Shown here in pieces: positions 1-64,000 of a DNA stretch of 64,000 bases (position 1 is its first letter; each line of letters starts with the position of its first letter). The notes beneath the pieces were generated by a model, which saw only the letters and a program-made list of their open reading frames with translations, made no database searches and had not been told where the DNA came from. Source of the DNA: a virus; IMG/VR virus record IMGVR_UViG_3300019093_000008, positions 1-64,000 of that record; one strand, given 5' to 3'. The position numbers and the translations under genes were made by a program.

Positions 1-15
1 ATGTCTGTAAATAAG

Positions 16-53
16 TACGAAGTGCATATGGAGTATTTCTCATGCACTTCGTA
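16..53. repeat. 12-bp perfect inverted repeat (hairpin)
   Basis: Positions 16-27 and 42-53 are exact reverse complements of 12 bp separated by a 14-nt loop. The hairpin lies just past the stop codon of the minus-strand gene ending at 88. No T-run follows on either side, so it may be a factor-independent terminator without a U-tract, an RNA processing site, or a protein-binding palindrome. Confidence 0.6.
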
Positions 54-87
54 ACTTCTATTATTAATTGTTCTTTTGTCAAAATAA

Positions 88-1419
88 TTATTCTCTTGAG
101 ATACCCATACTAGATAGGAAATCGTCCAAGTCATCATCATTCAAATCATCAGAGTCATCACTAGTATTACCTTGTTTTTTATTGGTATTACCTTGTTGTT
201 TTTTGTATTCTTCATACTCTCTTTTGAGTGTTTGAGCTTCTTTCATGATTTCTTCAAATCTAGCAGTGGCTATTTTATTTTTTTCTGGTCTGGTATCAAT
301 CACATCTGCAATAATTCCTAAAAGTTCTTTCGCTTCTATTTTGAAAAGCTCTATTTCAAACCAATTTATCAAACCTTTGTTTGATGGGTCAAATATTGCG
401 TCAGGCATTGCCATTCTGAGCTTTTCTTGTACTCCAGGGCCAACTATCAATTGCATTGGTTCGTTTGATAATAAATCAGTTTGACCTAACACTTTTCTAG
501 CCATTTCTGTGTCTTTAGGATATCCATGTCTTGCATTCACCGATTTAATACCTTTTATTATCTCATGGCAAAGTATTGGAAAAATCATACCATAAGCTTT
601 AATTGTAGTATCGGCACTATCTTCTCCACCCTCATCTCCACCCTCATCTTCGCCTTCATCGTCTCCACCATCTAATTCAACTTTACCGGCAACACCTTGT
701 CCTGTTTGACTCATCATTTCAATCATTTGTTCCATTGTGAAATAGAAAAAATCATTGATTGACATTATCTTATTATAAAGAGGGTATAGTTGGGGGTCAA
801 TAGAATCTAACTCTCCTTTTACTTCAGGTTTTTTGAAAACATAGTGGCCTTTTTTAGCGGCTCCCTGAACAAGTGCGTTAATAATATTTCTCTTATGTTT
901 TTCTAACTCAAATTGTTCCTGAGGAGTTAAATCTTCAATATCAAATGATGGAATTTCTAATTTTTGTTTTTCTTCCTCATCTTCTTCATCTTCGTCTTCT
1001 TCAGGTTGATACCTAAAATTAGAAGTATCAATCGGTGTTTCATTTAAAAACATTTCTAAATTAACCCAAGATTCGTCAAATTCTGTTTCATCAAAACATA
1101 TTCTTTTGGCAAGTTCTTTTAATTCTTCTTTGTGTCTGCTCTCACGTCTCATTACATCGTAAGTGGCATTCATCATTTCACCCATTAACATTTGTTTAAC
1201 GTTAGCTGGAGACAAGTCATTAATACCTGTAACTTGTTTCAAAGCGTCAACAACGTCACCAAATCTTTTAGAAACTAATCTCTGCACATCTTCCGAACCT
1301 TTTCTCATTGCCGGATTAGAAGAATATATGTCTTGACCAGACATTAATTTTCTTTCAAGGTTAGGGTCCATTCTTTCACGTCTACCACCGTAATCTATTT
1401 GTTCTTTTATTTTTCTCAT
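88..1419 (-). CDS. Acidic virion-like protein, function unknown
   Basis: A 443-residue protein with no family I recognise. It has two strongly acidic low-complexity stretches (about residues 140-150 and 255-270, Glu/Asp/Gly) and an Asp-rich tail, separating predicted helical segments. It is the last gene of a minus-strand run in which each gene overlaps the next by 4 nt (ATGA), so it is probably translationally coupled to the 1416-2252 gene. The neighbours are low-complexity virion-like proteins, so a structural or head-internal role is a fair guess but is inference only. Confidence 0.8.
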   Translation of the reverse strand: MRKIKEQIDYGGRRERMDPNLERKLMSGQDIYSSNPAMRKGSEDVQRLVSKRFGDVVDALKQVTGINDLSPANVKQMLMGEMMNATYDVMRRESRHKEELKELAKRICFDETEFDESWVNLEMFLNETPIDTSNFRYQPEEDEDEEDEEEKQKLEIPSFDIEDLTPQEQFELEKHKRNIINALVQGAAKKGHYVFKKPEVKGELDSIDPQLYPLYNKIMSINDFFYFTMEQMIEMMSQTGQGVAGKVELDGGDDEGEDEGGDEGGEDSADTTIKAYGMIFPILCHEIIKGIKSVNARHGYPKDTEMARKVLGQTDLLSNEPMQLIVGPGVQEKLRMAMPDAIFDPSNKGLINWFEIELFKIEAKELLGIIADVIDTRPEKNKIATARFEEIMKEAQTLKREYEEYKKQQGNTNKKQGNTSDDSDDLNDDDLDDFLSSMGISRE

Positions 1420-2252
1420 TTTTTTAACATTTTCATTATTGTGTCAATTATTTTTTCCTTAGCTTCTTCAGGGTTAATATTCTTAGCCTTAGGGGCTTCT
1501 TTAACTCCGGGATTTGGATTTTTTCCAGGGCGTAAAGGAGTTTTTACCGGTGATGGTGGTTGCTTAGTTCCTGGTTTTGTTTTTGGACCAGCAGGGGCTG
1601 TAGTAGGAGAATTTTCGGAAACTTCTTTATTTTTTTTATTTGCTTTAGGAGCTTCTTTAACTCCCGGATTTGGATTTTTTCCAGGACGTAAAGGAGTTTT
1701 TACCGGTGATGGTGGTTGTTTGGTTCCTGGTTTTGTTTTAGGTTCTTTAACAGGTGCTGTTGCGGGATTTTGTTCTGACAAATATTGAACTAAATCTTGT
1801 TTAGTAATTCTTGGAGGTAAATGAGATTCAACTATTTGCATAATTTTGTTTTCTAAAAACAAAGATATTGGATTTTTACCTTCTTTCAAAGATTTTTTAA
1901 CTTGTTTAACACAACTTTCAAATTTTGCGTTTTTTCTTGGACCTAATTGTTTGCGACAAATTGCATATGGATTGTTTTTATTGTCATCATTTTCTTTAAC
2001 TTCTTCAGTAGGAGTTGCTTTAATTCCTGTAGATGTTTGTTGTATATTCATCCCTTTAGGGGCTGGAGGTAACTTAACTCCTTTTTTAACATCATCTGTT
2101 GGTACGTTATAAGAGGTTGTGGTACTTTGTGTCATTGCTTCCACTACCATTCTATTATGTAATGTACTAATCTGTGATTCTGTTAATTTTAAAACGGTTT
2201 TAGATGATAAACCCATTTCAATTAGTTCTAGAGATTTTTTGTTAATTTTCAT
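1416..2252 (-). CDS. Proline-rich repeat protein with LTESQ leader motif
   Basis: 278 residues. The N-terminal 40 residues contain LTESQISTLHNRMVVEA, matching the leader found on many proteins in this window. The second half is Pro/Lys-rich and carries two near-identical copies of a roughly 32-residue unit (TKPGTKQPPSP, then LRPGKNPNPGVKEAPKA) spaced 52 residues apart. A middle segment (CRKQLGPRKNAKFESCVKQVKKSLKEG) resembles a small conserved phage module. The protein is basic and extended, unlike its acidic neighbours. It is in the 4-nt-overlap gene run. It may be a packaged or tape-associated linker protein; function unknown. Confidence 0.8.
   Translation of the reverse strand: MKINKKSLELIEMGLSSKTVLKLTESQISTLHNRMVVEAMTQSTTTSYNVPTDDVKKGVKLPPAPKGMNIQQTSTGIKATPTEEVKENDDNKNNPYAICRKQLGPRKNAKFESCVKQVKKSLKEGKNPISLFLENKIMQIVESHLPPRITKQDLVQYLSEQNPATAPVKEPKTKPGTKQPPSPVKTPLRPGKNPNPGVKEAPKANKKNKEVSENSPTTAPAGPKTKPGTKQPPSPVKTPLRPGKNPNPGVKEAPKAKNINPEEAKEKIIDTIMKMLKK
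1487..1740. repeat. Two direct repeats of about 98 bp, period 156 bp
   Basis: The segments at about 1487-1584 and 1643-1740 are nearly identical and lie in frame in the proline-rich gene, giving the duplicated Pro-rich unit. The few differences are mostly silent, which points to recent duplication or gene conversion. Confidence 0.85.
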
Positions 2253-2638
2253 ATATCATTTTTTTTTTCAAATTCAAGAATTAAATCTTTCTCGTATAAT
2301 TTATCTTTTATTGTTTTTTCTTCTTCTCCAAATTTAAAAACAATTCTTTTTGAATTATTTGATTCATCTGTTTCCCATGCTAATGCAATTATATCATCCA
2401 TTGCGTCCATCATAGAAAAAAAATCTGAATTTTGAATTAACTCTAATTTTATATCTGTGTTTTTCAAAATTCCAACTTTTTTAATATATTTTAATTCAGG
2501 AGGATTTGGATACGAATTACATGGTTTACTTTCCCATAATTCGCCCCAAACTTCTAAAGAATCTGAGAATATGAATTCATACATATTATCGCCTTTATAA
2601 TTTGGTCCTAACCCATTTATATATATCAAATAACTCAT
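2249..2638 (-). CDS. Hypothetical protein, 129 aa
   Basis: Mixed alpha/beta composition with no signal peptide or membrane segment. No family recognised. It overlaps both neighbours by 4 nt in the minus-strand virion-like run, so co-expression is likely. The N-terminus reads like a small globular fold (YEFIFSDSLEVWGELWES) resembling assembly or baseplate-type small proteins, but that is only an impression. Confidence 0.75.
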   Translation of the reverse strand: MSYLIYINGLGPNYKGDNMYEFIFSDSLEVWGELWESKPCNSYPNPPELKYIKKVGILKNTDIKLELIQNSDFFSMMDAMDDIIALAWETDESNNSKRIVFKFGEEEKTIKDKLYEKDLILEFEKKNDI

Positions 2639-3858
2639 ATTACAAATCCCTCAGGTGTTATTTTAAATTGACCTGTTTTACCTTCAAAAACTAAGTTTTT
2701 CTTGTTTGTTTTTCCTAAAAAATTAAAATTTGAATTTTCTTCTAAAAATTTTTGAGAAGACAATTCTTGTTCTATAGTCTCACTCATTTTTTTAACAGAA
2801 TCCATTTTATTTTTTATATTAGATTTTTTGGCAACTTTTTTTTGATTTGAAATTCTTTTTTCTGACTCACTAATTTCAAAATACTTTGAAAGTACTTTAT
2901 CAATTTTAGATTCACCAAAAATGTGGTCTAAAATTGCTCCGTGGCCATAATCTTCTTCCATTTCAGATTCAACAGGAACATCCATATCAGCTTGAACATC
3001 TTCAACTTCAGAATCCCCCGTAATATCTTCATCACTCATATCCATATCGTCATCACCCATATCCATGTCCTCATCTGATTCAAATTTAGAAAGAATATCT
3101 TCTTTATCTTCTTCAGACAAATTAGCCAAATCAACTGAAGACAATACCATGTTTATTACATATTTTATGTTTTCAGATGTTAGACCCTTGTCACCTTCAT
3201 ATTCTCTTATTTTTTGAGTTAACTTTCCTGTTAACTTTTGAATCATTTTAAAAGTAACTTCATCTGATGTCATTCCATTATTCATTCCACCCATTTCATC
3301 ATCTGAAGGCATTTCATCATCTAAAGGCATTTCATCATCCATTCCTACCATTTCATTATCTGAAGGCATTTCTTCTGAAGGTACTCCAGATTCAGGTGAA
3401 GGTGGTAATTCGGGTGAAGGAACTGCCGGAGGTGCTGCTGGCGGTGCAGGAACATCGTCCATTTCAGGCTCAGCCGGAGTTGGTCTTTTTAAAACAAATT
3501 TCTTTTGTTCTCCAAATAGGCTAGTACCTTCTTCGGTTTCTGTTAAACGATTAATTTCTTTTGACATTAAATTTAATCTTTTTAACGCCTGAGAATATGA
3601 AGAATAATACTTTCTATTCTTCATAGGCTCAATATAATCTGTTTTAGATTCTGAAATGGTTTTTTTTATGATATATCCTGATTTTTCTTTTACAATTTGA
3701 TATTCATTTCCATCAGAAAATCCAATTGAAAATTCGGTTGTACTATGTTCATTAAGATTAACAGGGACAACTTCATTATATCTGGCAATCTCCATTATTC
3801 TTTTAATTTTATCTTGACCTGTTAATTTTTCGCTTCCTATTGGTTTTAAGTCTGCCAT
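2635..3858 (-). CDS. Acidic Met/Asp-repeat virion-like protein
   Basis: 407 residues. After a basic N-terminal domain (residues 1-110) there is a Pro/Ala-rich linker, then tandem DDEMPxDDEM-type repeats and a DDDMDMSDED stretch, then a charged C-terminus ending in a small beta-type segment (FLGKTNKKNLVFEGKTGQFKITPEGFVI). The N-terminus (IGSEKLTGQDKIKRIMEIARYNE) weakly resembles the leader seen elsewhere, with Ile-Met-Glu at a possible cut site. Such acidic modular proteins are common among head and internal proteins of large phages; the role here is unknown. Confidence 0.8.
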   Translation of the reverse strand: MADLKPIGSEKLTGQDKIKRIMEIARYNEVVPVNLNEHSTTEFSIGFSDGNEYQIVKEKSGYIIKKTISESKTDYIEPMKNRKYYSSYSQALKRLNLMSKEINRLTETEEGTSLFGEQKKFVLKRPTPAEPEMDDVPAPPAAPPAVPSPELPPSPESGVPSEEMPSDNEMVGMDDEMPLDDEMPSDDEMGGMNNGMTSDEVTFKMIQKLTGKLTQKIREYEGDKGLTSENIKYVINMVLSSVDLANLSEEDKEDILSKFESDEDMDMGDDDMDMSDEDITGDSEVEDVQADMDVPVESEMEEDYGHGAILDHIFGESKIDKVLSKYFEISESEKRISNQKKVAKKSNIKNKMDSVKKMSETIEQELSSQKFLEENSNFNFLGKTNKKNLVFEGKTGQFKITPEGFVI

Positions 3859-3881
3859 ATTATTATAATTTTTTTTTATTT

Positions 3882-4682
3882 TTAGTTATTTAATCCATTA
3901 AATCCACCCAATTTCACGGCACTTAAGTCAATTACCCAACCTCTAGTTCCCTCAACGTAAGCCTGAGGATGTGGAACATTTCCCAAAGTTGCATCCCATG
4001 TACCACCACTATAGCTACCTTCCATCTGATTTGTATATTCATATTGTACGTTAACGTAGGTTGTACCTATACTAGTTTGACTTGGTGTTATCGTTGGTGT
4101 TGGTGTTGGAGTTGCGGTCTTTGTTGGTGTTGGAGTTGAGGTCTTTGTTGGTGTTGGGGTGTTAGTTGATGTAACTGTAGGTGTTACTGTTGTTGTTGGT
4201 GTAACTGTAGGTGTTACTGTTGTTGTTGGTGTAACTGTAGGTGTTACTGTTCTTGTTGGTGTAATACTTGGTGTAATACTTGGTGTAATACTTGGTGTAA
4301 TACTTGGTGTGGGAGTTAATGTTCTTGTTGGTGTTATAGTTGGTGTACTAGTTGTAGTTACAGTTGGCGTTGGAGTTGGAGTTCTCGTTGTTGTAGGAGT
4401 AATTGTAGGAGTAATTGTAGGAGTTGGTGTTGGTGTCGGAGTTGGGTTTGCGGCCAAACAAGTTTGACAATCTCCATAATTCGTACCTAAAGGACCCGAA
4501 ACTTCGTCAACTCCTGTTGAAGGTTCTGCTGTGTCCACAATTTCATAACAACCTTTAGCGGTTGCTCCTGTGAAATTAAGATAATAATTACCACCGACTA
4601 CTGGAAGAGTAGTAGAACTGAATTCTATATTCAATGCTGACCCTCCAGCACAAGGGGCGACGAGATATGTGACTAAAGCCAT
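3882..4682 (-). CDS. Thr-Pro-rich surface or fibre-like protein
   Basis: 266 residues: a beta-rich N-terminal domain (1-95), a central stretch of about 115 residues made almost only of TPTPTPT/ITPS/TVTPT units, and a C-terminal beta-rich domain (about 212-266, with SYSGGTWDATLG). The layout of two globular ends joined by a stiff mucin-like Thr-Pro rod fits a head decoration or tail fibre protein. Thr-Pro tracts are frequent O-glycosylation targets in Bacteroidota, which may matter given the glycosyltransferases in this window. First gene of the minus-strand run ending at 88. Confidence 0.75.
   Translation of the reverse strand: MALVTYLVAPCAGGSALNIEFSSTTLPVVGGNYYLNFTGATAKGCYEIVDTAEPSTGVDEVSGPLGTNYGDCQTCLAANPTPTPTPTPTITPTITPTTTRTPTPTPTVTTTSTPTITPTRTLTPTPSITPSITPSITPSITPTRTVTPTVTPTTTVTPTVTPTTTVTPTVTSTNTPTPTKTSTPTPTKTATPTPTPTITPSQTSIGTTYVNVQYEYTNQMEGSYSGGTWDATLGNVPHPQAYVEGTRGWVIDLSAVKLGGFNGLNN
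4085..4440. repeat. Short tandem repeats encoding the Thr-Pro rod
   Basis: Repeats of 12-30 bp such as GGTGTAACTGTAGGTGTTAC and GGTGTAATACTT (the latter four times in a row near 4260-4310). Copy number can expand or shrink by slippage, giving length variation of the rod. Confidence 0.85.
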
Positions 4683-4743
4683 TTTATTTTTTCTTTATAA
4701 ATATATGATTAAAGAGAATAATTTAAGTTTATCTTGAGTCTGT

Positions 4744-6342
4744 TTAATATTTAGATAGAACTGGTTCAGTAAATTTTGATATTCCTCTAACCAATTGTTT
4801 TAATTTTGATTCATAGTTTTCACCTGACGCATATCTATGTCCTGAACTATTTACAAAATTATTTAACAAATCCTCAGGTTTTTTATTTGTCAAATATTTT
4901 CTGGTTATTAAATCGTAGTATAAACAAACACCATCTCTAACCGATGTTTGATAACTATTTGACCCGGTATCAACATTACCAACATTAAAAGGATTTTTAG
5001 TTTTTCTTGGTCTTACATTTGGGTCAGTTGATAAACCTCCCTCTAATGATAATTGAGCTAAAGCCAATTCAGGTGGAACATATCCTTTTGATAGATGTAG
5101 TTTAGCACATCTTGCCATCATATCTCCTGTCACACCTGCACTACTATTTCTTGAATCAATAAAAGACTGACAAATATCTCTATACGAGCTATACCCTTGT
5201 TCAGTTGTTAAGTCCAAATAGGTAAAATCACCAACTGTACCGTATTGCTCTATTTTGGTACTAATGTCTGAATCTTTAAAACGATTAATCACTAGTAAAG
5301 AAATTAATGTTTTAACAAAATCAGTATTAACAACACCTGTTACTGATAAATTATTTGCTTTTTGAAAATTTTCAACAGATTTTTTTGTTTCAGGTCCAAA
5401 TTTACCATCAACCCCCCATTTAGGTAATTTAAATTTAAGAAACTCTAATCCTTTTTGTATTAGTCTAACAATTTCAGAATAAGGTATTTTTTGACCTGGG
5501 GTGTATTCGTATTTTAATCTATCATCGGCAAAATCTTTAAGGTCTTTCAGATATTCTGAATCATTAAATATTTTTAAAATGTCGTCTTTGGTTGAAATGA
5601 TTTGTTCTTGTATATTTCTCTCAACAGATAATTCTTTATCTATATTTTTATTTAAAGCGTCAAATAGTTTTTCAATATGTCCTGACCTTCTTAAAAATTT
5701 AAAGACCAAATTTTCATAAGATAATTCACCTTCTTTATCCAATCCAGACTTTCTATATTCTTTAAGTTTAGACTTTAAAGTTTCTAGTTTCTTACCATCT
5801 CTATCTTTAGAATTTGAAATAGTTTTTTCTATTTTTTCAATCCAACAATCTATTTTTTGAACAAGGATTTTTTTATCAATATCGGGAGATTCTTTTTTTG
5901 GTTTATGCAACCACTCATCATTAATTATTGAATATACTCCAGAACTTGTGTGTTCTTCTTCTGAATCTTGAGCATATAACTCAACATCATATCCATAAAT
6001 TTTGATGTCATGAGATTCATTAAATATGAATTTTCTTGCATCAAATAGTTCTTTATGAACTTTATCCTTTTTACCGAATTGTTTAAAATCAATTATAATG
6101 TGTAAATCAAAATCAGAATATTCAGACCAATTATAGTTGGATAAAGACCCCGTTAAAATAATATCATCAACAAAAATATCTTCACCCAAATAATCAATAA
6201 ATTTTTCGGCAATTTTCATCAAGGCACTTTTCACCTTGGACTTCATTTTTGAAGTTTCTACATCATCGGGATTATCCCAAATCTTAGGATTTAGAGTATC
6301 TTGTAACGAAAAGCTTTTTAGTATTTTAGTAAATTCTCCCAT
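4744..6342 (-). CDS. Nucleotidyltransferase fused to peptidoglycan-binding and glucosaminidase-like domains
   Basis: 532 residues with three recognisable parts. Residues about 45-130 look like a minimal nucleotidyltransferase: GS at 65-66, the DFDLH metal motif at 77-81, and a later acidic beta strand (YDVELYAQD). Residues about 285-345 match a PG_binding_1 repeat (VDGKFGPETKKSVENFQKANNLSVTG). Residues about 415-520 resemble a FlgJ/GH73-like muramidase (ALAQLSLEGG, NPFNVGN). Cell-wall cleavage at entry or a tail-tip role fits the C-terminus; why a nucleotidyltransferase is attached is unclear. Confidence 0.8.
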   Translation of the reverse strand: MGEFTKILKSFSLQDTLNPKIWDNPDDVETSKMKSKVKSALMKIAEKFIDYLGEDIFVDDIILTGSLSNYNWSEYSDFDLHIIIDFKQFGKKDKVHKELFDARKFIFNESHDIKIYGYDVELYAQDSEEEHTSSGVYSIINDEWLHKPKKESPDIDKKILVQKIDCWIEKIEKTISNSKDRDGKKLETLKSKLKEYRKSGLDKEGELSYENLVFKFLRRSGHIEKLFDALNKNIDKELSVERNIQEQIISTKDDILKIFNDSEYLKDLKDFADDRLKYEYTPGQKIPYSEIVRLIQKGLEFLKFKLPKWGVDGKFGPETKKSVENFQKANNLSVTGVVNTDFVKTLISLLVINRFKDSDISTKIEQYGTVGDFTYLDLTTEQGYSSYRDICQSFIDSRNSSAGVTGDMMARCAKLHLSKGYVPPELALAQLSLEGGLSTDPNVRPRKTKNPFNVGNVDTGSNSYQTSVRDGVCLYYDLITRKYLTNKKPEDLLNNFVNSSGHRYASGENYESKLKQLVRGISKFTEPVLSKY

Positions 6343-6363
6343 GACATATAAATACCCAAAAAA

Positions 6364-6606
6364 TCAGAGTTTTTTATATTTGAAATTTTTTGAAATTTCT
6401 GTTGTGAAAAATTTACCCTGAGATTCTGATTTTCTGAATTTAGTATAGATTTGGTGGGGAACCTCATCGTATTCGTACTTTAAATTGTTATTAAATTCTA
6501 TAACCAATTTTTTTGTCTCGGTGTCGTATTCTGTCTTCTTAATGTTTGAAGATTTAATTTCGTTAATTATCTTCGTCCCTCTTATTTCTTCTCTTGTTAT
6601 TGCCAT
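6364..6606 (-). CDS. KTSC-domain protein
   Basis: 80 residues. The second half fits the KTSC domain pattern: VIEFNNNLKYEYDEVPHQIY followed by FRKSESQGKFFTTEI and a C-terminal aromatic/basic tail. KTSC domains occur alone in many bacteria and phages and at the C-terminus of some lysyl-tRNA synthetases; a nucleic-acid-related role is assumed but unproven. It overlaps the next upstream minus gene by 44 nt. Confidence 0.8.
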   Translation of the reverse strand: MAITREEIRGTKIINEIKSSNIKKTEYDTETKKLVIEFNNNLKYEYDEVPHQIYTKFRKSESQGKFFTTEISKNFKYKKL

Positions 6607-6895
6607 TTTTTAAAGGTGTTAATTCATCAATTTTAGTAAGAAATGGGCGTAAGTAATTATTAAATTCTTGTTGGGTAATATCGAGACCTAAATCACTAAT
6701 ATTTTGAAAAATTTTTACCATATTATAGCGAAAATCACCTCTTAATTCCATCATTTCGGTACCATAATACGGTGGGTTTTCCAAATCTGACTGAGTCCAT
6801 TCATTTAATTGAAACCATCTCCTTAATTTAAGATATACTTCAAGAATAGGTTTAATTGCGTCGGTTTTTTCAATATATTTTTGCCACATCTTCAT
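6563..6895 (-). CDS. Hypothetical protein, 110 aa
   Basis: Start taken at the ATG at 6895 (MKMWQKYIEK); the longer frame would run into the divergent gene at 6906 and its extra residues look non-coding. Helical, with a basic C-terminus (NGNNKRRNKRDED). No family recognised. The reverse start faces the plus-strand gene at 6906, leaving only 10 bp between them. Confidence 0.65.
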   Translation of the reverse strand: MKMWQKYIEKTDAIKPILEVYLKLRRWFQLNEWTQSDLENPPYYGTEMMELRGDFRYNMVKIFQNISDLGLDITQQEFNNYLRPFLTKIDELTPLKNGNNKRRNKRDEDN

Positions 6896-6905
6896 AATTA
6901 TAAAT

Positions 6906-7457
6906 ATGCAAATACAAGAATTAGGTACTAAAGAAAAAGAAATGTTCGGTAGTGGTATTGAACATACCATTTATGCGTCAAAAAGTAATCCAAATGTTAT
7001 TTTTAAAGTAGGTCACAAAGATACTGTGGATGAATGGTTTGAAGTGTTCAAATCTAATCCTGAAATTTTTCCAAAAGTTTTTAGGGCAGGTAAAATGCAG
7101 GATGAGGACATATATTATGTTGAGTTAGAAAAATTGGATACCAAGAAATTTGAGAATGATTGGGATGATTTAGAATTGGCAATGGAAGATGTTGGGGTAC
7201 TTGATGTTGATACGGGCGAAAGTTTTGTTGATTTATATATGAATAATGGTTCAAACTCGTCCGTATTTGTTGAAGTAGGTAAAAAATTGGCCAAACATGA
7301 TAAAGAAGTTTATAATTTTTTCATAGAGTTTTTAACTGTGATTAAAAATTGTGAAAGGGCGATACTAAAAGTTAAAGGAAAAGACACAATTGTTGATGCT
7401 CACAAATATAACTTTGGTTACGGGTCAGATGGAAAAATTAAATGTTTAGATTTATAA
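6906..7457 (+). CDS. Small kinase-like-fold protein
   Basis: 183 residues. The N-terminus (FGSGIEHTIYASKSNPNVIFKVG) resembles a Gly-rich loop plus the beta3 lysine of protein-kinase-like folds, and the C-terminus (DAHKYNFGYGSDGKIKCLDL) resembles a degenerate catalytic loop with Asn and a metal-binding Asp. The spacing is short for a kinase and the HxD motif is altered, so it may be a reduced or inactive kinase-like protein. Followed directly by a strong terminator. Confidence 0.7.
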   Translation: MQIQELGTKEKEMFGSGIEHTIYASKSNPNVIFKVGHKDTVDEWFEVFKSNPEIFPKVFRAGKMQDEDIYYVELEKLDTKKFENDWDDLELAMEDVGVLDVDTGESFVDLYMNNGSNSSVFVEVGKKLAKHDKEVYNFFIEFLTVIKNCERAILKVKGKDTIVDAHKYNFGYGSDGKIKCLDL

Positions 7458-7485
7458 AAAAACCCTCCATTACGGAGGGTTTTGT
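7458..7485. terminator. Bidirectional intrinsic terminator
   Basis: AACCCTCC-attac-GGAGGGTT flanked by A-run and T-run; serves the convergent genes ending at 7457 and 7487. Confidence 0.85.
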
Positions 7486-7486
7486 T

Positions 7487-7903
7487 TTACATAAGGTTAA
7501 TCCTATTTTTCTTTTTTTGGGCTTCTTTTTTGAAACTTGGGATATACACGGTAAGAATTCCGTCTTCTACTGTTGCCTCCAATGTTGAAGATTCATAAAG
7601 ATTATTAAGTTCAATTCTACGATTAATCTTTTTTTCTTTTTCTTCACCATTCATTTTATACTTTCTGATACCCTCAATTACAAGTTCAGAACCTTCAATT
7701 AGAACATCTAAATTAGTCTTGTTAAATCCGGGAACCTCAAAGTGAAGATATGCACCATCTTTCACAGTATTAATCTCGTAGTCTTCAATTTTTTCATTTT
7801 TACTTGTAGGAACAATTCTGTATGTTTTATACGTACTGCTAGTAGTACCGTTTGGATTAAATAATTGTTCAAACATTCTGTCTAAATCTTCATAATAATT
7901 CAT
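7487..7903 (-). CDS. Small heat-shock protein, Hsp20/alpha-crystallin family
   Basis: 138 residues from the ATG at 7903 (MNYYEDLDRMFEQLF); an upstream in-frame ATG adds residues that look untranslated. The alpha-crystallin domain (about 45-125) shows the usual pattern: LHFEVPGFNKTNLDVLIEG, then RRIELNN, then LEATVEDGILTVYIP with the GxLxxxxP-type beta9 motif. It is an ATP-independent holdase. Divergent from the ClpC gene with a repeated motif between them, suggesting shared stress-type control within the phage. Confidence 0.92.
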   Translation of the reverse strand: MNYYEDLDRMFEQLFNPNGTTSSTYKTYRIVPTSKNEKIEDYEINTVKDGAYLHFEVPGFNKTNLDVLIEGSELVIEGIRKYKMNGEEKEKKINRRIELNNLYESSTLEATVEDGILTVYIPSFKKEAQKKKNRINLM

Positions 7904-7972
7904 AATAGTTTTTTTTTTTAATTTATTTATTTTACGTAAATAAGTCAAACAAAATGCCATTAAATTTATTAC

Positions 7973-8022
7973 GACATATTGTCATATAAAATATATACAT
8001 ACTGACATATAGTCATATAAAA
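7973..8022. promoter_or_regulatory. Paired operator-like direct repeats between hsp20 and clpC
   Basis: Two copies of GACATATnGTCATATAAAA at 7973-7991 and 8004-8022, 31 bp apart centre to centre (about three helical turns). Each contains the palindrome GAC-N5-GTC. They sit between two divergent chaperone genes, so a shared operator is a good inference. Confidence 0.6.
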
Positions 8023-8051
8023 ATATTTTTTCCTGCAAATTTGACAATTTG

Positions 8052-8083
8052 TTTGTTAGTGTCCAAAAATTGATGGATATTTG
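8052..8083 (+). promoter_or_regulatory. Bacteroidota-type promoter for clpC
   Basis: TTTG (8052-8055), 20-nt spacer, GATATTTG (8076-8083): one mismatch to TAnnTTTG. The clpC start lies 36 nt downstream. Confidence 0.6.
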
Positions 8084-8118
8084 TGTCTGAAATCAATAAA
8101 CCAAAAAAATCATAAAAT

Positions 8119-10131
8119 ATGAACGAACTAATGGATGACGATGATATGAAAACAAGTAAGAAACAGAAACAGAACGATAGTCCAACCCCTGTATTGGATA
8201 ACTTTAGTAGAGACCTAATTAAGCTTGCCGAAATGGGTAAACTTGACCCTGTGGTAGGTAGAGAACGAGAGATTATTCGTATTGCCCAAATCCTATCTCG
8301 TAGGAAGAAAAATAACCCTATTATTATCGGAGAACCTGGTTGTGGTAAGACCGCAATTGTTGAAGGTTTGGCCATGAAAATTTTTAATGGTGATTGTCCT
8401 CGTAATTTGGTTGATAAACGAATTGTTGCACTTGATTTGACTTCAGTTGTTGCCGGTACAAAATATCGTGGTCAATTTGAAGAAAGAATGAAGGTTATTA
8501 TGGAAGAGTTGGCTGCAAATCCAAGTATCATCATATTCATTGATGAAATCCATACCCTTGTTGGTTCCGGTAATGCCGCAGGTTCTATGGACGGCTCAAA
8601 CATTTTTAAACCAGCCTTGGCTCGTGGAGAACTCCAATGTATCGGAGCAACTACTTTGGATGAGTATCGTAAATCTTTTGAAAAAGACGGAGCCCTTGAA
8701 CGTAGATTCCAAAAAGTTACGGTTGAGCCATCAACTATTGCAGAAACAATTGAAATCTTGAATAATGTTAGGGATAAATATGAGGCCTTCCATAAGGTAA
8801 CTTATAGTAATGAAGTCATTGAAGCCTGTGTAAAACTTGCTGATAGATACATTACCGATAGGGAGTTTCCTGATAAAGCGCTTGATATTATGGATGAAGT
8901 TGGGGCTCGTATGCAAACCGAACTCAAAGTTCCTGAGGCCATTGAAGACCTAAAAAAGAAAGCTTCTGAATTGAGGCTGATGAAAATGGAAGTCGTAAAG
9001 AAACAGAATTACGAACAAGCCGCTGAACTTAGGGATAAGGAAAAGAAATTGGTTACCAAACTTGAATCAGAAAAGAAGAAGTTTGAAGACCAAATGCAAA
9101 AAGACAAACAAGTCATAAACCTTACAGATGTTTATGATGTTGTATCTAACATGACCAAAATACCGGTAAATAAAATGAGTGTTGATGATACAAAATCTTT
9201 GATAAATCTTGATAAACAAATGATTGGTAGGATTATCGGTCAAGATGAGGCGGTTATTAAAATTGTTAAATCTATCAAGAGAAACAGACTTGGTATCAAA
9301 GACCCAAATCGTCCAATCGGTTCATTTATTTTCTTGGGTTCAACGGGTGTTGGTAAAACTCACTTGGCTAAAACTTTGGCAAAAGAAATGTTTGGAAGTG
9401 AAGAATCACTTATTCGTGTAGATATGAGTGAATACCAAGAAAAACATACCATTTCAAAATTGGTTGGAGCTCCTCCAGGTTATGTCGGATATGATGAAGG
9501 TGGTCAACTTACCGAAAAGGTTAAAAACAAACCTTACTCTGTAATTCTTTTTGATGAGGTTGAGAAAGCACACAAAGATATCTTCTCAATTCTCCTTCAA
9601 ATCATGGATGATGGATTTGTTACAGATAGTTTAGGTAGAAAGATTAACTTCAAAAACACCTTAATCATCCTTACATCAAATCTCGGAGTTAAGAAATTCC
9701 AAGAGTTCGGAGTCGGTATTGGATTTGGTTCAAATTCATACTCAAATGAGGAAGCCAAAAAACAAATGTTAATGAAGGAGATGAAAAACTTCTTTGCACC
9801 TGAATTCTTGAACAGGATTGATGATACAATAATGTTTAACACTTTGTCTGAAGAAGACATCAAGAAAATCACAAGACTTGAACTTGATAGGTTAATGGCT
9901 CGTTTAGTTGAGATGAAATACAAAATCACTTATGAAGAGACTCTTGTTGATTATATCTCCAAGATTGGATATGATGCAACCTACGGAGCAAGACCGATGA
10001 AAAGAGCAATCCAAGACAAAGTTGAGGACTTCTTGTCGGAGGAGGTTCTTACAGGTAGAATGATTGAAGGTAAAACCTACAACATACTTGTTGACAATGA
10101 GGAAGTTAAAATAGTGAAGAAGGGTAGATAA
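8119..10131 (+). CDS. clpC: ClpC/ClpA-type AAA+ unfoldase lacking the N domain
   Basis: 670 residues with both AAA+ modules. D1 has Walker A GEPGCGKT (71-78), Walker B IIFIDEIH and [10 protein letters not shown]. The linker between the modules includes a UVR-like coiled coil ([17 protein letters not shown]), as in ClpC. D2 has [23 protein letters not shown] and the arginine finger FLNRID. The usual N-terminal repeat domain (about 140 residues) is absent, replaced by a short charged tail. A GIGFG tripeptide-loop motif in D2 is of the kind that docks onto ClpP, and a ClpP is encoded at 30149. It would unfold tagged or damaged proteins for degradation. Confidence 0.95.
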
Positions 10132-10136
10132 AACAT

Positions 10137-10161
10137 GGGGGTCAATTGACCCCCTTTTTTT
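10137..10161 (+). terminator. Intrinsic terminator after clpC
   Basis: GGGGGTCAATTGACCCCC followed by seven T. Confidence 0.9.
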
Positions 10162-10170
10162 GGGGCATAA

Positions 10171-10198
10171 AAAAAGGGAGAAAAACTCCCTTTTTTTT
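10171..10198 (-). terminator. Intrinsic terminator, minus-strand gene end
   Basis: GGGAG-aaaa-CTCCC flanked by A- and T-runs next to the stop of the M20 peptidase; can act on both strands. Confidence 0.75.
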
Positions 10199-11036
10199 AA
10201 TCCCATAAACCATATCTCATTTGAGCTTTTTGTTTCTCCTTATAGTGTAAGGTATATCCCAAACTCTCAATCATTTCACGACCCATTTTAATTCCATTAT
10301 ATACATCTTCAGGAATTACATATTCATTACGGGTATGATAGTTGTAATAACCAATTGAGAAATTAATACAAGCAAAATTATATAGATTACGAAGAGCCCA
10401 AACATCTGTGTAAGGGTGGGTCATATAGTCCATATCTTTAACCACCATATTCTCAGTAAGAACCTTATCTATTTTGGTGAAAAACTCACTTTCTCTATCA
10501 AAAAGTTTTGAACCAAAACATTTTTCAGTAATCATCCAATTCTCAGGTGCATCAAATTGGATTCCGTATCCGACATTTGAGAAAAACTCATCATCCGCAT
10601 CTTTTGAACCGTGGCAACCAGTTTCTTCAGATACGAAAAAAGCGGCCTTTAAAAATGGGAGTTCTTTTAGTAGAGTAAGACATGCGAAAACACCACATTT
10701 ATCATCACCACCGATACCTGTTGGTTTGCCTTCGTTATTAATTGCGAGTAGAGCGTCTTTTACATCACCCTGAGCATTAGGTAATTTACCTTCAATAACA
10801 TTAATTGAATCAATGGCATGAACCGTGTCGGTGTGTGAAATAACACATGGGTAATAAAAATCCTGAGGTAAATCACTTCCATCATGTTTTGTGGCATAAA
10901 CATTGTTATTCGTATCCACAAAATACTCAATGTTATTTTTTTCCAAAAAAGTTGTGATGAAGTCCACCATTAATCCTTCGTTGTAAGTTACGGTGGGTAC
11001 GCTTAGAACCTGTTTTAGAAAATTTAAGTCTGACAT
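10197..11036 (-). CDS. M20-family metallopeptidase (peptidase T/aminopeptidase-like)
   Basis: 279 residues. Metal and catalytic motifs of the M20 clan are present in order: SHTDTVH (first His and catalytic Asp), TGIGGDDKCGV (bridging Asp), SEETGCHGS (catalytic Glu pair) and a C-terminal YYNYHTRNEYV (last His). It is shorter than cellular M20 peptidases because the lid/dimerisation domain is reduced. Next to clpC, it could finish off peptides released by a ClpC/ClpP protease and recycle amino acids during infection; that coupling is inference. Confidence 0.88.
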   Translation of the reverse strand: MSDLNFLKQVLSVPTVTYNEGLMVDFITTFLEKNNIEYFVDTNNNVYATKHDGSDLPQDFYYPCVISHTDTVHAIDSINVIEGKLPNAQGDVKDALLAINNEGKPTGIGGDDKCGVFACLTLLKELPFLKAAFFVSEETGCHGSKDADDEFFSNVGYGIQFDAPENWMITEKCFGSKLFDRESEFFTKIDKVLTENMVVKDMDYMTHPYTDVWALRNLYNFACINFSIGYYNYHTRNEYVIPEDVYNGIKMGREMIESLGYTLHYKEKQKAQMRYGLWD

Positions 11037-11052
11037 TATAAAATAATTTCCA

Positions 11053-11060
11053 CAAATATA
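11053..11060 (-). promoter_or_regulatory. TATATTTG box upstream of the M20 peptidase
   Basis: Minus-strand TAnnTTTG match 16 nt upstream of the start codon; the -33 box is weak. Confidence 0.5.
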
Positions 11061-11072
11061 GGAAAAAATTTT

Positions 11073-12437
11073 CTAATCCTCATGAAAAATACTAAATAAT
11101 TCTGGTTGATATAAAAATTTATTAAAGTTTTCTTCAGAAAAAGAATGGGTTTTACCCCAAACTGACTTATCTTTTAGATTTAAATCAACTACTATCGATA
11201 ATGTATCTTGGTTAATTTTTTTTATTCTAAAAATAATATTATCATCTTTAGGAGTTGAATACCAAGTATTTAGTTTATATTTTGATGTAATTTCTTCGTA
11301 TAATTTAAAATATCCTTGCAAATTCTCGTCTTCAGATAGAGTATCAAATATTTTATCTAATTGAGTTTCAAATTCATTATTGAGCATATCTGTATCTACC
11401 TTACCTTCGTATTCATAATAATTTTCACCCCATCCTCCAATATTTTCTCCTCTACCAGGTTTTAAAACAATTTCTAATAAAGTTTTTAAATCGGCATACC
11501 TATTTCCTGTTATTGAATACAAATAAATTAAATCTGAAATAGCAATTGATAACCTATCGTATTTTCTAACCAGAGTGAATTCTTTACTTTTTAAGTACGT
11601 TTCAATCTCATGAGTAATTTCAGTTCTGGCATGTTCAGATGATTTTTCGTTAAATTCATCAATATATGCCCAATTCATCCTATCAAGTTGACTATCAAAA
11701 GGTTCATCTAATTTTTTATAAAGTTCACCCATAAAACTTTCGGAATTTGTATCAAATTCCCTATCGGGCATAACAATTTGTGAGATTTCTCTTAACTTAT
11801 TTGTATTTGAATCGTTAAACCAACGAAAAATTCCATATCCTTCTTTGTTATCCTCCCACATTCTATCTGAATCTGTGAATTCATAATCTCTTGACTCTAT
11901 GATATTAAGGAACCAAATATCATCATCATTAAAATCCAATATTTTATATAAGTCCTCATCTTCTTCAAATCTTAATACTATTGTTGAATCACCAGGACTT
12001 TTTCTATTTTGTATTACGTCATAAATTAAATCATCAGAATTTACTAATGTAGTTACGTCTATATTTCCTTTTGCATATTGTCTAAGTTTTTTGAAAACAT
12101 CGCTACCTGTGATATCATTTAAAACTTTTCTTGCGGTAGGGGCTAATTTGAATAAGTTATCAATATCATTTTTTGAAAGTCCTGTATCACCATCTTTGGT
12201 TCTATAAAAACTATCTTTTTCATTAGTTTTTTTATTAATTATATAATATATTTTACCACCAGACGCTAATTTTCTTTCAAAATCTTTAGTACCCTGATAA
12301 CCATCATAATGCCATGGGGTATTTTTTCCATAATAACTATTAGCCTCAATTGTTAAAGGACTAACAATTAAAACATTATCGTCTTCAAAAAGTTTTTCAA
12401 CTTGGTCTTTAGGGTCTTGAATTTGTTCCTCATCCAT
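11073..12437 (-). CDS. WCTT-family phage protein, variant without the Cys
   Basis: 454 residues. Residues about 20-75 (VLIVSPLTIEANSYYGKNTPWHY, then GGKIYYIINKK) align with the core of two other proteins here (at 16983 and 47763) whose motif reads YG-xx-T-(R/K)-WCTT. Here WCTT is replaced by WHYD, so the Cys is lost while Trp is kept. The rest is acidic and helical with no known domain. The three may be diverged copies of one phage family. Function unknown; the conserved Trp-Cys core suggests a binding or catalytic site that this copy may have lost. Confidence 0.75.
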   Translation of the reverse strand: MDEEQIQDPKDQVEKLFEDDNVLIVSPLTIEANSYYGKNTPWHYDGYQGTKDFERKLASGGKIYYIINKKTNEKDSFYRTKDGDTGLSKNDIDNLFKLAPTARKVLNDITGSDVFKKLRQYAKGNIDVTTLVNSDDLIYDVIQNRKSPGDSTIVLRFEEDEDLYKILDFNDDDIWFLNIIESRDYEFTDSDRMWEDNKEGYGIFRWFNDSNTNKLREISQIVMPDREFDTNSESFMGELYKKLDEPFDSQLDRMNWAYIDEFNEKSSEHARTEITHEIETYLKSKEFTLVRKYDRLSIAISDLIYLYSITGNRYADLKTLLEIVLKPGRGENIGGWGENYYEYEGKVDTDMLNNEFETQLDKIFDTLSEDENLQGYFKLYEEITSKYKLNTWYSTPKDDNIIFRIKKINQDTLSIVVDLNLKDKSVWGKTHSFSEENFNKFLYQPELFSIFHED

Positions 12438-12458
12438 AATGAAATAAATACTTTTAAA

Positions 12459-12490
12459 TTTGTTTATGTATTTATCTATTCTTACCTTTG
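12459..12490 (+). promoter_or_regulatory. Promoter of the tmRNA gene
   Basis: TTTG (12459-12462), 20-nt spacer, TACCTTTG (12483-12490). Predicted start is about 15 nt before the mature tmRNA 5' end. Confidence 0.85.
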
Positions 12491-12509
12491 TAATGTTCTT
12501 TGAAAATAT

Positions 12510-13096
12510 GGGGGTGACAGGTATTGATTTCAGGTATCAGGGATAAGTCGCAAGTAGTCGGATGTCACATACGACTTTAATCATTGGTGGTAAAGATAAC
12601 AGGCAAAACTTTTGCTAAAATGGCTGCTCTTGGTTTGACCAGAGAAGCTGTTGTTGTTGCTGCATAATTGTAGAGAACAACTACGAGTCGGTTAGGACAT
12701 ATACTCAGGAACAGGAGTCCGTTATGGGGGTCACAGGTCAGAGCTCCCTTAAATAATTCTGAGACCAAGTTATTTGTAGATTTGTTTCTCACTTACATCA
12801 AATCTAATATTTCGGAACATTTAGAACAAATGTTGAACTAAACTTGTAGTGACTTATTGCTGAACAGGAAAGACGCGGGTTAAATCGAGCCCCTTTCAGT
12901 AGGAATACTGATTGAAAAATCGGATGAATTCAGGGAAAACTCCAATTACGGAACAATCCTGAGCCAAGCTTCGTAGGAAGAAGAAGGTGCAGAGACTAAT
13001 GGGTGATAGACGCTTCTATCGTAAAACCATCAAGAGCGTCCGACATCTAAAAAAGATGATGAGATAGTCCAAAAATGTCGATTCCCGCCACCTCCA
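12510..13096 (+). ncRNA. ssrA: tmRNA with an intervening group I intron
   Basis: The 5' GGGGGTG (12510-12516) pairs with CACCTCC (13089-13095) as a tRNA-like acceptor stem. Exon 1 is 12510-12880 and exon 2 is 13078-13096, giving a mature RNA of about 390 nt, normal for tmRNA. Joined, the exons make a perfect T arm, GCGGG-TTCGATT-CCCGC. The tag frame runs at least 12587-12664 and ends LTREAVVVAA before TAA at 12665; its resume codon is uncertain, but the tag is about 26 residues, far longer than typical host tags. It would rescue stalled ribosomes and mark the product for proteases; the phage ClpC and ClpP are natural partners. No SmpB is seen in this window. Confidence 0.9.
12881..13077 (+). 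other. Group I intron (197 nt) in the tmRNA T loop
   Basis: The 5' exon ends GGGT, whose U can form the U-G wobble with the intron guide GAGCCC (12886-12891), and the intron ends in G (13077). Core elements appear in order: P-like AATTCAGGGAAAAC (about 12928), Q-like AATCCTGAGCCAAGC (about 12955), R-like GTGCAGAGACTA (12987-12998) and S-like GATAGTCC (13063-13070), with AGACTA/TAGTC forming P7. There is no ORF inside; an HNH nuclease gene lies immediately beyond the tmRNA on the other strand. Confidence 0.88.
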
Positions 13097-13103
13097 CTTA
13101 ACT

Positions 13104-13130
13104 AAAACCCCCTTAATTGGGGGTTTTTTT
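13104..13130. terminator. Bidirectional terminator between tmRNA and HNH gene
   Basis: AACCCCC-ttaatt-GGGGGTT with A- and T-flanks. Confidence 0.85.
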
Positions 13131-13661
13131 ATATTCAACAATAATTTGGAGTAGTTCCTCAACCATTTCATCCGACATAGTATTTTTCATCCAATTCATT
13201 GCTCTTGACACCCACCTAATATTTCCTTTAATATATCCTTTAGAATTATCAATTCTATCTAAAGATGCCGTATATATTGGATTTTTATTTATTTTAGTGT
13301 AAGATGATAAATTTAATTTAACTCCACTAAATTCACAAATACCATCTTGTTTTTTCCATTGTTCATTTAAATCATCAATAGTTACGTCAATATCATGATA
13401 CCTTTTTTTCATATTTCTATAATGGTATCTAAACTTAGTATATCCGTCTAAGCGGTTACTTGAATGTTGTGAAATGTCATAATTATTTTTTCTGTCACCA
13501 AAATTTTTAGCATTATTTTTTCCGACACAAGTTCTACTACAAAAATTAGGTCTATTTAATTTTTCATTTCTTCTAATTTCCGTCAATGGTTTTTCAAACT
13601 CAATACCACAATTTTTACAGGTACATTTACCCATTTTATGTTTTATTTTCCTTTTGTTCAT
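13113..13661 (-). CDS. HNH homing endonuclease (free-standing)
   Basis: 182 residues. The N-terminus has a Cys4 zinc-binding pattern (CTCKNCG and CSRTC), and the C-terminus has the HNH-like core typical of phage enzymes: ICEFSGV, then ASLDRIDNSKGYIKGNIRWVS. It converges on the tmRNA gene, 16 bp from its 3' end, so it is probably the mobility enzyme for the tmRNA intron or for its own site there. Codon use is AT-rich like its neighbours. Confidence 0.88.
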   Translation of the reverse strand: MNKRKIKHKMGKCTCKNCGIEFEKPLTEIRRNEKLNRPNFCSRTCVGKNNAKNFGDRKNNYDISQHSSNRLDGYTKFRYHYRNMKKRYHDIDVTIDDLNEQWKKQDGICEFSGVKLNLSSYTKINKNPIYTASLDRIDNSKGYIKGNIRWVSRAMNWMKNTMSDEMVEELLQIIVEYKKTPN

Positions 13662-13726
13662 ATTTATAAATATATGGAGATGATAAAAAAAATATGGAGG
13701 TGGTTAGTTTTTTTAAAAATATTTAT

Positions 13727-13734
13727 TATCTTTG
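13727..13734 (+). promoter_or_regulatory. TATCTTTG promoter box for ncRNA
   Basis: Strong TAnnTTTG match about 6 nt before the predicted RNA start; the -33 box (TTAG) is weak. Confidence 0.7.
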
Positions 13735-13740
13735 TATTCT

Positions 13741-13931
13741 AAACAGACAACGACGGTGGTGGAACCCCACGGTATATGAATCCCAAATAGGCCGTCTTGA
13801 TTCGCGATATTAAAGCGGTGAGGGTAGAGTCATTATAAGTACCGGGAGTAATTAACCCATTTACGAAAATATGACCGCCGAGTAAAATTGGTTATGATGT
13901 ACAAACGGGTACGAAAAGTCTGTTTTTTTTA
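13741..13931 (+). ncRNA. Structured noncoding RNA of about 190 nt
   Basis: The ends pair (AAACAGAC with GTCTGTTT) and the 3' strand runs directly into eight T, so the closing stem doubles as a terminator. Inside, GACGG pairs with CCGTC around a GTGG/CCAC hairpin, and GCGGT pairs with ACCGC around a second domain; GTACC and GGTAC may form a pseudoknot. No open frame of note. The size and closed shape recall 6S RNA, but I cannot match its open-complex mimic; identity unknown. It lies just before tRNA-Glu. Confidence 0.65.
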
Positions 13932-13935
13932 TTTT

Positions 13936-14007
13936 GGCCTCGTCGTCTAATGGTTAGGACGCTACCCTTTCACGGTAGAGATTTCGGTTCGACTCCGTGC
14001 AAGGCTA
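13936..14007 (+). tRNA. tRNA-Glu (TTC)
   Basis: Canonical cloverleaf; anticodon loop CTTTCAC; T loop TTCGACT. The acceptor stem has one C-A mismatch. The next gene starts 2 nt after its 3' end. Confidence 0.93.
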
Positions 14008-14008
14008 C

Positions 14009-14491
14009 ATGAAGTTAATATTGATTTTTCTTTTGTCGGTGATTACACCGGTAAAAGACAGTGCAACGCATTTAGGAGTATATAATGAAATACTTGAGCA
14101 GGGTCTTGAATTTCCTGATATTGTATTTGCTCAAGCGGTTCTTGAGTCGGGTGGATTTACCAGTAGGTTAACCCAAAAAAATAACAATATTTTTGGTATG
14201 CGAAATCCTATGAAAAGAACAACAACTTCTGTTGGTTCTTTTCATGGATACGCAATTTACAACTCTTGGAGGGAAAGTATTGAAGATTATTATTTGTTCC
14301 AAAAAATGTTGTTTTCAACTCATAAATTTACAAGGGCATCATATTTGAACTATTTAGACAAATACTATTCAACAACTAAGGGTTATAAAAATATGGTGTT
14401 AAAAATTATTAAAAGTAATAAAACTTTATTATATCCTCCTCCGTCAGATAGAAATGATGGGTCGCTAAATAATAGTTTTGTAACACCATAA
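14009..14491 (+). CDS. Secreted glucosaminidase (GH73/FlgJ-like)
   Basis: 160 residues from the ATG at 14009, chosen because an upstream start would lie inside tRNA-Glu. It begins with a hydrophobic export segment (MKLILIFLLSVITPV). The lytic core has FAQAVLESGGFTSRL with the catalytic Glu, NNIFGMRNP and YNSWRESIEDYYLFQ, as in beta-N-acetylglucosaminidases that cut peptidoglycan. It may be a second endolysin exported by Sec or a virion enzyme. Confidence 0.88.
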   Translation: MKLILIFLLSVITPVKDSATHLGVYNEILEQGLEFPDIVFAQAVLESGGFTSRLTQKNNNIFGMRNPMKRTTTSVGSFHGYAIYNSWRESIEDYYLFQKMLFSTHKFTRASYLNYLDKYYSTTKGYKNMVLKIIKSNKTLLYPPPSDRNDGSLNNSFVTP

Positions 14492-14540
14492 TTTAATAAT
14501 TTATTAAAACGAAAGTCGGTTTCATTCCATATTTATCAGA

Positions 14541-15242
14541 ATGAAAATCAATGAGTTATTAACTATTGTAATACCTTGTAAAAATGAATCTGAAGTCATA
14601 AGTACTACTTTGGATTTACTTAACAAACAAAAACATATCTCAAATACAAGAGTTATTATCTGTGATAACTCTACCGTTAACACAAAAGAAGTAGTTCTAT
14701 CAAAAAAATACGAAAATATTAATATAGAATTTACTCAAGGAGGTGTTCCGTCTATTGCAAGGAATAACGGAGCAATTTTATCAGAAACAAAATATATCTT
14801 ATTTTTAGATGCTGATATATTTTTAACAGATACCAATACAACACATAATATTTTAAAAATAATTGAGGGTGGTGATTTAGAGTTAGTAACTGCTAAATTT
14901 AGATGTAGAGGAAAATATTCATACGTATATCCAATATTTGAGTTTTTTAGAGATTGGACTATGAATCATTTTCCATTTGTTTTAGGTGGATTTATGTTGT
15001 TTAATAGAAACAAGTTTTTTGAGCTTGGTGGATTCAATTCTAAAGTTCTATTTGCCGAGGACTATGATTTAAGTAGTAAAATACATCCTGATAAAATTTT
15101 CATTTCTAATCATAAAGTTTATACAACAGATAGAAGATTAAAGAAAAAAGGTCTTTTATATATGATTAAAATGATGTTTCTTTCTATGTTAAATAAAAAT
15201 AATCCTGCCTTCTTTGAAAAAGACCACAATTATTGGAAATGA
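14541..15242 (+). CDS. Family 2 glycosyltransferase
   Basis: 233 residues with a GT-A fold: LTIVIPCKNES at the N-terminus, an invariant-type ARNNGA and the metal-binding DAD motif (FLDADIF), and an EDYDLSSKI segment near the C-terminus that fits the base region. It overlaps the next gene by 4 nt. With the LpxH-like phosphoesterase downstream it could alter host lipopolysaccharide or glycosylate virion proteins; the acceptor is unknown. Confidence 0.85.
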   Translation: MKINELLTIVIPCKNESEVISTTLDLLNKQKHISNTRVIICDNSTVNTKEVVLSKKYENINIEFTQGGVPSIARNNGAILSETKYILFLDADIFLTDTNTTHNILKIIEGGDLELVTAKFRCRGKYSYVYPIFEFFRDWTMNHFPFVLGGFMLFNRNKFFELGGFNSKVLFAEDYDLSSKIHPDKIFISNHKVYTTDRRLKKKGLLYMIKMMFLSMLNKNNPAFFEKDHNYWK

Positions 15243-16030
15243 AAAAATATCAATATGTTATTGTTTCTGATTTACATTTAGGAACTAAGGATAGTAAATG
15301 TAATGAGTTTTTAGAGTTTTTAGAACAACATCCGTGCGATACTTTAGTATTGAATGGTGATATAGTTGATGCTTGGGCATTAAATAGGGGTAGCAAGTGG
15401 AAGAAAAAACACACCAAAGTAATTTCTAAAATTTTAACAATGTCAAATGACACAAATGTTATTTGGATTAGAGGAAATCATGATGAATTTTTATCTGAAT
15501 TTATTGATACCTCATTTGGAAATATACAATTTAAAGAAAACTTTATTCTGAAAACCCAAGAATGGAAAACCAGAGATGTTTTTATCAGTAGAAATTTTTA
15601 TGTTTTTCATGGAGATGTTATTGATGTTTTTATAACAAAATATAAGTGGTTATCAAGAATAGGTTCAATAGGATACGATATGGCTCTTTGGTTAAATAGA
15701 GTGTATAACAAATACAGGGCGTGGAGGGGTTTATCTTATCAATCAATTTCACAAAAAATTAAAGAGGGAGTAAAAACCGCAACTTTATATATTAACGACT
15801 TTGAAACTACTGCCATCAATATGGCCGAGAAAGCTGGATGTGAAGGTGTTATTTGTGGACATATTCATCAACCTGCAGATAGAATGATTAACAATAAAAG
15901 GTATTTAAATTCAGGTGATTGGGTTGAGAATATGACCGCACTTGTTGTTGATAATAATGGACAAATAGAATTAAAAAAATATGAAACTAATAGAATTACT
16001 ACTGAATTGGAACACAGGAAAGAAGATTAA
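15239..16030 (+). CDS. LpxH-like metallophosphoesterase
   Basis: 263 residues from the ATG overlapping the upstream stop. Calcineurin-type motifs are complete: SDLHLG, NGDIVD, RGNHDE, FHGD and GHIHQPADR with NSGDWVEN. The long middle (about 115-195) with basic and aromatic helices matches membrane-associated UDP-2,3-diacylglucosamine hydrolases of the LpxH group. A lipid A precursor hydrolase is the closest relative, but in a phage it may act on another nucleotide-sugar or lipid. Confidence 0.85.
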   Translation: MKKYQYVIVSDLHLGTKDSKCNEFLEFLEQHPCDTLVLNGDIVDAWALNRGSKWKKKHTKVISKILTMSNDTNVIWIRGNHDEFLSEFIDTSFGNIQFKENFILKTQEWKTRDVFISRNFYVFHGDVIDVFITKYKWLSRIGSIGYDMALWLNRVYNKYRAWRGLSYQSISQKIKEGVKTATLYINDFETTAINMAEKAGCEGVICGHIHQPADRMINNKRYLNSGDWVENMTALVVDNNGQIELKKYETNRITTELEHRKED

Positions 16031-16032
16031 TT

Positions 16033-16080
16033 TTGAAAGAGATATTATTTGGTCATTAATCATATCCATATCTCTTTTAT
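16033..16080 (+). terminator. Terminator-like hairpin
   Basis: AAAGAGATAT and ATATCTCTTT pair over a 22-nt loop, followed by a T-rich stretch. Confidence 0.55.
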
Positions 16081-16123
16081 TGTTGTGTAATTTACATTTA
16101 TAATTTCAATATATTTATAATAT

Positions 16124-16444
16124 ATGAAAATAATTATAACCGAATCACAACTAAAAAAATTAAATTTAGAAGAATTTGCGAAGAAAAGATTTTCTGGTGC
16201 TGAAAAAATTGCTAATACCGCAAAAGAGAAAGGTGGACCTTCAATACTAACATATCAACACTTTGTTGTGAAATTACCATATTATAAAAAAGCTGGTGAG
16301 GGTAAATTTGATGAAAATAAATCTATTGAAGAGTTTAAAAAAACATTAAATTCTATCTCACTTGATATGACACAAAAAGAGTTTCAAACTGAAGTGGGGA
16401 GATTAGAAGTTTTAGGTGAATTAATTATAAAGAACAAAAAATAA
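16124..16444 (+). CDS. Small leader-bearing protein (ITESQL)
   Basis: 106 residues. It begins MKIIITESQLKKLNLEEF, one of the clearest copies of the shared leader, followed by a short basic globular part with no recognised domain. A cut after Leu-Glu-Glu would leave a mature protein of about 90 residues. It is on its own between an LpxH-like gene and a terminator. Confidence 0.75.
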   Translation: MKIIITESQLKKLNLEEFAKKRFSGAEKIANTAKEKGGPSILTYQHFVVKLPYYKKAGEGKFDENKSIEEFKKTLNSISLDMTQKEFQTEVGRLEVLGELIIKNKK

Positions 16445-16462
16445 TAAAAATCATATAATTTA

Positions 16463-16489
16463 AAACCCTCACTTCGGTGGGGTTTTTTT
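16463..16489. terminator. Intrinsic terminator
   Basis: AAACCCTCACTTCGGTGGGGTTT with a T-run; may work both ways. Confidence 0.8.
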
Positions 16490-16504
16490 GTTACAAATTT
16501 TTAC

Positions 16505-16512
16505 TATATTTG
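16505..16512 (+). promoter_or_regulatory. TATATTTG box with near-leaderless start
   Basis: Six nt separate the box from the ATG at 16519. Confidence 0.55.
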
Positions 16513-16518
16513 TTACAA

Positions 16519-16866
16519 ATGGATATAAATAAAATACTGATTGGAATATTTTTTGCCTTATTAGGACAAATAGGTTCCTTTATACAATTACAGGTTGCAA
16601 TAAAGTATAATTGGTATGAAAAATATTTATGGGTAATACTTTTTAGTAGTATTTTTACAAGTTGGTTATATATTAAATCAGTTAGTTTTATTGCGGATGG
16701 GTTTGGTGGTCAGATATGGCCAGGAAGGTTGTTAGGATTTTCAATTGGTATGGTTGTGTTTACATTTATGTCCGTTATTTTATTTAAAGAAAGTTTTACT
16801 ATTAAAACAATTATTTGTTTATCTTTAAGTTTTTGTATATTGTTGATACAATTATTTTGGAAATAA
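16519..16866 (+). CDS. Four-helix membrane protein, DMT/SMR-like
   Basis: 115 residues with four hydrophobic helices (about 5-27, 35-55, 67-88, 93-113). The size and topology resemble small multidrug-resistance or half-size drug/metabolite transporters, and a Gly/Pro-rich loop (GFGGQIWPGR) sits before helix 3. The start is set by the promoter box 6 nt upstream. Possible role: membrane remodelling or export; unproven. Confidence 0.72.
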   Translation: MDINKILIGIFFALLGQIGSFIQLQVAIKYNWYEKYLWVILFSSIFTSWLYIKSVSFIADGFGGQIWPGRLLGFSIGMVVFTFMSVILFKESFTIKTIICLSLSFCILLIQLFWK

Positions 16867-16867
16867 T

Positions 16868-16939
16868 GGTCTCGTAGTTCAACGGATAGAACGGGTGACT
16901 TCTAATCTCCAGATTCAAGTTCGATTCTTGACGAGACCA
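16868..16939 (+). tRNA. tRNA-Arg (TCT)
   Basis: Seven-bp acceptor GGTCTCG/CGAGACC; anticodon loop CTTCTAA; T loop TTCGATT. Confidence 0.95.
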
Positions 16940-16943
16940 CATA

Positions 16944-16966
16944 AAAGGGAGAGTAATCTCCCTTTT
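16944..16966 (+). terminator. Hairpin terminator after tRNA-Arg
   Basis: AAAAGGGAGAGTAATCTCCC plus TTTT. Confidence 0.7.
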
Positions 16967-16982
16967 CGCATATTTATATCAT

Positions 16983-18452
16983 ATGAAATTCATGACCATT
17001 TTATTAAGGGAGGGAAGAAAAGAAGACCTCATGAAAAAATACGAATCAAAATTCTCAGATGAGGGTCTTAGTAACGTTTTTGCGGACCAATTCATTAAGC
17101 AAACTAACTACAAATACGCCGATTTTATTTTAAAAAATTTAAATTCTAATTATTCATTTAGAGAACTTGAAGAGGTAATTGAGGCATTACAAAAGTTTGA
17201 TAAAGTACAAAACAATTTAGAAAAAAAAGACATAAATGATTATACAGGATTTTTTGATTTGATTTCAAGAATTAGTGAATACACTAGAAACAAAGAGAAA
17301 CCAAAATCAAAAAAAATATACGAAGATGATAAATTTGTTGTTGTTGAACCTCAAAACTTTGCGGCATCTTGTAAATACGGTTCAAAAACAAGATGGTGTA
17401 CAACAAATAAAAATAACGATGATTACTTTAACAGGTATACTTCAGGTAATCAAGGTCTTTACTATGTAATTTCAAAAAAAGATATGGATGAAAATCTATA
17501 TAAAATTGCAATTCACATTAGTAATCAAGGTGAGGAAACATTCTACGATGCTGCCGATAGCACTTTAAGTAGTAGAGAAAAAGTATTTTTTAAAAATGCA
17601 TATTCTGAAATGTGGAAAACTATTAAAGAATATCACGATGATGCTCATCCAGATGAAACAGTCGATAAAATAAAACAATCACTTACAACAAACGATGTTT
17701 TTACTGAAAGTATTATAATTTCTGATGTTATAATAACGACAACAATAAACGGATTTGAACTTATGGACCATTATGAAAACACCTTCATAGTTCATTCTGG
17801 TTTGAAGATATATGAAAGAAAAGAAAAACAACAAGGTTTGTTGGATGAATATTTAATTATTATTAGTGCTAATTTAAGAAAAAGAGATTCGTCATACGGT
17901 TTAGAGATTAATTATAACTTTGGTGACGTTGGTTCAGAATTTAAAGTTGATTTAGGTTTTGATGGTTTTGGGGGTAGTTTTAATGTTATTGTACATCACA
18001 CAACTAATATTAGTTCTACAATAGCAACTTACATCTTAAATTCTGTTAGACGAATCTTAGAAAATAATTCAATTCTTTTACAACATATTCATAAGACACC
18101 CGTATGGACACCTGATAGACTCCATTACGGATATACTTTTGAAAAAAATAAAGGTTTGATTAAAAAGTTAGTTGATTGGTTAGATGAAGGAAAAATTGGA
18201 ACAAAGTTAGATTTTCTTGTTGAGATTGGTAAACTTGAAGGAAAGGTTTCAGAGAATGGTTCAGTTTGGTACTCCCAACAAGGTATGAATAATTGGCATC
18301 AATCCTCAAAATGGAGAGGTCATTTTTCATCCTTTTTTGCATCAGCAAAAAATGCTGGCATTTTGAAATATAGAAAAATAGGAAACCAATTTTTTTTAAT
18401 GAAAGGACCTAATTTTGAAGCATATAAAAACGGTGAACTTAAAGCACTTTAA
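16983..18452 (+). CDS. WCTT-family phage protein with winged-helix-like C-terminus
   Basis: 489 residues. The N-terminus (MKFMTILLREGRKEDLMKKY) fits the leader pattern with Leu-Arg-Glu as a possible cut site. Residues about 118-165 carry the family core: VVVEPQNFAASCKYG, TRWCTTN and LYYVISKK. The last 90 residues (KLDFLVEIGKLEGKV through GILKYRKIGNQFFL) look like a winged-helix domain. A long beta-rich middle is unassigned. The strict Trp-Cys-Thr-Thr motif after a Tyr-Gly turn suggests a functional Cys. Confidence 0.8.
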   Translation: MKFMTILLREGRKEDLMKKYESKFSDEGLSNVFADQFIKQTNYKYADFILKNLNSNYSFRELEEVIEALQKFDKVQNNLEKKDINDYTGFFDLISRISEYTRNKEKPKSKKIYEDDKFVVVEPQNFAASCKYGSKTRWCTTNKNNDDYFNRYTSGNQGLYYVISKKDMDENLYKIAIHISNQGEETFYDAADSTLSSREKVFFKNAYSEMWKTIKEYHDDAHPDETVDKIKQSLTTNDVFTESIIISDVIITTTINGFELMDHYENTFIVHSGLKIYERKEKQQGLLDEYLIIISANLRKRDSSYGLEINYNFGDVGSEFKVDLGFDGFGGSFNVIVHHTTNISSTIATYILNSVRRILENNSILLQHIHKTPVWTPDRLHYGYTFEKNKGLIKKLVDWLDEGKIGTKLDFLVEIGKLEGKVSENGSVWYSQQGMNNWHQSSKWRGHFSSFFASAKNAGILKYRKIGNQFFLMKGPNFEAYKNGELKAL

Positions 18453-18673
18453 GGTTTGTTAGATAACTTGCGAAAGTAGAAATAAAGACCAAAAAAGAAT
18501 CCCGCAATACAATACAAAACGAAGTTGGCTTTCCATAAACTTCCTGTCCATAATATTATAGAATATTGAACGGCATCGAACCCGAATGGGTTGAAAAATA
18601 GTGCTAACATTAGAAATATTTGTGACAGGTTGTCTTGAAACGTTCTCTGCCACGTAAACTTGTTTTTCTCCAT
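18449..18673 (-). CDS. Small two-helix membrane protein
   Basis: 74 residues with two hydrophobic segments (about 18-42 and 49-68) and charged ends. It overlaps the end of the convergent WCTT gene by 4 nt. A second overlapping frame on this strand is less convincing. No family recognised. Confidence 0.6.
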   Translation of the reverse strand: MEKNKFTWQRTFQDNLSQIFLMLALFFNPFGFDAVQYSIILWTGSLWKANFVLYCIAGFFFGLYFYFRKLSNKP

Positions 18674-18748
18674 CTTCCATCTGTGTGGGTTTAAAATTTA
18701 TGTCCTAAGACTTTTGGTGTTTTAATAATAAATATCTACTTTTGTGTT

Positions 18749-19348
18749 ATGAAAATTCTATTTTTAGACCATGACGGAGTAATCTGTTTATCAACAGAAT
18801 GGGGTGGTCGTTATAAAAAACAAAAAAAATGGGGCGGTAGAAAATTGTCTATGTCTAATGGAGAAATTCCACTTGAATATAGGTTTGATAACTTTAACAA
18901 AAAAGCGGTAAAAGTTTTAAATGAGATTTTAGAAGAAACTGGAGCTGAGATTGTTGTTAGTTCTGATTGGAAACTTCATTGTAATCTTGAAGAAATGGGT
19001 GAATACTATGAATCACAAGGAATTATAAAAAAACCTATTTCGTTTACTCTTAAATCGTATGAATGTAAGTGGTATGACAATAATGTGTTTCCTTGGGAAA
19101 GACAATGGGATTTAGAACAATCTAGGTCTATTGAAATTAAACAATATTTAGTTGACCATCCTGAGATAACAAATTGGGTGGCTGTAGATGATTTAAACAT
19201 GGGTAAAACGGGTTTATATTACTCTATGGAGTTCGAACATGAGTGGGGATTAGATAACTTTGTATTGACCGAAAAAGATAATGAGGGGATTAAACAAACA
19301 GGAATTAAAGAATCTATTCTAAAATATTTAAATAAAAAAGATGAGTAA
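18749..19348 (+). CDS. HAD-like hydrolase, RNA-repair-associated type
   Basis: 199 residues. Motif I is FLDHDGVI at the N-terminus, motif II is the Ser in VVSSDW, and a late VAVDDLNMG provides the acidic motif IV. The aromatic loop with KLHCNLEEMGEY matches HAD proteins described as Swiss-army-knife RNA repair relatives. A 5'/3' phosphate-processing role alongside the RNA ligase at 40519 is plausible. Confidence 0.8.
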   Translation: MKILFLDHDGVICLSTEWGGRYKKQKKWGGRKLSMSNGEIPLEYRFDNFNKKAVKVLNEILEETGAEIVVSSDWKLHCNLEEMGEYYESQGIIKKPISFTLKSYECKWYDNNVFPWERQWDLEQSRSIEIKQYLVDHPEITNWVAVDDLNMGKTGLYYSMEFEHEWGLDNFVLTEKDNEGIKQTGIKESILKYLNKKDE

Positions 19349-19538
19349 AATAAATATTGAAAAAATTTTGGAAGAAGAGGGAAATGTTCGTAGATTTGTA
19401 GGAGTGGCACCTGAAGGTTTTGTCTTGGTACACGAAAAAACCTTACAAGACCTTCAGGATTTTGAAATATGGAGAGAGTGGAAAAATGGTCTTAAAAGTA
19501 TCGAGGAGATGAACAAATTAAATTTTCAAGATACTTAA
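19341..19538 (+). CDS. Hypothetical protein, 65 aa
   Basis: Starts 8 nt before the stop of the HAD gene, so probably coupled to it. Helical, acidic, with no known family (VRRFVGVAPEGFVLVHEKTLQDL). tRNA-Thr begins 9 nt after its stop. Confidence 0.65.
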   Translation: MSKINIEKILEEEGNVRRFVGVAPEGFVLVHEKTLQDLQDFEIWREWKNGLKSIEEMNKLNFQDT

Positions 19539-19547
19539 TAAAAACAA

Positions 19548-19619
19548 GCCCTTTAAGCATTGCAGGCGATGCGCATGACTTGTAATCATGATAACTCGGT
19601 TCGATTCCGGGCGGGGGCT
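19548..19619 (+). tRNA. tRNA-Thr (TGT)
   Basis: D stem GCAT/ATGC, anticodon arm CATGA-CTTGTAA-TCATG, T loop TTCGATT. The acceptor GCCCTTT/CGGGGGC has two G-T pairs and one mismatch. Confidence 0.88.
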
Positions 19620-19624
19620 CATAA

Positions 19625-19682
19625 AATCCGTTAGTATAGTATGTTAGTGATTTTGCAAACCAAGGTAGAACTTGACCCGGAA
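19625..19682 (+). tRNA. Degenerate tRNA-like element (possible Cys, GCA)
   Basis: TTAGTATAGTATGTTAGT resembles a D arm, TTTTGCAAACC an anticodon arm, and TCCG/CGGA an acceptor followed by ACCA. The T arm is missing or reduced, so it may be a tRNA relic or an unusual short tRNA. A normal tRNA-Cys exists at 24334. Confidence 0.35.
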
Positions 19683-19742
19683 CCACAAGAAGATTCCCAA
19701 GAAGATTGGGAATTAGGAGACATTATCTATTTTTAACGTGTA

Positions 19743-19827
19743 GTGGTCATACAAGTGTAACTGCCTGCAGCAGTGAAAGGAAGTCGACTCCAAGGGTTGT
19801 TCCCACTTGTCCCTGACCACTTTTTTT
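19743..19827 (+). ncRNA. tRNA-like hairpin RNA ending in a T-run
   Basis: A 7-bp outer stem (GTGGTCA/TGACCAC) encloses a second 7-bp stem (ACAAGTG/CACTTGT) and inner hairpins: ACTGC/GCAGT, GGA-AGTCGAC-TCC and GGG/CCC. Seven T follow the outer stem, so it can end transcription. The outer stem length and 7-nt inner loops recall a tRNA, but the order of arms differs. Unidentified; could be a small regulatory RNA or an elaborate terminator for the tRNA-Thr transcript. Confidence 0.55.
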
Positions 19828-19848
19828 ATTTATAACATATTTATATTC

Positions 19849-21090
19849 ATGATAAATGAAATAAATAATATACTTTCAATATATAATTCAATTTTAGAAA
19901 ATAAAAAGATAATTACTTTAAATGAGATTAAACCAATCACATTAAATACTGTTAGATATAAAAATGTATTTTACGACACTAAAGCGGCTTCAGATTCGGT
20001 TAATAAGGCACTTTTAGATGATTTACAAACTGCCGCAGCTAAAGCTGGTGTAACTGTTACAATAACAACCGCATCAACAGGTCACAACACTAGAACAACA
20101 TCAGGAGCTGAAAGCCGACATGGACAAAAAACCGCTGTTGATATTGGAAAAATAAATAACCAAGATTCTGGAGATGCAACTAGTCCATCAAATGGAAACG
20201 CTCAATTTAGAGATTTAGGTAATAAATTAAAAGATATCTTAGTCTCTATGAGATATTCTCTGAACTCTGAGAGGGGAAACGATAAAGCCGTTATATGGCA
20301 AACAAATGTAGATGGAAACCATTACAATCATCTACACGTTTCAAATACAACAGATAGTACATCTACGGGTACCACATCCACAAATAATACAACATCGGAT
20401 ACTACATCGTTTACACCAAAAGTAATTAACCCTAACCAAACATATTATCAACCAAAATTAATTGACCCTAACCAAACTTATTACCAAAGTTCAGTAAAAA
20501 CGGAAAGTTATGACATAATATTTGAAGAAAAAATTTATGGTGGTTTTGGAAATGGAGTTTCAAGTAATGGTTATGTCCTTGTAATACCAAAAGATAAGAA
20601 TTCTAAAATTAAATCACCCGTAGATGGGGTAATAACAAAACAAGGATTTTCTTATGGTTGTAAAAACAAAATAAATATTACACACGAAATTGATGGTAAA
20701 AATTTTTATTTAGAATATTGTGGATTAAAAAATACAAAAGATAGTGGTGATGTTTTTAAAGGCGAAATGATTGGTGAAATTGGTGATGATGATGTAACTG
20801 TTACTTTGTATAATTCATCAAAAGAAAGAAGTAGAATTGATTATTATAGAGAAAAAGAATATTCGGGTGATAATAAAAAATATTCAAGAGACGGTAAAAA
20901 AGGTTCTTATAAAAGAAAAACCATTATTGACCCTAATAAAGTGTATTATCCAAGTAAAATACCGGATGCTAATGCTGTATATTTTCCATCTCGTGAAATA
21001 AATCCTAATGCCGTATATTATCCAGCCAATTTTAAAGAAGAATATAAAATACAAAAAGATATCAACAAAATTAGAAAACTATTAAAATAA
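19849..21090 (+). CDS. Dual peptidase: M15-like and M23-like domains with PN-YY repeats
   Basis: 413 residues from the ATG at 19849. The N-terminus (MINEINNILSIYNSILENK) fits the leader pattern with Ile-Leu-Glu. Residues about 75-165 match M15 D-Ala-D-Ala carboxypeptidases (SRHGQKTAVDIG and HYNHLHVSN). Residues about 225-310 look like a degenerate M23 domain (IKSPVDGVITKQ, with LEYCGL). About five INPNQTYYQP-type repeats flank it. Two different peptide-cleaving modules suggest an entry or lysis enzyme acting on cross-links; the repeats may anchor it in the virion. Confidence 0.85.
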   Translation: MINEINNILSIYNSILENKKIITLNEIKPITLNTVRYKNVFYDTKAASDSVNKALLDDLQTAAAKAGVTVTITTASTGHNTRTTSGAESRHGQKTAVDIGKINNQDSGDATSPSNGNAQFRDLGNKLKDILVSMRYSLNSERGNDKAVIWQTNVDGNHYNHLHVSNTTDSTSTGTTSTNNTTSDTTSFTPKVINPNQTYYQPKLIDPNQTYYQSSVKTESYDIIFEEKIYGGFGNGVSSNGYVLVIPKDKNSKIKSPVDGVITKQGFSYGCKNKINITHEIDGKNFYLEYCGLKNTKDSGDVFKGEMIGEIGDDDVTVTLYNSSKERSRIDYYREKEYSGDNKKYSRDGKKGSYKRKTIIDPNKVYYPSKIPDANAVYFPSREINPNAVYYPANFKEEYKIQKDINKIRKLLK

Positions 21091-21091
21091 A

Positions 21092-21115
21092 AAAACCCAT
21101 CTTAGGATGGGTTTT
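21092..21115. terminator. Bidirectional intrinsic terminator
   Basis: AAAACCCATC-ttag-GATGGGTTTT between convergent genes. Confidence 0.85.
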
Positions 21116-21139
21116 AAATTTCTTTTTAGTAATTAAAAA

Positions 21140-21301
21140 TTACTGAGTAACTACAGTATCAACAGATACTGAATCTACCACTGTTGAATCAACAATTACA
21201 GTATCTACAACTACAGTTGAGTCTACATTTGAATTTGTGGAACTATCTCCACCACATGATACCAATGATACAATTGCAAGGAAAGCGACTAATTTTTTCA
21301 T
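21140..21301 (-). CDS. Small lipoprotein
   Basis: 53 residues from ATG 21301. A signal peptide (MKKLVAFLAIVSLVSCGG) ends in a lipobox with Cys followed by Gly-Gly, as in Bacteroidota lipoproteins. The mature part is a short Asp/Ser/Val tract made of repeated DSTVV/DTVV units. It would sit in the envelope, possibly surface exposed. Phage lipoproteins of this size can block receptors against superinfection (as T5 Llp does), which is an attractive but untested reading. Confidence 0.82.
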   Translation of the reverse strand: MKKLVAFLAIVSLVSCGGDSSTNSNVDSTVVVDTVIVDSTVVDSVSVDTVVTQ

Positions 21302-21355
21302 AATTATGTTTTTATATAAAGTAAATATACTGAGAAAATCCCATTTAGTCAAATA

Positions 21356-21805
21356 TTATTTTAAAAATCTTAATTTGTACAATGTGGAGTATATTAATTC
21401 TTGAACAGTATCAATTTGATTTTGAATAAATGACTCTTTAACATTTTTTCTAACCTTTTCAATCATAGTATCTAATGATTTGAAATAGTTAATTACTTGG
21501 TCAAGACTTTTATAATCCTCAGTTTTCACAGAATCATAATTTTTAATAATTTCGTATTTACCTTGGTAACTTTCAATAATTCCATCAACTAAACCATCAA
21601 TTTCTTCATAATATTTTTGTAATGCTTTATGTTCAGAAAATGATTTAGTTTGTAAATGAAATATGTGTACTTGAGTTTGTGAATGCAATAAAACTGAGAC
21701 CATATTTTTGAAACCCGAATTACTTTTAATTTCAATTTTATTTTCCTCCTCATTTAAGTACATTGCCTTAAATAATTGTTCTTTAGTTAATGTTAATTTT
21801 TCCAT
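21356..21805 (-). CDS. DUF5856-like, ferritin-like helical protein
   Basis: 149 residues from ATG 21805. All-helical; LLHSQTQVHIFHLQTKSFSEHKAL and EIDGLVDGIIESYQGKY match the DUF5856 pattern of phage proteins related to Dps/ferritin-like bundles. The usual iron ligands cannot be confirmed. The N-terminus LTLTKEQLFKAMYLNEE resembles the shared leader with Leu-Asn-Glu. It could be a packaged protein. Confidence 0.75.
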   Translation of the reverse strand: MEKLTLTKEQLFKAMYLNEEENKIEIKSNSGFKNMVSVLLHSQTQVHIFHLQTKSFSEHKALQKYYEEIDGLVDGIIESYQGKYEIIKNYDSVKTEDYKSLDQVINYFKSLDTMIEKVRKNVKESFIQNQIDTVQELIYSTLYKLRFLK

Positions 21806-21832
21806 ATTGATAAATATGCGGCAAATCAAAAA

Positions 21833-21909
21833 TGGTGTGAATAGCGGGACTCGAACCCGCAACAACTAGCGCCACAAGCTAGTGCTCTACCAATTAAGCT
21901 ATATCCACC
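21833..21909 (-). tRNA. tRNA-His (GTG)
   Basis: Anticodon arm CTAGC-TTGTGGC-GCTAG; G at -1; acceptor GTGGATA/TATTCAC; CCA is encoded. Last gene of the minus-strand array. Confidence 0.93.
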
Positions 21910-21914
21910 ATATG

Positions 21915-21987
21915 AGGTCCTATTAGGATTTGAACCCAAATTTCTTCGTCCGTATCGAAGTGTATTAATCCATTATACTATAAGACC
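21915..21987 (-). tRNA. tRNA-Arg (ACG)
   Basis: Acceptor GGTCTTA/TAGGACC, anticodon arm CTTCG-ATACGGA-CGAAG, T loop TTCAAAT. Confidence 0.9.
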
Positions 21988-22062
21988 AAACTAACACCCT
22001 AATTTATCCAACTTACAGGTATTATGGCTGTCCCTAAGAAAGAGTTTAGCATTTTTGATGAA

Positions 22063-22203
22063 GGTGTGTTAATACAACCAACTCTCTATCATACAGGTTA
22101 GGAATAGACTTTTGTAGATACAATCTAACGGCAGTCAACCGTACCCTTTACCGCCCCACTCAGGGTGAACTGACCCATATGGTTATCACACCATTTCTCA
22201 TCG
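22063..22203 (-). ncRNA. Large tRNA-like or structured RNA
   Basis: On the minus strand GGTGTG pairs with CACACC, extended by TAACCA/TGGTTG and GATG/CATC, enclosing hairpins GGGT/ACCC, ACGG-TTGACTG-CCGT and TAGA/TCTA. About 141 nt, placed in line with the tRNAs. It is not a standard tRNA; identity unknown. Confidence 0.5.
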
Positions 22204-22240
22204 TTCAGGATTGAACTATCCGTTGATTAGACGGAACGTG

Positions 22241-22399
22241 TAGTCAGGACAGGATTTGAACCTGTATGTTAGCTTTACCTTATCGTTGACTAACCGCACC
22301 TTCTAGCGAGCGTCTACCAAGTTACATTGACCCCGTAGTGGATTTTAACCACATTATTTTTACGTCTAGAACGGGTTAATAACATTCCGCCACCTGACT
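22241..22399 (-). tRNA. tRNA-Leu-like gene with a long D-loop insertion
   Basis: The acceptor AGTCAGG/CCTGACT, T arm ACAGG-TTCAAAT-CCTGT and variable arm GTTAG/CTAAC are intact. The Leu-type D arm (GGCGGAAT...TTGGTAGACGC) is split by about 62 nt that begin GTTA and end TAAC and contain ACCCGT/ACGGGGT and GTGG-TTAAAAT-CCAC hairpins. The anticodon arm is hard to place, so the decoding identity is unresolved. Total 159 nt. Confidence 0.5.
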
Positions 22400-22524
22400 A
22401 TGTTTAAAGAGCTTAGGTACTCTTCGTGATAGGGGTGCTATCTTCGCCCTAAACCACCATTCATAAGGTCTGTGTCCCTCAATGGTTCTCGTCAGTTCTA
22501 TTCACAGCAATAGACGAGAGTCTG
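22400..22524 (-). other. Strongly folding spacer in the tRNA array
   Basis: No ORF. Minus-strand hairpins include TCTCGTC...GACGAGA around CTATT/AATAG, ACCATT/AATGGT, and GATAG-CACCC-CTATC. Such dense pairing is unusual for tRNA spacers. Confidence 0.5.
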
Positions 22525-22649
22525 TAGTCAGGACAGGATTCGAACCTGCAACGCTTCCGCACTCCTGCGTTGATGCCTTTTTTGTTTAATGTGAGGTTCG
22601 ACCTACCTCATTGCAGTTTTTCATCGTATACCAATTCCGCCACCTGACC
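22525..22649 (-). tRNA. tRNA-Leu-like gene with an anticodon-loop insertion
   Basis: Ends nearly match the gene at 22241 (GGTCAGG acceptor, T arm GCAGG-TTCGAAT-CCTGT). The D arm GGCGGAATTGGTATACG is normal and the variable arm is AACGC/GCGTT. Between GATG and CATC lies a 46-nt loop holding the hairpin TGAGGT-AGGTCGA-ACCTCA. Removal of this insert would be needed for a normal anticodon loop. Confidence 0.55.
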
Positions 22650-22705
22650 ATATAGTGGATGAAAAAAACCTATTTTCCTTTCGGCCGTCCACAAAGGCCC
22701 ACTTG

Positions 22706-22779
22706 AGCGGATTATCGGGCTCGAACCGACCCTATTTCACATTGGAAGTGTGATGCCATACCAACTAGGCGAAATCCGC
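22706..22779 (-). tRNA. tRNA-Gly (TCC)
   Basis: Anticodon arm CACA-CTTCCAA-TGTG; acceptor GCGGATT/AATCCGC. Confidence 0.93.
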
Positions 22780-22829
22780 ATTTGTGGGTATATATTCATC
22801 ACATATTCATGGGTTCCCACCACCCCTTG

Positions 22830-22902
22830 AGCGGAAGACCAGGCTCGAACTGGCCACCCCAACCTTGGCAAGGTTGTGCTCTACCGAATGAGCTACTTCC
22901 GC
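22830..22902 (-). tRNA. tRNA-Gly (GCC)
   Basis: Anticodon loop TTGCCAA; acceptor GCGGAAG/CTTCCGC; T loop TTCGAGC. Confidence 0.94.
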
Positions 22903-23182
22903 ATGTCCCCATCATGAGATTGATGATGAGTAGATTTTAACGGGTTTCTCTGACTGTTCGAGAACCATATCCCCTATATCTGTTTGATAACCCATATAGT
23001 TACCTCATGAATTAGGTCTTTTTCATTAGTGTCTTACCACATAAAAACCTGTCAACCTTTACTGGGCGAGGATAGGTTTATCAACGTTATTCCCATGAGT
23101 AGTCATTTACGACTGATACTACCAAACATCTACCCATTGTTTAAGTCTTGGATTAAAGACTCTGAGTATCTCTTACTCACTG
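22903..23182 (-). other. Folded noncoding spacer between tRNA-Asp and tRNA-Gly
   Basis: 280 nt without a credible gene. Successive minus-strand hairpins: GAGT/ACTC, AGTCTT-TAATCC-AAGACT, AGTC-GTAAAT-GACT, GGTAAC-TATATGG-GTTATC, and CATCAT/ATGATG. It may be a processed precursor region, cryptic tRNA relics, or one larger structured RNA. Confidence 0.5.
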
Positions 23183-23255
23183 CGGTCTATCACGGATTCG
23201 AACCGAGAGTCTTCGCATCGACAGTGCGACATGTTAGCCCTTACACCAATAGACC
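23183..23255 (-). tRNA. tRNA-Asp (GTC)
   Basis: Anticodon arm CGCA-CTGTCGA-TGCG, acceptor GGTCTAT/ATAGACC. Its first 15 nt are also the end of the endonuclease ORF upstream. Confidence 0.94.
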
Positions 23256-23870
23256 AAAATCAAATTTTTTAATTTCTTTAGAATATATCAAAATAATGTT
23301 ATCTACTGACAATAATTTTTTTTCCAAATTTACATCTTTTTCACCATATAATTTTCCTTTTATTTCAACCCATTTATTACTTTTTTTTATATAAAAATCA
23401 GGATAATATTTATGTTTTTTACCATCAACCCCTATGTATTCAAAGTATATTATATTGTTTTTTTCCCAAGCAATATTATGTTCATCACATTTTATGGCAA
23501 ATTCTTTTTCAGAGCCAGAATCCATACAAACCCCTTTATAAAAACATTTGTGTTTTACAGTTGAATTTTCCCTATATCCCCCAGATGACTTCAACCAGCA
23601 TTCTTTGTGATATTTTCTTGATTTCCATCTAGTGTGAACTATTAGTTCTTGACAATGTAGACACATAGTTTTTATTGTGGCCTTTTCATGATTTAATAAA
23701 CCTATTTTTTTATTTGCAATTTTTACTTTATCTGAATTTTTTGCTGAAATAGATTTTTTAATTTTGTCATTTTCTGTCCAACTTCTACTGTTTCTACACT
23801 CTAAACTACAATAATTTATGAGGCCCTTTTTTGGTTCAAATTCTCTATTACATTTTACACAATGTTTCAT
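23241..23870 (-). CDS. PD-(D/E)XK homing endonuclease ending inside tRNA-Asp
   Basis: 209 residues. It starts with a Cys-rich zinc motif (CVKCNREFEP, then YCSLECRN), followed by a second Cys pair (MCLHCQ), and ends with a Vsr-like or PD-(D/E)XK core: YYPDFYI, then KWVEIKGKLY. The last codons (Gly-Leu-Leu-Val-stop) are the 5' end of tRNA-Asp, so the gene is fused precisely to the tRNA start. The endonuclease at 28657 has the same architecture and placement. Confidence 0.85.
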   Translation of the reverse strand: MKHCVKCNREFEPKKGLINYCSLECRNSRSWTENDKIKKSISAKNSDKVKIANKKIGLLNHEKATIKTMCLHCQELIVHTRWKSRKYHKECWLKSSGGYRENSTVKHKCFYKGVCMDSGSEKEFAIKCDEHNIAWEKNNIIYFEYIGVDGKKHKYYPDFYIKKSNKWVEIKGKLYGEKDVNLEKKLLSVDNIILIYSKEIKKFDFGLLV

Positions 23871-23907
23871 AACTAAGTCTTTACATATAAATATGTAAGT
23901 TGAACCC

Positions 23908-23937
23908 TAAAACTATACTTTGTATAGTTTTATTTTT
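23908..23937. terminator. Hairpin terminator
   Basis: AAAACTATAC/GTATAGTTTT upstream of the endonuclease start; followed by a T-run on the plus strand. Confidence 0.6.
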
Positions 23938-23955
23938 TTATCTCCGTATTTAAAG

Positions 23956-24040
23956 CTGCTTCGGTAGGATTCGAACCTACGATGGTTTTTACACACCAGA
24001 TTAACAGTCTGGACCGTTCGGCCACTACGGCAACGAAGCA
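23956..24040 (-). tRNA. tRNA-Asn (GTT) with an enlarged variable loop
   Basis: Acceptor TGCTTCG/CGAAGCA, anticodon arm CCAGA-CTGTTAA-TCTGG, T loop TTCGAAT. The variable region is about 15 nt instead of 5, unusual for Asn. Confidence 0.85.
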
Positions 24041-24240
24041 ATTCAAAGAACTAATTGTTGAGTATCTATACTCAAACCGCGGATAACTCAAAATAAACAA
24101 TACTTCCAAAAGTTAGGAAAGGAGAAGATGGTCGAGTGGACAACTCCTTTTACGATTGGCATTACTTGATGATTTCAACTCCGAGAATCTCCAACCTCCA
24201 TCATCAGGTTGCGATATCCCATTCCCCAATCAACCTTTTG
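24041..24240 (-). other. Folded noncoding spacer with a perfect palindrome
   Basis: Holds TTGAGTAT-CT-ATACTCAA at 24058-24075 and, on the minus strand, GATTGG/CCAATC enclosing GATGAT/ATCATC. No credible gene. Confidence 0.45.
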
Positions 24241-24326
24241 CACGTATGGTAGGATTCGAACCCACGTTAGGACTTTCGTCCGTACAGTTTTGGAGACTGT
24301 TGCCTAAACCTCTCGGCCACACACGT
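24241..24326 (-). tRNA. Class II tRNA with CCA anticodon (Trp-reading)
   Basis: Acceptor ACGTGTG/CATACGT, anticodon arm ACAGT-CTCCAAA-ACTGT, variable arm GGAC-GAAA-GTCC, T loop TTCGAAT, discriminator G. The D arm and long variable arm look like tRNA-Ser while the anticodon reads UGG. tRNA-Trp normally has no long arm, so the charging identity is uncertain. Confidence 0.85.
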
Positions 24327-24333
24327 ATTTTTG

Positions 24334-24404
24334 AGGTCGGACCCAGATTTGAACTGGGGTAGGAAGTTTTGCAGACTTCAGCCTAACCACTCGGCCACCC
24401 GACC
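24334..24404 (-). tRNA. tRNA-Cys (GCA)
   Basis: Anticodon arm GAAGT-CTGCAAA-ACTTC, acceptor GGTCGGG/TCCGACC. Starts 6 nt after the stop of the upstream protein gene. Confidence 0.94.
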
Positions 24405-24410
24405 ATTATT

Positions 24411-24626
24411 TTAATGAGTTCCATTTGTTAATGAAATCCCATGTCTTATTCCCGTAATGAAATCTTCAATCTCACCCTCAGTCATATTTTTATATCTAAG
24501 TCCAACCATATTCCCAATTTCATTACCACAATCACTGAAATCACCTTCATACTCCATTGAACGACTATATTCTAATAAGCTTAGTGCAATCCAAGATAAA
24601 TCATCACTATTAAATGTTCTCTCCAT
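24411..24626 (-). CDS. Hypothetical protein, 71 aa
   Basis: Acidic helical protein (WIALSLLEYSRSMEYEG, then TEGEIEDFITGIRHGI). Third of three short protein genes inside the tRNA array. No family recognised. Confidence 0.7.
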   Translation of the reverse strand: MERTFNSDDLSWIALSLLEYSRSMEYEGDFSDCGNEIGNMVGLRYKNMTEGEIEDFITGIRHGISLTNGTH

Positions 24627-24639
24627 AATATCTATTTTT

Positions 24640-24873
24640 TTATCTCACCATATCCAAACTGATGTTTTCATTTCTCATCAGCTCATGCAACATTTCCCTA
24701 ACTTCCTCATATGCATCATATTTGTCTTGTGGCAAGCTATCAGGGGCATATTTGGTTTTAGACCTGAGGTCTTGGTCCAACTCATACAATACAGACCAAA
24801 ATTTCATAGCATTACTAGCCATTTCAAAATCTTGTTGGTCATCAGGTAAGTTAAATTCAAGTATTGCTTTCAT
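24640..24873 (-). CDS. Hypothetical protein, 77 aa
   Basis: LEFNLPDDQQDFEMAS at the start and a helical body (YELDQDLRSKTKYA), a pattern I associate with small conserved phage proteins of many tailed phages, function unknown. It overlaps the upstream gene by 17 nt. Confidence 0.78.
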   Translation of the reverse strand: MKAILEFNLPDDQQDFEMASNAMKFWSVLYELDQDLRSKTKYAPDSLPQDKYDAYEEVREMLHELMRNENISLDMVR

Positions 24874-25042
24874 CTTTTAATATTTTAGCTCGTTTTTTTG
24901 GAACCTTTACTTCATAAGACCCTGCAAATGATGAAAAAATTCCGATATAATTTTTCTTTGTCTCTCTCACATGTTGTAGTACTGAACCTTCGTAAAGATA
25001 CGGACATATATCCGTACTATCAAATTTTATTTCTACTTTCAT
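24857..25042 (-). CDS. Hypothetical protein, 61 aa
   Basis: Small beta-rich basic protein (VLQHVRETKKNYIGIFSSFAGSYEVKVPKKRA). It starts 13 nt after the preceding tRNA-like gene and is probably co-transcribed with the array. Confidence 0.7.
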   Translation of the reverse strand: MKVEIKFDSTDICPYLYEGSVLQHVRETKKNYIGIFSSFAGSYEVKVPKKRAKILKDESNT

Positions 25043-25055
25043 ATTTTATTTTTTG

Positions 25056-25157
25056 TTGTTAAGGTCGGACTCGAACCGACAACGTGGTCTCGTAAAGAGA
25101 ATCATAACCTTTTTGACTTACCGAGCTTGAGCCCGCTTACATATCCACTACCTAACA
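25056..25157 (-). tRNA. tRNA-like gene with a 30-nt insertion after the acceptor stem
   Basis: Acceptor TGTTAGG/CTTAACA and T arm GTCGG-TTCGAGT-CCGAC are clear. A D arm (GTCAAAAAGGTTATGAT) is reached only after about 30 extra nt carrying a GGGC/GCTC hairpin; GGTA flanks the insert on both sides. The anticodon arm TCTC/GAGA has an ambiguous loop (TAC, Val, if read one way). Confidence 0.55.
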
Positions 25158-25207
25158 TCCTGTTCTTATGTTACAACCAACGGTTTTTAAAAAGGAACGG
25201 ACCTTTG

Positions 25208-25280
25208 TGGTAATCGTTGGTTACGCTCCAACTCTTCTAGATTTTCAGTCTAGCGCTTCTACTAAGTTAGCTTGATTACC
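25208..25280 (-). tRNA. tRNA-Phe (GAA) without canonical D- and T-loops
   Basis: Perfect acceptor (GGTAATC/GATTACC), anticodon arm CTAGA-CTGAAAA-TCTAG and T stem (GTTGG/CCAAC). But the T loop is AGCGTAA rather than TTCRANN and the D loop lacks GG, so the usual elbow contact is missing on both sides. Confidence 0.82.
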
Positions 25281-25285
25281 AAATG

Positions 25286-25357
25286 TTGTCTCGGTCGGAA
25301 TCGAACCGACGACATCTATCGTATCAGAATAGAACTCTACCACTGAGCTACGAGACA
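25286..25357 (-). tRNA. tRNA-Ile (GAT)
   Basis: Acceptor TGTCTCG/CGAGACA, anticodon loop CTGATAC, T loop TTCGATT. First tRNA after the array promoter. Confidence 0.9.
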
Positions 25358-25366
25358 ATTGTTTTA

Positions 25367-25398
25367 CAAATTTACAACCAATATTTCAAAGAACCAAA
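25367..25398 (-). promoter_or_regulatory. Promoter of the minus-strand tRNA array
   Basis: Minus-strand TTTG, 20-nt spacer, TAAATTTG, 10 nt before tRNA-Ile. Confidence 0.8.
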
Positions 25399-25432
25399 AA
25401 AAAAACCCCGAACTCATTTCTGTAGTCCGGGG
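25396..25432 (-). terminator. Intrinsic terminator upstream of the array promoter
   Basis: CCCCGGACT...AGTTCGGGG followed by a long T-run on the minus strand. Confidence 0.88.
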
Positions 25433-25456
25433 TTATGTATATAAGTCTTCAGGAAC

Positions 25457-25552
25457 TTAACTAACTAATGATGAACTACGTTTGAGCATATTGCGAAACC
25501 AACAACCAAATTGTTGTTTATTAATGACAATATGTTTCACTCTGTTGTTCAT
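25457..25552 (-). CDS. Small basic peptide, 31 aa
   Basis: ATG at 25552 to TAA at 25457: MNNRVKHIVINKQQF...KRSSSLVS. It stands alone between tRNA-Leu and the terminator, which argues it is transcribed; whether it is translated is uncertain. Basic with two aromatic residues. Confidence 0.4.
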   Translation of the reverse strand: MNNRVKHIVINKQQFGCWFRNMLKRSSSLVS

Positions 25553-25591
25553 GTTATAATAAATAGTCTAAAAAATATAAAAAGTCAAGTG

Positions 25592-25677
25592 TACCAGGAG
25601 CGGGATTCGAACCCGCACGGACTTTTTCTGTCCAAAGGATTTTAAGTCCTCCTCGGCTACCTTTACGACACCCTGGT
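25592..25677 (-). tRNA. tRNA-Leu (TAA)
   Basis: Acceptor ACCAGGG/TCCTGGT, anticodon arm AGGA-CTTAAAA-TCCT, long variable arm GGAC/GTCC, T loop TTCGAAT. Confidence 0.94.
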
Positions 25678-25700
25678 ATCTATACAATACAAATGTAATA

Positions 25701-26417
25701 TTATTCTTTTGGTTTTCCAAAATAAACTGATAAAATGTTTTCGGTTTCTTCAGTCAATTCATTGTAAGTAAGCTCTAACTCAATTGTATTTTTTCGTGTA
25801 TCAAAAACAAAGTAACCTTGAGACCCCTCATTAATTTCCCAACCTCCGTAATTGTTTTCTAGCACCTCATAACACCAATCTTCAATATTTGCAGGAACTC
25901 TTCCACCATCAACAAACGACGATTCAATATAACCACTATCACCACCACCACTATAGTCTAATTGTAATATACCATTACTATCAGGTCTTGCACCAGATTC
26001 TCTTATTTCATCCATAAGTCTTTTAACTAATTCAGTATCTTCAGTATCATCACCCCAAGTTAAACCACGGCTATCCCCAGGTTGTTCATAACCCCAATGA
26101 CGAGTAACCTCTAACATAGAACTATCTGCAATTATTTCAATTTCTATGTTGTCATAATTAACATCATCCTCATCCAAATAATCAACTTTTGACAGTACCC
26201 TTTCAATTATTTCACCCAAATAATGTTTAAAAAAGTTAGGTACTTCAACACCCCAATGATTACTAAAATTTCCCACATTATTAAGAGCTCTTTGAGGGTC
26301 ATGATAAAAGTCATTTACTATTTCAATAATTCCAGAATTAATATTGTTTGATTTAATGTATTTTGCAACCTTGCGAAGCACCACTTTATCTTCTTCTGAC
26401 ATAAAATTTTTTTCCAT
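25701..26417 (-). CDS. Hypothetical acidic protein, 238 aa
   Basis: No recognised domain. Helical N-terminus, then a region rich in Gly, Asp and Trp (SRGLTWGDDTEDTELVKRLM; LDYSGGGDSGYIESSF). No export signal. It sits in a minus-strand group of phage small proteins next to a DUF6915 gene. Confidence 0.72.
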   Translation of the reverse strand: MEKNFMSEEDKVVLRKVAKYIKSNNINSGIIEIVNDFYHDPQRALNNVGNFSNHWGVEVPNFFKHYLGEIIERVLSKVDYLDEDDVNYDNIEIEIIADSSMLEVTRHWGYEQPGDSRGLTWGDDTEDTELVKRLMDEIRESGARPDSNGILQLDYSGGGDSGYIESSFVDGGRVPANIEDWCYEVLENNYGGWEINEGSQGYFVFDTRKNTIELELTYNELTEETENILSVYFGKPKE

Positions 26418-26434
26418 AGTAATAAATATAGTAT

Positions 26435-26788
26435 TTAATCTTCAAATTCAAGTTTAACAGTCCTCATCATCCATTGGGGTCTCTGATTTTTTGTAATATT
26501 CTCTACCCATTCTTTTGCGGAAGGAATGTAATTGTAACAATCTTCTTTTACATGTTGTTCTCCTACATATCTAGTGTATACGGTCTTTCCATCAGAGTTT
26601 TTAAACTCAGTCCCAAACCTTTTTTCCATTTCAAAAATGCCTTCACTATGATGTCTAAACATTCTATGAAGTGAATCACCAAACCAAGCCTTTGTTTCGT
26701 CTAACCACTCATGTAAATGGATATAATCTTCAGGTTTTCCACCAAATTTTTTAACAGATGATTTTGCATGAATGTTTGGATGTGCCAT
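26435..26788 (-). CDS. DUF6915-family protein
   Basis: 117 residues from ATG 26788. It matches the DUF6915 pattern closely: MAHPNIHAKSSVKKFGG, then EWLDETKAW, then RHHSEGIFEMEKRFG and GEQHVKEDCYNYIPS. The His-rich RHHSEGIF and GEQHVxED motifs look like a metal-binding site. The family is widespread in phages and bacteria, function unknown. Confidence 0.85.
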   Translation of the reverse strand: MAHPNIHAKSSVKKFGGKPEDYIHLHEWLDETKAWFGDSLHRMFRHHSEGIFEMEKRFGTEFKNSDGKTVYTRYVGEQHVKEDCYNYIPSAKEWVENITKNQRPQWMMRTVKLEFED

Positions 26789-26842
26789 AATTTTATTTGT
26801 AAATGTCAACGTTATAGTGTGATTCTATTAAAAACTACGTTA

Positions 26843-26850
26843 CAAATATA
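26843..26850 (-). promoter_or_regulatory. TATATTTG box upstream of the DUF6915 gene
   Basis: Minus-strand TAnnTTTG match 55 nt upstream of the start, with a TTG about 21 nt further up. Confidence 0.5.
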
Positions 26851-26870
26851 AATAAATTATTTGAAAAAAA

Positions 26871-27089
26871 TCAACAATAAGAATCTTCATTGTGTTTTTT
26901 ATCCTCTTTCTGTTTTTCAGGTTTGTTTTTAATTAAATGACCTTTTGAGTTATATATTTTAACTTGACCATTATACTTTTCTGACTCTTTTACAGCATCT
27001 TCCTCACAACTAAACATTTTTTCTGCAATGGAAAAAATCCCTCTCTTCCATTCAACAAACTTAACTTTAAATGATTTTTCGTTTTTCAT
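26871..27089 (-). CDS. Hypothetical basic protein, 72 aa
   Basis: Small beta/alpha N-terminus (FKVKFVEWKRGIFSIAEKMF), a CEEDAV segment and a Lys-rich tail. Five nt separate it from the glycosyltransferase stop, so they are probably one transcript. Confidence 0.65.
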   Translation of the reverse strand: MKNEKSFKVKFVEWKRGIFSIAEKMFSCEEDAVKESEKYNGQVKIYNSKGHLIKNKPEKQKEDKKHNEDSYC

Positions 27090-27094
27090 AATTT

Positions 27095-28150
27095 TCAGCT
27101 AAAATACTTCAGCCATATTTTTTTGGATTTATTTGTATATCTATTTAATAAATATTGATTGGACTCAACATTTTTTTTAGATTTCCTATTTGTTAGTAAC
27201 AATTTTTCATAAATAATTTCAGTTTCTGTTGCAGGTGCTGCAAATTTTTGTTCTATCCAAGGTATTTCTACGGAACCAACCAAAGGAACTCCTTGACTTA
27301 TTAAATCGGCTCCGACAATATTGAAAGTCTCAGAGAATGAAACTTGCATACCTATGTCTATTTGAGCACAAATCTTTAAAAACTCTTCTCTTGGTGTCCA
27401 TTCATGTTTAACAAGTTGATGTCCTCTATCTGAAACATGCAAAAATAAGGCTTTCAAATTGTTCATGACAGGTTCTCCTTTCATTTCAATTCTACCTCCA
27501 TTGATGTGAAACTTTAATTTTTTACCAATTTTTTCTGCAAATTTTATTGCGGCTATTGCTTGAATTATGTGATTTTTTAAAGGTCTGATTGCCCCAAAAC
27601 AAGAAATGTTAACATATTCACTATCTAATTCATATTTTTTACGAATAACCGCTTCAGGATAATAATTAGGAAGGTATATTATTTTTTCATCTACTTGGGA
27701 ATCACTCCAACCTGTTGATGATTTGATAAAATATTTAACTTCGTCTAATGCTCTTGGGGCATTAACACCAATAATAAGGTTTTCAAAATTAACATAGTCT
27801 CCAATCCAATCAATCGCCATTCCTTCATTTGCCAAGAATGGCATTTCACTATGTAAACGAATCACCCATTTAACATTTGGGTGTAATTCAGTTAAAACAT
27901 TAAACTTTGTTGGAACAACCCACAGAGCCTCAATAATTACATGTGTTGGTTTATACTTTGTTACTTCTCTGTCAATATCATTGTTATCAGTAACAACAAC
28001 TAAATTTGATTCAAATCCTGCATCAACTAACATATTATTCATGAAAGATGCAGAATTATATAAGCCAGTACTTAAACCGACATGGGAATGTTTATCAGGA
28101 TTATAATCCTCTCTTCTTTTTAAAATGAAGAGTATTTTGTTTTTTTTCAT
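27095..28150 (-). CDS. GT-B-fold glycosyltransferase (family 4-like)
   Basis: 351 residues. Two Rossmann-like halves; the C-terminal half has ISCFGAIRPLKNH (donor-site strand), HEWTPREEFLKICAQIDIGMQ, and FSETFNIVGADLISQGVPLVGS with the E-x7-E-like donor motif of family 4 enzymes. It may glycosylate virion proteins or envelope glycans; the donor is unknown. Confidence 0.85.
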   Translation of the reverse strand: MKKNKILFILKRREDYNPDKHSHVGLSTGLYNSASFMNNMLVDAGFESNLVVVTDNNDIDREVTKYKPTHVIIEALWVVPTKFNVLTELHPNVKWVIRLHSEMPFLANEGMAIDWIGDYVNFENLIIGVNAPRALDEVKYFIKSSTGWSDSQVDEKIIYLPNYYPEAVIRKKYELDSEYVNISCFGAIRPLKNHIIQAIAAIKFAEKIGKKLKFHINGGRIEMKGEPVMNNLKALFLHVSDRGHQLVKHEWTPREEFLKICAQIDIGMQVSFSETFNIVGADLISQGVPLVGSVEIPWIEQKFAAPATETEIIYEKLLLTNRKSKKNVESNQYLLNRYTNKSKKIWLKYFS

Positions 28151-28195
28151 GTAATAAAAAAGGGGTTTATTATATAAATAATAATAAACCCCTTG
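28149..28195 (-). terminator. Hairpin terminator
   Basis: AAGGGGTTTATTAT/ATAATAAACCCCTT followed by T6 on the minus strand. Confidence 0.75.
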
Positions 28196-28221
28196 AAACT
28201 AAACGATTAATTTAAAATTAA

Positions 28222-28596
28222 TTATTTTTTTATGTAAAGAACAATCGTGTCTATATTTTTGCTCACTTTACCTACAGAATAATTAATCCTACTAATACCA
28301 TTTTTAATTGTAACAATAGAATCCATAACCATTTCATTATTAAGGAGACTCTCATCTAGTTTTTGATTAATTAACTCTAAATTACTTCCAATTGAAGATT
28401 GATTTACTAATACGGTGTCCACTTTGTTTGTAACCGTATTTATACCACTCATTTCTTTTTTTGAATTAAAATTTAATAAATAATATCCTGACGACATTAT
28501 AACCAAAGATGACACGGTAATTGTTAGTACTAAAAACATTCTTGAAACCGAACGGTCTATTTTATTCAACTCGTTTTGATAATGATTGTATGACAT
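28222..28596 (-). CDS. Membrane-anchored coiled-coil protein
   Basis: 124 residues: short cytoplasmic N-terminus, one transmembrane helix (about 20-43), then a long Asn/Ser/Val-rich coiled-coil ectodomain (LELINQKLDESLLNNEMVM). Shape resembles spanin-like or superinfection-exclusion proteins; no family recognised. Confidence 0.7.
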   Translation of the reverse strand: MSYNHYQNELNKIDRSVSRMFLVLTITVSSLVIMSSGYYLLNFNSKKEMSGINTVTNKVDTVLVNQSSIGSNLELINQKLDESLLNNEMVMDSIVTIKNGISRINYSVGKVSKNIDTIVLYIKK

Positions 28597-28612
28597 TTTT
28601 AAAAAAATTTAG

Positions 28613-28689
28613 TGGACTCTACAGGACTTGAACCTGTATGTAACCAATTACGGTTTCTACTCGTTATGAGCGAGAGCCGATAAGAGTCC
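28613..28689 (-). tRNA. tRNA-like gene re-formed at the 3' end of an endonuclease
   Basis: GGACTCT/AGAGTCC is a perfect 7-bp acceptor and ACAGG-TTCAAGT-CCTGT a perfect T arm. The first 33 nt are the last ten codons and stop of the endonuclease gene. The D arm is weak and the anticodon stem (GTA..ACC/GGTTAC) is irregular, so the anticodon is not assigned. Confidence 0.6.
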
Positions 28690-29322
28690 TAAAGGATTAT
28701 TTTTTATTTGATTTATTTCATTTAACTTGAACACAACTAAATTAGGAATATTTTTCCATTTTTCCAAATCTCTTTCTGTTTCATATCCTTTTACTTCTAT
28801 ATAAATGTTAAAATCAGGTAGATAAAAATCAGGATAATATTTCCTATTTCCATTCCAAACGTAATCAAAACACTTTGTTTCGTGTTCCCAAACAATATGA
28901 TTATTATCTAACCATTTTGCAACCAAAACTTCCCAACTACCTTTTAATTTAATACCTTTATAATCAATATTCTTAACTCTCCCAACTACATTATTTTTAG
29001 TATAACTTTCCGGATATTTCTGAACCGCCAACTTCATTATTTCTGACCATCTAATTTTTTGTTCTTCAGAATATTTGATACCTTTTTTTTTCTGAGATAT
29101 TTTTTTCTTTGTTTCTTCTGAAACTATTGGTTTTGGTAAGCCTAATTTTTCGGATTTAATATATTGATTAGTACCTTTTAGTTTTAACTCCTTTCGTTTA
29201 ATATTGTAATTTATTAAATTACTTACCATAATTTGTCTGTTAGTATTAAAATTACATAACCTCTCGTGGTTTATCAAACTATTACGATTTTTGCAAGATT
29301 TTTCACAATATTTACATTCCAT
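28657..29322 (-). CDS. PD-(D/E)XK homing endonuclease inserted in a tRNA locus
   Basis: 221 residues. N-terminal Cys/His zinc motif (CKYCEKSCKNRNSLINHERLC), a NUMOD3-like DNA-binding stretch (SEETKKKISQKKKGIKYSEEQ) and a PD-(D/E)XK core (YYPDFYLPDFNIYIEVKGYE). The C-terminal GLLSALAHNE is encoded by the tRNA-like gene. A tRNA 5' half lies just upstream of its start (29361-29396), so it appears to have entered a tRNA gene and supplied a new 5' half. Confidence 0.87.
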   Translation of the reverse strand: MECKYCEKSCKNRNSLINHERLCNFNTNRQIMVSNLINYNIKRKELKLKGTNQYIKSEKLGLPKPIVSEETKKKISQKKKGIKYSEEQKIRWSEIMKLAVQKYPESYTKNNVVGRVKNIDYKGIKLKGSWEVLVAKWLDNNHIVWEHETKCFDYVWNGNRKYYPDFYLPDFNIYIEVKGYETERDLEKWKNIPNLVVFKLNEINQIKNNPLGLLSALAHNE

Positions 29323-29360
29323 ATATTTTTATTTATAAATATATTATTATATAGTTTTAT

Positions 29361-29396
29361 TGAGTTTCCTGCTCTAACCGTCTGAGCTACAAGTCC
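29361..29396 (-). tRNA. tRNA 5' half, separated from its 3' half
   Basis: GGACTTG-TA-GCTC-AGACGGTTA-GAGC is a normal acceptor strand and D arm, then the sequence diverges at the anticodon stem. GGACTTG would also pair with AGAGTCC at 28614-28620 (five Watson-Crick pairs plus one wobble). Confidence 0.7.
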
Positions 29397-29406
29397 TAAT
29401 TGATTA

Positions 29407-29437
29407 CAAATGTAATAAACTATTTTGATTTTCCAAA
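29407..29437 (-). promoter_or_regulatory. Promoter of the split tRNA/endonuclease unit
   Basis: Minus-strand TTTG, 19-nt spacer, TACATTTG, 10 nt upstream of the tRNA half. Confidence 0.8.
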
Positions 29438-29469
29438 AATATTTTGGATATTTATTGTTATGATAAAAT

Positions 29470-29598
29470 GTAGTCTTTTGGATATGATGATTACGTATGA
29501 GAACTTGGTTAATACGAGACGTGGAAAGTCCCGAACCATAAACTATTGTTAAAAGTGATATATTAAAAATTGGGTCGGAATTATCTGACCCTTTTTTT
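29470..29598 (+). ncRNA. Candidate small RNA with intrinsic terminator
   Basis: No ORF. Hairpins CTTG-GTTAATA-CGAG and GAC-GTGGAAA-GTC precede an AT-rich stretch and the terminator GGGTCGGAATTATCTGACCC plus T7 (29572-29598). The upstream promoter is not of the TAnnTTTG type. Identity unknown. Confidence 0.5.
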
Positions 29599-29627
29599 AT
29601 TCAAAAATAAACTTTATTTTTATCAAA

Positions 29628-30116
29628 ATGGAACAAGTACTTGTATTAAATTTTGACTATAGCCCAATCAATGTAACAACAATACAGAGGGGATTTAACC
29701 TTGTTTATAAAGGTAAAGCCGAAATTATTAAATCGGACATGAAAGATATGATTAGTGGGGTTAAGAAATATGTGAGACCAATAGTTATAAGATTATTGAC
29801 ATATATTAAGTTTCATAAAAGAGCGTATAGAGCAAACAGAACAAGGATTTATAAAAGAGATGGATACGAATGTGTTTATTGTGGGTCAAAAAAATCATTA
29901 ACACTTGACCATGTAATACCTAAATCAAGAGGAGGTGCAAATACTTGGGAAAATCTGGTAACATCTTGTTTCAGTTGTAATCTGAAAAAGGCAAATAGAA
30001 CTCCTGAAGAAGCCAAAATGAAAATGAACCACATACCATTTGTTCCTACTATTATGAACGATAATTATGTTTTACAAAATGTTTGGGATGACCTCCAAAA
30101 GAGTTTTTTTAATTAA
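29628..30116 (+). CDS. HNH endonuclease
   Basis: 162 residues. C-terminal HNH core: RDGYECVYCGSKKSLTLDHV, then PKSRGGANTWENLVTSCFSCN with two CxxC zinc motifs. The N-terminal half (VLVLNFDYSPINVTTIQRG) matches the common bacterial and phage HNH relatives. Could be a homing enzyme or a DNA-processing nuclease. Confidence 0.9.
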   Translation: MEQVLVLNFDYSPINVTTIQRGFNLVYKGKAEIIKSDMKDMISGVKKYVRPIVIRLLTYIKFHKRAYRANRTRIYKRDGYECVYCGSKKSLTLDHVIPKSRGGANTWENLVTSCFSCNLKKANRTPEEAKMKMNHIPFVPTIMNDNYVLQNVWDDLQKSFFN

Positions 30117-30126
30117 TTATTTTTTA

Positions 30127-30134
30127 TACCTTTG
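30127..30134 (+). promoter_or_regulatory. TACCTTTG promoter box for clpP
   Basis: 14 nt upstream of the ClpP start codon; the -33 region is a T-run. Confidence 0.55.
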
Positions 30135-30148
30135 ATAAAATATAAATT

Positions 30149-30829
30149 ATGAATTTGGGAAATGAATTTCAAAGTTATTACACAAAACATCTTGGGAAAA
30201 ACTCACTTGACCTTCATTATGTTGGAGCTCACATTAAAAACTCAATGACTCCATACATTTTGGAAGAAAGAGAAATGAGAGTAACTCAGATGGATATATT
30301 CTCACGTCTCATGAGAGACCGTTTGCTGTGGGTTGCGGGTGAAGTTGATGACAGGATGTCAACTGTTGTTCAGGCTCAGTTAATGTTCTTGGATTCTTCA
30401 GACAAAACAGATATCACAATGCATATTGACTCTCCTGGTGGTAGTGTTAAATCAGGATTGTCTATGGTAGATGTAATGCAATATATCGCTTGTGATATTA
30501 AAACGGTAAATACGGGTATGGCGGCTTCTATGGGTTCGGTTCTCCTCGGAGCGGGAACCAAAGGAAAACGTAGTTCTCTAAAATATTCTAAAACGATGTT
30601 ACACCAAAGTTCTGGTGGTACTGGAGGTAACATTCAAGACGCTCGTATCAATATGATTGAGTGGGAAAAAGTAAACAAGATTTTGTTTGACCTTTTGGGT
30701 GAATTTTGTGGTAAAACCACAGAACAAGTTATGAATGATGCTCAAAGAGATTTGTGGTTGGATGCTGAAGAAGCTCTTCAATACGGAATTATTGACGAGA
30801 TTGTTAAAACAAAAAAGAAGGGTAAATAA
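30149..30829 (+). CDS. clpP: ClpP-family serine protease
   Basis: 226 residues. Catalytic triad visible: Ser in GMAASMGSVLL, His in KTMLHQSSGG, Asp in QRDLWLDAEEAL. IDSPGGSV provides the oxyanion strand and EEREMRVTQMDIF-type leader region resembles ClpP. A slightly long N-terminus may alter axial pore gating. Likely partner of the phage ClpC at 8119, giving an ATP-dependent protease under phage control. Confidence 0.93.
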   Translation: MNLGNEFQSYYTKHLGKNSLDLHYVGAHIKNSMTPYILEEREMRVTQMDIFSRLMRDRLLWVAGEVDDRMSTVVQAQLMFLDSSDKTDITMHIDSPGGSVKSGLSMVDVMQYIACDIKTVNTGMAASMGSVLLGAGTKGKRSSLKYSKTMLHQSSGGTGGNIQDARINMIEWEKVNKILFDLLGEFCGKTTEQVMNDAQRDLWLDAEEALQYGIIDEIVKTKKKGK

Positions 30830-30906
30830 CCCCTCTTTTTAGAATTTAGAACACCCCCTTTTTGTTTTCTAATTTATAGTCAAAGAGCGATTAGCTCTGA
30901 GATTTA

Positions 30907-32118
30907 TCATTGTTTTAACTTATCCAAAACATTAGAAGCTTTTGATGAATATTTCTCAAATGAGGAACAAATCATATCACTTATTTTGTCTTCTATTTTA
31001 TTAATAAATACTTCTTCTCTCATAGTTTCTTCCAAAGAATTTCTAATTTCTGAAAGACTACTAAAATCTTTATCCATTTTTAAGTGGAAAATTAATGTTT
31101 CTGATAGAGCCTTTGCAACCATATTGGTCATTTTTTCACAATCTTCAAAAGAATTCCAAACTTCGGATGGATTTTTTGTTAATTGTGAAATTAAATATTT
31201 TTTTAAATATGAATCACTCATATTCAAAGTTTTCAAAACTGTATCTATCCAAGGTTTATAAAAAGTTTCAGGTAAAGAATGTACATCATTACCAAAAAGA
31301 CCTTTAAATGTACTCAATAAATTTTCTTCATTAATGAATCCTTGATTTGATAAAGTTGAAATTTCTTCAAATAGTTCAAAACTAACTTTAACCTTTTTAT
31401 GTCCTGATAATTTGTTAAAATCATCATTACCTAAAACAAATTTTAATCTTGAATTAATTAAGTTATTTTCAATAATTGAGGAATCTTTTTTTTCTTTTGT
31501 TTCAACAATATGTTTCTTAATTAAAGATTTAAATGAAAAATTTTTATTTTTAATGTTTTCTTCAATTAGTTTTTTTCCAAAAAATGATGTTTTATTTTGT
31601 TCAGGTATTGTCCATTTTCCTGTTGTACTTGTAAATGTTTCCCCAGTGTCCATTAGTATTGTAAAATCCGAATTTCCATCACATTTCCATGTACCATCTA
31701 ATTCACTCTTTTTGTCGTCATTAAACACAATTTTAAACGTATAATCAATATTATAGTAAAATATATTTCCACTTGGTTGGGTCATTTTTTTTTGTGTATT
31801 GTTAACAGGTTTTGTTTTATATTCATCTTTAACTCCATGTTTTTCTTCTGACTTTTCAATACAAGACCATACTGTTTTGGCTACTGGTGTTGGAGATGGT
31901 GTAGGTGTTGGAGAACCTCCTCCATATTTTTTTTCATAAGCAGTGTAATCATTTCCTAAATCTATTCCTCTTTTTTTTAATCTTTCTTTTTGGTTATCAT
32001 AAAATTGTTTTCTACCTTCCTTTGTACTCATACCATCTTCAAATTGTGATAGAGTCATGAAGTTTGGGAACTTTGCAACTATTGAATACCATAATTTACC
32101 AACTTGAAATTTATTCAT
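30907..32118 (-). CDS. Virion-like protein with Pro-Thr linker
   Basis: 403 residues: a short N-terminal domain (YSIVAKFPNFMTLSQFEDGM), a GGGSPTPTPSPTP linker, a beta domain with conserved Trp and Cys (ELDGTWKCDGNSDFTILMDTGE, about 110-190), and a long helical C-terminal part. The beta domain resembles small lipocalin-like or META-type folds, unconfirmed. First of three minus-strand genes. Confidence 0.75.
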   Translation of the reverse strand: MNKFQVGKLWYSIVAKFPNFMTLSQFEDGMSTKEGRKQFYDNQKERLKKRGIDLGNDYTAYEKKYGGGSPTPTPSPTPVAKTVWSCIEKSEEKHGVKDEYKTKPVNNTQKKMTQPSGNIFYYNIDYTFKIVFNDDKKSELDGTWKCDGNSDFTILMDTGETFTSTTGKWTIPEQNKTSFFGKKLIEENIKNKNFSFKSLIKKHIVETKEKKDSSIIENNLINSRLKFVLGNDDFNKLSGHKKVKVSFELFEEISTLSNQGFINEENLLSTFKGLFGNDVHSLPETFYKPWIDTVLKTLNMSDSYLKKYLISQLTKNPSEVWNSFEDCEKMTNMVAKALSETLIFHLKMDKDFSSLSEIRNSLEETMREEVFINKIEDKISDMICSSFEKYSSKASNVLDKLKQ

Positions 32119-32125
32119 TTTAATT

Positions 32126-33478
32126 TTATTTTTTCTTCCAACCTGGAGTATTATTTATTGCATCGTCATCATTAGTCTTTTGTTTTGAATTATTATTTAT
32201 CCTAACTCCGTGTCTTGATAAAGTTTGTGGTTCTATATTTTTACCAGATTCAAGTTGTTTTATTTCTACATCTATTTTTTCTATTTCCGAATTTATACTA
32301 TTCATAATTGCTTGATAAATATCACTGAGTTTATATCCATGCCAAAGTTTAGGATAATTTTTTTCATTTCCTCCTTTCAAATAGTTTTCAAATTCTTTCA
32401 ACATCGCATCTCTACCCTTACCATAAACAGCGGGTTTAAGTGTAAAACCTAAAAGACCTGCAAGCCAACCCGCCGGACTTACCCATCCTAAAGATGGAAA
32501 TTCAATAGAATGAACTAATCTATAACAAACTACAAAAAACCAGTGCATATTCTCTTCATCATATTCCGAAAGATTATCTTTATTATCAACTAATGATTGG
32601 TACAAAAAATTTAAAGCCGATTTAACAAGTGTTAAATAAGCTATTTTTTTTACAAGTTGTCTGGCTAAGTTTCCTGTTGCACCAACAAAACCGTAAGATT
32701 TAAAAACCCTCCTTAATAATGGGTAATCTGCAACTCCAGTCAAAAAAAATCTACGAACTATTTCTACTTCTTCTTCGTTCAATTTTTTTCTAAAAGAAGT
32801 TTTGAAATATTTATCACTTGCTTTTGTTATAAAGTTGATTGGTGGTACCCTCACAATTAAACTTTTTGTTCCCGCTAATCCACCTGATTTAGCGTCTTTA
32901 CCAATTGACCAACCTTGTTTAAGTTTTCCCCATTTTGAACTTAAAAATTCAGAACCAGGTATATAATCAGTAATATATACCGTATAATTTTTCAGGTCAT
33001 TTACGATATATTTTTTAACTATATCATCGGTTTGCGGAAATCTTACTCGAACTATGTTTGGTATTCCGTTAAGAATGACATTTGGTTTTACACCACTTTT
33101 AATGTTTTTTTTGATTGCATCTTTGATTAAATTCATATTATTAAATGTCGGTAAATGTTTGGTTAACAATTCTGGTATCAAATAATCCGCGATAGCTTCA
33201 TTTTGAATTAATCTTTTAATAATTCCGTCCTTTGCGGCCACATCTGCCGGTGTATCTAATTTTATTTTACCACTTGTAATTCCTTCAAGTTTTTCAAGGT
33301 CCTTCATAAGGTTTACATCCTTTTGTTTAAACCAAGATTTAAAACCTCTTACTTTAGATATTGACATTATATCTTTCACCATATCATCAGTAATCCCATT
33401 AAAAAATCCTGTATTTTCTAATAATAATCCCATCATTTTTTTAATTTTTTCTACTTCTGTAATCAGTTTTTTTTCCAT
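32126..33478 (-). CDS. Leader-bearing protein, 450 aa
   Basis: N-terminus MEKKLITEVEKIKKMMGLLLEN fits the leader pattern, with Leu-Leu-Glu before Asn. The body is basic and helical with hydrophobic stretches (about 270-340; FPSLGWVSPAGWLAGLLGF) and a Lys/Gln-rich end. Could be a packaged or membrane-interacting effector. No known domain. In line with 33488 and 30907. Confidence 0.75.
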   Translation of the reverse strand: MEKKLITEVEKIKKMMGLLLENTGFFNGITDDMVKDIMSISKVRGFKSWFKQKDVNLMKDLEKLEGITSGKIKLDTPADVAAKDGIIKRLIQNEAIADYLIPELLTKHLPTFNNMNLIKDAIKKNIKSGVKPNVILNGIPNIVRVRFPQTDDIVKKYIVNDLKNYTVYITDYIPGSEFLSSKWGKLKQGWSIGKDAKSGGLAGTKSLIVRVPPINFITKASDKYFKTSFRKKLNEEEVEIVRRFFLTGVADYPLLRRVFKSYGFVGATGNLARQLVKKIAYLTLVKSALNFLYQSLVDNKDNLSEYDEENMHWFFVVCYRLVHSIEFPSLGWVSPAGWLAGLLGFTLKPAVYGKGRDAMLKEFENYLKGGNEKNYPKLWHGYKLSDIYQAIMNSINSEIEKIDVEIKQLESGKNIEPQTLSRHGVRINNNSKQKTNDDDAINNTPGWKKK

Positions 33479-33487
33479 ATTTTTTTT

Positions 33488-34345
33488 TTAAAATGTGATT
33501 TTAAATGTTGTGTCATTATGTATGATGGTATCAGGATTTTCAAAAAGTTTTGGTTGTGCTTTTTTTACTTCCCTTAACATAGATTGTTGTATTTCATCTT
33601 GATTATTAAAAATCAACTGATACAAATTGACCAATTGGTTTTTATCTCTTTCAGATAAATTTTTTTCGTTTTTATAATTAAGAGCCCTATACATTTTATC
33701 ATAAGTTATGAAAGTTCCGGCAATCACAACACCCTCTTTTATTCCGTAGATACCTAATTTAGATATACCTCTTAAAATTTTTATAAGTTCTATCAAACTT
33801 TTTTTAGGTAATTCAGCAATAAATCTTTTAACAATTTCTTTCGAAGTTTCCTTTGCTAATTTATCCGCAACTGGAGTAATTTCTTTAACCAATTTCTTAG
33901 CCATTTCTTGTTCGGCCCTTGATGCGGTTCCAGATGCCACATTCTCAATTAACTCCGTACTACCCTTTGCTCCCAATTTCATAAAAATTTCAGAATTCTT
34001 CAAAAGATTAATTAGTACTCCCGTACTTAAAAGACTAAATGATAATATTAAACCAGCCTCAAAATGATGACCCTCTTTCCAATATCCTGTTGCATTTGAT
34101 ACCGCCGCAGCTGTGGATATAAACATTAAAATTGGAGTTGCGGGAGTAGGTACCATCCCTAATATACCACTTGTAACTTCAATAAATGACAACCAATCAT
34201 GCTTGTTCCAAGTTTTCATCCAGTCAATAGTTTTTACGGCATTTTTAGGTGAAAACCCAATTGTAGGACCACCCAAAAATATTTGTTCGGACATTAAAAC
34301 TTTTATTCTTTCCGTTTCTTTATATAATAGATAATTTTTGTTCAT
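33488..34345 (-). CDS. Leader-bearing protein with hydrophobic helices
   Basis: 285 residues. MNKNYLLYKETERIKVLMSEQ fits the leader pattern (Met-Ser-Glu before Gln). Two long apolar stretches (about 53-80, 95-115) with Ala/Gly (TPILMFISTAAAVSNATGYW) recall pre-toxin or membrane-inserting modules, followed by amphipathic helices. May be an injected membrane-active protein; inference only. Confidence 0.75.
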   Translation of the reverse strand: MNKNYLLYKETERIKVLMSEQIFLGGPTIGFSPKNAVKTIDWMKTWNKHDWLSFIEVTSGILGMVPTPATPILMFISTAAAVSNATGYWKEGHHFEAGLILSFSLLSTGVLINLLKNSEIFMKLGAKGSTELIENVASGTASRAEQEMAKKLVKEITPVADKLAKETSKEIVKRFIAELPKKSLIELIKILRGISKLGIYGIKEGVVIAGTFITYDKMYRALNYKNEKNLSERDKNQLVNLYQLIFNNQDEIQQSMLREVKKAQPKLFENPDTIIHNDTTFKITF

Positions 34346-34393
34346 TTTTTATAAATATTTGTTTTTTTCAAAATTAAACATCATCTTTACATC

Positions 34394-34690
34394 ATGAAAA
34401 AAATGACAACAGGTACAATAAAAGTACAATCTTTGAAAGATGGTAAAGTTTTTTCCCGAGCACTACTCAAAGTTTTTAATTCTCAAATCCCAACCGATGA
34501 AGAAGATGAAATTGTTTGTAGAGTTTTATCAAGAACAAACTTAATAAATAACAATTTGGATTACGAACTTAAGTTGATTACCAAATCTGATTGGCAAGTC
34601 CTCTATTTAGTCCAGTACTCCATTTTTCACCAGCTTTACCAAGCATATTACCTTTACCTCTTTTTATTGAGTATAAATCAGCCCATTTAG
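34394..34690 (+). CDS. Hypothetical protein, 98 aa, C-terminus antisense to a gene
   Basis: The first 62 residues read as normal protein (TGTIKVQSLKDGKVFSRALLKVF, then VCRVLSRTNLI). The last third overlaps the minus-strand gene 34578-34820 and becomes an odd Tyr/Leu/Gln-rich string, suggesting the frame originally stopped near 34580 and now reads through. Confidence 0.5.
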   Translation: MKKMTTGTIKVQSLKDGKVFSRALLKVFNSQIPTDEEDEIVCRVLSRTNLINNNLDYELKLITKSDWQVLYLVQYSIFHQLYQAYYLYLFLLSINQPI

Positions 34691-34820
34691 GTACACTACT
34701 TGCTGATGCTCCACCTGTACTTGCACCTGCTGCGGCGGCGTCTTGCTCATCTACTTCTACTTTTTTAGAAGAGGTATATTTCTCGTATATTAAAATTAAC
34801 GTGTCTACATTTAGTTCCAT
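34578..34820 (-). CDS. Hypothetical Ala-rich small protein
   Basis: 80 residues: acidic/basic start (MELNVDTLILIYEKYTSSKK), an Ala/Gly/Ser linker (DAAAAGASTGGASASS) and a basic end (KWADLYSIKRGKGNMLGKAGEKW). Looks real by composition; overlaps the plus gene at 34394 by 113 nt. Confidence 0.6.
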   Translation of the reverse strand: MELNVDTLILIYEKYTSSKKVEVDEQDAAAAGASTGGASASSVPKWADLYSIKRGKGNMLGKAGEKWSTGLNRGLANQIW

Positions 34821-34840
34821 GATAATAAATACTTCATATG

Positions 34841-35134
34841 TTAATAAGGTTCGGATTTTGGTATTGCCTTTGGATTAACTTCATAGTATTCATTTAAAAA
34901 TGAAATTAAATCATCTTCATCTAGTTCTACAATATCTTCATTATATTCTTCACTATCTTCGTCTTCATCAAATAAAGAGAATGATTCTAATTCATATCCA
35001 TATTCTTCAACAAGGTTATAATCAATATTATCTATTCTAACATTTTCTTCATCATCTTCTATTGTTCTGAAAGTAACCTCTAAAATATTCTTGTCAGAAT
35101 TAAGAAAATAATTAACTACTTCTTTGATTTCCAT
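34841..35134 (-). CDS. Small acidic protein, 97 aa
   Basis: Very acidic (LFDEDEDSEEYNEDIVELDEDD), with a short beta-type N-terminus. Could be a DNA mimic, by charge, or a virion linker. No family recognised. Confidence 0.65.
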   Translation of the reverse strand: MEIKEVVNYFLNSDKNILEVTFRTIEDDEENVRIDNIDYNLVEEYGYELESFSLFDEDEDSEEYNEDIVELDEDDLISFLNEYYEVNPKAIPKSEPY

Positions 35135-35187
35135 AAACTTTTTTATTAAGAAATATCTTAAAAAAGATGAAAATCCATATATAACAA

Positions 35188-35214
35188 AAAAATCCCCTAA
35201 TTTATAGGGGATTT
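35188..35214. terminator. Bidirectional terminator
   Basis: AAAATCCCC-taatttata-GGGGATTT between minus-strand genes. Confidence 0.75.
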
Positions 35215-35218
35215 ATTT

Positions 35219-36349
35219 TTAATTTCTTCCTTTCATTCTATTCATCATCTCTAAAATCAGACCTTTTTGTTTATTTACACTTTCTCTGATATCGTCATCA
35301 ATGTCTAATGAATCTTTGTCAGAAGTAATTTCTTCCCAAGAATCATTATCATCATAATCATCTTCTTCATCTTGATTATAATCTAAAATTGCCAAATCAT
35401 CATCCTCATCATCAAAGGCAGATTCCATTTGGTCAAATTCTCTTACCGCTCCATTTGATGAAAAATTAAATGGTCTTTCAATTTCAGAATCATCCAAGTC
35501 CATATCATCGGCTTTGATTGAATATGTATCTCCACTATCTTTTGGTCCTTTGGATGTGAAAGTATATGCTCTTTCTCTATTATCGTAAGGATTTCCTTGA
35601 TATGTTTCTTCCATTTCTCCATCCGCCATCATTTTTCTATCGTTATCGCTGTCATCATCCATTCCATCAGGAGCCATATCATCTGACATATGTGGAGCTT
35701 CCTGACCTGTCAAATTTTGTAAAGCGTCTGCATCAAAAGCATCATCTTCGTCCAAATCACCCATAAAGTATTCAATAGATTTATTTGGCATCATGTGTGT
35801 TGTATTATCTTTTGATTTGAATTTATACATGGTATCACCTCCATGTTTATCTTCAAACTCATCTTCATATTCTAAATCATCGTCAAATTCAGGGTGTTTA
35901 TATTTATATTTTTTACCTCTTTTAAGCTCACTTGAGCTAAGCTCATCAATTTCACCTTCAACGTAATCAAACTTATTATTTTTGTCTATATCATAAACTT
36001 TTTTTAAGTTTTTAACTTGTTGTGTCTCCTCTCCCATTTCTTCTCCCATTCCTCTACCCCCATAACCACATTCCATACATTCACCTTCATATACCATTCC
36101 TCCGCACTCAGAACACATTGATTCTTTTTTAACTTGTTCGTTAATACCCATATTCGTGTATCTCTTAACATCGCCTTTATTAGTTACGGTTACACCAACT
36201 TTATCGTTAGCAAAATCTTGAGTATAAAGTGGTTGTGTATTTGACACTTGAGGTTGCATGGTTCTGTAACCATCGTATAGAGTTTTATGTTGGTCTAAGA
36301 TGTTTCTTTTTTCATCGTTAGACATTAATCCTATTGACCATTGTTTCAT
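35219..36349 (-). CDS. Acidic virion-like protein with a zinc ribbon
   Basis: 376 residues. N-terminus LMSNDEKRNILDQHKTLYDG is a second recurring short leader type (compare the gene at 60578). Residues about 78-93 hold a zinc ribbon (CSECGGMVYEGECMECG). The rest is dominated by Asp/Glu/Met stretches and ends in a basic helix (VNKQKGLILEMMNRMKGRN). Probably head-internal or scaffold-like; unproven. Confidence 0.75.
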   Translation of the reverse strand: MKQWSIGLMSNDEKRNILDQHKTLYDGYRTMQPQVSNTQPLYTQDFANDKVGVTVTNKGDVKRYTNMGINEQVKKESMCSECGGMVYEGECMECGYGGRGMGEEMGEETQQVKNLKKVYDIDKNNKFDYVEGEIDELSSSELKRGKKYKYKHPEFDDDLEYEDEFEDKHGGDTMYKFKSKDNTTHMMPNKSIEYFMGDLDEDDAFDADALQNLTGQEAPHMSDDMAPDGMDDDSDNDRKMMADGEMEETYQGNPYDNRERAYTFTSKGPKDSGDTYSIKADDMDLDDSEIERPFNFSSNGAVREFDQMESAFDDEDDDLAILDYNQDEEDDYDDNDSWEEITSDKDSLDIDDDIRESVNKQKGLILEMMNRMKGRN

Positions 36350-36406
36350 ATTAAATGTTTTTAATAAATATTGACGTAATGGAATAAAATAACTAATATT
36401 GTGTAT

Positions 36407-36482
36407 AACAAGTGAAATTCAAATTTCTTGGTAGTATCTTGGTAATTTACTTATCTTATTTTTGAATTCACTTGTTTTTTTT
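36407..36482 (+). terminator. Long hairpin with T10 just before a start codon
   Basis: AACAAGTGAAATTCAAA (36407-36423) pairs with TTTGAATTCACTTGTT (36461-36476) over a 37-nt loop, then a T-run to 36484. The next ATG is at 36488. Could be a terminator, an attenuator or a small RNA. Confidence 0.6.
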
Positions 36483-36487
36483 TTATT

Positions 36488-36745
36488 ATGATAATCAATA
36501 ACTACGATATAGAATCTTATTGCGAAGGTGCAATAATGTTAGACGGATTAGAAGACGCAATTGTCGGTATAGTAGAGGAGTTTGGTAATTCTCCAAGAAT
36601 ATTATATTGTAAATCCAAGATTTTACAAATTTTACAAGAAAGAGATTTAATGACCGAGCAAGAGGCAGAAGAATATTATGACTACAATATTTTAGGTCTT
36701 CATGCCGGAGAACAGAATGCAGTTTTTTTGGTTACAATGAAATAA
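36488..36745 (+). CDS. Hypothetical protein, 85 aa
   Basis: Acidic helical protein: CEGAIMLDGLEDAIVGIVEEFG then RILYCKSKILQILQERDLMTEQEAEEYYDYN. I associate this pattern with a small protein conserved in many tailed phages. First gene of the plus-strand early-type cluster. Confidence 0.78.
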   Translation: MIINNYDIESYCEGAIMLDGLEDAIVGIVEEFGNSPRILYCKSKILQILQERDLMTEQEAEEYYDYNILGLHAGEQNAVFLVTMK

Positions 36746-36758
36746 TTTTTTATCTTTG
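36727..36758 (+). promoter_or_regulatory. Promoter with near-leaderless start
   Basis: TTTG (36727-36730), 20-nt spacer, TATCTTTG (36751-36758). Only 4 nt separate the box from the ATG at 36763, so the mRNA is leaderless or nearly so. The promoter lies inside the end of the previous gene. Confidence 0.85.
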
Positions 36759-36762
36759 TGTC

Positions 36763-37431
36763 ATGATAAAGATACCTGTAGATACAAAAAATGTACCAGA
36801 AGTTAATGTATGGATAACCTCCGATACTCACTTTTCCCATAATAACATATGTCGTGGTACAACCGCTTGGAGAACTCAAGACGGACAAGTTCCCATATCT
36901 CAAACTCGTGATTTTGCTACTGTAGAAAAAATGAATGCCGCCATAGTCAATAACATAAATGAAGTTGTTGAACAAGATGATATATTGATACATCTTGGTG
37001 ACTGGTCTTTCGGTGGATTTGAGCAAATACGTGAATTTTGGGATAGATTGGTATGTAAGAACATACATTTGGTATTGGGGAACCACGACCACCACATAGA
37101 AAACAATAGGCAAGGTAGCCAGGGTTTGTTTAAATCCGTTTCACACTACAATACACTTGAAATGGGACAATTTAAGTTCCGTTTGATGCATTATCCCATA
37201 AGTTCTTGGGATGGTCTTAATAAGGGTGTAATGCACTTACACGGACACTGCCATTTGCCAACTCATATGAGGTTTGGTAGGGGACAAAGAATGGACGTGG
37301 GTATGGATGGTCATCCTGAGTTCAGACCTTATAATGTGTATAGAGAAGTTGTTCCTTTGTTGAGACATAGAGAAAAATTGTCTGAAATGCCAGAAGACCA
37401 CCATGTTGAAAGATTGTTAAACTCAAAATAA
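36763..37431 (+). CDS. Metallophosphoesterase
   Basis: 222 residues. Calcineurin-like motifs: SDTHFSHNN, HLGDWSFGG, LGNHDHH, MHYPIS and LHGHCHLP. The form with SDTHFxHxN is typical of phage and bacterial phosphoesterases near RNA-repair genes. Substrate unknown; a 2',3'-cyclic phosphate or nucleotide phosphodiester is possible. Confidence 0.9.
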   Translation: MIKIPVDTKNVPEVNVWITSDTHFSHNNICRGTTAWRTQDGQVPISQTRDFATVEKMNAAIVNNINEVVEQDDILIHLGDWSFGGFEQIREFWDRLVCKNIHLVLGNHDHHIENNRQGSQGLFKSVSHYNTLEMGQFKFRLMHYPISSWDGLNKGVMHLHGHCHLPTHMRFGRGQRMDVGMDGHPEFRPYNVYREVVPLLRHREKLSEMPEDHHVERLLNSK

Positions 37432-37436
37432 TAAAA

Positions 37437-37807
37437 ATGGATAAAGAATTTGTCCATACGAACAATCATTATCTCTTAAAGGTTTAGGGTTTGATGAACC
37501 ATGCTTTGGGTATTATGAAGATAATAATTTAACCATAACTTTCCCTTCAACGTCTGAAAATGGATGGAAATGGGTTGGAAATTCAATTATACCCGCAAAA
37601 AATACAAAAGCACCACTATACCAACAAGCATTTAGATGGTTTAGAGAGAAGTATAAGTTTGATTCAACAATTCAACATAATAAAAAATATGTTGCCATTG
37701 TATATTCATCAGTTGAAAATTTTAGTATTGATGAGTATGAAACCTACGAACAAGCAGAACTTGCTTGCTTAAAAAAGTTGATTGAAATAGTAAAACAAAA
37801 ATTATGA
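37437..37807 (+). pseudogene. Frameshifted small phage protein
   Basis: From ATG 37437 the frame MDKEFV stops soon after, but from 37454 the -1 frame runs open to TGA 37805: PYEQSLSLKGLGFDEPCFGYY, then WKWVGNSIIPAKNTKAPLYQQ and AFRWFREKYKF. Together they read as one common phage protein of about 122 residues missing a single base near 37452-37454. A TAA just upstream in the second frame excludes an alternate start. The stop overlaps the next gene's start. Confidence 0.8.
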
Positions 37808-37998
37808 ATAAATACCATATTGAAGTAATGGGGTCTCAATGGCCAATTAAAGAAGTTATTGCGGAAGAATTTAAAATTAGTAATGGATGTTACCATTTTT
37901 TGATTTATCAAAAAGAAAGTCTTAATTTTAGAGAAGTTGCAATATATCCAATAGATAAAACAATAATATCTGATATTGAATATTATATTGAGTTATAA
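37804..37998 (+). CDS. Hypothetical protein, 64 aa
   Basis: Overlaps the end of the frameshifted gene (ATGA), so coupled. Beta-rich acidic protein (YHFLIYQKESLNFREVAIYPIDK), no family recognised. Confidence 0.68.
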   Translation: MNKYHIEVMGSQWPIKEVIAEEFKISNGCYHFLIYQKESLNFREVAIYPIDKTIISDIEYYIEL

Positions 37999-38016
37999 AC
38001 ATAAAAAAACATTAAG

Positions 38017-38208
38017 ATGAAATTTGAATTATCTGAAACTCAAATGTCTAAATTGAAAGAATGGAATGAAGCCATTAAAACCATTTATGGTGAATATGGT
38101 TCTTACACGTATTGTTTTAGACCAACAGGTATCGGTGATGTGGTTACAGTAGAATGTAGTTTGGTTCCGAATAAAAAATTAGATTTAACAGAAATAGAAA
38201 CTTGGTGA
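38017..38208 (+). CDS. Hypothetical protein, 63 aa
   Basis: Helix then beta strands (FELSETQMSKLKEWNEAI; YTYCFRPTGIGDVVTVEC). A pattern seen in several phages as a short protein of unknown function. Its stop overlaps the next start (TGATG-type). Confidence 0.72.
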   Translation: MKFELSETQMSKLKEWNEAIKTIYGEYGSYTYCFRPTGIGDVVTVECSLVPNKKLDLTEIETW

Positions 38209-38396
38209 TGAAAAAATGGTTTATAGCAAGTAATAGAATTAGAAAAATTAAAGGAATGTATTGGATAATACCCTGTGTTTCAATGTTGTATTTTAAAGAT
38301 TATTTTCTTGAGACAGGAGTTACCTCTCCGGCTTTTGTAATTCAAATTTCTTTTCTTAACTTTACATACGGATTAACTATTCAAAAAGGATATTAA
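38208..38396 (+). CDS. Small hydrophobic protein, 62 aa
   Basis: Basic N-terminus (MKKWFIASNRIRKIKGMYW) and two apolar stretches. May be membrane-associated. Start taken at the ATG overlapping the previous stop rather than the upstream TTG. Confidence 0.55.
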   Translation: MKKWFIASNRIRKIKGMYWIIPCVSMLYFKDYFLETGVTSPAFVIQISFLNFTYGLTIQKGY

Positions 38397-38407
38397 AAAA
38401 AGTAATT

Positions 38408-38653
38408 ATGAATAAATTTTTATGTATTTTAGGTCTTATCTTTTTTACAAGTTGCTCTGAGGCAGTTTTAGAAAAAAATGAATATGTTGTTATAGATACA
38501 ATCGAGTCTAACAAAAATGGATTTAATCAAGTCCTAACCTACGATGTTGTAGTTAGGGTTGAAGAAGATAGTAGTTTGCACTATGGGTCAATAAGACCCG
38601 ACGGAAAGTTAGTTGAGATTAATTTTAGAAAAATAAAAAATTATTACAAATGA
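38408..38653 (+). CDS. Small lipoprotein, 81 aa
   Basis: MNKFLCILGLIFFTSCSEA is a signal peptide with lipobox and Cys16. The mature part is a small beta domain (YVVIDTIESNKNGFNQVLTYDVVVRVEED). Second lipoprotein in the window; could modify the envelope or exclude other phages. Confidence 0.78.
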   Translation: MNKFLCILGLIFFTSCSEAVLEKNEYVVIDTIESNKNGFNQVLTYDVVVRVEEDSSLHYGSIRPDGKLVEINFRKIKNYYK

Positions 38654-38661
38654 GCGGAATA

Positions 38662-39552
38662 TTATTTTGTTAAAAAACGTTCACGAAATTTTTTTTCATA
38701 TCGTTCTGTAAATTTTATTTTTTTTGAATTATATAATTCAATTATCAATTTTTCATCTATTGAAGTAATATCTACAAGTTTGTATATCAACCCATTTTTT
38801 TCACAAAACAATTTTGCCGCGATTGTTTTTTGATTAACCAAAAGACTATTCCATAGTCTTTTGGGTTTAATTTCAACCAAATATTTATTGTTAATGACAA
38901 AGTCAGGATGGTAAGTTCTTGAACTATTGTTAAACATATAGTTAATTGAATACTCCGAACTTTCGGCGGTTTTCCAGGATAAGTTAAATCTCTCTATGAT
39001 TTTTATCATATAAGTTAATTCTTTAATACTTCTAAAAAACCATCCATTATACCATCCACTCCATCCATTTCCAGAACCTTGTGGAGTTATTTTTCCATAC
39101 ATAGGATTTCTATTTCCTGAAGAATTAGTTGATACCTTTAGTTTGAATTGAGCTAATTTTTCGTTCGCAATTGTTTCTCCAAAGTTTTCAACCCATACTT
39201 GATAGAAGTTTTTTCCGTACATAGGATTTTTATTTCCTTTGGTTGTTTTTGACATTTTATTTCTGAATTCATCGGTTTTGTATACCGAATAATCCTTATT
39301 ACTATTCATTTTTTTCTTAGTTTCTTCGGTATGATTTTTACCAAAAAAAGGATTTTTTTCACCAGTTTTACCAAACATTGGATTTTTATCCCCTTTCATA
39401 TTTTCAGACATCTTTTTTCTTCTTTCTGGTGTAATTATTTTTTTAAGGTAACATTTTTTACATTCAGTGTTTGATTTTAAACCTTTTTCGTGAGTATATT
39501 TTGATTTATATTCTATAACATTATTACAAGAAGGACAATTTCTATAAAACAT
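38662..39552 (-). CDS. NUMOD3-containing PD-(D/E)XK homing endonuclease
   Basis: 296 residues: zinc-type N-terminus (CPSCNNVIEY with CKKC), three or more NUMOD3-like DNA-binding repeats (NMKGDKNPMFGKTGEKNPF; TKGNKNPMYGK), and a C-terminal PD-(D/E)XK core (YHPDFVINNKYLVEIKPKRLW). It interrupts the plus-strand early cluster on the opposite strand. Confidence 0.88.
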   Translation of the reverse strand: MFYRNCPSCNNVIEYKSKYTHEKGLKSNTECKKCYLKKIITPERRKKMSENMKGDKNPMFGKTGEKNPFFGKNHTEETKKKMNSNKDYSVYKTDEFRNKMSKTTKGNKNPMYGKNFYQVWVENFGETIANEKLAQFKLKVSTNSSGNRNPMYGKITPQGSGNGWSGWYNGWFFRSIKELTYMIKIIERFNLSWKTAESSEYSINYMFNNSSRTYHPDFVINNKYLVEIKPKRLWNSLLVNQKTIAAKLFCEKNGLIYKLVDITSIDEKLIIELYNSKKIKFTERYEKKFRERFLTK

Positions 39553-39554
39553 AT

Positions 39555-39585
39555 TTTGATTTTAATAAATTAATTACTATTTTTG
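39555..39585 (+). promoter_or_regulatory. Promoter of the kinase/ligase operon
   Basis: TTTG, 19-nt spacer, TATTTTTG (39578-39585); 36 nt upstream of the kinase ATG at 39622. Confidence 0.8.
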
Positions 39586-39621
39586 TATTCATAGTCAGGA
39601 AAACCTCTAACAATAAATATT

Positions 39622-40068
39622 ATGAATAATGAAAAAATTAAGAACCCCTCTACAGGAATTTTATTCCTGATTAGAGGGGTTCCGTAACTAGGGTCAGGTA
39701 AAACATCTTTTGCAATACACATTTGGAACGAGTATGCTGTTGTGGAGGCAGACCAATATTTTTATGATAAAGAAGGGAATTATAATTTTGACCCCTCAAA
39801 GATTAAAGATGCTCATGCTTGGTGTAAGAATAAAGTTGAGACTATGATGGGAGACCACCAACTCAATGAACAGTATTACCCTGAAATTGCGGTTTCAAAT
39901 ACCTTTACCCAAGAATGGGAAATGGAAGATTATTATAAATTGGCTGAAAAGTATAACTATAAAGTTGTATCTTTGATTGTTGAAAATCGTCACGGTGGTA
40001 AGAATGTTCATGGGGTTCCTGAAGACAAATTGGAAATAATGAAAAATCGTTTTGAAATTAAACTTTAA
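39622..40068 (+). pseudogene. P-loop polynucleotide kinase with an in-frame stop in the P-loop
   Basis: From ATG 39622 the protein reads NPSTGILFLIRGVP, then TAA at 39685, then LGSGKTSFAIHIWNEYAVVE. Normal Walker A would be GVPGSGKT; a 6-nt insertion (TAACTA) splits it. The rest is a typical AAA_33 or T4-PNK-like kinase: VEADQYFYD, TFTQEWEMEDYYKL and a lid with NRHGGKNVHGVP. A translation restart at 39742 would lack the P-loop. It heads the operon with the RNA ligase at 40519. Confidence 0.85.
39647..39684 (+). repeat. Large hairpin overlapping the broken P-loop
   Basis: GAACCCCTCT (39647-39656) pairs with AGAGGGGTTC (39673-39682), with inner CAGGAAT/ATTCCTG. It ends 2 nt before the in-frame TAA. 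Confidence 0.7.
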
Positions 40069-40070
40069 CA

Positions 40071-40301
40071 ATGAAGAGATTTTTTTGTTTTTTTGGATTA
40101 CATTTTTGGAAATATAAAAGAGAAAAACATAAAGTTACAAATCATCCTTTAGGGAGAGATTGTGTAAGGGTTCCTGTTAGAGAATGTGTTTCTTGCGGAC
40201 ACAGAGAACATCATTTATTACCCAAACATGAAGGATTTACGCGATGGGTTAGTTTTGACCACGTTGCCGGTGATGCAACAATAAGATATGAAGAAATTTA
40301 A
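40071..40301 (+). CDS. Small zinc-binding protein, 76 aa
   Basis: Cys/His-rich (FFCFFGLHFW, VRECVSCGHREHHLL), arranged like a small zinc ribbon. It starts 2 nt after the kinase stop. Function unknown. Confidence 0.72.
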   Translation: MKRFFCFFGLHFWKYKREKHKVTNHPLGRDCVRVPVRECVSCGHREHHLLPKHEGFTRWVSFDHVAGDATIRYEEI

Positions 40302-40312
40302 AACAAACACAT

Positions 40313-40519
40313 ATGCAAAAATTAGTATTTAACACAACGACAAAGACCGTAGAGATTACCTTTGAAGACGGATTGATAAAGAATAACAATGACGTTCCTA
40401 CCGTTAAAGTGCGAGAAGAAGGGTTTTATGAGGTAATGCAAAAAGATGAATTTGAAGACAAGAATTTTCCTGTATTTAGGTTGCCAATTTCTAACACCAA
40501 TATGGAGATAAAAAGATAA
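40313..40519 (+). CDS. Hypothetical protein, 68 aa
   Basis: Small beta-rich acidic/basic protein (LVFNTTTKTVEITFEDGLIK). Its last base overlaps the start of the RNA ligase. A beta-hairpin domain is likely; no family recognised. Confidence 0.68.
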   Translation: MQKLVFNTTTKTVEITFEDGLIKNNNDVPTVKVREEGFYEVMQKDEFEDKNFPVFRLPISNTNMEIKR

Positions 40520-41643
40520 TGAAATTTGATTTAGAAATATTGAACCAATATGTCAAAGATGGATGGGTGGAAAGAAATGACCACCCATCTTTACCTATAT
40601 CAATCTACAACTACTCTCGTAAAACTCAATACGAAGGAAAGTGGGATGATATAACTTTGAAAACTCGTGGACTCGTTTTAGATAATGAGGGAAACGTTGT
40701 GGCAAAGGCTTTTGATAAGTTCTTTAACTATGAGGAGTTGGTTGGTAATAAATGGGTTGAGTCCAAAATACCAAATGAACCTTTTGAAGTATTTGAAAAG
40801 ATGGATGGGTCTTTGGGTATATTGTTTAATTACAATAACGAATGGATATTGGCAACCAAGGGTTCTTTCACTTCTAAACAAGCAATCAGAGGTATGGAAA
40901 TACTTAAAAAATATAGATATGAAAAATTAATCAAAGGATTTACCTATCTATTTGAAATAATCTATCCTGAAAATAGAATAGTTTGCGAATATGATTTTGA
41001 AGATTTGATACTTCTTGCTGTTGTGGATAATAAAGATGGTTATGAATTAAGAATACACGATGATAATATTCATCTTGAAGGAATAAGATTCAGAAACCTA
41101 TATAATAACTTGGGATTCAAAGTTGTTAAAAAATATGATGGAGTTCGGGATTATTCCGAATTAAAGTCCAAAATTTTGCAAAACGCGGAAGGATTTGTTA
41201 TCAAATTTGAAAATGGTGTTAGAATGAAAATCAAGGGAGAAGAATATGTTAGATTACATAGAATATTAACTGGATTTTCTACCTATGATATTTGGGAATA
41301 TTTGAAGGATGGTAAAGACGTTATGGAATTGGTAGAAAAAGTTCCTGATGAATTTGATAAATGGGTTAAAGAACAGGTAAGTGCTTTGAAATATGGTCAT
41401 TTTAGTGTCTCTGAATATTGTGGGAAAGCCCACGATTATTTTAGATATGGTAAGTATAGTGACGTTGACCCTGAGCCTTCTAAAAAAGAATTTGCGGAAC
41501 ATCTTAAAAAAGTTGTTGACCCTAACCTACATGCAATTATGTTTGCAATGTGGGATGGTAAGAGAGATAAAGTAAATGAATTAATTTTTAAGTTAATAAA
41601 ACCTAAATACTCTAAACCGTTTTGGCAAAAAGAAACAGAATGA
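40519..41643 (+). CDS. RNA ligase, T4 Rnl1-like
   Basis: 374 residues. Nucleotidyl lysine in EVFEKMDGSLGIL (KxDGS), upstream TRGLVLDNEGNVVAKAF, then ATKGSF (motif III), EIIYPENRIVC, EGFVIKFENG (motif IV) and RMKIKGEEYV (motif V). The helical C-terminus (about 250-374) corresponds to the Rnl1 tRNA-recognising domain. It would seal tRNA cut by anticodon nucleases, with the kinase upstream healing the ends. Confidence 0.93.
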   Translation: MKFDLEILNQYVKDGWVERNDHPSLPISIYNYSRKTQYEGKWDDITLKTRGLVLDNEGNVVAKAFDKFFNYEELVGNKWVESKIPNEPFEVFEKMDGSLGILFNYNNEWILATKGSFTSKQAIRGMEILKKYRYEKLIKGFTYLFEIIYPENRIVCEYDFEDLILLAVVDNKDGYELRIHDDNIHLEGIRFRNLYNNLGFKVVKKYDGVRDYSELKSKILQNAEGFVIKFENGVRMKIKGEEYVRLHRILTGFSTYDIWEYLKDGKDVMELVEKVPDEFDKWVKEQVSALKYGHFSVSEYCGKAHDYFRYGKYSDVDPEPSKKEFAEHLKKVVDPNLHAIMFAMWDGKRDKVNELIFKLIKPKYSKPFWQKETE

Positions 41644-41885
41644 AACCAGATTTTAAAAAATTATTAAAAAAACATCAGACCCATAATTCTTTCTTGGATG
41701 AAGGCTCAATTTTAGTTGCACTTGAAGAATCCTACAATATTGGGAAAAAAAGTTCCGATGGAGAGTTTACTCAACTGAAAGAAACATTTCAATCATTACT
41801 ACATGAGCACGCTCACACTTGTAGACCAAATAAAGCATTAACTCTATTCATGGAAGATTGGGAAAAAAGGGCGGGGATTTATTGA
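41640..41885 (+). CDS. Hypothetical protein, 81 aa
   Basis: ATG overlaps the RNA ligase stop, so coupled. Helical (LLKKHQTHNSFLDEGSILVALEESYNIGKK) with His/Glu-rich middle. No family recognised. Confidence 0.7.
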   Translation: MKPDFKKLLKKHQTHNSFLDEGSILVALEESYNIGKKSSDGEFTQLKETFQSLLHEHAHTCRPNKALTLFMEDWEKRAGIY

Positions 41886-41946
41886 TAATAAATTAATATT
41901 TGAGTTAAATTCCTACCCTATTTATGATTAATTAAACCAATATTTT

Positions 41947-42732
41947 ATGTATTTAGAAGGAATTATAGTGTGTGTAAATTACAGTGATTTTTTATCACAC
42001 ACATTACCATTTAACAAGCCATTATTTAATCATTTAATTGTTGTTACTTCACCTGAAGACGAAAAAACTAAAAATTTATGTGAGTATTACAATGTTGAAT
42101 GTTTGGTAACCGATGAATTCACTAAAAATGGTGACTCATTTAATAAGGCTAAAGGTATTAATGCCGGACTAAATAAATTATCAAGAAAAGATTGGGTAAT
42201 TCATTTGGATGCTGATATGTACTTACCTCCATTAACCAGAGGAATCTTAGAAAGAATATCTTTGGAGCCAAAAAATATATACGGAATAGACCGTATGATG
42301 TGTCCAAATTTTGAAGAATGGATTAAGTTCATTTCTTGTCCAAGACAAACTCATACGGGTTGGGTTTATATTCATCCTACCGCATTTCCAATAGGTGTTA
42401 GGATTGGAGAATATATGTCTGAAGGGTATGAACCAATTGGGTTTTTTCAAATGTGGAATCCTAAAGCTTCGGGAATATACTTATACCCCGAATTTCACGG
42501 AGCTGCGGATAGAACCGATGTTCTTTTCGCCAAAAAATGGGCAAGAAAAGATAGAGGGTTGATACCCGAAATAATTGGCGTTCATTTAGATTCAGAAAAT
42601 TCTACAATTAATGAAATGGGTAAAAATTGGAATGGTAGAAAAACTAACTATTTTGGTTTGTCAGATGGAAAAAAAGAATTATCTTTATTAAAAAGTTTTT
42701 TTAAAAAAAAAACAATAAGAAGTTATGAATAA
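41947..42732 (+). CDS. Glycosyltransferase-like protein, GT-A fold
   Basis: 261 residues: an early VVTSPEDEKT strand, KAKGINAGL, and HLDADMYLPP with the DxD metal motif. The C-terminal part (HTGWVYIHPTAF, FHGAADRTDVLFA) is unlike classic family 2 enzymes. Acceptor unknown. It overlaps ThyA by 8 nt. Confidence 0.78.
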   Translation: MYLEGIIVCVNYSDFLSHTLPFNKPLFNHLIVVTSPEDEKTKNLCEYYNVECLVTDEFTKNGDSFNKAKGINAGLNKLSRKDWVIHLDADMYLPPLTRGILERISLEPKNIYGIDRMMCPNFEEWIKFISCPRQTHTGWVYIHPTAFPIGVRIGEYMSEGYEPIGFFQMWNPKASGIYLYPEFHGAADRTDVLFAKKWARKDRGLIPEIIGVHLDSENSTINEMGKNWNGRKTNYFGLSDGKKELSLLKSFFKKKTIRSYE

Positions 42733-43855
42733 TTTAGACGCAAGATATCAAGCATTACTTGAAGACATTCTTCATTGGGGTGTTGAAAAAACAGATAGGA
42801 CAGGAACTGGTACTATATCAGTATTCGGAAGACAAATCCGTCATAAAATGAGTGAAGGTTTTCCATTACTAACCACAAAGAAGATGGCTTGGAAAACTAT
42901 GGTGACTGAATTGTTATGGTTCTTGAGAGGAGATACTAATATCAAATTCCTTGTTGATAATGGTTGTCATATTTGGGATGGTGATGCTTATAAGAATTAT
43001 TGCAATGCTTACCCCAATGTAGAAAAAACATTTAAATATGAAGGTAGTGATATTGAAGTAAGGAAAATGACTAAAGAAGAATTCATAAATAAAATTAAAA
43101 CCGATGATAAGTTTGCTAAGAAGTGGGGTGAATTAGGTCCAATTTATGGTAAGCAATGGAGAAGTTGGAAGTTCACAGATAAGTTTACAAATGGAGAACA
43201 AATTGCTTACGTAAATGGAAAGGTAGACCAAATCGCAAACCTAATCAACGAACTCAAAACAAATCCTGATAGTAGAAGATTAATGGTTAGTGCTTGGAAT
43301 GTAGGTGAGTTAGACCAAATGGTATTACCGCCTTGTCATTATGGATTTCAAGTTTATACAAGAGAGTTGAGTGAGAAAGAAAGAATCATTCTTGCAGGGT
43401 ACGACTATGAAAATAGAGGCGGCATAGGATGGAATATGATAAAGGAGACAGTTGATATGGATAACACTATTCCTAAACGAGCAATCTCATTAATGTGGAA
43501 TCAACGCTCAGTAGATACATTTTTAGGTTTACCATTTAACATAGCATCCTACGGTTTACTACTAGAGATTATTGCTAAAGAAGTAAACATGGTTCCCGAT
43601 GAATTGATTGGTAACTTAGGAGATGTTCATTTATATTCGAATCATATCGAACAAGCAAAAGAACAAATTCTTAGGACCCCATACGAATTACCTAAAGTAA
43701 AAATTACTGAAAGAAATTGGTACATGCACGAATCAGTTAAGGAACACTTGGGTGAAAAAAAATTCAATGAAAAAATAATGAGTTATAGACCGGATTGTTT
43801 TGAATTGATAGGTTACGAATCACATCCAAGTATTAAAGCACCTTTATCAAATTAA
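42725..43855 (+). CDS. thyA: Thymidylate synthase ThyA
   Basis: 376 residues against about 264 for typical ThyA. Motifs: DRTGTGTISVFGRQ, TTKKMAWKTMVTELLWFL, catalytic Cys in LPPCHYGFQVY, NQRSVDTFLGLPFNIASY, and GDVHLYSNH. The extra length is two inserts (about 100-150 and 220-245). It makes dTMP from dUMP and folate for phage DNA synthesis. Confidence 0.95.
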   Translation: MNNLDARYQALLEDILHWGVEKTDRTGTGTISVFGRQIRHKMSEGFPLLTTKKMAWKTMVTELLWFLRGDTNIKFLVDNGCHIWDGDAYKNYCNAYPNVEKTFKYEGSDIEVRKMTKEEFINKIKTDDKFAKKWGELGPIYGKQWRSWKFTDKFTNGEQIAYVNGKVDQIANLINELKTNPDSRRLMVSAWNVGELDQMVLPPCHYGFQVYTRELSEKERIILAGYDYENRGGIGWNMIKETVDMDNTIPKRAISLMWNQRSVDTFLGLPFNIASYGLLLEIIAKEVNMVPDELIGNLGDVHLYSNHIEQAKEQILRTPYELPKVKITERNWYMHESVKEHLGEKKFNEKIMSYRPDCFELIGYESHPSIKAPLSN

Positions 43856-43860
43856 AAATT

Positions 43861-44118
43861 ATGAAAATAGAACAATTAGAAGAACAATTAGATAATTGGA
43901 AAGCCGTTAGATATAGAATGGAAAATGAAGGTATTGAATATTGCTTCAAACACTATAGTCATTTTGAAGAAATCAAAGATGAAGAGTTTCATGATAAAAG
44001 AAAAAAATTAATATCTTTGATGGAAGAAATGGAAGAATACGTACAATTCAATATTTTAGAAACACAGAATAGTATTTATGAGTGGGAAGATAAGGATTTG
44101 GATGTAGAACAACTTTAA
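43861..44118 (+). CDS. Hypothetical acidic coiled-coil protein
   Basis: 85 residues, Glu-rich helices (EQLEEQLDNWKAVRYRMENEG; EDKDLDVEQL). It ends overlapping the convergent gene by 4 nt. Confidence 0.7.
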   Translation: MKIEQLEEQLDNWKAVRYRMENEGIEYCFKHYSHFEEIKDEEFHDKRKKLISLMEEMEEYVQFNILETQNSIYEWEDKDLDVEQL

Positions 44119-44717
44119 TGGTAAAATGTCATATAGTATTGAAGCAAACTAATACCCAATTTTCTCGCCAATGAATTGATTTTTGAATCATCGGATAACT
44201 CAATATTTTTTAACTCAGCAAATTTAACCAATCCGCTCAAAAATTTACTTCTAGCCTCATCCTGAATCTCAAGGAGATTTTGAAAATCTTCATTATCTCC
44301 TCTTTTTTCACCATAATACCTATCCAAATGTTCAGAATCCATATAAACAAAAGGGGACGAACCAAACATATTGGTAATACCACTTTTTTGTAATAATTTG
44401 AAATATTCAAGAAAATAAGGTAAGTCCATTGACCTTCTTAACTCTCTATTTGTAGCCATAAAGTGAGTGTGAGGGTCATCTTCTCTGTTAGGTTGTTCTT
44501 GGATTTTTTGTTTTACTAGTTTCCATTTGTCTACTGAGGATATTAATGACATTGTACTCCCATTATCCCACTTTACGCTAATAAGCTTATCGTTTTCATC
44601 ATATGGGTCCCTTTGTATTTTCGTTACAGTTCCTTTAGTTCCTGGAGGAACTGATATTTCACCTTCCATTAAATAACAGACTATTCTGTCACCTTCTTTT
44701 AATTCTGGATTTATCAT
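44115..44717 (-). CDS. DUF4314-type domain protein
   Basis: 200 residues. N-terminal beta-barrel with KEGDRIVCYLMEG, then PPGTKGTVTKIQ, then SVKWDNGSTMSL matches the DUF4314 KOW-like pattern. The C-terminal two thirds are helical and unassigned. Confidence 0.75.
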   Translation of the reverse strand: MINPELKEGDRIVCYLMEGEISVPPGTKGTVTKIQRDPYDENDKLISVKWDNGSTMSLISSVDKWKLVKQKIQEQPNREDDPHTHFMATNRELRRSMDLPYFLEYFKLLQKSGITNMFGSSPFVYMDSEHLDRYYGEKRGDNEDFQNLLEIQDEARSKFLSGLVKFAELKNIELSDDSKINSLARKLGISLLQYYMTFYH

Positions 44718-44752
44718 GATAATAAATATATATTATTAAGTATTTATTGTGT

Positions 44753-45373
44753 ATGAATTATTTAATAACTGAAGAACAATTAAGAATTATCATTAAAGAA
44801 GAGAAAGATTCAAAGTTAACTAACTACATGAAAGAAATGTATTCGTTTACTTATAAAATTGCTTCAATCTCTAAGAAAAAATATGGACTTAATGTAAGAT
44901 TTTTACTAACTATGGGAACTGCAATAGGTGGATTTTTGCTTCCATTGGACAGGTATTTAAAAGAAGGTTCATTTGAATTAAATGATGACCAAATCGCTCT
45001 AATTTTAACAGGTATTGCATCAATTACATTTTACAATAACAAAAGAAATGTGTCAAATATAATTAACAAAATAAAAGAAGAAGGATTATCTGATTATTTT
45101 AAATCCGTGTTAGAAAAGTCAGATAAATTAAAAAATTCTTTTGTTTCTTTTTTAGAAGGTCTTTCATTAACATTAGGTTCTGTACAAGAAATTATTTCAT
45201 ACGCATTTTTACTTCCTTTAGTTACAGATTTAATCAACGTAGCACACGGTACACAAAATTTTTTGGGAGCATCAGAAATGATAGTTGAAAGATTATTAGC
45301 TTCTGGTGTTGTTATAGTTTCGGGACAGATTTTGATTGAAGTTATTAACAAAATACTCAAAAGAGTATCGTAA
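44753..45373 (+). CDS. Leader-bearing membrane protein
   Basis: 206 residues. MNYLITEEQLRIIIKEEKDS is a clear leader copy (Ile-Lys-Glu then Glu). Two or three apolar stretches follow (LLTMGTAIGGFLLPL, AFLLPLVTDLI, GVVIVSGQILIEVI). If the leader directs packaging, this would be an unusual packaged membrane protein. Confidence 0.72.
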   Translation: MNYLITEEQLRIIIKEEKDSKLTNYMKEMYSFTYKIASISKKKYGLNVRFLLTMGTAIGGFLLPLDRYLKEGSFELNDDQIALILTGIASITFYNNKRNVSNIINKIKEEGLSDYFKSVLEKSDKLKNSFVSFLEGLSLTLGSVQEIISYAFLLPLVTDLINVAHGTQNFLGASEMIVERLLASGVVIVSGQILIEVINKILKRVS

Positions 45374-45376
45374 AAT

Positions 45377-46117
45377 TTAGATATCTTCAAAAAAAGTAGG
45401 CACTCTGGACTCATCCCACCAATTACTCCACTTATCACCTGCAACAACTCCATCAATTTTTCTAACGTATCCTGAAGCATTTATGAATAATTCAGTGTCA
45501 TAGAATTTAAAATCTGGTTCGCATGCAGTATAAAATATGTCAGCAACATCTGTGGCAAAATCATTGTCCCACATAAAAGATTCAATCCATGATTTACCCT
45601 CGGAAGTAAAAGAGTCTTTCAAGGTAACATGTCTATCATCATAAATTAAATTGGAAATGTCAACAAAGAAAGGAAGGCTGATATTATCAGATTCCATATA
45701 TGTTTTTTTATTGAAAGCCGGAAATACGTTTGTATCACAAGAAAATTTAATATTGATGGGACTGTTACCAGACATTTGTCTTTTGAATCCAGTCAAAGAT
45801 TTAAGTTCAGTTCTTATTTTATTTTTTGTTTCCTCACTTAAATAAACATCTTCGGGTTTTTTACCATCAACAAAAAAATCAGATTGATAAGCAATTTTTT
45901 CACCGAACATATCATGAACGTCTTCCATAATAGTATCTAAATCATATCTAAATTTTAATACAGTGTATGATTGACCTTCTTTAGGTAAAACACAATCTAT
46001 TTCACATTTAATATATGAATCTCTTGGTTCTACGGTTCTGAACACATATTGAGTTCCACCATAAATCCATTTTTTTCTTTTCAAATACTTTGAAACTCCA
46101 TTAAATATACCTTCCAT
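45377..46117 (-). CDS. Hypothetical protein, 246 aa
   Basis: Acidic beta-rich protein with many aromatic residues (KWIYGGTQYVFRTVEPRD; SWIESFMWDNDFATDVADIFY). No domain recognised. It follows the metalloprotease at 46120 by 2 nt, so they are likely one operon. Confidence 0.72.
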   Translation of the reverse strand: MEGIFNGVSKYLKRKKWIYGGTQYVFRTVEPRDSYIKCEIDCVLPKEGQSYTVLKFRYDLDTIMEDVHDMFGEKIAYQSDFFVDGKKPEDVYLSEETKNKIRTELKSLTGFKRQMSGNSPINIKFSCDTNVFPAFNKKTYMESDNISLPFFVDISNLIYDDRHVTLKDSFTSEGKSWIESFMWDNDFATDVADIFYTACEPDFKFYDTELFINASGYVRKIDGVVAGDKWSNWWDESRVPTFFEDI

Positions 46118-46119
46118 TT

Positions 46120-47082
46120 TTAGTTTTTCCCCAATATTTTATTAATTATATTTTCAGTTTGTTTTGGTTTCATAGTGTACTTGTGTTGGTTTTTTTTAAA
46201 CCAGTCTCTAACAACAAATTCCAAATCTTTTCTTTCTTTTTTTGCCCTCTTTCTGAATCCGGCTCTAAGTGCCTCCAATTCGTGAGATTGACCATAATAT
46301 TTATGAGAAGATTTAGGACTTTTAGGGAATTCATATCCTGATTCATGTTGTTTAACATGTTCAAGTTCATGTCTAACCAATTCATTTAATTCATAAACAA
46401 GGTCTTGTAGTATTGTATTTTTTGAATTGGGATTGGTAACTATCATTATCTGTATTACATCATCATCTCTATAATAGTCCGCATCAGCATCAAAAGTATC
46501 CACTTTATCTGATTCTCTTAAAAATAATTCAATATTAAAATTATTTAGTAAGTTATCAAATTTATAAAATTCGCCCCCACTTATATCCGAAGGTAATTCA
46601 AAATCTCCACTTCTTTGGTATTTTACGAGATAGATAATATCATGAACTATTTTATTAGTTATATTATCATAAACATCCTCAGTTAGTATTTCTTTTATGT
46701 TTTCATTAATCTCCTTACTATAAACATTTTCTATCCCAATACACATTACAGGTCTTTCTTCACCCATTAAAGACAAAAAGTCTTTTAATTGTATCATACT
46801 TTCCACTCTTAATGGGTAGAAATCACTTGTTGAAGTTGTTACAACCTTATGTGTTTTACCTCCCATTAATGAGTTGATAAGCGAGTTCAATCGTCCTGTA
46901 GGTAAAATTGTCATTTTATAAGTTAGATATTCTGTTTCTTTACCAACAGTGATATAATTGTTGGTTCCTACAATCTTCATTTTAACTTTTGCAGGAAGTC
47001 CAGGAAGATGAGGTCCCATTGGGTTCTCAATTGTAAATGTTTTCTTATCTAAGTATTTGTTATATATTTCAATATCTTTCAT
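46120..47082 (-). CDS. Zinc metalloprotease-like protein (HExxH)
   Basis: 320 residues. LNELVRHELEHVKQHESG carries the HExxH zinc motif (HELEH), with a Glu-rich SHELEALRAGFRKRA helix downstream as possible third ligand. The N-terminal two thirds are unassigned. It could process virion proteins or host surface; class uncertain. Confidence 0.78.
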   Translation of the reverse strand: MKDIEIYNKYLDKKTFTIENPMGPHLPGLPAKVKMKIVGTNNYITVGKETEYLTYKMTILPTGRLNSLINSLMGGKTHKVVTTSTSDFYPLRVESMIQLKDFLSLMGEERPVMCIGIENVYSKEINENIKEILTEDVYDNITNKIVHDIIYLVKYQRSGDFELPSDISGGEFYKFDNLLNNFNIELFLRESDKVDTFDADADYYRDDDVIQIMIVTNPNSKNTILQDLVYELNELVRHELEHVKQHESGYEFPKSPKSSHKYYGQSHELEALRAGFRKRAKKERKDLEFVVRDWFKKNQHKYTMKPKQTENIINKILGKN

Positions 47083-47154
47083 CCTTAATAAATACTACAT
47101 ATTATAGTTGTTTTTATAAATGTAATTGATTAACTTTATTCTAAATTACAAAAT

Positions 47155-47379
47155 ATGTTTTTAGTTATTTATTTGGTTTCAGTTTTTTATTGTATTTGGA
47201 GGATGGTTCGTAGTTATGTTAAAAGAAATGGTGGTGATGTGGTATATGCAACTCCGGGTCTTGAAACACTCGCAATTATTGTAATGGCACCCGTACTTAT
47301 GGTTGTTGATGTAACATTAACTTGGATTCGTTTGTATAGTGAAGCCGAAAAAGCAAGAAGAAATAATAGTTCTTTATAA
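47155..47379 (+). CDS. Small two-helix membrane protein
   Basis: 74 residues with apolar segments (1-16, 38-58) around a basic loop (RSYVKRNGG), ending with a charged amphipathic tail. Ends 8 nt before tRNA-Ser. Function unknown. Confidence 0.6.
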   Translation: MFLVIYLVSVFYCIWRMVRSYVKRNGGDVVYATPGLETLAIIVMAPVLMVVDVTLTWIRLYSEAEKARRNNSSL

Positions 47380-47387
47380 AAATATTA

Positions 47388-47474
47388 GGAAAGATGGCAG
47401 AGCGGTCGAATGCGTCGGTCTTGAAAACCGAATTACTTGAAAGGGTAACTGGGGTTCGAATCCCTATCTTTCCG
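47388..47474 (+). tRNA. tRNA-Ser (TGA)
   Basis: Acceptor GGAAAGA/TCTTTCC, anticodon arm CGGT-CTTGAAA-ACCG, long variable arm, T loop TTCGAAT, discriminator G. Confidence 0.95.
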
Positions 47475-47477
47475 CTT

Positions 47478-47560
47478 AGAGAAGCAACCGCAAGCCATTC
47501 GGTATTTAGGTCTTTTTTGACATAATGGTCTCTGTCAGAAATGTAAATCCTGCTTCTCTT
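47478..47560 (+). tRNA. tRNA-like element with noncanonical D/T loops (Lys-type anticodon?)
   Basis: Acceptor AGAGAAG/CTTCTCT is perfect. D arm ACCG-CAAGCCATT-CGGT lacks GG; anticodon arm GTC-TTTTTT-GAC includes TTT; the T-position stem (CAGAA/TCCTG type, one mismatch) has loop ATGTAAA. It lies in line between tRNA-Ser and a tRNA-Leu-like gene. Confidence 0.5.
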
Positions 47561-47564
47561 CAAT

Positions 47565-47712
47565 TGTAAGGTGGTGAAACTGGCAGACATACCATTCAGT
47601 CACGGGGGCGCTGAAAAAAGAAAGTAGGTAATGAATATAGATTGACAACAAGCTGTCATAGATTTGTTCATTACTAAATCTCAGTATGGAGGTTCAAATC
47701 CTCCCCTTACAG
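47565..47712 (+). tRNA. tRNA-Leu-like gene with long insertions
   Basis: Acceptor TGTAAGG/CCTTACA, D arm GGTGAAACTGGCAGACAT and T arm GGAGG-TTCAAAT-CCTCC are normal. Between them the anticodon region holds TACC/GGTA around a TTCAG/CTGAA hairpin, and the variable region holds a long GTAATGAA/TTCATTAC hairpin. Anticodon not assigned. Confidence 0.55.
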
Positions 47713-47762
47713 CTTTATTTGACTTAAAACTTTAAATTTATTATTTTTTTAAAAAAATACAT

Positions 47763-48830
47763 ATGTCAAGAATAGATACTTTAAAAAAACAATTTCCTGA
47801 GTTAGACATGTCCCTAATTGATATTTTTCAAATGATGGACCCAACTAATACAAACAAATATTTACAACTTTTTTGTAAATTATTCTCAAAAAGATATAGG
47901 GACGATAATGTGGTAAAAGACAAAAGTTCTATAAGAGAATTAGGTGAAATCTCAAAAATGGTAGGAGTTGACGATAAAAACCTTTCTAAATCTCAGTTAT
48001 TTTTAATAAGAGATATGTTATTTCAATATTATTCTCCATCCCAATTTGAAGACATTAAAAGTTTTATTCATCACATGGAAAAAGGAATAATTCCGGAAAA
48101 TGACGTATGTAAATACTCAACATTTGATGATATAAGTTCAGCACTTTCTCTCTCATCTTTACTAGAGATTGAAAAAGAAATGGAAAGTCAAATACAAAAG
48201 GTGTACGATGATGAAAATTGGGTTGTTGTTTTACCTTTAACTTTTGAATCTTCAATAAAATACGGAGCCGGTACTAAATGGTGTACAACATTTAAAAACG
48301 AAAAACAATATTTTGCAAAATATTGGAATAGAGGTATTTTGGCGTATTATATTAATAAAAAAACTGGATATAAGTTTGCGTCATTTAAAGCATTAGATGG
48401 CGACGAAGAAGGAGTAACTTTTTGGACTGCGTCAGATAATAGAGTTGATTCTATGAACCTCAATATTGATGGTTATATGTATTCAATTATTAAAGAAATT
48501 CTTAATTCAGAAAAAACTAATTCAGAGTATTTGGATAAAGATATGAGAATTAAAGTTTGTAATTATTGTGGTGTCATTTACAATGAATCCAGAATAAGGC
48601 TTGAAGAAAATTATTATAATGATAACTTAATAGCCGAAGGAGAACTTAGTGTAGCGGATACTCCCGGTACTACCACATTATACATAGCTCCACCCATAAG
48701 CACAACTTTTGATGCTAATTTAGCCGTAACTTTTAATGGAGATTTTACTGACCGACTTACCGTTACAAACAACAATTTAAACAACAATTTTATACCACCA
48801 CCAGAACCAGTTCCTAATATGAGAGCTTAA
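47763..48830 (+). CDS. WCTT-family phage protein
   Basis: 355 residues. Helical N-terminal part (about 1-130), then the family core: VVVLPLTFESSIKYG, TKWCTTF, ILAYYINKK and FWTASDNRVDSM. The C-terminus (about 280-355) is a Thr/Asn-rich beta stretch ending with a PPPEPVPN tail, as in structural proteins. Closest to the protein at 16983. Confidence 0.8.
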   Translation: MSRIDTLKKQFPELDMSLIDIFQMMDPTNTNKYLQLFCKLFSKRYRDDNVVKDKSSIRELGEISKMVGVDDKNLSKSQLFLIRDMLFQYYSPSQFEDIKSFIHHMEKGIIPENDVCKYSTFDDISSALSLSSLLEIEKEMESQIQKVYDDENWVVVLPLTFESSIKYGAGTKWCTTFKNEKQYFAKYWNRGILAYYINKKTGYKFASFKALDGDEEGVTFWTASDNRVDSMNLNIDGYMYSIIKEILNSEKTNSEYLDKDMRIKVCNYCGVIYNESRIRLEENYYNDNLIAEGELSVADTPGTTTLYIAPPISTTFDANLAVTFNGDFTDRLTVTNNNLNNNFIPPPEPVPNMRA

Positions 48831-48837
48831 TTAATTG

Positions 48838-48865
48838 AAAACCCAACTTATTGGTGGGTTTTTTA
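48838..48865. terminator. Intrinsic terminator
   Basis: AACCCAACTTATTGGTGGGTT plus T-run, between convergent genes. Confidence 0.8.
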
Positions 48866-48871
48866 ATAAAG

Positions 48872-49189
48872 TTATTTCTTTTTCTTACTGGCTAAATATT
48901 TGTCTAACGGTAAATCGCTTGGTTTTATTGGACTATATGGTTTTTCCCACTCTTTTCTCCACTCACCTCTTTCGTATTGAACAGGTGAAGGTTTAAAGTT
49001 TTTTCTCATTTTCATATTTGTTATATCATTTTCATCATCATCTTCTTCATAATCAAATCCGTAATCTTGAATCTCATCATTTTCGTCATCAATATACTCA
49101 TCTTCAAAATCAGACTCAAAATCTTCATTTATGATTTTTTTAATTATTTGAACTAATTCTGATTCAGTTAATTTTACTATCTTTTTCAT
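48872..49189 (-). CDS. Leader-bearing acidic small protein
   Basis: 105 residues: KIVKLTESELVQIIKKIINE leader, then an Asp/Glu-rich segment (about 25-55) and a basic, Pro-rich tail (KPSPVQYERGEWRKEWEKPY). A textbook example of the leader with an acidic mature part, as in head-internal peptides. Function unknown. Confidence 0.78.
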   Translation of the reverse strand: MKKIVKLTESELVQIIKKIINEDFESDFEDEYIDDENDEIQDYGFDYEEDDDENDITNMKMRKNFKPSPVQYERGEWRKEWEKPYSPIKPSDLPLDKYLASKKKK

Positions 49190-49233
49190 TTATACTATTT
49201 TATTATAAATAGTTATAATCAGACTATTTATTG

Positions 49234-50007
49234 ATGAATATGGCAAATTTGCAAGAACTATACGACAAATATCAGGTTACTGAAAAGAATATGTCCACAG
49301 GTAACTTTAAGAAATTGGAAAAAACAATATCCGAGTTAGAAAAATTGGATAAAGTTTTATTGTTAACCTGTTCAAATAGATATAATTGGGATGAGAACAA
49401 TGTTGATATACCTAAATCAACTATTTTAGCTATGATTATCCAAGAATATCTTGGAAATAAGGGAGTCCTTATTGATGTTCCTGAACTTAATATAGTTCCT
49501 TGTGAAGGAAATGTTTCAAGAAAAGATGGTAATAATTGCGGATTAAAAAAGGCTCTTCTTAAGAGTGATACAAAAAATCCATCAGGATATCACAGATGTT
49601 GGGCTAGTCTTAATGAGAAATCTGATGAACTTTGGAAAATAACCAAAGAATTGTTTGACTCAAATGCTGTAATATTTTTTACTTCGGTAAGATGGGGCCA
49701 AGCAAATATGTTTTATCAAAAATTAATAGAAAGATTAACTTGGATTGAGAATAGACATGCTACTTTAGGCGAAAGTAATATTGTTGAAAATATACAGTCA
49801 GGATTTATTTGTGTTGGACAAAACTGGAAAGGTGTTGATGTTGTTGATACACAAAGAAAAGTTCATACATTTTATGGTTTCAAACCTAATGATAAATTTT
49901 ATTGGAATTGGCAATACACAACCAAAATCACTGATGAAACTCAAGAATCATATAAAGATGCTTTTCCTACTTTTGTTGATAAGTTTAAAGTTAAAGAATT
50001 ATTATAG
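49234..50007 (+). CDS. NAD(P)H-dependent FMN reductase-like flavodoxin-fold protein
   Basis: 257 residues. LLLTCSNRYNWDENN at the first strand, KSTILAMIIQEYL, IDVPELNIVPCEGNVS, and SNAVIFFTSVRWGQANMFYQKLIERLTW typical of this fold. Probably an oxidoreductase binding FMN. Why a phage carries it is unclear; a redox or nucleotide-reduction supply role is possible. Confidence 0.8.
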   Translation: MNMANLQELYDKYQVTEKNMSTGNFKKLEKTISELEKLDKVLLLTCSNRYNWDENNVDIPKSTILAMIIQEYLGNKGVLIDVPELNIVPCEGNVSRKDGNNCGLKKALLKSDTKNPSGYHRCWASLNEKSDELWKITKELFDSNAVIFFTSVRWGQANMFYQKLIERLTWIENRHATLGESNIVENIQSGFICVGQNWKGVDVVDTQRKVHTFYGFKPNDKFYWNWQYTTKITDETQESYKDAFPTFVDKFKVKELL

Positions 50008-50008
50008 A

Positions 50009-50320
50009 TTATTTCTTATCTTCTTTTAATAAGGTAGTTCCATCTTCTTCATCCATTTTTTGGACCAACATTTTATCTTTATCCGTGTCACTAAACCAAT
50101 AATCAATAATTTTACCGTAACTACCAATAAATGCTCCCAACATTAAAAGAAGTAGTTCTTTCCATTGTTCGGACATTGTTGTATTTGAAGATATCGCAAA
50201 CCCAATTCCTAATATCAATCCTAAAAAAGTTAAAAGTACAATCGCACTAATAACTAATCTTTTTTTCATCACTGAACTTAACAATCTTCTGAACGAGTGA
50301 CCATCTGTATTTTTTTTCAT
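50009..50320 (-). CDS. Holin-like two-helix membrane protein (paralogue)
   Basis: 103 residues: basic N-terminus, two transmembrane helices (about 22-46 and 57-70), then DKMLVQKMDEEDG and a charged tail. Nearly superposable on the first 95 residues of the protein at 52386. On the opposite strand to the rest of the lysis genes, so probably differently timed. Confidence 0.75.
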   Translation of the reverse strand: MKKNTDGHSFRRLLSSVMKKRLVISAIVLLTFLGLILGIGFAISSNTTMSEQWKELLLLMLGAFIGSYGKIIDYWFSDTDKDKMLVQKMDEEDGTTLLKEDKK

Positions 50321-50429
50321 AATTTAAATTTTTACCAAGAGTTTGATTAAGACAAACATAGTTGTTTTGAATATCTCTAAATTAACCATCGTTATTGTTT
50401 TTTTTAATAAATAGTTTTAAACTTGAGTT

Positions 50430-50636
50430 ATGTTTTTTAAATCACTTTTTGCCCTTATTTTAATAATAGTAAGACTTTTAGTATCTGTAAAAGTAATTTC
50501 TTGGTTAATATTAAATTTTTTTAATAATATACCTCATCCTATTTCAGAAATAGAAGTTTATCTTGTAATAATTTTGTTGGATATTTGGTTGTTATCCAAC
50601 AGTACTGAAATTGTTATAAGAAAAGTTGAAGATTAA
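50430..50636 (+). CDS. Small membrane protein, 68 aa
   Basis: Two long apolar helices (5-30 and 42-58) and few charges. Possible holin-like or antiholin-like member of the lysis region; no family recognised. Confidence 0.55.
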   Translation: MFFKSLFALILIIVRLLVSVKVISWLILNFFNNIPHPISEIEVYLVIILLDIWLLSNSTEIVIRKVED

Positions 50637-50762
50637 TTAATTATAAAAATTATAAGATAAGTTTTTTCTTGATATTTATAGAAACCAAGATACTAACCTA
50701 AGAAATTTAGAATTTCAGTGGATTGCCGTGTCTTTGGTATTAATGTAAAACCAAGATATAAA

Positions 50763-51878
50763 ATGAAAAATCTATCCAAAGAAGAGTTATTGAGTAGGAT
50801 GGAGGCGATTAATAGAAGTAACGCCCTTATTTATTTTGACCTTACTGGAAAAATTTTGGGTGTTAATGCGATTTTTTTGAAAGCAATGGGATATGGGGAA
50901 GATGAGCACGCGGAAATTGTTGGTAAACATCATAGTATTTTTGTATGTGAAGATTATGCAAGGTCGTTGGAGTACGAAAAGTTTTGGGACATATTAAGAA
51001 GTGGTAAGTATTATAAAGGAGAATTTGAAAGAAGGAAAAGAGATGGTAGTCTTATCAACTTACAGGCGACATACAACCCTATTTTTGATGAGAGTGGTAC
51101 AATTACTAAAGTAATGAAAGTTGCTACTGACATTACTGCAATTGTTAATAGTAAAAAACAAGTGGACGCAATTAACAAAAGTACTGCCACTATTACTTTT
51201 GATATGAATGGTTTTATTTTGGATGCTAATTCTATTTTCTTAGAAACAATGGGTTTCAAATCTAATGAAAAAAATCAAGTTGTTGGAAAACACCATAGTA
51301 TTTTTGTCAGTTATGAATATTCAAAATCCGATGAGTATATTAAGTTTTGGCAGAACTTAAATAATGGTAAATTTTTAGATGGGATATTTGAAAGAAAAAA
51401 AGTAGATGGTTCTACTATCTATTTACAAGCAACATACAATCCTGTCTTTGATAGTAAAGGAAATGTCACAAATGTAATTAAAATTGCGACTGACGTTACT
51501 GAATCGGTAAATAATAAAAAGGAAATTGATTTATTATCAAAAGATTTGCAACTACAGTTAAAGGAATCGGAGAAACTAAAAGATGCCATCGAAAAGGAGA
51601 AAAATGTTGCTTTGAACGATTTAGATGCAACTCTTAAAAAGAGTCAAAACGAACTCATAAAAATTATCGTTAAATGTGCATTGGGAGTTATTATTAGTGT
51701 TGGATTCATAACTACAATAATGTACTCATTTGCACTTCTTACACAGAAAGATACTCAAATAATTGGTTCAACTTGGAGTAATATGTTCAGCGTATTACTT
51801 ACAAACGCCTTCTCAATAGTTGGCACAATTATGGGTATTAAGTACGCCACATCAGATGATAAAAAAGACAAAAAATAA
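50763..51878 (+). CDS. Tandem-PAS protein with C-terminal membrane hairpin
   Basis: 371 residues from ATG 50763 (an upstream GTG adds unconvincing residues). Two PAS/PAC units: GKHHSIFVCEDYARSLEYEKFW and GKHHSIFVSYEYSKSDEYIKFW, each followed by ATYNPIF/VFD and ATDIT/ATDVT. Then a coiled coil and two transmembrane helices (about 316-336, 346-362). No kinase or methyl-accepting domain follows, so the output is the membrane part itself. It lies among holin-like genes. Confidence 0.85.
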   Translation: MKNLSKEELLSRMEAINRSNALIYFDLTGKILGVNAIFLKAMGYGEDEHAEIVGKHHSIFVCEDYARSLEYEKFWDILRSGKYYKGEFERRKRDGSLINLQATYNPIFDESGTITKVMKVATDITAIVNSKKQVDAINKSTATITFDMNGFILDANSIFLETMGFKSNEKNQVVGKHHSIFVSYEYSKSDEYIKFWQNLNNGKFLDGIFERKKVDGSTIYLQATYNPVFDSKGNVTNVIKIATDVTESVNNKKEIDLLSKDLQLQLKESEKLKDAIEKEKNVALNDLDATLKKSQNELIKIIVKCALGVIISVGFITTIMYSFALLTQKDTQIIGSTWSNMFSVLLTNAFSIVGTIMGIKYATSDDKKDKK

Positions 51879-51883
51879 ATAAA

Positions 51884-52279
51884 ATGGCAACAAATCAAGA
51901 ACAAAGAACTATTGATTTAGAAAAAGAAATGGCAATTGATAAAGGTAAATCCGATTTAGTAGAAAAATTAGTTTTTATTTTATTTCCAGTATGTGTATCG
52001 GCAATCGGATGGCTATTAACTCAAGTAAATGTGTTGAATGATAAAATTACTGTGCTAGAAAATAAAGTTGCCATAGTTGTAAATGCAGAAAATAAAGCAA
52101 TTCCTGTACAAGGGACTACAATTGAACTTGAGCAGTTGAGAGCTAATGCTATGCAAGCTAGGTCAGATATGAAAATGGATTTATACAACGTAATATATGA
52201 AGTTAAAGAAAATGCAATGCAAGAAAGAGCTGATATTAAAGCTCGTTTACAAGTATTAGAAGATAGATATAAAAGATAA
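51884..52279 (+). CDS. Membrane-anchored coiled-coil protein
   Basis: 131 residues: acidic N-terminus, one transmembrane helix (about 27-47; LVFILFPVCVSAIGWLL), then a long Glu/Lys coiled coil. Six nt after the PAS gene. Spanin- or holin-accessory-like by shape. Confidence 0.7.
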   Translation: MATNQEQRTIDLEKEMAIDKGKSDLVEKLVFILFPVCVSAIGWLLTQVNVLNDKITVLENKVAIVVNAENKAIPVQGTTIELEQLRANAMQARSDMKMDLYNVIYEVKENAMQERADIKARLQVLEDRYKR

Positions 52280-52385
52280 CTAAACTCTCATCAATTAAAA
52301 ATGATTAAATATTTATAATGTAATAAACATTATAAATATTTTTTTTGTGCCTAAAATAAAAGTATTTATTAATAAAAGATAAGAT

Positions 52386-53000
52386 ATGTCAGAGAAAACA
52401 TCACCGAAAGAATTTGAAAAATTATTATCCTCAATAATGAACAAGAGATTGTTTATTAGTATAACAGTTCTAATAACATTTTTAGGAATAATCGGAGGTA
52501 TTGGTTTTGCAATTTCAATGCATACTGAAATGGCCGAACAATGGAAAGAATTACTTCTCCTACTATTAGGAGCCTTTATTGGTAGTTATGGAAAGATAAT
52601 TGACTATTGGTTTAAAGATAATGATAAAGATAAAATGTTGGTCCAAAAAATGGACGAAGAAGATGGTGTTTCATTATCAGATACCTCACAAATGGATTTA
52701 ACAAATCCAGAACCAACACCGATTATACCTGAAGATATACAAAATGCAATGGAAAGTACCCCCCAAGTCGACCCACAATTCACCACAGAAGATACCCCCC
52801 AAGTCTCCCCCCAAGTCGCCCCCCAAGTCGAAGTGGAAATTGACGAAGATGGTGATGGTACTATGGACGGTATAGATAAGGATGGTGATGGTGATATAGA
52901 CGAATACTTTGCACACAGATATTGCGACCACGTTTGGGGGGATAAAGATGGTGACGGACAGGAAGAGTGTTTAGTTTGTGGAATAATCAAAGAAAATTAA
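52386..53000 (+). CDS. Holin-like protein with EF-hand-like repeats and zinc pair
   Basis: 204 residues. Residues 1-95 form the two-helix membrane unit shared with 50009. Then a Thr/Pro/Gln linker, then DEDGDGTMDGIDKDGDGDID and DKDGDGQEE, typical calcium-binding EF-hand-like or dockerin-type loops, and a final Cys/His cluster (YCDHVW, ECLVCGII). Directly upstream of the GH19 endolysin, so a holin is the most likely role; the calcium loops could gate it. Confidence 0.8.
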   Translation: MSEKTSPKEFEKLLSSIMNKRLFISITVLITFLGIIGGIGFAISMHTEMAEQWKELLLLLLGAFIGSYGKIIDYWFKDNDKDKMLVQKMDEEDGVSLSDTSQMDLTNPEPTPIIPEDIQNAMESTPQVDPQFTTEDTPQVSPQVAPQVEVEIDEDGDGTMDGIDKDGDGDIDEYFAHRYCDHVWGDKDGDGQEECLVCGIIKEN

Positions 53001-53005
53001 TAAGT

Positions 53006-53842
53006 ATGTTATTTAAAGTAGGGTCACAAGGAGATGACGTAAAAAAACTCCAAGCAAAATTAGGGTTAACCGCAGATGGTGTATTTGGTCAGGGAACTGC
53101 TAAAGCAGTTAAAAAATGGCAAATAGATAATGACGCAAATCCTGATGGTATTGTGGGTAGTGAAACATGGAATAAAATGTTTGGTCCACCACCACAAATT
53201 ATAACCGAACCAAAACAACCTCAAACTTCTTCAATATCAAGTGTTAGTGGGTTAAAACTAAAAAATTTAAAAGGTCATATACCTGACTCAGTTATTGCAC
53301 AAATACCTGATACGGCATCAAAATTTAAAATTAATACACCATTAAGATTGGCACATTTTTTGGCTCAATGTAGTCATGAATCTGGCGGATTTAAAATAGT
53401 TCAAGAAAATTTGAATTATTCATCCACCGGTTTAAAAAATACGTTCTCAAAATATTTTCCTGGAAATTTAGCAGAATCATACGCAAGACAAGCTGAAAAA
53501 ATAGGTTCAAGGGTTTATGGTGGTAGAATGGGAAATGGCTCGGAGGCAACAAAAGAAGGTTATAGATTTAGAGGGAGGGGACACTTACAACTTACTGGTA
53601 AAGATAACTATAACGCTTTTGGTAAAGCAATAAATGAAGATGTTATTTCAAATCCTGATTTGGTATCAACAAAATATCCATTATTGAGCGCTGCTTGGTT
53701 CTTCCAAAGATGTTTACCAAAATGTGATTTAGGTTCTTCAACTGAAGCTATAACAGCAGTATCTAAATGTGTTAATGGCGGCACTATTGGGTTGAGTCAA
53801 CGTATTCAAGAGTTTCAAAAATTTTATAAATTATTATTTTAA
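53006..53842 (+). CDS. GH19 endolysin with peptidoglycan-binding domain
   Basis: 278 residues from ATG 53006. Residues 1-60 are PG_binding_1 (VKKLQAKLGLTADGVFGQGT). Residues about 85-278 are GH19: AQCSHESGGFKIVQENLNYS with catalytic Glu, and YRFRGRGHLQLTGKDNY with the second acid region. No signal peptide, so release depends on a holin. Confidence 0.93.
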   Translation: MLFKVGSQGDDVKKLQAKLGLTADGVFGQGTAKAVKKWQIDNDANPDGIVGSETWNKMFGPPPQIITEPKQPQTSSISSVSGLKLKNLKGHIPDSVIAQIPDTASKFKINTPLRLAHFLAQCSHESGGFKIVQENLNYSSTGLKNTFSKYFPGNLAESYARQAEKIGSRVYGGRMGNGSEATKEGYRFRGRGHLQLTGKDNYNAFGKAINEDVISNPDLVSTKYPLLSAAWFFQRCLPKCDLGSSTEAITAVSKCVNGGTIGLSQRIQEFQKFYKLLF

Positions 53843-53854
53843 ATACATATAATT

Positions 53855-54502
53855 ATGAACAATTGGTATGTATATAGACATATAAGACTAGATAAAAATG
53901 AACCATTTTACATCGGTATTGGTAATAAAAAAAATTATTTACGTGCATACGATGTGGAAAAAAGGAATGAAATTTGGAAAAAAATTTATAAAAAAACAAA
54001 TATTGAGGTTGATATTTTATTTGATAATATAACAAAAGATGAGGCATCAGTTAAAGAACAGGAATTTATAAAATTATATGGTAGAAAAGATTTAAATACT
54101 GGTTTATTATGTAATATGACAGATGGTGGAGATGGAATTTGGAATTGTAAAAGAACGTCTTTTACCAAAGAAAAATTAAGACAACAAAAACTAGGTAGTA
54201 AAAATCCTCAATATGGAAAAAAACAAAGTGAAGAAATAAAAATTAAAAGAGGAATATATAAAAAGGGAAGAAAAGCGTCTGAGGAATCTATACGTAATCG
54301 TATTTTAGGTGCAATTAAATCTGGACAAGCAAAAAAAACATTAGTTATAACTTATGTTAGTGGTGAAGAAATTGGAATTTTTAATTCTTTAAATGATGCT
54401 CTTAGACATTTAGGAATAGATATAAAATATAATTCTAAAGCTAGTTTAGTTGCAAATGGTAAACGGAAACAAACTAAAGGATATATATTTAAATTTTTGT
54501 AA
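53855..54502 (+). CDS. GIY-YIG homing endonuclease
   Basis: 215 residues. GIY-YIG module at the N-terminus (WYVYRHIRLDKNEPFYIGIG; then KEQEFIKLYGRKDLNTG), NUMOD3 (SKNPQYGKKQSEEIKIK) and NUMOD1-like C-terminus (SLNDALRHLGI). A free-standing mobile gene next to the endolysin. Confidence 0.9.
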   Translation: MNNWYVYRHIRLDKNEPFYIGIGNKKNYLRAYDVEKRNEIWKKIYKKTNIEVDILFDNITKDEASVKEQEFIKLYGRKDLNTGLLCNMTDGGDGIWNCKRTSFTKEKLRQQKLGSKNPQYGKKQSEEIKIKRGIYKKGRKASEESIRNRILGAIKSGQAKKTLVITYVSGEEIGIFNSLNDALRHLGIDIKYNSKASLVANGKRKQTKGYIFKFL

Positions 54503-54631
54503 AACACTTTAACGAATTTTATAATTTATTAAAATAATACTTCCTGTGATGTCAGCAAGTTGATTTTTTTGATTTTTTTTAATATTTATTATCGCTATCA
54601 CTCCCGGAGTGTTCTCATATATCCTTTCCAA

Positions 54632-54669
54632 AAGACCCGCAAATTTATTTGACGGGTCTTATTTTTTTT
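54632..54669 (+). terminator. Intrinsic terminator overlapped by a promoter
   Basis: AAGACCCG/CGGGTCTT with T9. The next gene's -33 box lies inside the hairpin loop. Confidence 0.85.
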
Positions 54670-54678
54670 GTATATTTG
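54648..54678 (+). promoter_or_regulatory. Promoter with near-leaderless start
   Basis: TTTG, 19-nt spacer, TATATTTG (54671-54678); 4 nt before the ATG at 54683. Confidence 0.85.
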
Positions 54679-54682
54679 CTAT

Positions 54683-54847
54683 ATGGAAGAAATAAAAATT
54701 ATTGGAATATTTTTTTTATGTACATTTGTTTGGATGGCGTTTGAGGTTTGGAGAGCTCCTACATATGATGACAAATCTAATGGTAAATACACTGAGATAG
54801 AACCAACAAAAAAATTATCTAACTTTTTTAAAAGAAGAAAAAAATGA
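54683..54847 (+). CDS. Small membrane protein, 54 aa
   Basis: ATG 54683 to TGA 54845. One transmembrane helix (IIGIFFLCTFVWMAFEVW) then a basic tail (NFFKRRKK). Its stop overlaps the next ATG. The strong promoter argues it is expressed. Confidence 0.75.
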   Translation: MEEIKIIGIFFLCTFVWMAFEVWRAPTYDDKSNGKYTEIEPTKKLSNFFKRRKK

Positions 54848-55476
54848 AAATATTATTTGCAGACAGTTTCGGAAAGTCACTAAAAAGATTGGTTTGGCAT
54901 CAAAAACCAATCTATAAAGTTTATGAATTATTCAGATACAAGATTCCAATGTTTTTTGAGAACCTTTGGTTTTTTAGAAAATCACTTTGGGAATTTAGGT
55001 CTTGGGATTATTCATTTAATCTTCAAATGCTTGGTCGCTCTCTTGAAAAAACTGTCAATACCATTGAATATCATGGTCATGAGGTAGATGATTCAAGAAT
55101 GAAGAAAGTTCAAAAAATGAAACGAGTTATTGAATTACTTGGTCATCTTCGTTCTGATTCATACATTGAAATGGCAGAAAAAGAATTGGGTAAAATTAAA
55201 GATATTGATTGGGATTTTGAAGAGGTTAAAGATAATCCCGATTATTTTCAACTCATTGAACCAAATTCTGAAGAAAAAGAACATAACAGAAATGTCTATA
55301 ATAGAGCGGACGAGATTGAAAAAGAAGAATGGAAAGAGATTTGGAGAATCCTTGAAGGTCAAGACCATAGTGAGTATGTTAAATTGGTGGAATCAACAAG
55401 TGATGAGGATAGAAAGAAAACTGATTTGTGGTATAAATGGTTTGATGGTAGCGGCGCTAAACATTGGTGGGATTAG
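54844..55476 (+). CDS. Conserved phage protein, 210 aa
   Basis: Aromatic N-terminal half (FRYKIPMFFENLWFFRKSLWEF) and helical, acidic C-terminal half. I recognise the general pattern as common in large tailed phages, but no function is established. Coupled to the small membrane protein upstream. Confidence 0.78.
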   Translation: MKILFADSFGKSLKRLVWHQKPIYKVYELFRYKIPMFFENLWFFRKSLWEFRSWDYSFNLQMLGRSLEKTVNTIEYHGHEVDDSRMKKVQKMKRVIELLGHLRSDSYIEMAEKELGKIKDIDWDFEEVKDNPDYFQLIEPNSEEKEHNRNVYNRADEIEKEEWKEIWRILEGQDHSEYVKLVESTSDEDRKKTDLWYKWFDGSGAKHWWD

Positions 55477-55505
55477 TGGATATTTAAATACAAATAAAAT
55501 TATTT

Positions 55506-55659
55506 TATGATTGGAATTATATTGTTTATCTTAGCGTTAGTATTATCTCTCGTATGGTTATGGGCTGGTGGAATTGACTACATGTTAAAAAACCACCATG
55601 ATTACAAAGGAGAAGATTTTTTAAATTGGACAGAAGACGAAAAAAACGACATTTTATGA
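55506..55659 (+). pseudogene. Frameshifted small membrane protein
   Basis: From ATG 55506 the frame gives a membrane helix (MIGIILFILALVLSLVWLL) and stops after about 22 codons. The +1 frame from about 55561 reads WAGGIDYMLKNHHDYKGED, then FLNWTEDEKNDIL to TGA 55657. One extra T near 55560 explains both. The joined product, about 50 residues, is a typical small phage membrane protein. Confidence 0.7.
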
Positions 55660-56330
55660 AAATAACATTCATCAGCGACACTCACAACAAACACAAGCAT
55701 CTCACAAGTAATGCCTATGGTAATATACTTGGAAGTGGTCATGTTCTTGTCCATGCTGGTGATTGTACTAGTGTGGGTAAGAGTCACGAAATTGTTAATT
55801 TTTTGGATTGGTTCAGTAATACTGATTTTACTCACAAAATCTTCATTGCAGGAAATCATGACTTTGGATTTGAATTACATACTGACATTGCAGATGAGTT
55901 CAAAGAAAAGGGAGTTCATTATCTTTTTGATAGTGAGGTTGTAATTGATGGGGTAAAGTTCTATGGTAGTCCTTGGCAACCTGAATTCTATAATTGGGCA
56001 TTCAATCTTCCAAGAGGGGAAAAATTGGCTGAAAAATGGTCTAAAATACCTCCAAACACAGATGTATTGATAACTCACGGACCTGCTTTTGGCATGTTAG
56101 ACCATACAATCTCAGGTCAACAAGTTGGTTGTCAGGATTTGTTTCACAGAATCATGGAAGTTCAACCTAAAATTCATGTTTGTGGTCATATACATTGGGC
56201 TTATGGTCAAAAAAACTTTAATGGTGTTGAATTCTTAAACGCATCTGTTCTTAATGAAAGATATGAGTATGAAAACAAACCAATTGTTGTTGATTTTGAT
56301 GTTGAAACAAAACAAATTGATTATCCATGA
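55656..56330 (+). CDS. Metallophosphoesterase
   Basis: 224 residues from ATG 55656. Motifs: SDTHNKHKHL, HAGDCT, AGNHDFGFE, THGPAFGML and CGHIHWAYG, as in class III MPPED1/2-like or UDP-related phosphoesterases. The start overlaps the previous stop. Could act in RNA-end or cyclic-nucleotide processing with its neighbours. Confidence 0.9.
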   Translation: MKITFISDTHNKHKHLTSNAYGNILGSGHVLVHAGDCTSVGKSHEIVNFLDWFSNTDFTHKIFIAGNHDFGFELHTDIADEFKEKGVHYLFDSEVVIDGVKFYGSPWQPEFYNWAFNLPRGEKLAEKWSKIPPNTDVLITHGPAFGMLDHTISGQQVGCQDLFHRIMEVQPKIHVCGHIHWAYGQKNFNGVEFLNASVLNERYEYENKPIVVDFDVETKQIDYP

Positions 56331-56578
56331 AAAATAAAATAAATGATGGTCACTATTTGGAGTTAATGGATAGGTTACATGTATTAATGTGTAATTTGGA
56401 AGACCATTGTGTAAAACATCCTGTATCCAAAAAAAATAAAGAAATAAAATTTAAGTTAGAATACGCTTTAGGGCAACTATGGGACGCATACCAAGAAATT
56501 GGTAACGAATCAGTAAAAAAAAATGAAAATGGAATACAAAAAACTATATTTAGACGACATAAGAACTCCAAAGACTGA
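56327..56578 (+). CDS. Hypothetical protein, 83 aa
   Basis: Helical (YLELMDRLHVLMCNLEDHCV; KFKLEYALGQLWDAYQ). Overlaps 4 nt with the phosphoesterase and 56 nt with the next gene; the last 18 residues lie over the receiver gene start, so the true end may differ. Confidence 0.65.
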   Translation: MKNKINDGHYLELMDRLHVLMCNLEDHCVKHPVSKKNKEIKFKLEYALGQLWDAYQEIGNESVKKNENGIQKTIFRRHKNSKD

Positions 56579-56903
56579 GGGTTGGGATATTGTTAGGTCT
56601 TACGAAGAATTTGTTGATTACATTCTACTAAACGGGATGCCTGATGAAATTTCTTTTGACCACGATTTATCAAAAGAACACACCAAATATTTTTTTAATA
56701 ATGGAGGTCATGAAAATCCGCCAAATCCACAAGAAACAGAGTTTAATGAAAAAACAGGTTATGATGCGGCAAAATGGGTGTGTAATTATTGTTTAAAAAA
56801 TGAATTACCGATTCCTAAATGGAATGTACATTCGGCAAATCCTGTAGGAAAAGAAAATATTACATTTTTATTGAGGAACTATGAAAAACAGTTAAATCAA
56901 TAA
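56523..56903 (+). CDS. Cyclic-phosphate-processing-type receiver protein (cREC)
   Basis: 126 residues. LYLDDIRTPKTEGW, VRSYEEFVDYI, ISFDHDLSKEH and GYDAAKWVCNYC with VHSANPVGKENI match the cyclic-phosphate processing receiver pattern. These receiver-like proteins are predicted to process 2',3'-cyclic phosphates and associate with RNA repair in phages and bacteria. Confidence 0.88.
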   Translation: MKMEYKKLYLDDIRTPKTEGWDIVRSYEEFVDYILLNGMPDEISFDHDLSKEHTKYFFNNGGHENPPNPQETEFNEKTGYDAAKWVCNYCLKNELPIPKWNVHSANPVGKENITFLLRNYEKQLNQ

Positions 56904-56933
56904 AAAAAGGTCAGAATAATCTGACCTTTTTTT
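56902..56933. terminator. Bidirectional terminator
   Basis: AAAGGTCAGAATAATCTGACCTTT with A- and T-runs. Confidence 0.88.
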
Positions 56934-56949
56934 GTATCATAAAAGTTAT

Positions 56950-57762
56950 TTATTTTTCTTCTGTTTCTACGGTTATGTTGGTATACACTGGACGTTCGTA
57001 AAATCTTATTAAGTTATTTTCTATTTGAGTAATTTTATCTTTTTTATTTTTAAATAAAATGAACTGATTTGTCATTGGATTAACAAACATAAAAACGTCC
57101 ACATTCTTTTCAGAATATTTACTAGTATTCAAATAACAAGTCACCTCAAAAAAAATATTCCCCTCTGAATCTATATATGAACTAACACTTATAAGTGGTT
57201 TGACCTGTACATTATATGGAGTAGGTTTATAATCAATTCTTATATCAATACCTTGTATAGTGTCTCTAAAATCTCCAGAACAATACCTTATAATTTTTGT
57301 GTTTGGAAATCGTCCTTTTAGTACTTCAACAGCGAAATCTTCATTCTTATTACCAATCATTATTGTATGCATATTCAAATCCACCAATTCTTCTGTATAC
57401 TTTCCGTCAGGACCAAACAAATCGTTTCTATTTTCTTCAATCCAACTTTCAAATGAAATTGGGTTTAAAGTTTGTTTGTTATTTTCAGAAAATAAGAATT
57501 CTAATCTTTCTTTGACTTTAAAATTTGTATCAAAACGATTCAGTATTGACCATTTGTCATTTTCTGAATGTGGAAATATATTTATCACCCCAAAACCTGT
57601 TTGACAATTATCATCAGGATTAGGTGCTTTCCCCCACATTCCGAGAGGTTTATATATCAATTCTAATTGGTGTCTTATGAGTGCAGGTATACTGTATGAA
57701 GACTTGTAAGATTCTAATAAAATTTTTATTTTTTTCCTTAATATGGTTTCGTCCATCATCAT
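56950..57762 (-). CDS. Leader-bearing PD-(D/E)XK nuclease-like protein
   Basis: 270 residues. The N-terminus (ILRKKIKILLESYKSS) fits the leader with Leu-Leu-Glu. Residues about 137-190 resemble a PD-(D/E)XK core: GNKNEDFAVEVLKG, TIQGIDIRIDY, and YNVQVKPL. The fold is also found in restriction enzymes and phage nucleases. If packaged, it could attack host DNA or protect phage DNA at entry. Confidence 0.72.
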   Translation of the reverse strand: MMMDETILRKKIKILLESYKSSYSIPALIRHQLELIYKPLGMWGKAPNPDDNCQTGFGVINIFPHSENDKWSILNRFDTNFKVKERLEFLFSENNKQTLNPISFESWIEENRNDLFGPDGKYTEELVDLNMHTIMIGNKNEDFAVEVLKGRFPNTKIIRYCSGDFRDTIQGIDIRIDYKPTPYNVQVKPLISVSSYIDSEGNIFFEVTCYLNTSKYSEKNVDVFMFVNPMTNQFILFKNKKDKITQIENNLIRFYERPVYTNITVETEEK

Positions 57763-57767
57763 ATTTT

Positions 57768-57977
57768 TTATTTATTTTTCATATCCTTAACTATTTCACC
57801 CATCGTTTTTTTCTTATTATTCCAAGGTTTGAATGAGCGTTTCCATTTATACTCTACTTCAACAGGTCCAAATGTAGTTTTCCTTGTATCATATCTCCAA
57901 ATGGAAATAGATTCTTCGTCCTCATAAACGACTTCCCATTTAACGGGTTTTGATTCTAATTTTTTTTCGAATGGCAT
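57768..57977 (-). CDS. Hypothetical basic protein, 69 aa
   Basis: Beta-rich with many Lys and Trp (VKWEVVYEDEESISIWRYD; YKWKRSFKPWNNKKKT). Near-leaderless start behind a TATCTTTG box. No family recognised. Confidence 0.72.
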   Translation of the reverse strand: MPFEKKLESKPVKWEVVYEDEESISIWRYDTRKTTFGPVEVEYKWKRSFKPWNNKKKTMGEIVKDMKNK

Positions 57978-57981
57978 GTTA

Positions 57982-57989
57982 CAAAGATA
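57982..57989 (-). promoter_or_regulatory. TATCTTTG box, near-leaderless start
   Basis: Minus-strand match with 4 nt to the ATG at 57977; -33 box not evident. Confidence 0.6.
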
Positions 57990-57996
57990 TGAAAAA

Positions 57997-59130
57997 TTAT
58001 ATTTTTCCTTCTCTTGAAGAGAAATAGTCTACTGATAGAGGAGCATAAACTTTTTCCTTTTCTTTTTTTCTACAATAACTGTGTTCCTTACAAAAATATT
58101 CTTCAAATCCTCTAATTCCGCCTATTTCAAAATCATACTTATCATTAACCTTCGAAAGTTCGGGTTTGATAACTTTTGTACATTTAAATTTATCAATCAA
58201 GTTGTATTTTTCTCTAAACGTACTTTTAACTTGTACTGGAACCCAATAATCTGAATTATCTCTCATTTGTTTTATAAGAAAATCAATACCTAAAATCATA
58301 TCAACAAAAGAATAGTCATAGTTATATTTTTTATAAACAATTTTATTATCTTTTAACATATTTTCAAATAATTGTTCAGTTTGAAAACCTTTTTCCCTTA
58401 CTTGTACAAGGGCTCTCATGAAATTATCATGATATTCTGATTTTTCGACTTTGAATTCTTGTGGGTTTAAAATTTTATTTAATAGTAAAATTTTATTCGG
58501 AGTCTTGACTAATTTTTTGTTTTCACCCACTTTATCATTTTCAATTCCTTTTCTAGGGTCAATAAGTTGAACATTTGGATAAAAAAAATGGTCGACCCAA
58601 TTTTCTATAAAAAATTTACTTGGTGTTTTTTGTCTTGTAGTCCAAGTTCTTACTTGTTCTATTAAATCTTCATAGAAAAAGGTCACCAAAACCGCCATAG
58701 CGGTATAATTGGTATTTAATCTATTGATTAAGTGATAATTACCGTTCCCATCTTTGAAATAAACGTTGTATTTAGACATCCATTTTTCTCTCAACTCTTT
58801 TGCGATATTTTCTGCATTCGGACAATTCTTTGATAAATCTTTAACAACTTCGTCAATTTCATCTAATCCATTTTTTACAATGTCAGACTCATTATTTAAT
58901 TCTTCCATTTGGATTTTGGATATTCTCTTGTTACTCGAAAAATACGTTTTAATCAAAGATTCCATATAGGGAGAATATTCTGAAAGATTTTCTGATATAT
59001 GTGATTCTACAGATTTACAAAACTCTCTTAGATTGATGTCTTTAAATACCGTGCACCCTTCAATCTCTTTAGATTTTTTTTCTTCAATTAAAAGAGTCAG
59101 ATACTGACTTTCAGTAATAATAATTTTCAT
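57997..59130 (-). CDS. Leader-bearing PD-(D/E)XK nuclease-like protein
   Basis: 377 residues from ATG 59130. MKIIITESQYLTLLIEEKK is a clear leader copy. A helical middle is followed at about 265-335 by a nuclease-like core: EQLFENMLKDNKIVYKKYN, VDMILGIDFLI, and WVPVQVKSTF. The Cys-rich tail (YFCKEHSYC) may bind zinc. Second nuclease-like protein with the leader, in the same minus-strand run. Confidence 0.75.
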   Translation of the reverse strand: MKIIITESQYLTLLIEEKKSKEIEGCTVFKDINLREFCKSVESHISENLSEYSPYMESLIKTYFSSNKRISKIQMEELNNESDIVKNGLDEIDEVVKDLSKNCPNAENIAKELREKWMSKYNVYFKDGNGNYHLINRLNTNYTAMAVLVTFFYEDLIEQVRTWTTRQKTPSKFFIENWVDHFFYPNVQLIDPRKGIENDKVGENKKLVKTPNKILLLNKILNPQEFKVEKSEYHDNFMRALVQVREKGFQTEQLFENMLKDNKIVYKKYNYDYSFVDMILGIDFLIKQMRDNSDYWVPVQVKSTFREKYNLIDKFKCTKVIKPELSKVNDKYDFEIGGIRGFEEYFCKEHSYCRKKEKEKVYAPLSVDYFSSREGKI

Positions 59131-59205
59131 TAATAATAAATATCTAATGTAAATAAAAATCCCCTCCAATAAAGAGGGGACTTAAAATATAAACATTATT
59201 GATTA

Positions 59206-59658
59206 TTAATCCTTATCACTATTAAAACTATAACCATTGCCAAGTGTTTCATAACAATCTTCTTGAGTTTCTTCAAAATTGTTTGGAGTTCCTTTAACGT
59301 TTACAAATACTAATTCTGGATATTCACATAAATTAACTCCACTAAAATCAGCATTTTCACAATTACTAAAATTAATAAATTTAACGGTTTTAGGTAACTT
59401 TGAAATTGCTTTTTGTACTGATTTAGAATTAAATCCATCTAAAACAACAAAATCTTTATTAGATTCGTGTTTTAAATTTCCTGATTTTCCCATACTACGA
59501 ATGTCATTTCTTTCACTATCATATGAAAAATCGGATTCAAAATTGTCATTATCTAAATCATTTTCAAGTTCGTCAAAAAAACTATCATCTTGTTCTTTAA
59601 TTACTCTTTTAACCAATCTGACTAAATCAGATTCAGTTAATCTTACTATTCTTTTCAT
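59206..59658 (-). CDS. Leader-bearing protein with LRR-like C-terminus
   Basis: 150 residues. LTESDLVRLVKRVIKEQ leader, an acidic linker (FFDELENDLDNDNFESDFSY), then a leucine-rich-repeat-like end (LPKTVKFINFSNCENADFSG, then LCEYPELVFVNVKG). The LRR-like part suggests protein binding. Confidence 0.78.
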   Translation of the reverse strand: MKRIVRLTESDLVRLVKRVIKEQDDSFFDELENDLDNDNFESDFSYDSERNDIRSMGKSGNLKHESNKDFVVLDGFNSKSVQKAISKLPKTVKFINFSNCENADFSGVNLCEYPELVFVNVKGTPNNFEETQEDCYETLGNGYSFNSDKD

Positions 59659-59727
59659 AAATTTTTATTTTATTATAAATACTCAAAAAAAATAAAAATC
59701 CCCCTACAATAAAGAGGGGGACTTAAA

Positions 59728-59982
59728 TTAACTTTCAGGATTTTCCCCTGTGTCTTTTTTGTTGATGAACTTATCAACACTTGCAATACCAAAACAGGCT
59801 ATTGTTAACCATTTGAATGAGTCATAAATAAATTCATTTATAACTAAATCCTTACCTATGGCACCTGTAATAATATCTGCAAGAGCAAACATAGACATCA
59901 TAATAAATGACATAACTCCGATAACGGCTTTTTCGTTAATTGAATTGTCATCGCTAAACATTGACGATAGAAATTTTTTCAT
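59728..59982 (-). CDS. Small membrane protein, holin-like
   Basis: 84 residues from ATG 59982 (MKKFLSSMFSDDNSINEKA). Two transmembrane helices (about 20-42, 55-70) and a charged end. Size and layout resemble phage holins; role unproven because the endolysin cluster is elsewhere. Confidence 0.65.
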   Translation of the reverse strand: MKKFLSSMFSDDNSINEKAVIGVMSFIMMSMFALADIITGAIGKDLVINEFIYDSFKWLTIACFGIASVDKFINKKDTGENPES

Positions 59983-60016
59983 AGTATTTGGTAATTTACT
60001 TACCAATAAATATAAC

Positions 60017-60047
60017 AAAAAAGGGAGACCGTCGCCTCCCTTTTTTT
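60017..60047. terminator. Bidirectional terminator
   Basis: AAAAAAGGGAGACCGTCGCC then TCCC and T7. Confidence 0.85.
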
Positions 60048-60332
60048 AGTCCCCGTCAGGACAATGTGTGTTTAATTTTAAAGGTTCGGCAATTTAAACG
60101 GTGCCGTTAGAGAAGGACGCTCTCCTTTTTATTCAATTTAAAGTCTGAACAAAAACCTATACAAAAAAGACCTGGTTATGTTTTTCCAATTTCGGAAGGA
60201 GTTAGATTACCAATCTGTAGGTCCGCCCGCATTTATTCAAGTTATATTTTTAATATTTAGAGAGGAGAAAAAGTAACTTTGGTGAGTATAGGGAAACAAC
60301 CAAAAAAAATTCCTCTGTCCTTATTTCTTTTA
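60048..60332 (-). ncRNA. Transcribed noncoding region behind a strong promoter
   Basis: No credible ORF. The minus-strand promoter at 60333 would transcribe it to the terminator at 60017. Local hairpins include AGATT/AATCT, GGCA/TGCC, GAGA/TCTC and GTCC/GGAC. It may hold another degenerate tRNA-like element near 60180-60230. Confidence 0.45.
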
Positions 60333-60364
60333 CAAATATACGAGAGATTTTACAACCTGTCAAA
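60333..60364 (-). promoter_or_regulatory. Promoter of the 60048-60332 noncoding RNA
   Basis: Minus-strand TTTG, 20-nt spacer, TATATTTG. Confidence 0.8.
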
Positions 60365-60383
60365 TTTATTAAAGAAATTTCTG

Positions 60384-60476
60384 TGGTTGGGAGTGGAATC
60401 GAACCACTGGCACACGGCTTTCACACCGATGCTCTACCTATGTGAAGTCATGCTTCACAACTGAGCTACCACAACC
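60384..60476 (-). tRNA. tRNA with a perfect hairpin inserted in the D loop
   Basis: T arm AGTGG-TTCGATT-CCACT, acceptor GGTTGTG/CCCAACC (one mismatch) and D arm GCTCAGTT...GGTAGAGC are canonical, but the D loop carries TGTGAAG-CATGA-CTTCACA. The anticodon loop is 8 nt (TGTGAAAG); GAA (Phe) is likely if T33 is conserved. Confidence 0.8.
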
Positions 60477-60543
60477 ATATGTGAAAAAACTTGAATTGAG
60501 TAACCTGAGTATCTTTCATTACCTATGGGCCTCAATTCTTTTA

Positions 60544-60575
60544 CAAATGTATGAAGTATTTTTGAACCAATCAAA
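60544..60575 (-). promoter_or_regulatory. Promoter of the D-loop-insertion tRNA
   Basis: Minus-strand TTTG, 20-nt spacer, TACATTTG, about 67 nt upstream of the tRNA. Confidence 0.8.
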
Positions 60576-60577
60576 TT

Positions 60578-60868
60578 TTATCTTAACATATCTAAATAAA
60601 ATTTTACCGTTCTTCTTAAGATAGGTTTTTCTACTGATGTGAATGTATCTTCTAATACGGAAGATATTTTATTAACCAAATACTTCTTATTTTGAGAAAG
60701 CATATACAATTTGTCATCCACTAAAATCTGTTTGACTGGAGAGTCCATAAATTTCATATTGAATTCATAAACAGGGTAATTCCTCCTCAAATGAATTAAA
60801 ATTTCATTTGAATAATTTCCTTCATATTTCTTACGAATATCTTCTTTTTCTTGCTCTGATAATATCAT
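60578..60868 (-). CDS. Hypothetical protein with a second leader type
   Basis: 96 residues from ATG 60868. MILSEQEKEDIRKKYEGNY resembles the N-terminus of the protein at 35219 (SNDEKRNILDQHKTLYDG). The rest is a small basic helical/beta protein. No family recognised. Confidence 0.68.
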   Translation of the reverse strand: MILSEQEKEDIRKKYEGNYSNEILIHLRRNYPVYEFNMKFMDSPVKQILVDDKLYMLSQNKKYLVNKISSVLEDTFTSVEKPILRRTVKFYLDMLR

Positions 60869-60940
60869 ATAAATAAATATATCAATATTTATCTTCAAAA
60901 GGTATATATGAAATAAATTAGTATTTTATTATATTTCAAT

Positions 60941-61228
60941 ATGAAAACTCCAAAACAAAGGTATATAAACATCATTGAGAAGTACCTTAACGTCCTTAAA
61001 AAGGAGGAAGTGGAGTTGATGTATGGTAAAGGTTCTAAAATCAAAATACATACCTTAAATCCGTCTATAACGACTAATTCTATATTGGTTGAGTCTGTGA
61101 TTATTTTGGGAGATTCCATAAATGAAGAAGTCTTGGATAGGTCTTTAGCTGATTACCTAATCCAAGACATCGTATATCTCATTTTTCCTGAAGCATCTAT
61201 TAAGTGTATGGTAAGATGGGATGTTTAA
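60941..61228 (+). CDS. Hypothetical protein, 95 aa
   Basis: Helix then beta (IIEKYLNVLKKEEVELMYG; SILVESVIILGD; YLIQDIVYLIFPEASIKCM). No family recognised. Independent plus-strand gene between minus-strand leader genes. Confidence 0.65.
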   Translation: MKTPKQRYINIIEKYLNVLKKEEVELMYGKGSKIKIHTLNPSITTNSILVESVIILGDSINEEVLDRSLADYLIQDIVYLIFPEASIKCMVRWDV

Positions 61229-61256
61229 TTTTTTTTCTAATTTAAATTTGTTTTCA

Positions 61257-61264
61257 TATATTTG
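61257..61264 (+). promoter_or_regulatory. TATATTTG box, near-leaderless start
   Basis: 4 nt to the ATG at 61269; weak -33 box. Confidence 0.65.
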
Positions 61265-61268
61265 CATC

Positions 61269-61997
61269 ATGAAAACAAAAATATCGTTATTCATTTTAAC
61301 ATTTATTTTATTTGTAGGAATTTTTGCAAATTCATCTGATAAATCAATTAAGAATGATTTTTTACACACTTCTAAAAGATGTACTGTAAAAAAAATATCT
61401 TTTGGAACCGGAGATATTTTTATTGTAAAAATTTTCAAAAATAAAATGAGCTATAAAGTAGATAGTAAAAATGACGAAAATGTTGATTTTTATCTAAATT
61501 CTAATTTTTTCACAAATCAATCCCCAATTGGAGAAGTTTTAGTTAATGGGAAATTAATAAATAAAAAAGTAAAGATGGGAGGATATTTTACTTCAAACGG
61601 AGGTAACCCAACAATAACTTTATATAGTAGACCTTCGTCTTTATACTCTACTCAAACAAAATACATAGGAATAAAGAATGGTGTTTTAAACGAATCAATT
61701 TTTAAATCAAGACTTTCTAAATGGAAAACATACAGAACTTTATTAGGTAAAGACAAAGATGGTAATTTAATATTAATACATTCAGGAAGAAATGGTTTAG
61801 TTAGTATTAAAGATATTTCTATCATGGGTAAGTCTGAAGGGATGATAGATGCCCTTATATTTGATGGGGGGTCTTCTATTGAGGTTTTAGTTAAAGATGG
61901 TAATTATACTCATTGTTATCATTCGGTATCTGACATAGATAAAAAAAGACTAAAAATACATAAGCCATTTACATATATAACAGGAAAATTTAATTGA
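61269..61997 (+). CDS. Exported NAGPA-like phosphodiester glycosidase
   Basis: 242 residues. Signal peptide (MKTKISLFILTFILFVGIFA). NSNFFTNQSPIGEVLVNGK, GYFTSNGGNPTITLYS and ALIFDGGSSIEVLV match the NAGPA/phosphodiester glycosidase pattern. It may remove N-acetylglucosamine phosphodiesters or modify surface glycans. Confidence 0.8.
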   Translation: MKTKISLFILTFILFVGIFANSSDKSIKNDFLHTSKRCTVKKISFGTGDIFIVKIFKNKMSYKVDSKNDENVDFYLNSNFFTNQSPIGEVLVNGKLINKKVKMGGYFTSNGGNPTITLYSRPSSLYSTQTKYIGIKNGVLNESIFKSRLSKWKTYRTLLGKDKDGNLILIHSGRNGLVSIKDISIMGKSEGMIDALIFDGGSSIEVLVKDGNYTHCYHSVSDIDKKRLKIHKPFTYITGKFN

Positions 61998-62994
61998 TTT
62001 TTTCAATACCATTTAAACATTCATAATTTGACATATACCCTGCGACTTCTTTAACATAATTGTGAGTAGTTAATGGGACTCCCTCATATTCTCCTTTATA
62101 CTTTTCAGTCATTTTGTTCGGAATATAGTTTGGTATTTCTTGAGGTAATACCGTTAAAATTAAATTTGGTTGTTTCTTAGGGTATGGTAAATATTTATGG
62201 TCTTTTGCATTACATGGTGCTGCATAATTTTTATCATTTGTTTTACACCATTTAATTGGTTTTCCGATATTATGTGCGGCTATTGAAATATCTAACGCCC
62301 CGTTACCTGTTCCAGGAGTGTTTGTTGCTTTTGATGATGAATATCCTACCGTTTTTGCTAATTTATAATTATTTACTAGATTAACTATTGCCCCCATTCC
62401 GGCGCCAATTACAGTATATATTTGGTCTCCATTTATGTTGAACAATTTTTCCATATTAAGATTATTCCATGTTGATAAACGTATTTGTGCCGGACCATAA
62501 CTACCTGTTCTACCACCCAACTTGTGTTTTCTTGCCCATTCATATCTGTTTAAAAAATTGTACACATTTTTTTTAAAATACCTTGGGGTGATTTCAAACT
62601 GACCTTTACTAAAACTAATAAATTTGGTAAAATTAGATTCCCTACCGATAATTCCAATAGATGCTTTTAAAAACATTATTAATTCTTTTTCAGTAATTCC
62701 TAATTTTGAAATTATGTATTTTTTATTTATCATCACATAAACAACTAGTGGAACCATTGTATATGGTACGCAACTTATAATACCAAAACTTTTAATGAAA
62801 TTATTAACACCAGTATTTATTTCTTTAAAGTATTTATCTTGAGCTTCGATTGCAGGGCCAATACTTTTTGGGTTATTGGACTTGTACCCAAATCTTTCTA
62901 TATGTCCTGGCATTTTTTCGTCAGGTTGTTCAGATAAAATTCTTTTAATTATTTCACCTAAATCCTCCTCTGTTAACTTTATAATTCTTTTCAT
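61990..62994 (-). CDS. Leader-bearing lytic transglycosylase-like protein
   Basis: 334 residues. IIKLTEEDLGEIIKRILSEQ leader (Leu-Ser-Glu before Gln). Residues about 105-185 resemble a lytic transglycosylase: SIGIIGRESNFTKF with catalytic Glu and GSYGPAQIRLSTWNNL. Cys pair in the C-terminal half. A packaged wall-cutting enzyme would suit entry. Confidence 0.78.
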   Translation of the reverse strand: MKRIIKLTEEDLGEIIKRILSEQPDEKMPGHIERFGYKSNNPKSIGPAIEAQDKYFKEINTGVNNFIKSFGIISCVPYTMVPLVVYVMINKKYIISKLGITEKELIMFLKASIGIIGRESNFTKFISFSKGQFEITPRYFKKNVYNFLNRYEWARKHKLGGRTGSYGPAQIRLSTWNNLNMEKLFNINGDQIYTVIGAGMGAIVNLVNNYKLAKTVGYSSSKATNTPGTGNGALDISIAAHNIGKPIKWCKTNDKNYAAPCNAKDHKYLPYPKKQPNLILTVLPQEIPNYIPNKMTEKYKGEYEGVPLTTHNYVKEVAGYMSNYECLNGIEKIN

Positions 62995-64000
62995 TTAGTA
63001 GAGTTAATATTTTTTGACACTTCATTATCAGACACAACCCAAACTATCATAGCATCATTTTTACTTAATAATTTATTAGCCGGGGTTGCATGATGTAAAC
63101 CTTGGGTTTCGTTGCCAATGTTGTGTAATATTATCGGCATACCATCCTTAATTGCTGTGACAAACCCAACATGAGTGTTAAAAGTGAATTTACCTTTCAC
63201 TTTCACATTACCGTCGTTCTGTAAACCTTGTAATTTAATTCTCTGACAGAATGCTTGCCCTTTATTTGTTGATGCATTATAATACATCCCTACAATATCT
63301 CCAAGCTGTAAATTTTTATAATTAAATGAAGTTCTTTGTGGATAACTATTTGTAACTATTTGAGGAATATTTCCTTTGCATTTTCCATCCATGTGGTCAT
63401 CTTTATAACAATCACATATCTGAGGACTTACTTTGTTTTTAACTAAATTGGTATAAATTTCATTCCATTTAATATCATCAGTTCCAAACATGTTGTATTT
63501 TTCAACACCTTTAGCTTTCATATTTTGAAAAGCAAACCATGCATTTGATTTACGCTTAACCAATTCTTCATTGTATGTTGATAAACATTTTATCATATAC
63601 GCAGCACACCTTTTATCGTCACCAGTGCTAATTATTGTGTCTTGTTTAGAATTTATTTTTGAACATTCTTCTTTTGAAATTCCAACACATGTATATTTTT
63701 CTTGTTTAGGTTCAACTTTTAGTGAATTCTTACTTTCGTATCTTTTTAATGCTGCTTTTGTTAGAGTACCAAAATACCCTGTTGGGGTCATCGATTTAGT
63801 TTTTAAAAATCCTAATTTAAATAATTTTGACTGTAATTCTTTTACATCATTAATTTGTTTTGGATTATTTCTTCCTCCGTCACCTAGTTTCAAGTTTTTT
63901 GGGTTAATATTTTCTTTATTTGCATTTGGGTTTAAAGGTGAATATGTGGGTATGAGAAACTTAGATTGCTCATTCAAAACTTTTTTAACAATTTTTTTTA
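62991..64000 (-). CDS. Leader-bearing peptidoglycan-binding/CHAP-like protein, 5' end cut by the window
   Basis: The frame stays open to the window edge; upstream of the apparent TTG start it reads KKIVKKVLNEQSKF, the end of a leader, so the true start lies beyond 64000. Residues after about 50 match PG_binding_1 (ELQSKLFKLGFLKTKSMTPT, GYFGTLTKAALKRYESK). The C-terminus (GDIVGMYY, NTHVGFVTAIKDGMPIILHN) resembles an NlpC/CHAP amidase with Cys and His. It overlaps the transglycosylase by 4 nt. Confidence 0.8.
   Translation of the reverse strand, partial: KKIVKKVLNEQSKFLIPTYSPLNPNANKENINPKNLKLGDGGRNNPKQINDVKELQSKLFKLGFLKTKSMTPTGYFGTLTKAALKRYESKNSLKVEPKQEKYTCVGISKEECSKINSKQDTIISTGDDKRCAAYMIKCLSTYNEELVKRKSNAWFAFQNMKAKGVEKYNMFGTDDIKWNEIYTNLVKNKVSPQICDCYKDDHMDGKCKGNIPQIVTNSYPQRTSFNYKNLQLGDIVGMYYNASTNKGQAFCQRIKLQGLQNDGNVKVKGKFTFNTHVGFVTAIKDGMPIILHNIGNETQGLHHATPANKLLSKNDAMIVWVVSDNEVSKNINSTK

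Follow-up and report, generated by a model that had tools for sequence, protein, structure and literature searches.

At positions 56,950 to 64,000 of the window (the whole stretch of 64,000 nucleotides that was analysed), the minus-strand genes 56950, 57997, 59206, 60578, 61990 and 62991 encode proteins which carry a short leader; further leaders are found elsewhere in the window (Table 1). The leader of the 62991 protein spans positions 63969-64034, so that its start codon lies beyond the window end. The 57997 gene probably starts at an ATG 13 codons inside the listed TTG ORF, and the 44753 gene at an ATG 2 codons inside its own. The body of the 61990 protein has no match in Pfam, NCBIfam, PHROGs or PDB, and the 56950 protein matched no NCBIfam family. 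Two AlphaFold models, one of them of the 61990 body, were unusable (mean pLDDT 42.7 and 43.7).

Table 1. Leaders, proposed leaders and bodies in the window (the arrow marks the predicted junction between leader and body).
Feature	Coordinates	Strand	Remark
Class A leader MKRIIKLTEEDLGEIIKRILSE↓Q of 61990-62994	62929..62994	-	HMM E 1.7e-12, itself a seed
Body of 61990 protein	61990..62928	-	lytic-transglycosylase-like by eye only
Class A leader end ...KKVLNE↓Q of 62991 protein	63969..64000	-	continues to 64034 outside the window
Body of 62991 protein, peptidoglycan-binding domain	62991..63968	-	PF01471 E 1.4e-8
Class A leader MKRIVRLTESDLVRLVKRVIKE↓Q of 59206-59658	59593..59658	-	HMM E 4e-14, a seed
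Class B leader MKIIITESQYLTLLIE↓E of 57997 gene	59083..59130	-	ATG within listed TTG ORF
Leader MMMDETILRKKIKILLE↓S of 56950-57762	57712..57762	-	homologue L243_6860, 45% identical, has class B leader
Class C-type leader MILSEQEKEDIRKKYEG of 60578-60898	60818..60868	-	class C seed and match
Class A leader MKKIVKLTESELVQIIKKIINE↓D of 48872-49189	49124..49189	-	HMM E 5.7e-13, a seed
Class B leader MNYLITEEQLRIIIKE↓E of 44753 gene	44753..44800	+	G017 homologue reads MDFLINESQLRLILQE↓Q
Class C element MSNDEKRNILDQHKTLYDG in 35219 gene	36269..36325	-	class C seed and match
Class D leader MNKNYLLYKETERIKVLMSE↓Q of 33488	34286..34345	-	by eye and motif
Class D leader MEKKLITEVEKIKKMMGLLLE↓N of 32126	33416..33478	-	by eye and motif
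Short leader MKFMTILLRE↓G of 16983 gene	16983..17012	+	G016 protein reads MKFMGILLRE↓G
Class B leader MKIIITESQLKKLNLEE of 16124 gene	16124..16174	+	immuto homologue 63% identical
Class D leader KIKRIMEIARYNEVVPVNLNE↓H of head-module gene 2635	3748..3858	-	homologues keep [ILV][NS]E
LTESQ element VLKLTESQISTLHNRMVVE↓A of head-module gene 1416	2139..2195	-	homologues keep E
Proposed leader MINEINNILSIYNSILE↓N of 19849, unsupported	19849..19899	+	no class match
Proposed leader of 21356, DUF5856 (ferritin-like), unsupported	21749..21805	-	no significant class match; DUF5856 E 5e-21

The preliminary description had proposed one leader, of the type LTES-x-L-x-x-I-x-K, common to 14 named genes. It is not a single sequence; there are at least four interchangeable kinds. 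Class A (LTES-x-L-x-x-I-x-K, 22 residues) is the proposed type and is present at 48872, 59206, 61990 and 62991. Class B reads MK(Y/I)I(I/L)TE-x-Q or a near variant and is the leader of 16124, 44753 and 57997; class D, recognised by eye without making a profile, is of RIKxxM type and stands at 32126 and 33488. The 16983 gene has a short leader of its own, and its body has 27% over 177 aa in common with the class A protein L160_857 (tblastn of the 16983 protein against cultured phages gave no match). The leader of 56950 is recognised through its homologue L243_6860, and the LTES element of 1416 is genuine, yet starts after about 20 residues. For the peptidase gene 19849, and for 21356, which had been taken for ferritin-like cargo, we found nothing beyond one hydrophobic-x-Glu, and a DUF5856 protein is among the leaderless controls. 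Leader genes overlooked earlier are 60578 and 35219 (class C) and 2635.

The class A profile gave ten strong matches in G001, a longer record near-identical to the window (E 3e-14 to 4e-9; nine are its own seeds and the tenth is internal), while shuffled-protein controls gave 0-5 matches at E<=1 per replicate. When class A ORFs were picked on residues 1-12 alone, 145 of 147 had Glu at residue 22 (88 of 90 once the 57 query hits were removed), and both exceptions retain E↓Q, shifted by one residue. The column counts were made on 130 of the 136 class A leaders, namely those with L7 and E9, or with TE at 8-9: all 130 have [ILV] at residue 20 and E at residue 22, residue 21 is free (12 kinds of residue), and the residue following the Glu is Q in 78. 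Identity per column, which is 1.0 at residue 22, drops to 0.05-0.09 for residue 24 and those beyond it (111 dissimilar bodies), i.e. conservation stops after residue 23. The leader stands at the ORF start in 122 of 136 cases, within 30 residues in 12 more and deeper in 2, and the bodies which follow it are mutually dissimilar, that is, one short leader precedes unrelated proteins. The motif [ILVM]xEQ was counted at 54/23220 in residues 1-45 against 64/92319 beyond residue 70 of 516 ORFs, which is an odds ratio of 3.4 with p 4e-10; the same comparison gave 0.93 for a control motif. The G001 ORFs outside the leader list (73 of 75 used) still include 1416, 2635, 91337, the scaffold and the capsid proteins. 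In class C, [ILVMF]xE[QSAGDN] is present in 36/45 cases (9.3 expected); in class B, a downstream site of cleavage type is weakly above chance (15/53, 8.2 expected).

Homologous bodies carry different leader classes (counts of such leader-swap pairs are directional): L002_8524 has the body of the 61990 protein behind a class B leader, 60578 has a class B homologue, L146_5985, and the immuto homologue of 16124 begins MRLLELLRE↓A. The tag is also found C-terminally and internally. Among C-terminal tags (27 of 29 matched tails, 2 being too short; related sequences, hence few events), a Glu precedes the tag, facing the body, in 27/27, the residue two before it not being hydrophobic, and the Glu at the far end is lost in 5/27. 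Leader genes are clustered, 132/255 standing in runs of two or more, and the arrays mix leader classes.

A prohead protease gene, which the preliminary description had proposed to look for, is present in G001 at 85704-86423: it encodes a Peptidase_S77 (E 5e-23), T4's own family, in a head module with a T4-type portal (gp20), a scaffold and a gp23 capsid protein, and adjoins gp20 and gp23. The hydrophobic-x-Glu leader end of that description matches the capsid-protein and scaffold junctions of the same lineage. By alignment, LINE↓A of the capsid protein corresponds to the T4 gp23 cleavage site FLTE↓A, and this predicted site is found in 36/36 capsid proteins (36 of 43 BLAST hits kept) and in 14/14 readable ones from leader-bearing records (one of their 15 capsid ORFs is without its N-terminus). 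Among scaffolds longer than 250 aa (79 of 88 BLAST hits, 73 distinct), the alignment predicts L-x-E↓(Q/D) in 78/79: LVKESLxE↓(Q/D) is read in 72 and 6 more re-form L-x-E↓Q after an insertion, the scaffold L242/L224 being without the site. Three further families of the head region also have x-x-Glu junctions. In the 1416 family, E is kept in 18/18 homologues and E↓Q in 16/18; in the 2635 family, [ILV][NS]E is kept in 22/22. The 91337 family, beside the capsid gene, has leaders of 7-39 residues with little else in common, all ending in [IL]xE↓(A/V) at the body (23/23 readable of 34 N-termini, one of them offset and counted by eye as IKE↓A). The residue after the predicted cut is A in the capsid protein and in the 91337 family. 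ThyA and RNA ligase, expected to be free of the leader as cytoplasmic enzymes, are indeed without it, and so is ClpA of the phage.

Hence, we consider that the leader of this uncultured T4-like phage is real, and that it is most likely a capsid-targeting propeptide of T4 type, as had been proposed; the S77 protease, the capsid and scaffold junctions and the leaderless ThyA and RNA ligase are the sequence evidence that speaks for it. What the sequences show directly is that the tag exists and is modular, that its Glu hardly varies, that the head module is of T4 type and includes the protease, and that capsid and scaffold proteins have matching sites. As the tags end at the apparent cutting site of the phage's own head protease, they are probably address labels for head packing. 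It is quite probable that they act by prohead docking and S77 cleavage after hydrophobic-x-Glu, with release of the body inside the head. A short amphipathic helix at the protein end would dock to the growing prohead core, beside scaffold and protease; a gp21-type serine protease would then cut after the hydrophobic-x-Glu which closes the tag on the body side, and the mature protein would be freed within the head, among the DNA. T4 favours A, G or S after the cut, and the Q of class A departs from this preference, which counts against processing of T4 type.

A helix which recruits proteins to the capsid or another part of the virion and stays uncut, its final Glu merely capping the helix, would account for the strong amphipathic signal (class A hydrophobic moment 1.76, 0.87 after shuffling), for a Glu which a helix end could favour, and for class B, where no second site is clear. 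We regard it as unlikely, however: a protease site better explains why residue 21 is free, why Glu22 is near-invariant and why conservation ends so abruptly, the two one-residue shifts retain E↓Q, and scaffolds with an insertion re-form their site further on in 6/7. In the 91337 family, leaders have little in common but the junction itself, and in C-terminal tags it is the far Glu that may be lost and the body-facing one that is kept, albeit in related sequences representing few events. Still less probable is an address outside the head, such as the membrane, the tail or an intracellular phage compartment. Some leader-bearing bodies are membrane- or wall-related, and an amphipathic helix is able to bind to a membrane; but no hydrophobic signal-peptide core was seen in the leaders read, similar elements are found in the head module, on genes 1416 and 2635, and next to the capsid gene, and the junction is common to the scaffold. 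A secretion signal was rejected as the identity of the leader, class A being, by reading, amphipathic with charged residues throughout, unlike a secretory signal peptide. Finally, the clustering of leader genes might recall an inherited scrap of old paralogues with diverged bodies, or a DNA-level start signal, but this is hardly credible, as leader swaps on homologous bodies reject common ancestry of all leader genes, synonymous codons differing at conserved class A residues reject a DNA signal, and C-terminal and internal tags exist.

Independently of the seeds, the leader recurs at no fewer than 79 loci of IMG/VR. It is found in 20/26 protease-bearing records (one marginal); T4-type portal and protease occur together in the same 18/50 leader records, and neither was found in the other 32/50, four of which measure 109-183 kb and one 274 kb. 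The class A profile, positive in other records, has no match in T4, immuto, Mel-JY01, RM378 or three huge-phage records, and tblastn of the leader consensus against cultured phages gave none, the query being so short that the search is insensitive. By capsid protein, the relatives are Flavobacterium phage immuto, Rhodothermus phage RM378 and Microcystis phage Mel-JY01; the Bacteroidota host suggested earlier rests on the first two, but the third is also among them. Immuto is a cultured phage, grown on Flavobacterium sp. LMO8. Two leaders of immuto copy the C-terminal tail of its scaffold, which suggests that the tag may work by imitating the scaffold. A scaffold-tail profile matched no leader in the window lineage, and we therefore claim this mimicry for immuto only.

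Most of the cargo has no annotated function; the remainder includes murein enzymes, an acetyltransferase and a single sigma factor. Pfam recognises 6 families in 110 class A proteins (90 aa or longer), compared with 58 in 110 leaderless ORFs taken from these same loci (90-400 aa, class-like motif excluded); the class B/C cargo scan covered 87 proteins. The sigma factor is a class B body and could act in the cytoplasm, which counts against the reading as head cargo; wall enzymes also occur without class A leader, in the leaderless control set. PADLOC gave four single weak matches on the 110 class A proteins (best E 3e-4). The label "nuclease-like" given earlier to some cargo comes from a reading by eye.

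By analogy with T4, the freed proteins might leave the head together with the genome and have early effects on the host, in wall digestion, counter-defence or take-over; the tagged proteins are thus perhaps injected into the bacterium. More tentatively, and with somewhat less than even confidence, one may see here a general code for head entry: portable, interchangeable tags (N-terminal, C-terminal or between two domains), each set off from the mature protein by a site for the prohead protease. Throughout a large lineage of uncultured T4-like phages, whose records reach 322 kb, these tags would load an open-ended set of mostly unannotated proteins, murein enzymes and a sigma factor included, for injection into the host, with imitation of the scaffold as immuto suggests. 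The T4 equivalents include the restriction-enzyme inhibitor IPI and the RNA-polymerase modifier Alt, according to the available part of PMC9026906, so that the leader list would, if our interpretation is true, directly supply candidates for proteins of counter-defence and take-over. A 22-residue profile would then mark virion cargo, probably injected, among the unannotated genes of a common environmental phage lineage, and phage proteins entering the cell would become traceable by mass spectrometry through N-termini lying after hydrophobic-x-Glu.

Several known systems can be compared with this one. The peptides of P22 scaffold fusions and of encapsulin cargo work alike, standing at a protein end and bringing the cargo into a shell, but they are not known to be removed by a prohead protease. 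In phage P1, the first 30 residues of DarB are enough to direct a reporter to the capsid (PMC9024508, in the part available); the likeness is an N-terminal packaging signal, and the difference is that one large protein is concerned. In SPN3US, as far as the accessible text of PMC5694885 goes, propeptides on head and ejection proteins are cut after Glu (A-x-E). The head proteins of SPN3US and phiKZ are, like those predicted here, processed by a prohead protease, but several propeptides exceed 100 residues, and that text describes no short many-protein tag, save two paralogues whose first 15 residues are identical. T4 differs from the present phage in its leader sequences: here there are several interchangeable classes, class A has 22 residues with Q and not A after the predicted cut, C-terminal and internal tags exist, and the predicted cargo proteins are many more. 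As the class A profile found nothing in T4 and the leader is too short for a homology test, the resemblance is one in kind. IPI-IPIII and Alt also have short N-terminal leaders on unlike proteins with (L/I)-x-E ends, cut by an S77 protease (as predicted here), and T4-type portal, protease, scaffold and gp23 are present in both. The T4 capsid-targeting sequence has a length of 10-19 residues, and Alt has one cut at ITE-6 and another, C-terminal one at LTE-619, as reported in the portions at hand of PMC9026906, PMC3012670 and PMC5694885; these lengths and this C-terminal cut resemble the class B leaders and the C-terminal tags found here.

We built a profile of the class A leader (LTES-x-L-x-x-I-x-K, 22 residues) from nine leaders of G001 (IMGVR_UViG_3300013014_000024, 97.7 kb), a longer record which is 99.8-100% identical to the window in long aligned blocks, except where repeats abound, at about 3.7-4.5 kb, and which adds about 33 kb of DNA beyond it (the virus record containing the window has 68.6 kb). 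The profile finds ten strong copies in G001 (E 3e-14 to 4e-9), of which nine are the seeds and the tenth is internal; shuffled-protein controls gave 0-5 weak matches per replicate at E<=1. The preliminary description had read such leaders as T4-type capsid-targeting propeptides (CTS), and suggested a search beyond the window: using the leader alone (a pattern on residues 1-10, then tblastn), at least 79 IMG/VR loci were recovered and kept. Among the matches listed for the 2506 ORFs of these loci, there are 174 leaders, 136 of them distinct, and 122 of the latter lie at the ORF start, 12 at most 30 residues from it and 2 deeper.

Among the matches listed, all 130 well-formed class A leaders have E22 and I, L or V at residue 20, and residue 9, which entered into the selection, is E in 130/130; 12 kinds of residue occur at position 21, and residue 23 is Q in 78/130. 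The codons of the conserved residues vary. For leaders on 111 dissimilar bodies, column identity drops from 1.0 at residue 22 to 0.35 at residue 23 and to 0.05-0.09 from residue 24 on. Because of the risk of circularity, we recounted E22 in leaders chosen on residues 1-12 only: it is present in 145/147, and in 88/90 once the 57 query hits are removed, for a background of 5.8% Glu. The two exceptions keep E|Q (the bar marks the predicted cut), shifted one residue earlier or later.

The prohead protease gene expected from the CTS reading is present in G001, whose extra DNA holds a T4-type head module of terminase, portal, protease, acidic scaffold and gp23 capsid protein (the names of the terminase and scaffold rest on position and look), as well as further leader genes in an array at 0.8-16 kb. 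The left end of the window (88-3858, minus strand) lies next to this head module.

Judged from sequence, the site at the leader end matches the sites at which the phage's own head protease is predicted to cut. Capsid proteins of the lineage have LINE|A in 36/36, and those from leader-bearing records of up to 322 kb in 14/14 readable; it aligns with FLTE|A of T4 gp23, at whose position the relatives have IVSE|A (Flavobacterium phage immuto), LISE|A (Microcystis phage Mel-JY01) and HLME|T (Rhodothermus phage RM378). In 72/79 scaffolds, a leader-like helix ending LVKESLxE|(Q/D) stands upstream of a hypervariable acidic stretch; six of the remaining 7 have an insertion, then L-x-E|Q, and one among the 79, L224 (the L242 gene), has no such site. 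The head-module families 1416 and 2635 have E in 18/18 (E|Q in 16) and [ILV][NS]E in 22/22, respectively. In the 91337 family (homologues of the G001 gene that follows the capsid gene), the leaders at the N-terminus are 7-39 residues long, with a start that may be placed too early in the longest, and are alike in little except [IL]xE right before the conserved body, which starts with A or V; this junction is found in 23/23 readable members, of 34.

Protease and portal occur in exactly the same 18/50 leader records, 17 of which also have gp23 above the cut-off; in the other one, G045, the protease lies at most 3 kb from the record end. Two other leader records have a sub-threshold gp23 match only. 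The protease is found in all but one of the six leader records over 200 kb; the exception, G036, has leader hits in common with G035 at a constant offset and would stop short of the protease. The 32/50 leader records without protease and portal, including four of 109-183 kb besides G036, may be fragments or carriers of another head type. A class A match is found in 20/26 protease-bearing records, one being marginal.

Classes B and C were profiled across 5280 distinct ORFs of 252 loci. Class B is M-K-[YI]-I-I-[TS]-E-x-Q, with E7 in 46/46, partly through selection, and class C is E-x-E-K-x-x-I-L-x-x-H ... E-Q; [ILVMF]xE[QSAGDN] follows the class C element in 36/45 (9.3 expected) and the class B element in 15/53 (8.2 expected). 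A fourth kind, class D (RIKxxM), was seen by eye. Classes mix inside one gene array, e.g. B-A-A-A-A-C. Across 516 ORFs from four records, residues 1-45 are 3.4-fold enriched in the general motif [ILVM]xEQ (p 4e-10); a control motif shows no such excess. Immuto 102294, 102880, 113188 and 123355 have another common start, MKKS(Q/E)(L/I)..., and one of them is near the portal gene.

Different leaders on homologous bodies (see the table) show that the leaders are interchangeable. Among the homologous pairs, those within one class predominate (403 A-A, 42 B-B and 55 C-C, as directional counts), 10 run across profiled classes, and 216 join a leader protein to one without assigned class, some of which, among the matches listed, are shortened leaders or fusions. 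By eye, window 16983, 11073 and 47763 have a common domain with the look of EAS.KYG..T.WCTT....YF; L160_857, with its class A leader, is a relative of the first.

Features and pairs of homologous proteins (leader class or leader end in parentheses; Lxxx_nnnn, ORFs of IMG/VR loci)
Feature	Place or homologue	Strand	Detail
61990 (A)	L002_8524 (B)		homologous bodies, 35% over 263 aa
L181_4558 (A)	L150_4949 (C)		homologous bodies
L139_775 (A)	L002_6094 (C)		homologous bodies
L005_6871 (B)	L150_6412 (C)		homologous bodies
L202_3583 (A)	L181_7425 (B)		homologous bodies
56950 (ILLE|S)	L243_6860 (B)		homologous bodies, 45%
16124 (B)	immuto 112261 (MRLLELLRE|A)		homologous bodies, 63%
16983 (ILLRE|G)	L160_857 (A)		homologous bodies, 27%
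Portal	extra DNA of G001		PF07230
Prohead protease	extra DNA of G001		PF03420, E 4.8e-23
gp23 capsid protein	extra DNA of G001		PF07068
Immuto scaffold	L015:29626-30867		C-terminal end RWQKLAGIIK
Sigma-70 factor (B)	L196:5918-6493	+
ClpA-type ATPase	window 8119-10131	+
Thr/Pro-rich repeat protein	window 3882-4682		266 residues vs 306 in G001, i.e. 40 shorter
PAS-domain protein	window 50718-51878	+	between two similar small membrane-like proteins (50009, 52386)
tRNA gene cluster	window 21833-25677	-	15 tRNA genes in the window in all, a few scattered on the plus strand

The tag is also found at other positions. The C-terminal tail of the 91337 family is a class A-like helix, and in L104 a complete class A leader; Glu stands directly before this tag in 27/27, without a hydrophobic residue two before, and 5/27, all in one set of records, have lost the Glu at the opposite end of the tag. 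In two cases, a tag sits between two domains and is flanked by hydrophobic-x-Glu at either end (NINE|...ISE|Q and KIME|...LSE|Q). Two immuto leaders (25061 and 111675) contain RMQKLAGII or RMQFLAGII, then TE|S, and the 8-of-9 match with the immuto scaffold tail was reached by 0/500 shuffled tails. A profile test for such a likeness in the leaders of the window lineage failed.

As for the cargo, 110 class A proteins match 6 Pfam families, one protein each (peptidoglycan binding, two GNAT models, YkuD, Tlde1 and annexin), versus 58 in a set of 110 ORFs from these loci that have no leader; PHROGs give 13 families, six of which are endolysin models or acetyltransferase. Wall enzymes occur outside leader genes too, as the leaderless set includes M23, YkuD_2 and VanY. 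The 87 class B/C proteins give 12 families, including OmpA, LysM, M23, phage lysozyme and one sigma-70 factor. Among the leader proteins, this factor alone might be regarded as cytoplasmic, hence as a counter-example, or else as a transcription factor that is a candidate for packaging. According to the preliminary description, an equal occurrence of the leader on cytoplasmic enzymes such as ThyA and RNA ligase would speak against packaging; this is not what we see, because both enzymes and the ClpA-type ATPase, together with a Clp protease domain, are among the 73 G001 proteins off the leader list.

We found no description of these leaders in the open-licence literature, by title and abstract start. 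The T4-type CTS mechanism is already known, and these leaders would be a variant of it apparently not described before. According to passages of PMC9026906 and PMC3012670, the T4 CTS is removed by gp21 after L/I-x-E, and T-even phages have diverse internal proteins in which only the CTS is conserved. The sequences strongly indicate that the leader works like the T4 CTS and belongs to that mechanism, its cutting and the packaging of its proteins being predicted. An N-terminal capsid signal is described for P1 DarB in a part of PMC9024508, and the class B leader looks like T4 Alt, whose cut is placed at ITE-6 in a passage of PMC5694885.
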